DNA of 21,799 nucleotides, taken from a virus. Location: positions 1 to 21,799 of IMG/VR virus record IMGVR_UViG_3300047352_000520; one strand, written 5' to 3'. The notes beneath the pieces were generated by a model. The model was given only the letters and a program-made list of their open reading frames with translations. It ran no database searches and was not told the DNA's origin. Within the stretch, counting starts at the first letter, position 1; every line of letters begins with the position of its first letter. Below are positions 1-21,799 of the stretch, piece by piece. The position numbers and the translations under genes were made by a program.

Positions 1-23
1 AAAGCAGTTGCCTAATAACAACT

Positions 24-473
24 ATGGGAATTGCTGAAGACTGGAAGGACCTAATGTTCGACCTCTCTTGTTTATCTAAACAAGTAGCCAAGCGCAGATT
101 TAAAAAGTCAATTAAGTATGGATGGGGAGGGCTCTGTAGTTATTGCAGATGCAATCGTGCCACCACACTGGACCACATAAAACCAAAGTCAAAAGGTGGC
201 AACAGTTTACGTAGCAACCTTTTGCCCTGCTGCCTTGAGTGTAATCACTCCAAAGGCTCTCAACCTTGGCTAATATGGTTTAAACAGCAGTCTTTCTATA
301 ACGAGACCGCTAAAGAATTAATCGAAGAATGGATTTCAAACAAAAGATTTGAGGAAGAATTAGATGAACGCAGCACTATCGATAGAACAACGGTTTGCTT
401 TGACCCGTGCGAGGTACGAAGTAAATCGGATGAGCCGCCCAGCATTGGAGAAGACCTGCTTGCGGCTGCTTAA
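24..473 (+). CDS. HNH endonuclease
   Basis: Small HNH homing- or packaging-type nuclease that would nick or cut DNA. The core is clear: a Cys-x2-Cys zinc pair (CSYC), then LDHIKPKSKGG with the catalytic His, SNLLPCCLECN with the second Cys-x2-Cys and Asn, and a following HSKG. This order (C..C, DH, N, C..CN..K) is typical of the HNH family at its usual 100-150 aa. The reading frame is open to the left edge of the window, so the ATG chosen (no clear ribosome binding site) may not be the true start. The last 36 codons overlap the next gene in another frame and look unlike any HNH domain, so the C-terminus may be an overprinted extension. HNH genes often sit near phage packaging genes, but none is visible here. 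Confidence 0.85.
   Translation: MGIAEDWKDLMFDLSCLSKQVAKRRFKKSIKYGWGGLCSYCRCNRATTLDHIKPKSKGGNSLRSNLLPCCLECNHSKGSQPWLIWFKQQSFYNETAKELIEEWISNKRFEEELDERSTIDRTTVCFDPCEVRSKSDEPPSIGEDLLAAA
351..355 (+). promoter_or_regulatory. Ribosome binding site for the NblA-like gene
   Basis: GAGGA lies 8 nt before the ATG at 364, inside the coding region of the HNH gene. It is one of the best Shine-Dalgarno matches on the plus strand and supports translation of the gene that overlaps the HNH tail. Confidence 0.6.
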
Positions 474-690
474 GTCACGTATGGAGCAGAAGAACGGAGT
501 GCAGCAGACACTAATGTCTAACGGCATCATGTTTAAGATTGACGAGCAGCAGAATGGGCTACCTGAAATTATTAGTGAAGAAACTTTTATGGACCTTCTA
601 ATGATGTCAGATGACCCGATGCCTACTGACATTGATGACGAAAGTTATGAGAACGAAGACCTCGATGATGATGGTCTTATGATTGGATAA
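364..690 (+). CDS. nblA: NblA-like phycobilisome degradation protein with acidic tail
   Basis: Residues about 4-55 match the NblA pattern: LSIEQRFAL near the start (family: LTLEQQFKL), then V..MS (family: V..LS/MS), a helix with Leu at family spacing, and a hydrophobic end (LMSNGIMF). NblA is the adaptor that delivers phycobiliproteins to Clp protease. It is known from Microcystis phage Ma-LMM01 and from marine cyanophages. Usual NblA proteins are about 60 aa. This one carries an extra C-terminal stretch of about 50 aa that is strongly acidic and ends DDDGLMIG. The gene overlaps the HNH gene by 110 nt and has a good ribosome binding site at 351. The assignment rests on pattern recognition by eye. 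A short two-helix protein of another family is the main alternative. Confidence 0.5.
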   Translation: MNAALSIEQRFALTRARYEVNRMSRPALEKTCLRLLKSRMEQKNGVQQTLMSNGIMFKIDEQQNGLPEIISEETFMDLLMMSDDPMPTDIDDESYENEDLDDDGLMIG

Positions 691-724
691 TTTAGGCTAG
701 ACTATCGCTAGCTAACAAATAGAT

Positions 725-934
725 ATGGCATTAGAGTATATTGTTGGACCCGTACTAGCGCTACTGCTTGGTATGAAGTTCACCGACTATAAAACAAAAG
801 AGAAAGACGCAAAAATTACTGAGCTTGAAAGTAAGATTACGTTGCTTGAAACAGAGACACCTAAGAAATTAATGGCAACTTTGATGCCTGTAGCGAAGGC
901 AGTGCAAAAGCTCAACCAAGAAGTAGGTCTGTGA
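725..934 (+). CDS. Small membrane-anchored coiled-coil protein
   Basis: A 69-residue protein of unknown function. Residues 3-17 (EYIVGPVLALLLGMK) form a short hydrophobic N-terminal segment that could insert in a membrane. Residues about 25-48 are charged with heptad-like Leu/Ile spacing (ITELESKITLLETE) and look like a coiled coil. Such a layout is seen in phage spanins and holin-like accessory proteins, but also in many unrelated small phage proteins. The stop codon overlaps the next gene's GTG by 4 nt (GTGA), so the two are probably translated together. No clear ribosome binding site precedes the ATG. Confidence 0.6.
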   Translation: MALEYIVGPVLALLLGMKFTDYKTKEKDAKITELESKITLLETETPKKLMATLMPVAKAVQKLNQEVGL

Positions 935-1128
935 ACGTCAAAGAAGCTAAGCGCATTGCGTTTGGCAGTACACCGTCTGAATCACTAGATGAATGGCACA
1001 GTGCATGGCAGTGGCTCTATGACAACTATATAGACCTGGAGCAATGCGATAAAGATTACTTAGACAAACTCATCTGTGACGGCAACGTAATACCTAGAGA
1101 GGATTACTTCAGTACAATAGATACATAA
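931..1128 (+). CDS. Small acidic hypothetical protein
   Basis: A 65-residue protein with a GTG start, translationally coupled to the preceding gene through a GTGA overlap. It is rich in Trp, Tyr and Asp (DEWHSAWQWLYDNYIDLEQ) and predicted mostly helical. No family was recognised. The tight coupling and absence of in-frame stops support it as real. Confidence 0.6.
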   Translation: MNVKEAKRIAFGSTPSESLDEWHSAWQWLYDNYIDLEQCDKDYLDKLICDGNVIPREDYFSTIDT

Positions 1129-1141
1129 CGAAGGTAGTGCC

Positions 1142-1456
1142 GTGCAGAAGTTTGGTGTCAAGAATGGACCCGTTGATAGGCGCAGGCTTAGCGACCAAGA
1201 CAAGAGCGACTACAACGGCAGTGGTGCTTATGGTGAGCGTGCATCAGCAGTGAAGCGGGTGAAGGCATACCGTGGCAACCGTGCTTATGAAGCTAAGCGT
1301 CCACAAGCATCTACTCCACAGACACCAGGCACAGGTGGTATGGGCGTTGGCTTAGGTGCACAGATTGAACGCAACAGAGAGATTGGTGCTAACAAGCGCA
1401 AGAGCGAAGGCTTTAGACCAGATATGGATAACATCTACAAAGATATCTACAGCTAA
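1142..1456 (+). CDS. Basic, glycine-rich hypothetical protein
   Basis: A 104-residue basic protein starting with GTG, 13 nt after the previous stop. It has many Arg/Lys/Tyr residues in the first 60 (DRRRLSDQDKSDYNG, KRVKAYRGNRAYEAKR), then a short Pro/Thr/Gly stretch (TPQTPGTGGMGVGLG) and a basic helix. The composition would suit a nucleic-acid-binding or minor virion protein, but no family was recognised. It is the last gene of the rightward cluster and faces the convergent barrel gene across the hairpin at 1474-1491. An AAGG-like purine stretch upstream is a weak ribosome binding site. Confidence 0.6.
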   Translation: MQKFGVKNGPVDRRRLSDQDKSDYNGSGAYGERASAVKRVKAYRGNRAYEAKRPQASTPQTPGTGGMGVGLGAQIERNREIGANKRKSEGFRPDMDNIYKDIYS

Positions 1457-1464
1457 AAGAAGAC

Positions 1465-1491
1465 AAAAAAATACCCCCTCGTTAGAGGGGG
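1465..1491 (-). terminator. Rho-independent terminator of the barrel-protein gene
   Basis: A perfect 7-bp stem CCCCCTC/GAGGGGG with a GTTA loop occupies 1474-1491. Read on the minus strand it is followed by TATTTTTTT (1465-1473), a classic intrinsic terminator for the leftward gene that ends at 1507. The plus side has no good T-run, although the hairpin may also slow rightward transcription. Confidence 0.9.
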
Positions 1492-1506
1492 AACAGTTGT
1501 TATTTA

Positions 1507-1878
1507 TCAGAAGCGGTAGGTGGCACCAATCTTGGTACCCAGTGTAAGGGTATCCACGTCAAATTCCTGATCTTCCGTGAGGAAGGCGACTTCTCCGTAG
1601 AGTTCGAAGGATTCTGAGACATCGGCAACGACACCAAATTTACCGGACACTTCAGTTTCCAAGTCTTCATCTTCAACAGAGATAAAGGCAGGACCTGCTT
1701 GTACATATAGGCTAACAGTTTCGCTAGCTTCGAATTCGTAACCAGCGTGGACTTCAGTCACAGCGGCAGTGAAGTCGTTACCAACCCATCCTGCATTGTT
1801 CTCAATGTTGGCGTAGGGACCAGCGAAAGCAGGAGCAGACAAAGCAGACAGAGCTGCAACAGCAATAATAGATTTCAT
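1507..1878 (-). CDS. Secreted outer-membrane beta-barrel-like protein
   Basis: The 123-residue product begins with a clear Sec signal peptide: MKSII, a hydrophobic Ala/Leu core, and a cleavage site AFA|GP after residue 19. The mature part alternates polar and apolar residues (VSLYVQAGPAFISV, FELYGEVAFL, LTLGTKIGATYRF) and ends in an aromatic-x-Phe C-terminus, the signature recognised by the BAM outer-membrane insertion machinery. It has one dedicated promoter candidate upstream and a strong terminator downstream, so it is expressed as a single gene, like many lysogenic-conversion or superinfection-exclusion morons. At about 104 mature residues it is shorter than most 8-stranded barrels. The function is unknown; blocking of a receptor or a surface change in infected cells is an inference. 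Confidence 0.75.
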   Translation of the reverse strand: MKSIIAVAALSALSAPAFAGPYANIENNAGWVGNDFTAAVTEVHAGYEFEASETVSLYVQAGPAFISVEDEDLETEVSGKFGVVADVSESFELYGEVAFLTEDQEFDVDTLTLGTKIGATYRF

Positions 1879-1900
1879 AATAAAAGTAATACGTATGTAT

Positions 1901-1920
1901 AGCGATTAATACTCATCGCT
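1901..1920 (-). promoter_or_regulatory. 5' leader hairpin of the barrel-protein gene
   Basis: The inverted repeat AGCGAT/ATCGCT (1901-1906 and 1915-1920, 8-nt loop) lies a few bases downstream of the TATAAT-like box at 1926-1933 on the minus strand. It would therefore form a hairpin at or near the 5' end of the mRNA. It could stabilise the transcript or act as an operator. Confidence 0.45.
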
Positions 1921-1925
1921 CTCAA

Positions 1926-1933
1926 TATTATAT
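1926..1933 (-). promoter_or_regulatory. Possible promoter -10 box for the barrel-protein gene
   Basis: The minus strand reads TATAATAT about 50 nt before the start codon, just after the upstream terminator. It contains a perfect TATAAT. No well-placed -35 box was found. It also resembles the T4-type late box TATAAATA, so the type of promoter is open. Confidence 0.4.
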
Positions 1934-1940
1934 GTTATTG

Positions 1941-1976
1941 AAAAACAAAAAAAGACCCCCACCGTTAGGTGAGGGG
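1941..1976 (-). terminator. Rho-independent terminator of the YRG-motif gene
   Basis: The stem CCCCCACC/GGTGAGGGG (1956-1976, GTTA loop, one bulged A) is followed on the minus strand by CTTTTTTTGTTTTT (1941-1954). It ends the leftward transcript of the gene at 1996-2178. Confidence 0.85.
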
Positions 1977-1995
1977 ACACAAACTTAATTGTCAA

Positions 1996-2178
1996 TTAGT
2001 TGCAGTAACTAACGCCGCGATAAGTAAAACAACCGTGACGCTCTACTGGGGTAGTAGATGAAACTGTGGGAATACCACGGTAGCGGGTCTCAGAAAGACG
2101 GTGAACACGTAGTTCGTTCTGTGCACGACGGTACTCTTTACGAGCATTTTCGACAGCACGGGCTTGAATTTGGGTCAT
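1996..2178 (-). CDS. Small protein with YRG motifs (DUF4278-like end)
   Basis: A 60-residue basic protein. The first 30 residues form an Arg/Glu/Ala-rich helix (ARAVENARKEYRRAQNELR). The end carries two YRG boxes (TRYRGIP and FTYRGVSYCN), the second strongly resembling the YRGxxY motif of the cyanobacterial DUF4278 family. The function of that family is unknown. The start at 2178 is preferred because GGAG (2185-2188) lies 6 nt upstream. A longer reading from 2223 would add 15 residues. The gene stands alone between its own TATAAATA-type promoter candidate and its own terminator. Confidence 0.6.
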   Translation of the reverse strand: MTQIQARAVENARKEYRRAQNELRVHRLSETRYRGIPTVSSTTPVERHGCFTYRGVSYCN

Positions 2179-2240
2179 TGGAAACTCCATAGTGAGGTGT
2201 AGTTTCCCGTTCCTTCCTCTCATTCGTAGAGTACTTGCGT

Positions 2241-2257
2241 CTCAACTATATGTTGAG
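2241..2257 (-). promoter_or_regulatory. Leader hairpin of the YRG-motif gene
   Basis: CTCAAC/GTTGAG (6 bp, TATAT loop) lies 7 nt downstream of the TATAAATA box on the minus strand. The arrangement matches the promoter-plus-hairpin leader of the neighbouring barrel gene. Confidence 0.45.
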
Positions 2258-2264
2258 ATGAACG

Positions 2265-2272
2265 TATTTATA
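2265..2272 (-). promoter_or_regulatory. T4-type late promoter box
   Basis: The minus strand reads TATAAATA, the consensus of T4-family late promoters. It lies about 87 nt before the start at 2178, in a gap with no coding. It is AT-rich sequence, so a chance match is possible, but the position in front of a monocistronic unit supports it. Confidence 0.4.
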
Positions 2273-2292
2273 TTGTAGCTAGAGGAGATAGT

Positions 2293-2481
2293 TTACGGCG
2301 AACTATCTAGGTCAAATACAAACTCAAGCACACAACCGTGAAGGCAGGGCTTGAGTGCCAGGAGCATCTCTTGGTCTACTTCTCCTGCTCCACTCCAAGT
2401 AGCAAGGGAGTAATCGACAGCCCACGAAAGCGCACGAACTGTACGCTCATTCATCTTTAGTGTGACTGTCTGTTCATTCAT
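2293..2481 (-). CDS. Small hypothetical protein
   Basis: A 62-residue protein starting MNEQTVTLKMNERTVRALSW. It is mixed helix and strand with acidic C-terminus (FVFDLDSSP). The frame stays open further upstream to 2682, but that extension lies antisense to the next gene and is not expected to be translated. The start at 2481 follows a TATAAT-like box within an inverted repeat. No family was recognised. A second in-frame ATG nine codons later is also possible. Confidence 0.55.
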   Translation of the reverse strand: MNEQTVTLKMNERTVRALSWAVDYSLATWSGAGEVDQEMLLALKPCLHGCVLEFVFDLDSSP

Positions 2482-2482
2482 A

Positions 2483-2499
2483 ACTAGATTATATCTAGT
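2483..2499. promoter_or_regulatory. Inverted repeat between divergent genes
   Basis: ACTAGAT/ATCTAGT (7-bp arms, 3-nt centre) sits in the 58-nt gap between the divergent genes starting at 2481 and 2540. Read on the minus strand its centre contains TATAAT, so an operator overlapping a -10 box for the leftward gene is plausible. Confidence 0.4.
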
Positions 2500-2539
2500 G
2501 GCATTAGTGTCATAATAGAAAGATAGCTTGAATAAATTA

Positions 2540-2989
2540 ATGTCTAGAATTAGAGCCCTAACTTCGTTGTTGGATCCCAAGAAACTAGCAGCTATGGGTA
2601 AACCAGCTGCAAAGCAGATGGATCCTCGCAGATTCCAAGCAATGGCAAAACAGAAGGGATTAGTTTCTTCTTCTGGAGGCACATCTAGAACAGCACGTCC
2701 TGTATCAGCGCCTGAAGCTGCTGCTCAAGATTTAAATCAACAGTATGTGAATGAGATTTTGGGATACGACGTGCAGAAAAAGTACGACGACATCTTAAGC
2801 ACCAAAGGATTCTTGATGGATGATGGATTAACAGAAGCAGGTCTGCTTGCTGCGGGTGCTTTAGGCGTTGGTGGATTAGGAGGCATGGGACTGGGAAACA
2901 TGATGGGCGGGGGCAATGAAGGTCTTACTAAAGAAGACCTTATGGCTATGCAAGAAGAGAACCCTGGACTAATGGTTCGCTACGCCTAG
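2540..2989 (+). CDS. Gly/Ala-rich protein, possibly a minor virion protein
   Basis: A 149-residue protein of unknown function. The N-terminal half is basic with many Lys, Pro and Met (DPKKLAAMGKPAAKQMDPRR). The second half has a Gly/Ala/Leu-rich hydrophobic stretch (LLAAGALGVGGLGGMGLGNMMGGG), which is common in phage internal or tail-associated proteins that meet membranes. An alternative TTG start at 2528 would add four residues; ATG at 2540 is preferred. It runs against the DNA polymerase gene, and the two stop codons share the four bases CTAG (2986-2989). Confidence 0.6.
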   Translation: MSRIRALTSLLDPKKLAAMGKPAAKQMDPRRFQAMAKQKGLVSSSGGTSRTARPVSAPEAAAQDLNQQYVNEILGYDVQKKYDDILSTKGFLMDDGLTEAGLLAAGALGVGGLGGMGLGNMMGGGNEGLTKEDLMAMQEENPGLMVRYA

Positions 2990-4287
2990 TGAGTAGCTGC
3001 CCAGTTATCTCCATGGTCAGCGCATGCACCAATAGGTACACGCAGGTTGTAGTACTTACCAGCTTCAGGTGCTGCTGCTTCTAACAGCATCTTCATACGG
3101 TCAACTTCAGCAGGGACGACAGACATCTGAACTTCATCGTGCACGTAAGCGCAGCGAGTGTAGTCACGGTCATATGTGAGACCTGCATCATCAATCATCT
3201 GCTGCCCGATTACCACCCATCGCTTGGAGATGATTGCTCCGGCAGACTGAAGTAAGAAGTTGGGACTACTGTGCTCAGCACGACAGAATATAGGACGCCC
3301 ATCAAGGCCCCTAAGGCGACCAGTTGAGCGAACTTTGAGTTTAACTGCATCTACTAATGGCTCCAATCCAGGGATAGCGTCAAGGAATTTGCGGCGTAAC
3401 TCACCGCCAAGTGTTTTCTTCTGTGCATCTGACAGCTCAGGACTGAGACTATGTCCCAGCTTCACGTCACCGGCACCATATATGAACGCATACGTGAGGG
3501 TCTTGACCTGTGTGCGTGTACATCCCACACGGTCAGCGTTCTGCTGATGAATGTCGCCGTTGACGACAACCTCAGCGAAGGCTCCTTCATCAAAGGCTGC
3601 TAGGTAGTGCCCGAGCAGTCTTAATTCCAGTCCTTCAAGGTCAGCGCCAACCATGACATGACCAGGGTGAGGAACAAATAGTTCCCGTGCCCATGGTGCA
3701 GATACGACCTGGCCCAAGTTGGGACCACGGTGAGCATTTCGCCCAGTTTGTGTTGACAGTGTGCAGCTGTGGTGGATACAGCCGTCGCCCTCAATAGAGT
3801 TGAACCAAGAGTTGGTTCCCTCCGACAGCTGACCAAGCCACTTCTGCAGCGTCAACAAACGGATAAACATCTCACACTCGTCATGCAGTTGCTGGTTACC
3901 AGCAGACAACGCAACGTCTTTCACTTCTGAGAGTGTTGCTTCATCGACCTTGGGTTTACCAGTCTCTGTAACCCGTGTAAAACGAGCACCACGGAAGGTC
4001 TGCAGTGCCCACGCTATGTTCTGACGTGACGTTGGATTGAAGTCAGTCAGGCGTGTCATAGGAGCACCTGCTACATAGCCACGCTTCTTATCTGCACGCT
4101 TGGGAGTAAACACTTTACCCGGTACGTACAGATAGATTTTAGAGATAGCCTCAGTAATAGAATCAAACTCATCTTGGAGCTGTGAACGTACGCGTACAGC
4201 AGCATCCATATCAAAGCGAAACCCTGATGCTTCTTGCTGGGCCATCAACATGGCCATATCCATTTCGAGTTTGATGTAATCAGGCAT
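2986..4287 (-). CDS. DNA polymerase family A, polymerase subunit
   Basis: Polymerase half of a T7-type DNA polymerase. It shows TGRNAHRGPNLGQV (residues 181-194), motif A GADLEGLELR with metal-binding Asp216, motif B RTQVKTLTYAFIYG (Lys262, Tyr266 at the position of E. coli Phe762 and T7 Tyr526), and motif C YVHDEV with Asp384. T7 gp5 is one 704-residue chain; here the 3'-5' exonuclease is encoded by the next gene upstream, overlapping by 8 nt. At 433 residues it is about the size of the T7 polymerase domain without the 76-residue thioredoxin-binding loop, so that loop is probably absent. It would copy phage DNA, presumably with the exonuclease as a separate subunit. Confidence 0.95.
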   Translation of the reverse strand: MPDYIKLEMDMAMLMAQQEASGFRFDMDAAVRVRSQLQDEFDSITEAISKIYLYVPGKVFTPKRADKKRGYVAGAPMTRLTDFNPTSRQNIAWALQTFRGARFTRVTETGKPKVDEATLSEVKDVALSAGNQQLHDECEMFIRLLTLQKWLGQLSEGTNSWFNSIEGDGCIHHSCTLSTQTGRNAHRGPNLGQVVSAPWARELFVPHPGHVMVGADLEGLELRLLGHYLAAFDEGAFAEVVVNGDIHQQNADRVGCTRTQVKTLTYAFIYGAGDVKLGHSLSPELSDAQKKTLGGELRRKFLDAIPGLEPLVDAVKLKVRSTGRLRGLDGRPIFCRAEHSSPNFLLQSAGAIISKRWVVIGQQMIDDAGLTYDRDYTRCAYVHDEVQMSVVPAEVDRMKMLLEAAAPEAGKYYNLRVPIGACADHGDNWAATH

Positions 4288-4810
4288 AAGTTTCCATTCG
4301 TCGTTGTAGTAGTTCGTATAAGCGAAGCGTCACTTGGGTATCTTGAATGCAGTAATCAAGCATCTCTGGAGTGTAAGTACTCCAGTCATTGCTTTCATTC
4401 TTAGCAAAGTCTCCCTTGAAACACTTTAAGCGATAGCCCCATGCTTCGAGAGAGTGACGTCCATACAAACGCTGGGGCATACCCTCAGGACGACGCTCAT
4501 AATCGCGGTCACTGATGTTGGGATAGTAGAGGCGAGACATAACAAGAGTGTCTTGTACTTCGCCTTGGAAATCAAAGTCAGGGAACTGTTCTTTGAGTAG
4601 TGGAATGTCATAGCCAGCTATGTTGTGACCGATAAGAGCGTCAGCTTTTTCAAGTTGCTTGACGCCTTGCACGACAGCACGCTCAGGCTTGTAGTCAAAG
4701 ACAATAGGTTCGTCAGCACTGTTCATGTCACGCATGACAATGCAATGGATTGTGGAACCACGACGCAGGAGGCCAGTGGATTCAAGGTCAAACAGGAGGT
4801 TTGTAGTCAT
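4280..4810 (-). CDS. 3'-5' proofreading exonuclease subunit (DnaQ-like)
   Basis: A 176-residue protein that corresponds to the exonuclease domain of T7 gp5. It has Exo I FDLESTG (Asp8, Glu10), Exo II GHNIAGYDIPLL (Asp68), QDTLVMSRL (Asp87) and Exo III YCIQD (Tyr153, Asp157), with the T7-like block GRHSLEAWGYRL in between. All catalytic acids are present, so it should be active. It overlaps the polymerase gene by 8 nt and the deaminase-like gene by 23 nt, consistent with coupled translation and complex formation. The domain break falls where T7 gp5 changes from exonuclease to polymerase. Confidence 0.93.
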   Translation of the reverse strand: MTTNLLFDLESTGLLRRGSTIHCIVMRDMNSADEPIVFDYKPERAVVQGVKQLEKADALIGHNIAGYDIPLLKEQFPDFDFQGEVQDTLVMSRLYYPNISDRDYERRPEGMPQRLYGRHSLEAWGYRLKCFKGDFAKNESNDWSTYTPEMLDYCIQDTQVTLRLYELLQRRMETYA

Positions 4811-5348
4811 CTAGATTTTCAGTAATAGTTTTTGGGTCATACTCATCGACGACAAAGTTAGATGCGTCGAAAAGTTCTTTTTCAAGTTTGCGTTTAGGTG
4901 CTTTGTTAACCCCAAAGCGTGGGTCTTCCTCATCAAAGAGGGGCTCAATTGCGATGTTTAGTTCGCGTCCAAGGCGTGCAGCCCTACGGAACTCATCTTT
5001 GTAATACGGTTCCCATTCATGTGCAAGGACAACAATCTTTTTGATACCCATGAGGTAGCACTGGAAGACTGAAGCAGAGAATGGATAACGGGTTGTGTAG
5101 ACGACAGCACCTGCAGTAGGTGTGCCTCGTTTGGATGTTGTAGCAATGGCATATGTCAGACAATCAATTTCAACTTTGCATGCAGCAAGTATAGACCTAC
5201 CGTCACCAATAATCTCACGGTCACGTACAAGAATGCATCCGCCAGGAGACTTAGGATGCGTTGATGCTAGACCAACAGTCTTAGCAATAGACATAAAGTA
5301 TTTCTCTTTATTCTTAATGTAAGTAGGGTCTCCTAAAGGTGCACTCAT
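4788..5348 (-). CDS. Deaminase-fold protein lacking catalytic and zinc residues
   Basis: The 186-residue product follows the dCMP/cytidine deaminase fold. GGCILVRDREIIGDGR fits the first strands, and VVYTTRYPFSASVFQCYLMGIKKIVVL aligns without gaps to the family segment LYVT.FPCxxCAxxIxxxGIKKVVY. However, the HAE motif reads DCL, and PCxxC reads PFSAS, so the zinc-binding His and both Cys and the catalytic Glu are missing. It cannot be a normal zinc deaminase. The fold and surroundings are well kept, which suggests a structural, nucleotide-sensing or regulatory role rather than decay. It overlaps the exonuclease gene. ATG at 5348 is preferred over GTG at 5354. Confidence 0.7.
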   Translation of the reverse strand: MSAPLGDPTYIKNKEKYFMSIAKTVGLASTHPKSPGGCILVRDREIIGDGRSILAACKVEIDCLTYAIATTSKRGTPTAGAVVYTTRYPFSASVFQCYLMGIKKIVVLAHEWEPYYKDEFRRAARLGRELNIAIEPLFDEEDPRFGVNKAPKRKLEKELFDASNFVVDEYDPKTITENLDDYKPPV

Positions 5349-5364
5349 ATCCACAAAATAGTAC

Positions 5365-5390
5365 TTTCACTCCTATATTAGGTAGTGAAA
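5365..5390. promoter_or_regulatory. Operator-like dyad between divergent genes
   Basis: TTTCACTCCTA (5365-5375) and TAGGTAGTGAAA (5379-5390) form an inverted repeat of 11 base pairs with one bulged T and a 3-nt centre. It fills most of the 49-nt gap between the leftward deaminase/polymerase operon and the rightward DUF3310 gene. It could bind a regulator controlling both directions, or be transcribed as a hairpin in either leader. Confidence 0.55.
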
Positions 5391-5397
5391 CATATAG

Positions 5398-5781
5398 ATG
5401 CGACTACATATGGACTACGAAGATTTTCTCAAGAACAATGATAAGTTCGAGTCATGGTGCGGAAAGATTGATTACGACACAATCGATTTTGTAAATGCGG
5501 CACAGTCTGTACCGTTTCATTTAGGCGGTGAAGATGTGATCAGCTTTAGTAAGTACAAGCAATCGGATAAAGTAAATAGCCCTGCTCATTACACACGTGG
5601 TGCACAGGAAGCAATTGACATTATCGAAGAAGCTATTCAAGATGCACCTACGCCTAAGGAAGGCATGCTTCAAGCACAAGCACTAAAGTATCTACTGCGG
5701 ATGTGGCTTAAGGATGACCCTAAGCAAGACGCAGAGAAAGCTCGTTGGTATTTAAACCGCCTAATAGATTCGCTATCATAA
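5398..5781 (+). CDS. DUF3310 protein (T7 gp1.7 C-terminal-like)
   Basis: Residues about 55-127 carry the DUF3310 signature: VNSPAHYTRGAQEAIDIIEEAI, then ALKYLLRMWLKDDPKQDAEKARWYLNRLI. DUF3310 occurs in many phages and forms the end of T7 gp1.7, a nucleotide kinase for dTMP and dGMP. The N-terminal 50 residues are acidic and not recognised. The gene is alone on the plus strand between two leftward operons, starting just past the dyad at 5365-5390 and ending against a terminator hairpin. A second in-frame ATG at 5410 is equally possible as start. Confidence 0.8.
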   Translation: MRLHMDYEDFLKNNDKFESWCGKIDYDTIDFVNAAQSVPFHLGGEDVISFSKYKQSDKVNSPAHYTRGAQEAIDIIEEAIQDAPTPKEGMLQAQALKYLLRMWLKDDPKQDAEKARWYLNRLIDSLS

Positions 5782-5784
5782 TAA

Positions 5785-5802
5785 AGCGCCCGTTAGGGCG
5801 CT
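5785..5802. terminator. Bidirectional terminator hairpin
   Basis: AGCGCCC/GGGCGCT with a GTTA loop is a perfect 7-bp stem between two convergent genes (stops at 5781 and 5804). The minus side continues TTTATTAT, the plus side ATCAACAG, so leftward termination looks stronger. The same AGCGCCCGT half appears at the right end of the window. Confidence 0.75.
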
Positions 5803-5803
5803 A

Positions 5804-6214
5804 TCAACAGCGCTTGAAATATAAGTATCTATCAGTAGCATCCAGGGTCTCATGACTCTGGATATGTGATGTTAAGGTATCAAATATCTCATTAGTTTTA
5901 TACTGAGCGTGCTTAAAATAAACACCAATACCTTCAGACAGCTCTTCATTTTGAGGAGCATACCAAGCAAGAACTTGAATGCCATTCCATGGTTCCAAGT
6001 CTTTAGATACCCAACTGTTCAGTTCCTCTAGGCGCTGAGCAGTTTTTACTATGTGTTGTTCGTGTGCTTCTGTAGCAGGAAGATTAAGGTCACCGTGATA
6101 AAGCAAAGCGTGCTTCCACATCAATGTTCCATCACGTTGAATTAATCTGCAGGGATGAACAGTCAGACCTGAAGGAAACTCGTACATAAAACCAGGAGAT
6201 ATATGCTTACTCAT
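5804..6214 (-). CDS. Hypothetical protein
   Basis: A 136-residue protein with no recognised family. It is mixed alpha/beta with aromatic residues spread throughout (GFMYEFPSGLTVHPCRLIQRDG, WNGIQVLAWYAP). Its start shares one base with the upstream stop (TAATG), and AAGGGGA lies 7 nt before the ATG, so it is co-translated with the Dam-like gene. It is the last gene of the long leftward replication operon and ends against the terminator hairpin. Confidence 0.7.
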   Translation of the reverse strand: MSKHISPGFMYEFPSGLTVHPCRLIQRDGTLMWKHALLYHGDLNLPATEAHEQHIVKTAQRLEELNSWVSKDLEPWNGIQVLAWYAPQNEELSEGIGVYFKHAQYKTNEIFDTLTSHIQSHETLDATDRYLYFKRC

Positions 6215-6882
6215 TAGATATTCCCCTTGTTTTCTTCGAAGTACTCTAGGTCTTTAGACCAGCTGTCACCTGCAAACTCATTGTAAATGATGCGTCCTAC
6301 ATCACGGAAGGTGTTGTGGAATAGTGTCACCTTATCAATGTCATTCATCATGGCATCGAGTGGTGGACCATAGACAAGTACGTTCCAAGTGGATGGACAC
6401 ACAGGCTCAAAGCCAGTTGAGGTAGCTCTCAGCTGCTTAACCCTACGGAAGGGGATGCAGACTGGGTAGTCCCAGATGACTGGTGTAGCTCTAATGATTT
6501 CAGATGCACTGGTAAAGAACACAAAGCTATTGATGTAGCCATTGCGATACTCGTTAATAGTTTTGTTTAACCAGATACGTGAGTTACGTACAGCACCCTT
6601 AGGTGCAACCCATACGTTCCCATGCCAGTGCTCGTTAAGTGGATTACTTTCTAGTGATGGAACAGACGTAGCATCAACTAAAACCTGCTGTACAGGGTCA
6701 GAGGTTGGGTCAAAGTCAATGCTTCCCATCACTTCACGCGCACGCTCAATGAGCTGTGGCGTTGGATAGAGAGGGAGCTTTAACCCAGACGCTTTGAGTT
6801 TGTCAGATAAATTCTGCTGCGAGCGACTGGAAGCTCTCTTGGCTCCCTCCTGCTTCGACAGCAAATGTTCTTGTTCCAGCAT
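6214..6882 (-). CDS. Phage Dam-family methyltransferase-like protein, altered DPPY motif
   Basis: The middle matches the phage N6-adenine methyltransferase family PF05869: LYPTPQLIERAREVMGSIDFDPTSDP (family: .YTP...VE.AREVLG.IDLDPAS), then HGNVWVAPKG, and a later WDYPVCIPFRRVKQL. The family's catalytic NPPY/DPPY box falls at VWVAPKG (about residues 90-96) and reads APKG instead. An active adenine methyltransferase normally needs that motif, so activity is doubtful. The first 35 residues are basic and low in complexity, and overlap the upstream gene by about 80 nt. ATG at 6882 is preferred to GTG at 6885. A role in DNA binding or protection of phage DNA remains possible. Confidence 0.65.
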   Translation of the reverse strand: MLEQEHLLSKQEGAKRASSRSQQNLSDKLKASGLKLPLYPTPQLIERAREVMGSIDFDPTSDPVQQVLVDATSVPSLESNPLNEHWHGNVWVAPKGAVRNSRIWLNKTINEYRNGYINSFVFFTSASEIIRATPVIWDYPVCIPFRRVKQLRATSTGFEPVCPSTWNVLVYGPPLDAMMNDIDKVTLFHNTFRDVGRIIYNEFAGDSWSKDLEYFEENKGNI

Positions 6883-7222
6883 CACTAATCAAGGTAATTA
6901 ATACATTTTTAGACCAATCATTTTCATCAATCTCTTGTATCAAACCACGTAGGAACTCAAGGATGTCAGCATCCTCTTCGCTTTCGGCAGTGTGAATATC
7001 AGCTTCAATAGAACTGCCAGACATAAAAGTCGTCGAGTCGTTCATGAGATTGATAACAAGAGAGCCAGCACCTTGTGCTTCTACACCTTTCATTGCAATG
7101 TTGATAAGGTCGGTAAGGATGAGTTCAGCAGTAGCTGCCAAGAACTTTTGCTCTTGTGATTTCTCATCGCCAAACTTATCTGATTGGAGAAGATTTTGTA
7201 GTAGGTCAGTACGTCTAGACAT
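6803..7222 (-). CDS. Acidic hypothetical protein
   Basis: A 139-residue acidic protein with no recognised family. A helical N-terminal part (TDLLQNLLQSDKF, AATAELILTDLINIAMKGVEA) is followed by an acidic stretch (HTAESEEDADILEFLRGLI). It overlaps the Dam-like gene by 80 nt in another frame, an unusually long overlap even for this compact operon, so one of the two may begin elsewhere. Confidence 0.6.
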   Translation of the reverse strand: MSRRTDLLQNLLQSDKFGDEKSQEQKFLAATAELILTDLINIAMKGVEAQGAGSLVINLMNDSTTFMSGSSIEADIHTAESEEDADILEFLRGLIQEIDENDWSKNVLITLISDAGTRTFAVEAGGSQESFQSLAAEFI

Positions 7223-7254
7223 AATGGAATGACTCTTGTATAAGGTTAAGTAAT

Positions 7255-8061
7255 TTAAAATTCTTCCGTGGGGTTTTCATCGTTATCTGTTGGAGCTCGA
7301 TGTAAACCTTCCAGTTCAGTATTGAATTGAGATGGATGCCTACCTGCAAGCATGTCAGTAATAACTGCTTCAAACCTATCGCCAAACCCTGTATCAGGAT
7401 TGAGCATCAGGTCTTCACGTGCATTGAGCTGCTCGGTTGCATCTAACTTCTCTTGTTCTTTGAGTGCTTCTTCTAGAACGTACTCAGCAATCTGTTGCTT
7501 GAGTGTGTGTAGTTCACAAGCAACCTCAAAGCTTTCAAGATAGCTGTCGTGGTCAACAAAGACACCAACGTTCTGTGGAATAAGGTGAAACGGATTACAG
7601 CAATACTTATTGCCGCAAGTAGTTTTGACTCCTGTATAGCCTAAATCACCCCAAGTGAACCACATAGCAACACGTTGTGGGTGATGTTGAGTCGAACTAG
7701 CAATGCCGTGCCGCCTCCAAGAGAACTGTGGTTGCTTGGTGCGCTTGTTGATACAACCATTCCAATCCCAGCAGTCATCAGGAGCACCCATATCTACTTG
7801 AGACCAGAACTTAAGAGCACGTTTCCTGTGCTTCTTAAGCAGACGGTCAATGTCAAATGACATACGACCTTCACGAGCAGATGCAACACAACGCGTACAC
7901 GCTTGGTGACTGTCGTATCGCATGCTGTGAGTAGAGAATCTACCTAACGAGTGACCTGTATATAGACAAAGCTCACCCTCTTCTGCTGTGTTAGAGAGTT
8001 GCAAGATACGTCTACCGTATGCGTGACCACCACGCCGTTTAGAGGGTTGAGCTTCAGCCAT
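7255..8061 (-). CDS. HNH_3-like DNA-binding protein with altered active site
   Basis: A 268-residue protein. An N-terminal zinc-finger-like set (Cys32, His37, Cys55, Cys58) is of the kind often attached to HNH nucleases. The core from about 96 to 162 follows HNH_3: DDCWDWNGCI, HHPQRVAMWFTWGDLG, then VKTTCGNKYCCNPFHLIP. The Asn-Pro-x-His-Leu part is intact, but the first catalytic His (HxC in the family) reads TTC. The protein may bind DNA without cutting it, or use another residue. The C-terminus is helical and acidic and ends TEEF, like several operon neighbours. It is coupled to the upstream gene by TAATG with AAGGAG 7 nt before the start. Confidence 0.7.
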   Translation of the reverse strand: MAEAQPSKRRGGHAYGRRILQLSNTAEEGELCLYTGHSLGRFSTHSMRYDSHQACTRCVASAREGRMSFDIDRLLKKHRKRALKFWSQVDMGAPDDCWDWNGCINKRTKQPQFSWRRHGIASSTQHHPQRVAMWFTWGDLGYTGVKTTCGNKYCCNPFHLIPQNVGVFVDHDSYLESFEVACELHTLKQQIAEYVLEEALKEQEKLDATEQLNAREDLMLNPDTGFGDRFEAVITDMLAGRHPSQFNTELEGLHRAPTDNDENPTEEF

Positions 8062-8291
8062 TAGAATTCTCCTTCAGGTTTTACGTGAACACCACCATGA
8101 GTTGGGTACTGCTGTTCAGTAGGTAGTGCCTGCATTTGATGGCTAAGTTTGTATTCATAACGAGTACTATTCTCATACTTGATACGAACAAGCTTGGCAC
8201 GAGGTGTGTAGTACTCAGGACGCCCAACAACTAGTGCTGTTCTACCTTCAATGTCAACGCGCAAGCCAATTTTGATGTCTTTTGAATGCAT
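8061..8291 (-). CDS. Small SH3/KOW-like hypothetical protein
   Basis: A 76-residue protein beginning with a beta-rich part (IKIGLRVDIEGRTALVVGRPEYY, KLVRIKYENSTRYEYKLSH) that resembles a small SH3- or KOW-type barrel by pattern only. AAAGG lies about 9 nt before the ATG. It ends KPEGEF, and the codons of that tail form the ribosome binding site for the next gene (GAAGGAGAATTCTAATG). A role in the replication operon is inferred from context. Confidence 0.6.
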   Translation of the reverse strand: MHSKDIKIGLRVDIEGRTALVVGRPEYYTPRAKLVRIKYENSTRYEYKLSHQMQALPTEQQYPTHGGVHVKPEGEF

Positions 8292-8344
8292 ATATTTATA
8301 CCTTTGTAGTTAAAGTGTAGTGAAAAAGTGTTATTTATGTGAGG

Positions 8345-8494
8345 CTACGGCTCAGTCTCAGAGCTTTCACTTAGCTCATAGAGATGATAGTCATAAGTAT
8401 CATCTCCAAACATGATGTGACAAGCTTCATCAAAGCCATCAGCTTCAATAGTTACCTCGTCCCCATCATTGTGATTAATAAAAGTCCAGTACAT
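8345..8494 (-). CDS. Acidic microprotein (49 aa)
   Basis: A short gene between the primase and the 76-residue gene. Its ATG shares one base with the primase stop (TAATG), the same coupling used at six other junctions here. The product begins MYWTFINHNDGDEVTIEAD, has an aromatic middle (YDYHLYELSE) and is strongly acidic throughout. No family was recognised. It is followed by a 53-nt gap that holds AT-rich sequence but no clear gene. Confidence 0.6.
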   Translation of the reverse strand: MYWTFINHNDGDEVTIEADGFDEACHIMFGDDTYDYHLYELSESSETEP

Positions 8495-10725
8495 TAGAAG
8501 TCGTTAAGGATATGGTCTTCAGATAGTGGGTCATCTTTAGGTCGTTGCCATACACGCACAGACTTAGACTTGCCAGTAGCAGGGTCTTTACGTGAGGTAA
8601 CTAGACGACGCCAGCCCATCGTCTGTAGAACATCTGCAATACGACGTGCTTCTCTACGTCCTTGGTTACGTGGGTCAAGTTCCAGTGCATGTGTAAGAAC
8701 ATCAGCAGCTGTAACTTCTTCCCGAATTGCTACGTAACTAGCAACTTTATCCATCCAGGGGTCAGGGTCACCGAACTCTTGGATGTACTCAGAGATAGCA
8801 GCAATCTCACCACTGTTGAACTCGTAGCCCATACCACCACGGTATGCAGCTACTGCAGATGCCCATAGGCAATCACGCTCTTCAGACAGTTGCTTCCAAG
8901 GAATCTGAAATCCACCACCAATTTCTAGTGGTACAAAGCGTCTGTTGCCTGTGCTATCTACAAGGAACTGGTTCCTATTGGTAGTACCAATCATCACAAA
9001 CCGACGAGGCAGTTTGGATGGCAGAGATGCATATGGATAACGCACTTCATCAACTCTGCTAGTCACAAGGTTCTTAAAGTTCTCAATGTTCCTAATGTTG
9101 AAGTAGTTATCAATCTCAGGTAGCTCTAGCAACCAAGCAACGTGCAGCCTGTACTGCTCTTTCATCAGCGTGTCTAGTGGTGTACTGACTTCTGAGAACA
9201 GAAGGTCAGGCACTAGGTTGCGACTGAACATTGACTTACCAACGCCCTGTGCACCCACAAGAATGGGTAGCCAGGACATAGAGCAGCCAGGGTTATAAGC
9301 ACGGGCAACTGCACCAATCATCATGCGTTGCATGGCAAGGGTGGCAATGCTGTGCTTGTTACCTAGGAATACTTCACCGACACGGTCCCAATCTTTGTGA
9401 GGGATTGCATGAGCAGCACAGTGGTCAAGGTAACGACGGATAGGACAGTAGCTATTCTTCTGCGCTGCATATTGAATAGCAGACTTGATGCGAGGCTCTG
9501 GGATAAATATCCCGTGCTCACATGCCATCTTGGTAGTCATTAAGTCAAGGTCATTACCTTGAAGTGCAACCGTCTTACCTTGAGCATCGGTGTATTCAAT
9601 AGCACCCGTCAGCTCATTCTTGCGTAGGTCAGTCAAGATACCCTTGACTTTCTCTACATCATCTTCACGCTCTTTAGCAGCAGCTTCAGAGCTTTTCTTC
9701 GGGCGACCTCTACGCTTGACTTCTTTAGAGTCAGGTAACGGTTCCGGTTCAAATTCCATATTGTTTTCTCCTGTAGCATTGGAAATGACATCATCAAAAC
9801 TAATTAGTGGGTCTGTTTCTGTATAACCGACAGCTCCACCTACAGCACCAAACCTCAGTTCAGGTGGTAGGTGTCTAGTCCAATTAGCGTCTTGCTTCTT
9901 TGCAAGCGAATACAGTTTAGTATGACCTGCATACTTACCGAGACCTTTCCATTTAAAAGGTCTAATGTTTTCTTCTTTGTGACCATGATGACCACGGATA
10001 ACCCAGTCAACCCAGTCATCAAATAAGACGCCACCTACACCAGCGCAGGCAGCCATGACGGGCACATAGTAAGACTCGTACTCATCGTCGCTAGTAGGCT
10101 CCAGAAACTCACGTAGCAACCACTGACAGCGTCGTACATCAATGTCTTCGCAATCAGTACGTATGAAATCCGCAGGCTCTTCGTAGTCAATATCAGCCAA
10201 CAAGAACGCGGGAACCATCGCGCCATCATTAAGACGGCTAGTACTAGCTGAACTGCCGTACCACAGGCGCTCAGGCTTTTGACCGCAGTTATCTTTAAGC
10301 GATTCAAGTCCAAGGTCTGCTAGCAAACGATTGACAATCAACCAATAAGCACCACGGTGTTGTGATGCAGATTCCAAATCAGTCTCCAGTGGAAACAGAG
10401 CACGGAACCTATGCTCCTTATCGCTATGACTTGCAGATGTATAGGTAGCTAAGCACCAGTCACGTGCAGTCTGAGTAGCCCAGAATGCATCGAGTGTTGT
10501 ATCACCATCAATGTCAATAACAATAAGGTTGCTACCTGCTGCATTGTCTGCATTGCGGTAGCGCTCAAGGAAATGAGTAGCGCACCACCCATAACCTTTA
10601 GCAACCCATCCCAGTAGATAGTCAACATCTACTAGGACATTCTTCCAACCCCTAGCTACTAGCTGCGGGTTCTCTTTGTTCTTGCAGTTCTTGTTTACTG
10701 CAATCTTCAGTATCTTCTTCGTCAT
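8494..10725 (-). CDS. AEP primase-polymerase fused to VirE-like helicase
   Basis: A 743-residue replication protein with three parts. Residues about 30-190 form an archaeo-eukaryotic primase: IVIDIDGD with metal-binding Asp71 and Asp73, and SASHSDKEHRFRALFPL with the active-site His. Residues about 195-290 look like a PriCT domain. Residues about 450-650 form a VirE/SF3-like ATPase with Walker A GAQGVGKS (491-498), Walker B WLLELPEID (531-539) and the TTNRNQFLVDSTGNRRFVPL block. The linker contains KRRGRPKK (337-344), an AT-hook-like minor-groove binder. It would make primers and unwind DNA, and replaces the T7 gp4 type. It ends LNDF. Its start overlaps the nuclease gene by 74 nt. Confidence 0.9.
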   Translation of the reverse strand: MTKKILKIAVNKNCKNKENPQLVARGWKNVLVDVDYLLGWVAKGYGWCATHFLERYRNADNAAGSNLIVIDIDGDTTLDAFWATQTARDWCLATYTSASHSDKEHRFRALFPLETDLESASQHRGAYWLIVNRLLADLGLESLKDNCGQKPERLWYGSSASTSRLNDGAMVPAFLLADIDYEEPADFIRTDCEDIDVRRCQWLLREFLEPTSDDEYESYYVPVMAACAGVGGVLFDDWVDWVIRGHHGHKEENIRPFKWKGLGKYAGHTKLYSLAKKQDANWTRHLPPELRFGAVGGAVGYTETDPLISFDDVISNATGENNMEFEPEPLPDSKEVKRRGRPKKSSEAAAKEREDDVEKVKGILTDLRKNELTGAIEYTDAQGKTVALQGNDLDLMTTKMACEHGIFIPEPRIKSAIQYAAQKNSYCPIRRYLDHCAAHAIPHKDWDRVGEVFLGNKHSIATLAMQRMMIGAVARAYNPGCSMSWLPILVGAQGVGKSMFSRNLVPDLLFSEVSTPLDTLMKEQYRLHVAWLLELPEIDNYFNIRNIENFKNLVTSRVDEVRYPYASLPSKLPRRFVMIGTTNRNQFLVDSTGNRRFVPLEIGGGFQIPWKQLSEERDCLWASAVAAYRGGMGYEFNSGEIAAISEYIQEFGDPDPWMDKVASYVAIREEVTAADVLTHALELDPRNQGRREARRIADVLQTMGWRRLVTSRKDPATGKSKSVRVWQRPKDDPLSEDHILNDF

Positions 10726-11464
10726 CTCCTATCGAATGAAATTGTTTACATCTTGTCAGGAACTTCGCTTCAAATCTATCAAGCTGGTCGCTATCAATAA
10801 AGATGCCTTGGGATATCTCTGGGGTAGAGACAATAATCAAAGCAACGTCACATTTATAACCAGTACGTTCAGCTAATGCGAGGCGGTAAGCCGCCATTTG
10901 TTGTGCACACTTTTGGTACTTCCTGAATCCACCAAAGCCCATACGGTCACCCTTCTCTGGGAAGCAGTTCATGTATGGACCGTTGCTTGTCTTAAAGTCA
11001 GCGATGATTTTTACACCACCAATCTCTCCAATCAAGTCAGGACAACCAGCATATAGATGCTCGGTGCTCCAGACATATGCAACTTCTCTGTCATCACTAC
11101 GAAGGTGATTCCAATCTGGGCGAAGTGGACGTTCGCTCCAATGAATTGTATCAAACCAATCTAGATAAGGTGTAAGACCACTCCAGAAATCTTGATACTC
11201 ATCAGGTACACCTGGGTCCATGCCACGTAGGTAGTTTTCACAACCCAAGTGGATAGCAGAGCCACGTTTCGATGCTGCTTCAAGGGCACCAGGATTATTT
11301 TTTTGCCAGGTTCTCAATCCTGCTTTAGATTTTTCTGTCTCGGTAGCTGAGAGAACCGTGGTAACAGAAGGCATATACAGACCAGAGCAGAGATACTTTC
11401 GGTAACCCTGCGCCGTCTGTATACGGTAAGGCTTATCTACAGGACCAAGGTTCTCGTCAGACAT
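10652..11464 (-). CDS. PD-(D/E)XK exonuclease (RecB/Cas4-like)
   Basis: A 270-residue nuclease with the RecB/Cas4 motif series: SKRGSAIHLGCENYL (GxxxH), AGCPDLIGEIGGVKIIADFKTS (PD...D-x-K), and QMAAYRLALAE (Q-x3-Y). All catalytic residues are present. In phages such enzymes digest host DNA or trim ends for recombination and replication. It starts with TAATG coupling to the upstream gene, with GAGGA 6 nt before the ATG. The last 25 residues are acidic and overlap the primase start. No Cas4-type cysteine cluster was seen, so it is a plain RecB-like nuclease. Confidence 0.88.
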   Translation of the reverse strand: MSDENLGPVDKPYRIQTAQGYRKYLCSGLYMPSVTTVLSATETEKSKAGLRTWQKNNPGALEAASKRGSAIHLGCENYLRGMDPGVPDEYQDFWSGLTPYLDWFDTIHWSERPLRPDWNHLRSDDREVAYVWSTEHLYAGCPDLIGEIGGVKIIADFKTSNGPYMNCFPEKGDRMGFGGFRKYQKCAQQMAAYRLALAERTGYKCDVALIIVSTPEISQGIFIDSDQLDRFEAKFLTRCKQFHSIGDDEEDTEDCSKQELQEQREPAASS

Positions 11465-11832
11465 TAGTAATCCTCGTCAGTCATCTGGTCTTGGAAGTTC
11501 TGGCTATACGTTGCGCCTGTATCTGTAGGTGTGGTTTGCTGTTGAAACATCGCATACATCTGCCCCACTGCATTGCCCACTGCTTCAGATACTTGACCAA
11601 CAGCAGCTACTTGTTGACGAAGCTGGTCAACTTCTTGACGCAATGCAATGACGTGATCCATCAACGAGGGAGGGCGTTGGATAGGAGCCGGAGGAGTTGG
11701 TACGCCACCAGGCACAGTAGGAATAAGCCCAGTAGGTTGAACAGGAACGGCATTTTGTTTTGCTTTCTCGATAATGTCTGCGATGCGTTGTTGCATTTCA
11801 GGTGGCAAGCCTTCGGTATTAATGTTGCTCAT
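11464..11832 (-). CDS. Pro-rich coiled-coil protein with acidic end
   Basis: A 122-residue protein of unknown function. Its middle is rich in Pro (VPVQPTGLIPTVPGGVPTPP), followed by a heptad-like coiled coil (HVIALRQEVDQLRQQVAAVGQ). It ends QMTDEDY, an acidic-aromatic tail shared with several operon neighbours. AAGGATG lies about 9 nt before the start, and the gene is coupled by TAATG on both sides. The layout would suit an adaptor that links replication proteins, but this is inferred. Confidence 0.65.
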   Translation of the reverse strand: MSNINTEGLPPEMQQRIADIIEKAKQNAVPVQPTGLIPTVPGGVPTPPAPIQRPPSLMDHVIALRQEVDQLRQQVAAVGQVSEAVGNAVGQMYAMFQQQTTPTDTGATYSQNFQDQMTDEDY

Positions 11833-12017
11833 TAGAATTCATCCTTAAGTTGTTTGGTTGCAATTTCACCTACGATTTCTTCGAAGGCACGGCGTAGTTC
11901 ATACTCCAAGTCATCTCGGTCAGCTTTAGAACGAGTGACTGTAATGGGAGGGAGTGTCAGTGTGGCATCTGCTTGGAATAAACCAAGCTCATTTTTAGCA
12001 ACAGTAAGTTCAATCAT
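11832..12017 (-). CDS. Small acidic-tailed hypothetical protein
   Basis: A 61-residue protein: a beta-rich start (MIELTVAKNELGLFQADATLTLPP) and an acidic helix (DRDDLEYELRRAFEEIVGEI), ending QLKDEF. Its start overlaps the previous stop by ATGA, and its stop overlaps the next start by TAATG. No family was recognised. Confidence 0.65.
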   Translation of the reverse strand: MIELTVAKNELGLFQADATLTLPPITVTRSKADRDDLEYELRRAFEEIVGEIATKQLKDEF

Positions 12018-12205
12018 TTTGTAATTAGTTCTTCTAGTGTTTGAGGTGAGACATTTTTACATTTGTAACCAGGGTAATGTCTCTTAACCCAATGAGGTGC
12101 AGCGATTGACCCCATCCAACTATCAACCGATACATATACAGTATCGGTATCTTCATCAACAAGATGCGGTCGGTAGTTACTAGAACTCGGCTTGACTTTC
12201 TTCAA
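12014..12205 (-). CDS. Small hypothetical protein
   Basis: A 63-residue basic protein starting MKKVKPSSSNYRPHLVDED, with an aromatic and basic middle (APHWVKRHYPGYKCKN). It overlaps the upstream gene by 26 nt and the downstream gene by 4 nt. No family was recognised. Unlike most neighbours it does not end in an acidic-aromatic tail. Confidence 0.6.
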   Translation of the reverse strand: MKKVKPSSSNYRPHLVDEDTDTVYVSVDSWMGSIAAPHWVKRHYPGYKCKNVSPQTLEELITK

Positions 12206-12920
12206 CTTTTTTCTTTGCAGTAGTAGGAGTTACGTGGGCTCCGCGTTTGTCGGTTCCACCAGCTGGAAGACCTTTAGCGTCAACTTGCTTACCGTCGAAT
12301 GGGTCTTTTCCTTCAAAGAAGTTAGGTAGCCAGATGGTGTCTTTCTCTTTGTCCCAAGACGCTTTAATCTTATCTGGTACTTTACGGACTTTTGGAAGGA
12401 TGCTGTATGAAGTTTCCAGACCGGCTCCCTTACGGCTAATCTTAATCGAAAAATTAGCAAGTCCATCTTCGGTCCAAGTGTAGTCTTCAATCTCTTGAAG
12501 AATCTCGGTGAGTTGTTCTCGTAGTGATTTTTGTTCAATGAATAGTACCTCTAAACGACCACGGGCAGCGCTGGTTGCTACCCAAGCAAGGAACCTCCGT
12601 GGCTTAACGAAGGTGCCGTCGATTTTGGGACGGTCGGGTTTGGACCAGTCGGTTTCTCGGGCGATGTCATCCGGTTGCCCAGGGTGACTGCGAGTAACGA
12701 CGTAACCAGCAAAACCAAGTTCACCATTATCACGGACTTTTTCAGATGCGTATTGCCAGCCGACGATGGCATGACCTGTGTCATAACAACCGAGTAGTCG
12801 GAACTCTTCTGATTCTCCATCTTTAAGTGAGCTAGGTTTCCAGTAAGGTTGTGCTTCTTTGGTTTCAATTTTATCTTTAGGAGCCTCCAACATTTCGGGA
12901 GGCAGAACTTGTAGCGTCAT
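12180..12920 (-). CDS. Candidate ssDNA-binding protein
   Basis: A 246-residue protein. The region of about residues 35-175 looks like an OB-fold ssDNA binder: SLKDGESEEFRLLGCYDTGH at the front, RFLAWVATSAARGRLEVLFIEQ in the middle, and FSIKISRKGAGLETSYSILP, a segment resembling the (F)KI.R.G.GL.T.Y.V.P block of phage single-strand binding proteins. The remainder is Lys/Gly-rich and ends SQAEF. It is the first gene of the replication operon after the divergent gap at 12921-12983. A different replication-accessory role is possible, because a second OB-fold SSB lies at 13235-13891. Confidence 0.5.
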   Translation of the reverse strand: MTLQVLPPEMLEAPKDKIETKEAQPYWKPSSLKDGESEEFRLLGCYDTGHAIVGWQYASEKVRDNGELGFAGYVVTRSHPGQPDDIARETDWSKPDRPKIDGTFVKPRRFLAWVATSAARGRLEVLFIEQKSLREQLTEILQEIEDYTWTEDGLANFSIKISRKGAGLETSYSILPKVRKVPDKIKASWDKEKDTIWLPNFFEGKDPFDGKQVDAKGLPAGGTDKRGAHVTPTTAKKKVEESQAEF

Positions 12921-12983
12921 ATTAGTATTATTTAGACACTACAAATATAAGTAATAGAATAGATAAATGTGAGCTATATAGTT
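12921..12983. promoter_or_regulatory. Divergent promoter region
   Basis: AT-rich gap between the leftward replication operon and a rightward small gene. Possible -10 boxes for the rightward gene are TATAAG and TAGAAT around 12945-12960. The leftward side has TAAATAATAC. Neither has a clear -35. The TAGTG element near the leftward side (GTAGTGTC on the minus strand) resembles the TAGTGAAA at 5383-5390 and 8317-8326. The grouping is tentative. Confidence 0.35.
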
Positions 12984-13154
12984 ATGAGATTAGCAGGTGA
13001 AATACCATTAGATGTAGCACAGTTAATTGCTGCTGTTGATACAACTAACTGGCCTTCAATCAAAGAATCTAAAAAAGCACCTGCAAACTATAGATACGAT
13101 GAGCACATGCAGGAGATGGTGCCAAGTATTCCTGCCCGGTTAAGAAAGGCTTGA
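12984..13154 (+). CDS. Small hypothetical protein on the plus strand
   Basis: A 56-residue protein starting MRLAGEIPLDVAQLIAAVDT. A longer reading from GTG at 12969 adds five residues. It stands alone between two leftward operons and ends 16 nt before a hairpin. No family was recognised. Its isolation resembles the DUF3310 gene at 5398, and such singletons are often separately controlled. Confidence 0.5.
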   Translation: MRLAGEIPLDVAQLIAAVDTTNWPSIKESKKAPANYRYDEHMQEMVPSIPARLRKA

Positions 13155-13164
13155 AAATTTTTGG

Positions 13165-13194
13165 CATTAAAAATGGCCTCGCACGAGACCATTT
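13165..13194 (-). terminator. Terminator between convergent genes
   Basis: AAATGGCCTCG/CGAGACCATTT (13171-13181 and 13184-13194, one mismatch, 2-nt loop) lies between the stops at 13154 and 13235. Read on the minus strand the stem runs into CCATTTTTAATG, a short T-run, so it best fits termination of the leftward SSB operon. Confidence 0.65.
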
Positions 13195-13234
13195 GGGGTA
13201 CAGTTAATCAGTTAATCCGACTGGTTCACAGTCA

Positions 13235-13891
13235 TCAGTAGTCTGGGACTGGGTCCACTTCTGCGTATCCTTTCGCAGCTCCTGTCGCTGCTTTTCGGCT
13301 ACCTTGCTCACGGTCTTTTCTAGTCGTGAAGTCGTTCGCAACGATTGCTCGATAAGGGGAAGTATCACCCTCTTTGCGATACTCACGCAGATATCCTTGG
13401 ACGCAGATAGGACGCCCTTTGCGGACGCGCTCAGTAAGTTTGCCTTTTCTCGAATCATGGGTCTCCATAAATAACCAAGTAGTTACATCACTATTATCTA
13501 GTGTGGTGCCAATCTTAATGGCAATCTGTGAGTTCTTACGCTCTTTGATTTCATCTGAACCAAAGAATGCATTACCAAGCACAACTTGGTTACAGAACAT
13601 ATCTTGAGGAATATTAGGTTCAATCGTTGTGACAATTAAATCCATAGGCTGACTGGTGTCATCACTGAATACAAGGTTGCCAGTAATCAACGCACGGGTG
13701 CTTTGCTTCCAACCTTTAAAGGTGTCAAGCTTTGGACCTTGTCGGTTATAGCAGAGGAGTCGTAGTTTGACCTCTCCAGCACTATTACCAGAGGGGATAA
13801 CAGCATCAGCACCGCAATAGTCAAGCCCATAAGCGTTGATTGGATCTGCAACGAAGTCTCGTAGTTCAACGGTTGCTGCAATAAAGTTCAT
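13235..13891 (-). CDS. Single-stranded DNA-binding protein, two OB folds
   Basis: A 218-residue protein that looks like two SSB-type OB folds in tandem. The first (about 1-95) has AVIPSGNSAGEVKLRLLCYN and GWKQSTRALITGNLVFS. The second (about 95-190) is closer to bacterial SSB: CNQVVLGNAFFGSDEIKERK, TTWLFMETHDSRKGKLTERV, then RKGRPICVQGYLREYR. It would coat ssDNA at the phage fork. The tail is Gly/Ala-rich and ends EVDPVPDY, comparable to the acidic tail of SSB that binds partner proteins, but with a Tyr instead of Phe at the end. Last gene of its operon. The TATAAATA before its ATG is weak promoter evidence at best. AGAGG lies 20 nt upstream. Confidence 0.75.
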   Translation of the reverse strand: MNFIAATVELRDFVADPINAYGLDYCGADAVIPSGNSAGEVKLRLLCYNRQGPKLDTFKGWKQSTRALITGNLVFSDDTSQPMDLIVTTIEPNIPQDMFCNQVVLGNAFFGSDEIKERKNSQIAIKIGTTLDNSDVTTWLFMETHDSRKGKLTERVRKGRPICVQGYLREYRKEGDTSPYRAIVANDFTTRKDREQGSRKAATGAAKGYAEVDPVPDY

Positions 13892-13927
13892 TATTTATAG
13901 TCATTGGTCAGCCTCTAATATAATCAC

Positions 13928-14560
13928 TCAACCCCACATTGCGCGAGCAACATTTGGAAGTTGAGTATCAAGAATTTCACCAACACTACGAGCGATTGAC
14001 ATATGCTCTCGTTGTGTTCCGTTGTTACCGCGTAGGTCAACGTAATGAAGCCAACTGCGAATGGTGCCTGACATATACAGCCGAGTCACAGTGTTAATAG
14101 GCAAGACTGAACGAGCACATTCTTTAGCTACACCAGAGTGCAGCAGTGATTCGTACAGCTCAACGCCTTCACGGAAGTGTTTGTCAATACGGTCTTCGTA
14201 GTACTCAGAAGTTTCACTTGGCAGGTCATCGATTGAGTTTTGCCTGTTCTCATCATCTTGACGACGGAGCTTTGGAAGCACAGTCGCAAAGGTATCAGTA
14301 GGAATTGCATACCGTTGGCTGAACTCTTGGAAAGAGAAGCTACGGTGACGCAGAATTTGTGGAGAGATAGCACGTGTAGTGTGAATCTCAACGCACATAG
14401 ACGCCATTTCAAATGGTGACCAGTGCTTGTGTTTAATCAGATAACGTAGAAGCCTTTCGCTATTAGGGTTATCTTCGTTTTTAGGATTAGAGACACGGGC
14501 AATCTTAGCGATTAGTGCCTCTGCATCTGGTGTGACCCAGATAAGTTTAGCGTCGTGCAT
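13928..14560 (-). CDS. thyX: Flavin-dependent thymidylate synthase
   Basis: A 210-residue ThyX, which makes dTMP from dUMP using FAD and NADPH. The signature RHR-x7-S is exact (Arg71-His72-Arg73 to Ser81, RHRSFSFQEFS). Other family parts include HKHWSPFEMASM and the C-terminal substrate-binding NGTQREHMSIAR. The length is typical. It supplies thymidine for phage replication together with the ribonucleotide reductase encoded upstream. Its start shares one base with the stop of the 34-residue microprotein (TAATG). Confidence 0.95.
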   Translation of the reverse strand: MHDAKLIWVTPDAEALIAKIARVSNPKNEDNPNSERLLRYLIKHKHWSPFEMASMCVEIHTTRAISPQILRHRSFSFQEFSQRYAIPTDTFATVLPKLRRQDDENRQNSIDDLPSETSEYYEDRIDKHFREGVELYESLLHSGVAKECARSVLPINTVTRLYMSGTIRSWLHYVDLRGNNGTQREHMSIARSVGEILDTQLPNVARAMWG

Positions 14561-14664
14561 TATTTATAAGAGTTAATTAATACTCGTAGTTGTTTAACAG
14601 TACAGTGTTCTGCTTTCTGCTTAACAATAGTAACGAGTTTTTCAATGTAGTCTTGTTTAGTCAT
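14560..14664 (-). CDS. Basic microprotein (34 aa) coupled to thyX
   Basis: A 34-codon gene starting MTKQDYIEKLVTIVKQ and ending LINSYK. Its ATG overlaps the upstream stop by 8 nt (ATGACTAA) and its stop overlaps the thyX start by TAATG. Both junctions are the types used throughout the operon, which makes it more than a chance frame. The product is helical and basic; no family was recognised. It explains the TATAAATA just before thyX as codons (Tyr-Lys-stop). Confidence 0.5.
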   Translation of the reverse strand: MTKQDYIEKLVTIVKQKAEHCTVKQLRVLINSYK

Positions 14665-14851
14665 TTAATTTGGTAGTAATTCTATCAAGTTCATTGACTT
14701 GACCAGCATAATATTCGCGCCATTCAGCAATAGCTAATTTAAACGCTTCAACTAGATTATCACCTAGCTCAGGACTATCGTGTTGTATATCGCCAATAAA
14801 ATCAGCGAACATCTCTTGATAGTAAGCTACAGTTCCGTATTCATTCTTCAT
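14657..14851 (-). CDS. Small acidic hypothetical protein
   Basis: A 64-residue helical protein: MKNEYGTVAYYQEMFADFIG, then an acidic and Trp-containing helix (AFKLAIAEWREYYAGQ). ATG at 14851 is chosen because GGAAAG precedes it by 9 nt and the overlap with the upstream gene is then only 11 nt. The frame is open to 14890. No family was recognised. Confidence 0.6.
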   Translation of the reverse strand: MKNEYGTVAYYQEMFADFIGDIQHDSPELGDNLVEAFKLAIAEWREYYAGQVNELDRITTKLND

Positions 14852-15122
14852 TTTTAATCTTTCCGTATAAGTTAGGTCGTACATTTCCATAGCCAGAAGC
14901 TATCTTAACAACCTTACCGTGACCTTTGACTTTATCGTGATAGGCATCAAAGATATCTACCATCGTATAAGCACGAACAGCGTCATATTTAGTAACGCTG
15001 TCGTACTCATAAGTAACGATGTGTACATCTGTAGGCAGACCTTTATCGTCAAACTTATCTAAGTCAAGCTCTTGTTCAAGGATTTGGATGTGTGACTTTT
15101 CTTCTTTAGTAAATTCAATCAT
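14841..15122 (-). CDS. Hypothetical protein
   Basis: A 93-residue protein with an acidic helical start (MIEFTKEEKSHIQILEQELD) and a beta-rich, basic end (GHGKVVKIASGYGNVRPNLYG). It overlaps the upstream gene by ATGA. No family was recognised. Confidence 0.65.
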   Translation of the reverse strand: MIEFTKEEKSHIQILEQELDLDKFDDKGLPTDVHIVTYEYDSVTKYDAVRAYTMVDIFDAYHDKVKGHGKVVKIASGYGNVRPNLYGKIKNEE

Positions 15123-15400
15123 TTAAAAATAGATATTAGTTTGTTACTCCAAGAATTTGTGGGGATTGCAGAAGTTGAAACTGCACTTGGTTTTATCAAA
15201 TACATAGGAGGATGAGAGTGAATATAAGTTTTCCTTACATATGTTTTAAGCTCATCAACAGACACGGCAGTCAAGTGATTGATAATACAACCACTTGATA
15301 ACTCTTCTGTTAAATCATATAGCAACGATGTATCTAATGATGCAATATGTAATTCGTATGACTTATATAAACGTTTTGATAGTTCTTTTTTCTTAAGCAT
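15119..15400 (-). CDS. Small basic hypothetical protein
   Basis: A 93-residue protein starting MLKKKELSKRLYKSYELH. The start at 15400 gives an 8-nt overlap with the ribonucleotide reductase beta stop (ATGCTTAA). An earlier ATG at 15454 would overlap that gene by 62 nt and is less likely. No family was recognised; the centre (YDLTEELSSGCIINHLTAVS) is mixed alpha/beta. Confidence 0.6.
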   Translation of the reverse strand: MLKKKELSKRLYKSYELHIASLDTSLLYDLTEELSSGCIINHLTAVSVDELKTYVRKTYIHSHPPMYLIKPSAVSTSAIPTNSWSNKLISIFK

Positions 15401-16124
15401 ATTGGGGTAGATTTTGATTAGCGGTCTCGAAGAACGCAGGCATACGGGATGCACGGGTCTCAGCTAGACCTTCTGCTTTGCCACGGGTGTATAGCGAATC
15501 TGAACTTGCTAGCCAGAAGTTACTCGACAGATGCTTATGCTCTGATTCCCCTTGAAGGGACTGAAGGCACCAAGCAACGGTAGCTCTCCTAAGGCTATTG
15601 AGCTTTTTGTCAGACTTAAGTCCAAGCGCTTCACACACAAGAGTGTTAGCAGCTACGTGTGTCTGCTCGTCCCGGCTGATGTCTGCGCTTGTGGTGCGCA
15701 ATCCTGTGTCTCCGAGGAATCGGAAGATTGGCAGCAAGACAAAGAAGACGGATCTTTCCAATACAACAGCTTTAAGAACTGGATGACGGTCCAGCTCAAG
15801 CCAGGTCTTGCAAATGTGTGCAGCTTCCTTCTCAAACCGGGAGGAAACTCCATGTGCAGCAGCTGCATAGTTAAGGGCAATATCATGGTTCTCTTCATCA
15901 ACAACGTTAGAAGCAAGCAACTCCTTGCAACCTTTCACATCAGGTAGGTCGCCTTTCATAGCATCGCTAATAAAGTCACCCACTGGGATTTCAAGGCAAC
16001 GAAGTGCTAGTGCTCGTTGAATGACTTCTTCGCCACCATTAAGTAGCTGACCAGCAGATACTTCGACTGGGGTCCAAGTACGCTTGCGCTGGTGAAGATG
16101 AATGTAAGGAGTTTCTGCTTTCAT
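15393..16124 (-). CDS. nrdB: Ribonucleotide reductase class I beta subunit, minimal type
   Basis: A 243-residue ferritin-like protein. The metal ligands line up as Glu45, Glu77-x2-His80 (DEENH), Glu123 (LERSVFF) and Glu153-x2-His156 (RDEQTH). The radical-carrying Tyr normally 4 residues after the first His is Leu84, so a stable Tyr radical cannot form there. Spacing between the first and second Glu pairs is shorter than in E. coli NrdB, and the protein is about 100 residues shorter. It lies directly downstream of the alpha subunit, matching the small beta genes recognised next to cyanopodovirus ribonucleotide reductases. A Tyr-free dimetal cofactor is inferred. Confidence 0.82.
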   Translation of the reverse strand: MKAETPYIHLHQRKRTWTPVEVSAGQLLNGGEEVIQRALALRCLEIPVGDFISDAMKGDLPDVKGCKELLASNVVDEENHDIALNYAAAAHGVSSRFEKEAAHICKTWLELDRHPVLKAVVLERSVFFVLLPIFRFLGDTGLRTTSADISRDEQTHVAANTLVCEALGLKSDKKLNSLRRATVAWCLQSLQGESEHKHLSSNFWLASSDSLYTRGKAEGLAETRASRMPAFFETANQNLPQYA

Positions 16125-16141
16125 TGGATTAGTTATAGGGT

Positions 16142-17560
16142 TTATTCAGCGCAGCCAACACAGGCTGCAGGGTCGTTAAAGACATTGAGAATGTCATCAT
16201 CGGTGTCGTCGTCATTAAAGCCGAACATTTCACCGAAGTTACCGTCAAGTGCAGCAAGCGCATCGTCTTTTGCTTGAGTGTTTTGCATAACTTGCAAGCT
16301 GTAGTACAGCGAAGTCTGCGGTGAATCAAGCCAGTTCTCTACAAAGTCGTTGTCGTAAGTAACAACATCGCTCCAAGAGTTGTAGCTGTAGCCATGCGCT
16401 AGCCCGGTGCGATTAAGCATTTCCATAATGCCATCGACTACACGTTTGTAACTGTTCCAGCCAACTGATTCAGCTGTTTCAACATTACCGTAGTCAAATG
16501 TTTCGACACCAAATGTAGAGCTGTCCCTATCTACTGTGCGCCCGATTGGCGGTGCAATTTCGGGGGCCGTAGTATAGCCAGCTCGGTCTGTATAACGATA
16601 ACTACAAGAGGCAGTTGGTGCGATTGCAAAGGCACGGTCCATGTTGGCGGCTCGTGCTACTTCACTGGCTGCATCAATTCCTGCTTGAAGCTGTGTAACT
16701 ATCTTACGTGCAGCTGGAGTCGTAATGTAATCACCTTCAGGATACAGATGAGCAGTCAATGCTTCACCAAACTGTTCGTATGTAACTGCTTCCAGCGCAA
16801 GGAGGTTCGCTAGTCCAAGCATACCGAGACCTACTTGACGGTCTTCTGCTTGTGATAGATATTCACCAGTATTTTCAACACCAGTTGTTGGATGCAGAGC
16901 ACACAGTTCAGCCATGCCTGCAGTGAATGCACCAGGCAACTCTTCAGGAGTACAAGCACCTAAGTTGATGTGCTCCAAGAGACAAGTCCCACGGCTACGC
17001 AGGAAGACTTCTAGGCAGACGTTGGCGTAGATACGCTCACCGTGCTGGTCACGGCGAATCTTGGCAAGCCAGATGTCACCACGAGCAATGCCTTTGAGGA
17101 TTGCTTCTTTGACAGCAGGGATAGCCATATCCCACATCACAGGTGAGAGGTTGACGCAACGTTTAGCCCAAGGGATTTCTTGCCTAGGCATATTGACAAA
17201 CTCAAGAATGTCAGGATGGTTAAGGTCAAGGTGCAGAACTACTGCTCCGTTTTTGTAGACACCACCTCTGCGTAGCTGCTCGTTAAGACAGCTATAGATT
17301 TTTCCAAATGAGCACGGGCCACTCGCAACGAGTCCGTTCCCGTTATCAGTGCCAGCGCTTCTAATCTTAGAGAGATGGACTGCAACTCCTGCTCCAAATC
17401 GTAGACCATGGCTGACATATCGCCAGCTGGCTTCAATTCCGTTGGGTCCTTCCATACTGTCTTCAACAACGAAGACTGTGCAGCTGACAGGCAATCGTGA
17501 ACTCGGGTCATCAATCCAGTTTTGAACTCGTCCGGTCCGGGCAATGACATTATTTTCCAT
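16142..17560 (-). CDS. nrdA: Ribonucleotide reductase class I alpha subunit
   Basis: A 472-residue catalytic subunit that reduces ribonucleotides to deoxyribonucleotides. Visible residues are Cys27 (PVSCTVF), Asn180-x-Cys182-x-Glu184 (ANVCLE, the thiyl centre), Cys193, the APTAS loop (314-318), the Tyr419-Tyr420 pair for radical transfer and the C-terminal Cys467-x2-Cys470. The paired Tyr and the neighbouring beta gene show class I, not the adenosylcobalamin-dependent class II. It starts right at the catalytic core, so the N-terminal ATP-cone for dATP feedback control is absent, as in many phage enzymes. An 11-nt overlap couples it to MazG upstream. Confidence 0.93.
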   Translation of the reverse strand: MENNVIARTGRVQNWIDDPSSRLPVSCTVFVVEDSMEGPNGIEASWRYVSHGLRFGAGVAVHLSKIRSAGTDNGNGLVASGPCSFGKIYSCLNEQLRRGGVYKNGAVVLHLDLNHPDILEFVNMPRQEIPWAKRCVNLSPVMWDMAIPAVKEAILKGIARGDIWLAKIRRDQHGERIYANVCLEVFLRSRGTCLLEHINLGACTPEELPGAFTAGMAELCALHPTTGVENTGEYLSQAEDRQVGLGMLGLANLLALEAVTYEQFGEALTAHLYPEGDYITTPAARKIVTQLQAGIDAASEVARAANMDRAFAIAPTASCSYRYTDRAGYTTAPEIAPPIGRTVDRDSSTFGVETFDYGNVETAESVGWNSYKRVVDGIMEMLNRTGLAHGYSYNSWSDVVTYDNDFVENWLDSPQTSLYYSLQVMQNTQAKDDALAALDGNFGEMFGFNDDDTDDDILNVFNDPAACVGCAE

Positions 17561-17990
17561 TTGTATCGTAGTAGTTAAGTTGTGGACGTGGTAGGCATTC
17601 AGCTAGGTCAGGTGGCGCATAGTTAGGTCCTTTAAGAACCTTGCCATCTGCTCTATAAATTGGCTTTCCTTGTTCATCTAGTTTACTGAGATTAGATTCA
17701 AAGACGAGGGTCATTGCTTTATCTAAATCAATCCCATAAGTAGCAGCAAACTGATAACAAACAAAGACAAGATCTGATAATTCTTTGACGACTTCTTCCC
17801 TGGCTTTAGTGTTTTCGGGGTCAGCGAAGCATTCGTCAGCAGCAACTAGGAACTCGCTAGCCTCTTCTTTAATGAGACGAGTCTGCATATCCCATAGTTG
17901 TTTCTTAATAAAACCATAACGAGAGATGTTTGGAAGAATCTCTTGACCAAACACTTCACGAAACTTTCGTGCTTGTTCTAGTAGTGACAT
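17550..17990 (-). CDS. mazG: MazG-like nucleotide pyrophosphohydrolase
   Basis: A 146-residue all-alpha NTP pyrophosphohydrolase. The metal-binding pattern is LIKEEASEFL (Glu-Glu-x2-Glu) followed by VVKELSDLVFVCYQ (Glu-x2-Asp), and the C-terminal block DGKVLKGPNYAPPDL is typical of phage MazG-like/PRA-PH proteins. Cyanophage MazG is thought to act on dGTP and dCTP rather than on ppGpp. It sits between IF-1 and the ribonucleotide reductase genes, directly abutting the IF-1 stop (TAAATG). Confidence 0.85.
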   Translation of the reverse strand: MSLLEQARKFREVFGQEILPNISRYGFIKKQLWDMQTRLIKEEASEFLVAADECFADPENTKAREEVVKELSDLVFVCYQFAATYGIDLDKAMTLVFESNLSKLDEQGKPIYRADGKVLKGPNYAPPDLAECLPRPQLNYYDTNGK

Positions 17991-18215
17991 TTATTTTTCT
18001 CTTAGTGTGATGCGACCTCGGTCAAGGTCATATGGACTGAGTTCTACAGTGACGCTATCTCCAACTAATAGTTGAATCTTGCGTGTAATAAGTTTACCCG
18101 ATGCACGGCATAAACAGATGTGACCTTCAGGGTCTTGTAACTCAACACGGAAATATCCGTTACCATCTTCTCTAAGGATATGTCCCTTAGCAGATATTAC
18201 ATTAGCTTTAGCCAT
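17991..18215 (-). CDS. infA: Translation initiation factor IF-1 homologue
   Basis: A 74-residue protein that matches bacterial IF-1 over its whole length: MAKANVISAKGHILRE at the start, GYFRVELQDPEGHICLCRAS in the middle, and GDSVTVELSPYDLDRGRITL at the end (E. coli: MAKEDNIEMQGTV, MFRVELENGH, GDKVTVELTPYDLSKGRI). It is one S1-type OB fold of the usual size. The AHISGK segment reads CRASGK. IF-1 binds the ribosomal A site during initiation. Phage-encoded IF-1 is rare, known from some very large phages. It could favour translation of phage mRNAs or bind RNA in another way. It is contiguous with its neighbours on both sides. Confidence 0.92.
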   Translation of the reverse strand: MAKANVISAKGHILREDGNGYFRVELQDPEGHICLCRASGKLITRKIQLLVGDSVTVELSPYDLDRGRITLREK

Positions 18216-18416
18216 TTAAAATCCTTGTCCAGATTTACTCTTATCTTTTTTTGGTTCATATCCCAGTGATACCTTGAGCAATTGCTCGTCAGTTTCACGA
18301 GAAAGCAGCATGCACATTTGGTCTACCGCCATAGCGAATATCCCTGCGTCTGATAACTGCTTAACTCTGTGTTGAGCTAAATCAAATATAAGCTCTTCTC
18401 TCTCGTTCTGTGTCAT
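18216..18416 (-). CDS. Small helical hypothetical protein
   Basis: A 66-residue helical protein starting MTQNEREELIFDLAQHRV and ending in a basic stretch (KKDKSKSGQGF). ATG at 18416 is preferred over 18470 because it cuts the overlap with the upstream gene from 89 to 35 nt. Its stop directly abuts the IF-1 start. No family was recognised. Confidence 0.6.
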   Translation of the reverse strand: MTQNEREELIFDLAQHRVKQLSDAGIFAMAVDQMCMLLSRETDEQLLKVSLGYEPKKDKSKSGQGF

Positions 18417-18834
18417 TAGTTGTAAGTCTATTTTCAAATTGATGGTGAGTTGTAATATCAACTGGGTCATCCCACATCTGCATTCCTACAGATTTAAAGA
18501 AGCGGGTAGTGACAATTCGTCCGTTAACAACGTGCTCATATCGCAAGCAGTCATAGTGACCGCCTCCGCAATTAGATTCCCAGTGCATATCTAAATGCTC
18601 TTGTGTATTTGCTTCACAAGGCGCAGCATCTTCACCGTCATCCATATCGTTGTAGTAGAACCAACCACGCCAGTAGTCATCTTCATTTAGGGTAACAACT
18701 TCTAACCAGTCTGCTTCGGTATCATCCATATACCTGTCGTATGCATATTCAGCATCAGGTTCAGCAAGGTCAGGAATCAGATGGTCAATGGAAGGATCGT
18801 CGGAATGGATAATTCCGTAAACATATTTTGTCAT
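18382..18834 (-). CDS. Acidic, Trp/Tyr-rich hypothetical protein
   Basis: A 150-residue very acidic protein (PDAEYAYDRYMDDTEADWLE, YYNDMDDGEDAAPCEA) with many Trp and Tyr and a Cys/His cluster (HWESNCGGGHYDCLRYEH) that might bind metal. No family was recognised. Its acidic character would suit a DNA mimic or an inhibitor of a DNA- or RNA-binding protein, but that is speculative. It is coupled upstream by ATGA. Confidence 0.6.
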   Translation of the reverse strand: MTKYVYGIIHSDDPSIDHLIPDLAEPDAEYAYDRYMDDTEADWLEVVTLNEDDYWRGWFYYNDMDDGEDAAPCEANTQEHLDMHWESNCGGGHYDCLRYEHVVNGRIVTTRFFKSVGMQMWDDPVDITTHHQFENRLTTNDTERERRAYI

Positions 18835-19178
18835 TCAGGATGTGCGTATGTGTAAGCGTCTAGCGTTGCCGGCAGGTGTTCGATGATGCTATTAGCCCCA
18901 ACGAATCTTTCAACTGACTGCTCGACATAGTCGCAGTCTTCGTCGCCATCGGCATCGAGTTGGCAAGAGACTTCCTCATGTACGACAACGAGCGTCGGTG
19001 TGAGTTCCACCGATAGCTCCTCTGCAAGCGCCGTACGAGCGCCTGAGGCCGTCTTAAGAGGCACAAAGTGGAGTTCAGCTTGCTCAGCTTCCGTGAGAGT
19101 TTTGACGTGGTCTTTGAGACGTGTGCAAGGGGCACAAGACTCTTGAGTAAATACATAAAGCTCGTAAGTTTTCATCAT
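18831..19178 (-). CDS. Thioredoxin/glutaredoxin-like protein
   Basis: A 115-residue thioredoxin-fold protein. The redox pair is ESCAPC (Cys15, Cys18), followed by RLKDHVKTL and the cis-Pro loop ELTPTLVVV. The C-terminal 40 residues are acidic and longer than in small glutaredoxins. In phages such proteins often reduce ribonucleotide reductase, whose genes lie downstream. A role as polymerase processivity factor, as host thioredoxin does for T7, is unlikely, because the polymerase lacks room for the thioredoxin-binding loop. The ATG is doubled; either may start. Confidence 0.78.
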   Translation of the reverse strand: MMKTYELYVFTQESCAPCTRLKDHVKTLTEAEQAELHFVPLKTASGARTALAEELSVELTPTLVVVHEEVSCQLDADGDEDCDYVEQSVERFVGANSIIEHLPATLDAYTYAHPE

Positions 19179-19181
19179 TGA

Positions 19182-19490
19182 TTAAGCAGGTGTTCCGTCG
19201 GTGTAATAAAAACCACCGATACAGTTGTCGCTATTAGATATTACTAAATGTCGTGCGTGTTGGTAACACTTCATACCCATATGATATGAAATCATGACAG
19301 GGTCACCGACATTTACTTGGTCTAAACGACTGCATAGAATCAAACGGTTAGCAGGTGGTTTACGTTTGTATTGAATCTCGGCTTCGTAACCGAGGTGCTC
19401 GTCTTCTTCCATCGTGTTTGGATTGAAGACAGTACGCATTTCGGGAGCAGTCACAGGGATTGCTTCCATTTCAGTGTTGAGTTTGAACAT
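19182..19490 (-). CDS. Hypothetical protein
   Basis: A 102-residue protein starting MFKLNTEMEAIPVTAPEM. ATG at 19490 shares one base with the upstream stop (TAATG). The frame extends to 19553, but that would overlap the upstream gene. The C-terminal half contains several Cys and His (CSRL, MKCYQHARHL, NCIGGFYY). No family was recognised. Confidence 0.65.
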   Translation of the reverse strand: MFKLNTEMEAIPVTAPEMRTVFNPNTMEEDEHLGYEAEIQYKRKPPANRLILCSRLDQVNVGDPVMISYHMGMKCYQHARHLVISNSDNCIGGFYYTDGTPA

Positions 19491-19933
19491 TAGTAGGAAG
19501 TTAGTAAGTAAACTGCAGCAGCAGTTAGCACAAGCAAACTGAAGTAACGCCACCCTGCATAATCATCTTGGATATGAGGAGGTGTATCGACAAAGCGAAA
19601 GCTACTGCCGACAAATTCTGATTTTACTTCTGGTGCTAAATACTGCGTAATAGCAGATGAATACATCTGATTTACAATGGTTTGAACCATCTCTTTAGAT
19701 AGTTTGAAATATTCAGATTGAGGCACACGCACTTCTCCGTAGAACTTATGAAAGTATTTCTCTAGTTCACGGTAGTTATCGTGTTGCCAGTATCCGATAA
19801 TTTCTGTTTTGGTTCCTACAGCTAATGCTTTAAAGCGAGCAGTAGGGCTGGTTGTTATGCCTACTTTATAGCCACCAAACATAGTATCTCGTAAGAGATA
19901 AAGGTAGCCAGGCTTGTGTTCAATATTAATCAT
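19490..19933 (-). CDS. GIY-YIG/T5orf172-like protein with C-terminal membrane helix
   Basis: A 147-residue protein. Residues about 7-85 resemble the T5orf172 branch of GIY-YIG nucleases: PGYLYLLRD, YKVGITTSPTARFKALAVG, ELEKYFHKFYGEVRVPQSEYFKL. Arg and the tyrosines are present at family positions. The last 18 residues (YFSLLVLTAAAVYLLTSY) form a hydrophobic helix that should anchor it in a membrane, uncommon for this nuclease family. ATG at 19933 is chosen because an 8-nt overlap joins it to the repeated CSPKPMF coding segment. A longer reading to 20014 overlaps the upstream gene and is less likely. Confidence 0.6.
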   Translation of the reverse strand: MINIEHKPGYLYLLRDTMFGGYKVGITTSPTARFKALAVGTKTEIIGYWQHDNYRELEKYFHKFYGEVRVPQSEYFKLSKEMVQTIVNQMYSSAITQYLAPEVKSEFVGSSFRFVDTPPHIQDDYAGWRYFSLLVLTAAAVYLLTSY

Positions 19934-19955
19934 CAAACATAGGTTTAGGTGAACA
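19933..19955 (-). repeat. 23-nt direct repeat, copy 1 (codes CSPKPMF)
   Basis: It is identical to copy 2 (20150-20172) at 22 of 23 positions. Read on the minus strand in the frame of the preceding gene it gives Cys-Ser-Pro-Lys-Pro-Met-Phe-Asp-Asp-stop, but lies just after that gene's TAA. Confidence 0.8.
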
Positions 19956-20147
19956 TTAGTTTGAAGTAGCGATTTTTGTGGCAAGGTCACTGATTGATTC
20001 GTGCCCGTATTCACGTGCAGCTAATCGCCCTTGTTCAAAGTCATCAGATTCAATGGTGCCTTTGAAGTAGCGATAGAAAAAATCAATAGCTTGAACAGCT
20101 ATTAACTGTTCTTTGTCAGTAAGAATTACATGATGGTCAATCGTCAT
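19956..20147 (-). CDS. Small acidic protein, possibly truncated or read through
   Basis: A 63-residue protein starting MTIDHHVILTDKEQLIAVQA and ending DLATKIATSN. The stop TAA is followed in the same frame by nine more codons for CSPKPMFDD and a second stop at 19926-19928. These nine residues match the tail of the gene immediately upstream (CSPKPMFENDD). Either a mutation shortened the protein, or the TAA (context AAC TAA TGT) is read through. The second stop makes the normal 8-nt overlap with the next gene. Start at 20147 is chosen over the upstream ATG at 20183. No family was recognised. Confidence 0.6.
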   Translation of the reverse strand: MTIDHHVILTDKEQLIAVQAIDFFYRYFKGTIESDDFEQGRLAAREYGHESISDLATKIATSN

Positions 20148-20307
20148 TTTCAAACATGGGTTTAGGTGAACAGCGAATAACACGACGACAATCAGGACAG
20201 AGCTCGATTGTGTTGCTAATCGCTGTTCGTGTGTCAGTAGAAGTAACTACAAAGTCTTGCTTGTCACCTTCTTTATCTATATAAACTACGTCGTAGTCTC
20301 GAATCAT
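20137..20307 (-). CDS. Microprotein with Cys motif and CSPKPMF tail (56 aa)
   Basis: A 56-residue protein starting MIRDYDVVYIDKEGDKQD. It contains CPDCRRVIRC (Cys37, Cys40, Cys46), half of a possible zinc site, and ends SPKPMFENDD, an acidic-aromatic tail duplicated in the next gene. Its ATG overlaps the upstream stop (ATGA at 20304-20307), and its stop overlaps the next start by 11 nt. These two couplings support it as a gene although it is short. Confidence 0.6.
   Translation of the reverse strand: MIRDYDVVYIDKEGDKQDFVVTSTDTRTAISNTIELCPDCRRVIRCSPKPMFENDD
20150..20172 (-). repeat. 23-nt direct repeat, copy 2 (codes CSPKPMF)
   Basis: Copy 2 of the repeat at 19933-19955, inside the coding region of the 56-residue protein, where it encodes CSPKPMF. 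The two copies are 217 nt apart. Confidence 0.8.
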
Positions 20308-20528
20308 GTGTTAGGTAAGTGTAATTTCAAAGGTGGGAGATACTTCTTCTCAGCAAGGTAGACTTCGACTTCCTTTCGCTGGTCCATAGTGAGATAAGCA
20401 AACATGATGTTGAGTATCTGGTTGAGATAGACCGTAGGAAACTCTGGTGAGTCTTGGGCCAGTGCTGCGTGGCACAGCAGTACGACATCGAGGACGTCAT
20501 AGTCAGGTAGCTTTTCAATCGGTGGCAT
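20304..20528 (-). CDS. Small helical hypothetical protein
   Basis: A 74-residue helical protein starting MPPIEKLPDYDVLDVVLLCH. It has many Leu and Tyr (VYLNQILNIMFAYLTMDQRK) and ends in a basic patch. It overlaps the upstream gene by 14 nt and the downstream gene by ATGA. No family was recognised. Confidence 0.6.
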   Translation of the reverse strand: MPPIEKLPDYDVLDVVLLCHAALAQDSPEFPTVYLNQILNIMFAYLTMDQRKEVEVYLAEKKYLPPLKLHLPNT

Positions 20529-20688
20529 GGATAAGTTCTAAGTATTCAGTTGGATTGTTGTGAAAATACTCAATGAGTTCAATGAGTCTTCGAGCAGTCA
20601 TGTGCTCGGAATCAATAGCTAAGTGCAACAGCACACCAGTTAAATACCGATGTGCTGCGTGCAACTCAGTAGCAGCTCTACTAGCCAT
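20515..20688 (-). CDS. Small helical protein (57 aa)
   Basis: A 57-residue helical protein starting MASRAATELHAAHRYLTGVL, followed by a Leu/Ile-rich middle (RRLIELIEYFHNN). It directly abuts the upstream stop (TGAATG) and its last 14 nt overlap the next start. Both joints fit the operon style. No family was recognised. Confidence 0.6.
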   Translation of the reverse strand: MASRAATELHAAHRYLTGVLLHLAIDSEHMTARRLIELIEYFHNNPTEYLELIHATD

Positions 20689-21339
20689 TCAAAAGTCGAG
20701 TGCTTCCTCAACAGTGACGGTTGGTTCAGTAACAGAGACAGTCTCTACAGAACCGCCAGTGACGGAGTTGTGGATAATCTCTACAGCGTCACGCATGATT
20801 TTGAGTGAACGTGCAGTGTCACGGTCAGCCTTGGCTTCTTTGAGCTGGTCAGTCAGCATCTGACAGGACATCTTGTTACCCGCTTGGCGGATTGCAGAGA
20901 AGCATGGACGCATCTGTGACGTACCTTTCCAGGTGTCAAGAGTGAACGTCTGGTCAAGAGCGAACTCGTTGAACAAAGCCATCAAGCCAGACACGAGGTA
21001 CTGAGACCACAGTGTGGTGAGACCTGAGGTGAGCATGACTTGCCGACCTGCAGTGGATTCGATGTATACGTTGAGCTTGGTCGAGTTGAATGCACCGACG
21101 TCATCAGCAACAGTCAGTCCAACAAGACGGACGTTAGCGAGACGGGTGAGTGGCTTACCAGAGGGAAGCATCAAAGCAGATGGTGTCTGCTCATCACCGA
21201 GATACTGAAAGAACACAGCATCTGATTCTTTGTTAAGGCCAATGCCAATCATCATGTCAACGCTGGAGCTAGTACCAGCCATCTCGGAGATGAGCTCGGT
21301 AGCAAGAACGTTGGATGTAGGAGCAGTGGTTACGGTCAT
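20689..21339 (-). CDS. Hypothetical protein with acidic-aromatic tail
   Basis: A 216-residue protein of unknown function. The N-terminal two thirds are mixed alpha/beta (LATELISEMAGTSSSVDMMI, SGKPLTRLANVRLVGLTVAD), followed by a helical Lys/Arg-rich part (LTDQLKEAKADRDTARSLK) and a Val/Thr/Glu-rich tail ending TVEEALDF, like the replication proteins further downstream. ATG at 21339 is chosen; the frame runs to 21405, but that part crosses two leader hairpins and is unlikely to be coding. It is the first larger gene after the hairpins at 21363-21403. Confidence 0.65.
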   Translation of the reverse strand: MTVTTAPTSNVLATELISEMAGTSSSVDMMIGIGLNKESDAVFFQYLGDEQTPSALMLPSGKPLTRLANVRLVGLTVADDVGAFNSTKLNVYIESTAGRQVMLTSGLTTLWSQYLVSGLMALFNEFALDQTFTLDTWKGTSQMRPCFSAIRQAGNKMSCQMLTDQLKEAKADRDTARSLKIMRDAVEIIHNSVTGGSVETVSVTEPTVTVEEALDF

Positions 21340-21362
21340 GTGGTTGATATGTAAGTGAACAA

Positions 21363-21374
21363 GCCCATAAGGGC
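21363..21374 (-). promoter_or_regulatory. Leader hairpin GCCC-ATAA-GGGC
   Basis: A 4-bp GC stem with an ATAA loop, 24 nt before the gene starting at 21339 and 13 nt from the larger hairpin at 21388-21403. It might weaken or regulate readthrough into the gene. Confidence 0.35.
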
Positions 21375-21387
21375 ATAAGGAAATACA

Positions 21388-21403
21388 GCGCCCGCTAGGG
21401 CGC
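21388..21403 (-). terminator. Terminator-like hairpin GCGCCC-GCTA-GGGCGC
   Basis: A perfect 6-bp stem of the same family as the hairpin at 5785-5802, lying just after the stop at 21412 on the minus strand. The minus strand continues TGTATTTCC, so the T-run is weak; it may be a partial terminator. Confidence 0.6.
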
Positions 21404-21411
21404 ATAGGTGG

Positions 21412-21576
21412 TTAACGATTGCGGTCTGGGTCTTCAGCCGCTAGTCGGTTTGCTTGTGCTTGGCATCTATCAGCTAACAACTGATAGACACGCAAAGGGT
21501 CTTCAGCTTCATGCTGAATAAGCAGCTGCTCTACAAAGTGCATGAAGAGGTCTGCAAGTTTTACAGTTTCAATCAA
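21412..21576 (-). CDS. Small helical protein (54 aa), TTG start
   Basis: A 54-residue protein starting MIETVKLADLFMHFVEQLL and continuing as an Ala/Gln/Arg-rich helix (YQLLADRCQAQANRLAAED). The TTG start overlaps the upstream stop (TTGA, like ATGA elsewhere), with GGGGAG about 10 nt before. An internal ATG at 21543 (MHFVEQ) is the alternative start. It ends just before a terminator-like hairpin. No family was recognised. Confidence 0.5.
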   Translation of the reverse strand: MIETVKLADLFMHFVEQLLIQHEAEDPLRVYQLLADRCQAQANRLAAEDPDRNR

Positions 21577-21740
21577 GCTGCTGCTAGCTCCCCTTTGAGC
21601 TCAGCAATCTTTGCTGTAGCAAGGCATTCAATAACTGTCCAAGCGAGCTCGCCTGACAGCATCTGTTGGTCGCAAGCGTATTCAACAGTGTCTTCAACAA
21701 CACTGGTCAATTCGTCAAGCTGTTCGCGTGAGATATCCAT
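21573..21740 (-). CDS. Small acidic helical protein
   Basis: A 55-residue acidic helical protein starting MDISREQLDELTSVVEDTVE and ending KGELAAA. The frame is open to 21779, adding 13 residues. The start at 21740 is chosen because an AT-rich, promoter-like tract (ACATATATATC) lies directly before it and the region further upstream can form a hairpin. No family was recognised. Confidence 0.5.
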   Translation of the reverse strand: MDISREQLDELTSVVEDTVEYACDQQMLSGELAWTVIECLATAKIAELKGELAAA

Positions 21741-21790
21741 TTGTTTGATATATATGTGTTCAGGCCCATCGCCGGGCACATCTAAAATAT

Positions 21791-21799
21791 AGCGCCCGT
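21791..21799. terminator. Left half of a terminator hairpin cut by the window edge
   Basis: AGCGCCCGT equals the first nine bases of the hairpin at 5785-5802. The rest should lie just outside the window. An AAAATAT stretch precedes it, giving a short T-run on the minus strand. Confidence 0.45.

Follow-up and report, generated by a model that had tools for sequence, protein, structure and literature searches.

Bacteriophage T7 serves as the model of a replication fork where proteins change places by means of a few flexible tails. The locus described here raises the questions of whether its replication proteins share such a tail, whether selection keeps it, and where it would dock. The window, i.e. 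the whole stretch of 21,799 nucleotides that was analysed, comes from an uncultured group of marine viruses whose hosts are probably cyanobacteria. An earlier note, made from the letters alone, had reported that seven of the ten leftward genes between 7255 and 13891 encode proteins ending in Asp or Glu followed by Phe or Tyr ([DE][FY]), and the window translations give all seven tails as it wrote them (Table 1). The three genes of the cluster that lack the tail encode g49 (ending in ETEP), the exonuclease-like protein (AASS) and g63 (LITK). The LDF end that it reported for the protein at 20689, outside this cluster, is also correct; this protein, here g238, has 216 residues counted from the ATG at 21339 and 238 by the longest start.

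Table 1. Tail-bearing proteins, related features and their positions in the window
Feature	Position	Strand	Description	Tail
PolA	2986..4287	-	T7-like split polymerase, polymerase subunit; proposed main receptor	none
PolA residues 290-326	3310..3420	-	group-specific conserved Lys/Arg next to where the T7 front patch would lie	
Exonuclease subunit	4280..4810	-	3'-5' exonuclease subunit of the split polymerase; phrog_17 and phrog_403	none
HNH268	7255..8061	-	HNH-like nuclease, 268 aa	TEEF
g76	8061..8291	-	76 aa	GEF
VapE	8494..10725	-	VapE-type primase-helicase, 743 aa	NDF
Exonuclease-like protein	10652..11464	-	inside the cluster; phrog_298 'exonuclease', E 3e-29	none
Pro122	11464..11832	-	Pro-rich middle and coiled-coil-like segment	DEDY
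g61	11832..12017	-	61 aa; overlaps next start codon	DEF
g246	12180..12920	-	gp32-like ssDNA-binding candidate, 246 aa	AEF
SSB	13235..13891	-	218 aa; two predicted tandem OB folds, low-confidence linker	PDY
SSB tail codons	13238-13243	-	end of SSB	PDY
g238	20689..21405	-	no assigned family	LDF

Frequency of the tail in related genomes

The background was estimated from four long contigs (78-87 kb) that belong to relatives and on which a simple caller gave 550 ORFs. A [DE][FY] end is found in 30 of these ORFs, 25 of them from the tail families; contig by contig, eight families account for 8/11, 5/6, 7/8 and 5/5 of the tail-bearing ORFs, g61 and g76 counted. Outside the tail families the frequency is 5/525, or 0.95%, and the cluster stands well above the level of about 1% seen elsewhere in these genomes. 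If genes were independent and the stretch had been fixed in advance, the probability of at least seven tails in ten would be 8e-13. A survey made with no prior choice of genes covered 55 ORF families, none with fewer than eight members. Eight families had the tail in at least 40% of their members and the other 47 in at most 10%, 44 of these having none. This division and the low background rule out chance as the source of the tails. ThyX, RNR, the MazG-like protein, IF-1 and the exonuclease of the same gene block carry the tail in 0 or 1 relatives each, and the carriers themselves form separate sequence clusters and belong to different families.

Conservation of the C-terminus

Relatives with identical C-terminal DNA were counted once, and rows were set aside when the match ended more than 45 residues short of the query end or contained a stop (VapE, 4/121; Pro122, 2/102; g246, 1/100; SSB, 0/79; HNH, 1/123; g61, 0/29; g76, 0/121; g238, 9/41; exonuclease, 45/110). 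Four of the scans kept the best 80 of 113, 121, 121 and 241 relatives, so that distant relatives are under-sampled. Because related sequences remain after de-duplication, conservation was expressed as parsimony changes of residue class, and the last and last-but-one residues were compared with the mean of positions 3-15.

The tail is present in 76 of 79 SSB relatives (74 with Tyr, two with Phe; the other three end in GY), 98/99 relatives of g246 (every one with Phe), 99/100 of Pro122 (74 Tyr, 25 Phe) and 115/117 of VapE (Phe throughout). The last and last-but-one residues changed class 1 and 0 times in g246 against a mean of 27.2, 1 and 1 times in Pro122 against 31.8, 1 and 2 times in VapE against 12.2, and 0 and 2 times in SSB against 8.4. 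In Pro122 the last two residues are almost fixed and the rest of the C-terminus is variable. At the tail sites of these four proteins there are also 14-25 extra synonymous codon changes, and the tail is conserved at the protein level. Some upstream positions of SSB and VapE change as slowly as the tail, and the contrast is therefore sharp only in g246, Pro122 and g238; by the same parsimony measure the last residues of PolA, which has no tail, and of g136 are likewise conserved. In g238 an aromatic end is kept in 31/32 relatives and the full [DE][FY] in 18/32, other ends including EELF, EELPF and EELGF. The HNH tail, found in 78 of 122 relatives, comes and goes, its state changing at least 16 times along the tree.

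The earlier note had warned that at three junctions the tail codons double as the ribosome binding site and start of the next gene. This confounder is real and matters for g61 and g76 only. Four genes, those of g76, VapE, Pro122 and g61, have a stop codon that overlaps the following ATG, and a purine-rich stretch resembling a ribosome binding site lies within the tail codons at g76, Pro122 and g61, not at VapE. For g61, 25 of 29 relatives have the tail, in every case in overlap with the following ATG; neither of the two relatives without overlap has it, and the last two codons show only 0 and 1 synonymous changes, none of them at the last codon. The g76 tail occurs in 50/121 relatives, in 42/72 with the overlap and 8/49 without. 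On these alignments, overlap with the next gene is accepted as a sufficient explanation for g61 and g76. In the other carriers the tail is independent of this overlap: without it, the tail is present in 70/73 SSB, 52/53 g246, 80/81 Pro122, 111/113 VapE, 77/120 HNH and 12/16 g238 sequences.

The note had named two results that would refute it, tails lost where the next gene is absent or not coupled and a frequency no different from that in the rest of the genome, and for the core set neither was obtained. A shared, selected tail is thus supported for SSB, g246, VapE and Pro122, in g238 for the aromatic end and in part for HNH; it is not established for g61 and g76. At least four proteins of the replication set, and probably five, end in two residues of this one kind that selection maintains.

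Identity of the carriers

The AF2 model of SSB (pLDDT 85) resembles the SSB of Thermus and Deinococcus (2ihf, Foldseek E 1.9e-8; 2fxq, Z 13.9 over 177 residues), and by its predicted structure SSB is a tandem-OB protein of this type. Neither PHROGs nor Pfam gave a match, including PF00436 at E <= 0.001, and gp2.5 is absent among the folds listed for the model, an absence that excludes nothing. A profile search of PDB sequences matched 2ynq ('ESSB', E 0.0012), which was set aside since EssB is a secretion-system protein. Residues 199-210 are modelled with pLDDT below 50.

For g246, the top three VIA matches are all gp32 (Z 9.2, 9.1 and 7.6, the best on the T4/RB69 core; next match 4.9) on a low-confidence model (pLDDT 64), and Foldseek gave no match at E 0.001. 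The ssDNA-binding family phrog_1192 is matched by 50 of 70 g246 relatives (best E 1.7e-4), the window protein itself being unmatched, and the g246 profile found nothing among PDB sequences at E <= 1. We regard g246 as a probable gp32-like ssDNA-binding protein. Its residues 213-232 and 236-246 fall below pLDDT 50, in a model that is weak overall.

VapE matches PF05272 (E 6.4e-49; 166.8 bits, cut-off 25). The tail is not a general trait of VapE-type helicases, as it was found in none of four distant relatives (APSE-1, vB_Pae_U5, S-2L and YeP5). HNH268 matches phrog_1872 (E 8e-10). In Pro122 and g238, PHROGs and Pfam revealed no known DNA-binding domain, and their profiles found nothing convincing among PDB sequences. 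SSB, g246, Pro122 and g238 had no match in the annotated phage collection, and PADLOC gave none for four proteins.

Candidate receptor

The proposed main receptor is the polymerase, which in this genome is split over two genes. PolA is 45% identical to the polymerases of S-CBP42 and Syn5; the tail is found in 0/45 of its relatives and in 0/86 of those of the exonuclease subunit. The T7 front patch, the K587-R591 hairpin, is gapped in 44/44 aligned polymerases of the group, and the thioredoxin-binding domain is missing from the window, Syn5 and S-EIV1 polymerase sequences. Reuse of the T7 patches is therefore rejected, and the socket must differ. PolA is not net basic, and a charge-based look for a receptor yielded nothing. 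At K290, R299, K300, K316, R320, R324 and R326, Lys or Arg occurs in at least 90% of 45 group sequences and in at most 28% of 29 P-SSP7-like polymerases, so that residues 290-326 can be named, as a guess, as a candidate socket; seven further group-specific Lys/Arg positions lie elsewhere in PolA. The exonuclease-like protein at 10652, with the tail in 1/65 relatives, may serve either as an internal negative control or as an alternative receptor.

Proposed mechanism and alternative explanations

By analogy with T7 gp2.5 and gp4 on their polymerase, the acidic-aromatic C-terminus would act as a short docking element at the end of a flexible linker. Selection keeps it on SSB, g246, VapE, Pro122 and g238 and, more loosely, on HNH. 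One socket, used in common or competed for, would receive these carriers; its likeliest site is the split polymerase, PolA together with the exonuclease subunit, which in this way would be recruited and exchanged at the fork. Binding, a receptor common to the carriers and its identity with the polymerase are inferred from T7, and we give about even chances to an enlarged form of T7-type docking in which the split T7-like polymerase is the main receptor. A bolder version, which we hold tentatively and with more doubt than belief, is a replisome in which at least five proteins from different families plug exchangeable [DE][FY] tails into one socket on a split polymerase without T7's known docking sites, with Pro122 as a multivalent adaptor, if its coiled-coil-like segment oligomerises, and Phe or Tyr setting priority. 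SSB ends mostly in Tyr, and VapE, g246 and g238 in Phe only; this split by carrier may mean more than one socket.

The same partition of Phe and Tyr would also suit an arrangement with no single receptor, in which the tails of the ssDNA-binding proteins and the helicase fold as DNA mimics onto their own DNA-binding clefts and Pro122, HNH and g238 have separate partners. Judged by fold or family, three of the carriers are proteins that bind ssDNA or work on it, and the title of a 2008 paper, as given in PMC5686142, has the T7 SSB tail compete with ssDNA for one surface. We nevertheless consider this rather unlikely, since mimicry predicts acidity over a fixed aromatic, when what is kept is the last residue and its acidic neighbour while the remaining acidic stretch varies; it also leaves unexplained why Pro122 and g238, with no known DNA-binding domain in PHROGs or Pfam, end in the same way.

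Less probable still is a host receptor, with the phage tails imitating the bacterial SSB C-terminus (DDDIPF) and capturing the host replication and repair enzymes that bind it. The general chemistry of an acidic stretch and a terminal Phe is the same (PMC5872125), the SSB model folds like a bacterial tandem-OB SSB, and one g238 relative ends in EELPF and one HNH relative in EDLPF. Against this, nearly all core proteins have an acidic penultimate residue where the bacterial tail has proline, SSB has Tyr in place of Phe, and in T7 and the cyanopodoviruses, which have their own polymerase, both SSB and primase-helicase end in DF.

A further reading takes the tails as signals for stability or localisation with no part in replisome docking, such as protection from a host protease. 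Signals of this sort typically reside in a C-terminal dipeptide, which is the position seen here; that families outside the set lack the tail, including the five of the same gene block listed above, makes this reading very improbable. Translational coupling, by which a ribosome binding site and overlapping TAATG or TGATG codons would spell Glu-Phe or Asp-Phe as a by-product, fits g61 and g76 and is hardly credible as a general cause, being refuted for six of the eight carriers by tails that persist without overlap, and opposed by the varying synonymous codons of SSB, g246, Pro122 and VapE.

With docking as the preferred reading, the same end on several different families, next to a polymerase without the T7 regions, amounts to an evolutionary experiment on the essential part of the interaction. 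The C-terminus offers a criterion for spotting replisome members among uncharacterised phage proteins such as Pro122 and g238, and the short tail peptides are a set whose binding partner can be probed directly.

Comparison with known systems

Phage T4 also uses a shared C-terminal acidic and hydrophobic peptide for one hub, as gp43, gp33 and gp55 address the sliding clamp. The T4 motif differs from that of the window, and no clamp was matched among 20 window proteins searched against PHROGs or 20 against Pfam. The low-confidence g246 model aligns with the gp32 core (rmsd 4.1 over 161 residues), whereas T4 gp32 ends in DLLNDL, with no aromatic. Bacterial SSB is also an OB-fold protein whose acidic C-terminus closes with an aromatic residue. 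It differs in having Pro where the window proteins have an acidic residue; the window SSB ends in Tyr, its relatives mostly in [TVIS]P[DE]Y without a DDDIPF-like tip, and the tail is also on the helicase, the gp32-like protein and Pro122.

Phages can have a T7-like polymerase and yet lack the tails. In S-EIV1-like phages none of 42 families reaches 40%, S-EIV1 itself having [DE][FY] on 2/123 CDS, neither annotated as a replication protein, and an SSB ending in DEPF; phiKMV has the tail on 0/26 CDS. In SP6 it occurs on gp18, gp20 and a 65-aa protein, and the primase-helicase is without it.

In T7, 2/55 CDS examined have the tail, gp2.5 (DGDF) and gp4 (DTDF), with gp19 ending in EW. The gp4 tails bind basic patches of gp5 and their removal lowers processivity (PMC12593628, PMC5997990, PMC8835902 and PMC8472574). 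As in T7, an acidic, aromatic-ended tail is present in the window on both SSB and primase-helicase, and the genome also encodes a family A polymerase of the T7-like kind. Unlike T7 with its two carriers, it has four to six, with Tyr as well as Phe; its SSB model is nearest to tandem-OB SSBs and its helicase is VapE-type, the gp2.5 and gp4 families being unmatched in searches, and its polymerase is split over two genes, without the front patch and thioredoxin-binding domain.

The two-tail pattern recurs in the cyanopodoviruses examined, where the tail is on 2/34 CDS in Syn5, 2/29 in S-TIP37, 2/21 in S45-C4 and 2/27 in P-SSP7, each time SSB and primase-helicase; SSB ends in DF in 5/5 (these four and S-RIP2) and primase-helicase in 4/4 examined. 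In 80 P-SSP7-like loci, two of 29 families reach 40%, SSB (34/34) and primase-helicase (98% of 41), the next families having 23% of 13 and 8% of 24. Unlike those of the window, the cyanopodovirus SSB and primase-helicase are annotated as T7-type. Cyanopodoviruses have the polymerases closest to PolA, and P-SSP7, S-TIP37 and S45-C4 also have separate exonuclease and polymerase genes.

Distribution of the tail among relatives

In the 21,799-base IMG/VR virus record, the replication cluster (7255-13891) shares a leftward block with the split polymerase, ThyX, RNR and a MazG-like protein. As the earlier note had claimed, seven of the ten proteins of this cluster, together with the protein at 20689 (g238), end in an acidic residue followed by Phe or Tyr ([DE][FY], the tail). 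The primase-helicase, SSB, g246 and Pro122 served as queries for collecting relatives, which gave at least 272 viral loci; three of the viral scans covered the best 80 of 113-121 relatives, and a genome-contig scan gave one further locus beyond the viral ones. Counting only relatives whose C-terminus was reached, the tail was present in 76/79 for SSB, 98/99 for g246, 99/100 for Pro122, 115/117 for the VapE primase-helicase and 25/29 for g61, in 78/122 for HNH and 50/121 for g76, and in 18/32 for g238, where 31/32 have an aromatic last residue. The remaining 28 window families, several with few relatives, showed no tail, save the exonuclease of the cluster (1/65).

Clustering of ORFs from the first 139 loci and the window, with no window gene serving as bait for the count, gave 55 families with at least eight members; the tail frequency is 40% or more in eight of them and 10% or less in the other 47. 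The carriers belong to distinct sequence clusters. Four contigs of relatives (78-87 kb, completeness not given), with ORFs called by a simple caller and no gene finder, contain 11/155, 6/131, 8/137 and 5/127 tail-bearing ORFs, of which the eight carrier families supply 8/11, 5/6, 7/8 and 5/5, respectively.

Identity of the carriers and genomic context

The AF2 model of the SSB (pLDDT 85) has two OB folds and most resembles Thermus/Deinococcus SSB (Foldseek E 1.9e-8; VIA Z 13.9); VIA also matched it to the 'Editosome protein' 4dni (Z 16.2). For the g246 model (pLDDT 64) all Foldseek matches were weaker than E 0.001, and T4/RB69 gp32 took the top three VIA matches (Z 9.2, 9.1 and 7.6; next 4.9). 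A PHROG ssDNA-binding family was matched by 50 of 70 g246 relatives and not by the window protein itself. The primase-helicase is VapE-type, the HNH protein resembles phage HNH nucleases in PHROG, and g238 has no match in PHROG or Pfam. In Pro122 the middle is Pro-rich, and one segment looks, from the alignment consensus, like a coiled coil. Relatives of g61 (window 11832-12017, - strand) occur in P-SSM2/P-SSM5; the S-RIP2 copy adjoins a gp2.5-type SSB gene and ends in GIDD, without the tail. At 77% identity, the g246 region recurs in the MAG 'bacterium TMED88', on a contig that probably belongs to a phage and was binned there in error.

Cyanophages are the best-listed matches for the window RNR and polymerase, and Pfam identified a 'Cyanophage outer membrane protein' domain; the host is therefore probably Synechococcus or Prochlorococcus. 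The YRF end of the outer-membrane protein is probably the usual outer-membrane C-terminal Phe, distinct from the tails. The acidic ORF in the table perhaps reflects recent insertion or loss.

Features of the window and of SP6 (L304)
Feature	Position	Strand	Remarks
Outer-membrane beta-barrel protein, cyanophage	1507-1878	-	PF24653, E 1.3e-36; signal-like N-terminus
PolA, T7-like family A polymerase subunit, split	2986-4287	-	overlaps exonuclease subunit gene
3'-5' exonuclease subunit of split polymerase	4280-4810	-	overlaps PolA gene
Acidic ORF, 49 aa	8345-8494	-	between primase-helicase and g76; in only 6 relatives
Translation initiation factor IF-1, phage-encoded	17991-18215	-	PF01176, E 2.6e-15; 52 unique relatives in related loci
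Small protein	18216-18470	-	relatives mostly Gly-Phe-ended after Lys-rich stretch; aromatic end in 21/23, [DE][FY] in none; a conserved C-terminal end of another type in these phages
Thioredoxin-like protein	18831-19178	-	Pfam E 1.8e-5, below curated cut-off
T5orf172/MUG113 nuclease-like domain	19490-20014	-	PF10544, PF13455
SP6 gp18, 268 aa	L304 13216-14022
SP6 gp20, 122 aa	L304 14359-14727

Selection on the tail

Residue-class changes were counted on the tree of each family, taking the mean of positions 3-15 from the C-terminus for comparison. The last and last-but-one residues changed class 1 and 0 times in g246 (mean 27), 1 and 1 in Pro122 (mean 32), 1 and 2 in VapE (mean 12) and 0 and 2 in SSB (mean 8), and the tail codons of these four show 14-25 extra synonymous changes each. 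The core tails are kept by selection; inheritance alone is insufficient. Conservation alone is not special, since the last residues of PolA and g136 are likewise conserved, but of another kind, and some upstream positions in SSB and VapE are as invariant as the tail. The contrast between tail and upstream residues is strongest in g246, Pro122 and g238; for g238 the counts are 1 (last residue) and 10 (last-but-one) against a mean of 15.

HNH shows 22 and 20 changes at the last two residues (mean 36). Its tail switched between present and absent at least 16 times over the tree, a lower count than any produced by 200 shuffles (mean 36, minimum 29); this tail is acquired and lost lineage by lineage. 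With 3 and 3 changes in g61 (mean 4.5; synonymous changes 0 and 1) and 14 and 35 in g76 (mean 18), a selected tail is not established for either. The C-terminal conservation in homologues that the earlier note proposed to check holds for g246, Pro122, VapE, SSB and the last residue of g238, is not established for g61 and g76, and is lineage-wise in HNH.

A competing explanation, that the tail codons are tied to the start of the next gene, can account for g61, whose stop overlaps an ATG in 25/25 tails, and for g76, which has the tail in 42/72 overlapping cases vs 8/49 others. It does not apply to the other six carriers, where the tail is present in 70/73 (SSB), 52/53 (g246), 80/81 (Pro122), 111/113 (VapE), 77/120 (HNH) and 12/16 (g238) of the non-overlapping cases.

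Tyr is terminal in 74/76 SSB tails, g246, VapE, g61 and g238 tails have only Phe, and Pro122 and HNH have both. Because Phe and Tyr codons are one base apart, this split by carrier looks selected, and the choice of residue may set affinity or tell two sockets apart.

A putative receptor

In T7, the terminal Phe of gp2.5 reportedly matters, according to the title of a paper. The front and the thioredoxin-binding domain of T7 gp5 carry basic patches to which the acidic tails of gp4 bind, and removal of these tails lowers processivity (PMC12593628, PMC5997990, PMC8835902, PMC8472574). Given the same tail chemistry on different families and the presence of a T7-like polymerase, the polymerase is most likely the common receptor and would be shared by tails of proteins from different families. 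Polymerase anatomy speaks against a simple copy of T7 docking: the T7 K587-R591 hairpin is gapped in 44/44 aligned polymerases of the window's group, and the window, Syn5 and S-EIV1 polymerases lack the thioredoxin-binding domain. The thioredoxin-like gene shares the window with this domain-less polymerase. Group-specific conserved Lys/Arg at PolA 290-326, adjoining the position that corresponds to the T7 front patch, are our guess at a candidate socket; seven more group-specific Lys/Arg positions lie elsewhere in PolA.

Comparison with other phages

A literature search covering mainly freely accessible papers turned up no phage described as having such a tail on more than two of its replication proteins; the set may be viewed as a variant of T7 tail docking, with receptor and binding proposed. 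As in the window, PolA and the 3'-5' exonuclease are annotated as separate genes in P-SSP7 and S-TIP37. Among the CDS examined, [DE][FY] ends occur in 2/55 in T7 (gp2.5 and gp4), 2/34 in Syn5, 2/29 in S-TIP37, 2/21 in S45-C4, 2/27 in P-SSP7, 1/11 in S-RIP2 (its SSB), 0/26 in phiKMV and 1/23 in T4 (the gp45 clamp), whose gp32 ends in NDL. S-EIV1 has 2/123, neither annotated as a replication protein, and its SSB ends in DEPF; in S-EIV1-like phages 0/42 families reach 40%. SP6 has 3/29, namely gp18 (DEDAEY), gp20 (EEEEF) and a 65-aa protein, its primase-helicase being without; gp18 may, as a guess, be an unannotated SSB. In 80 P-SSP7-like loci, 2/29 families reach 40%, SSB (34/34) and primase-helicase (98% of 41), followed by families at 23% of 13 and 8% of 24. 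From these counts, the two-tail pattern is usual among the T7-like cyanopodoviruses examined, and the window's group widens it to proteins of other families.
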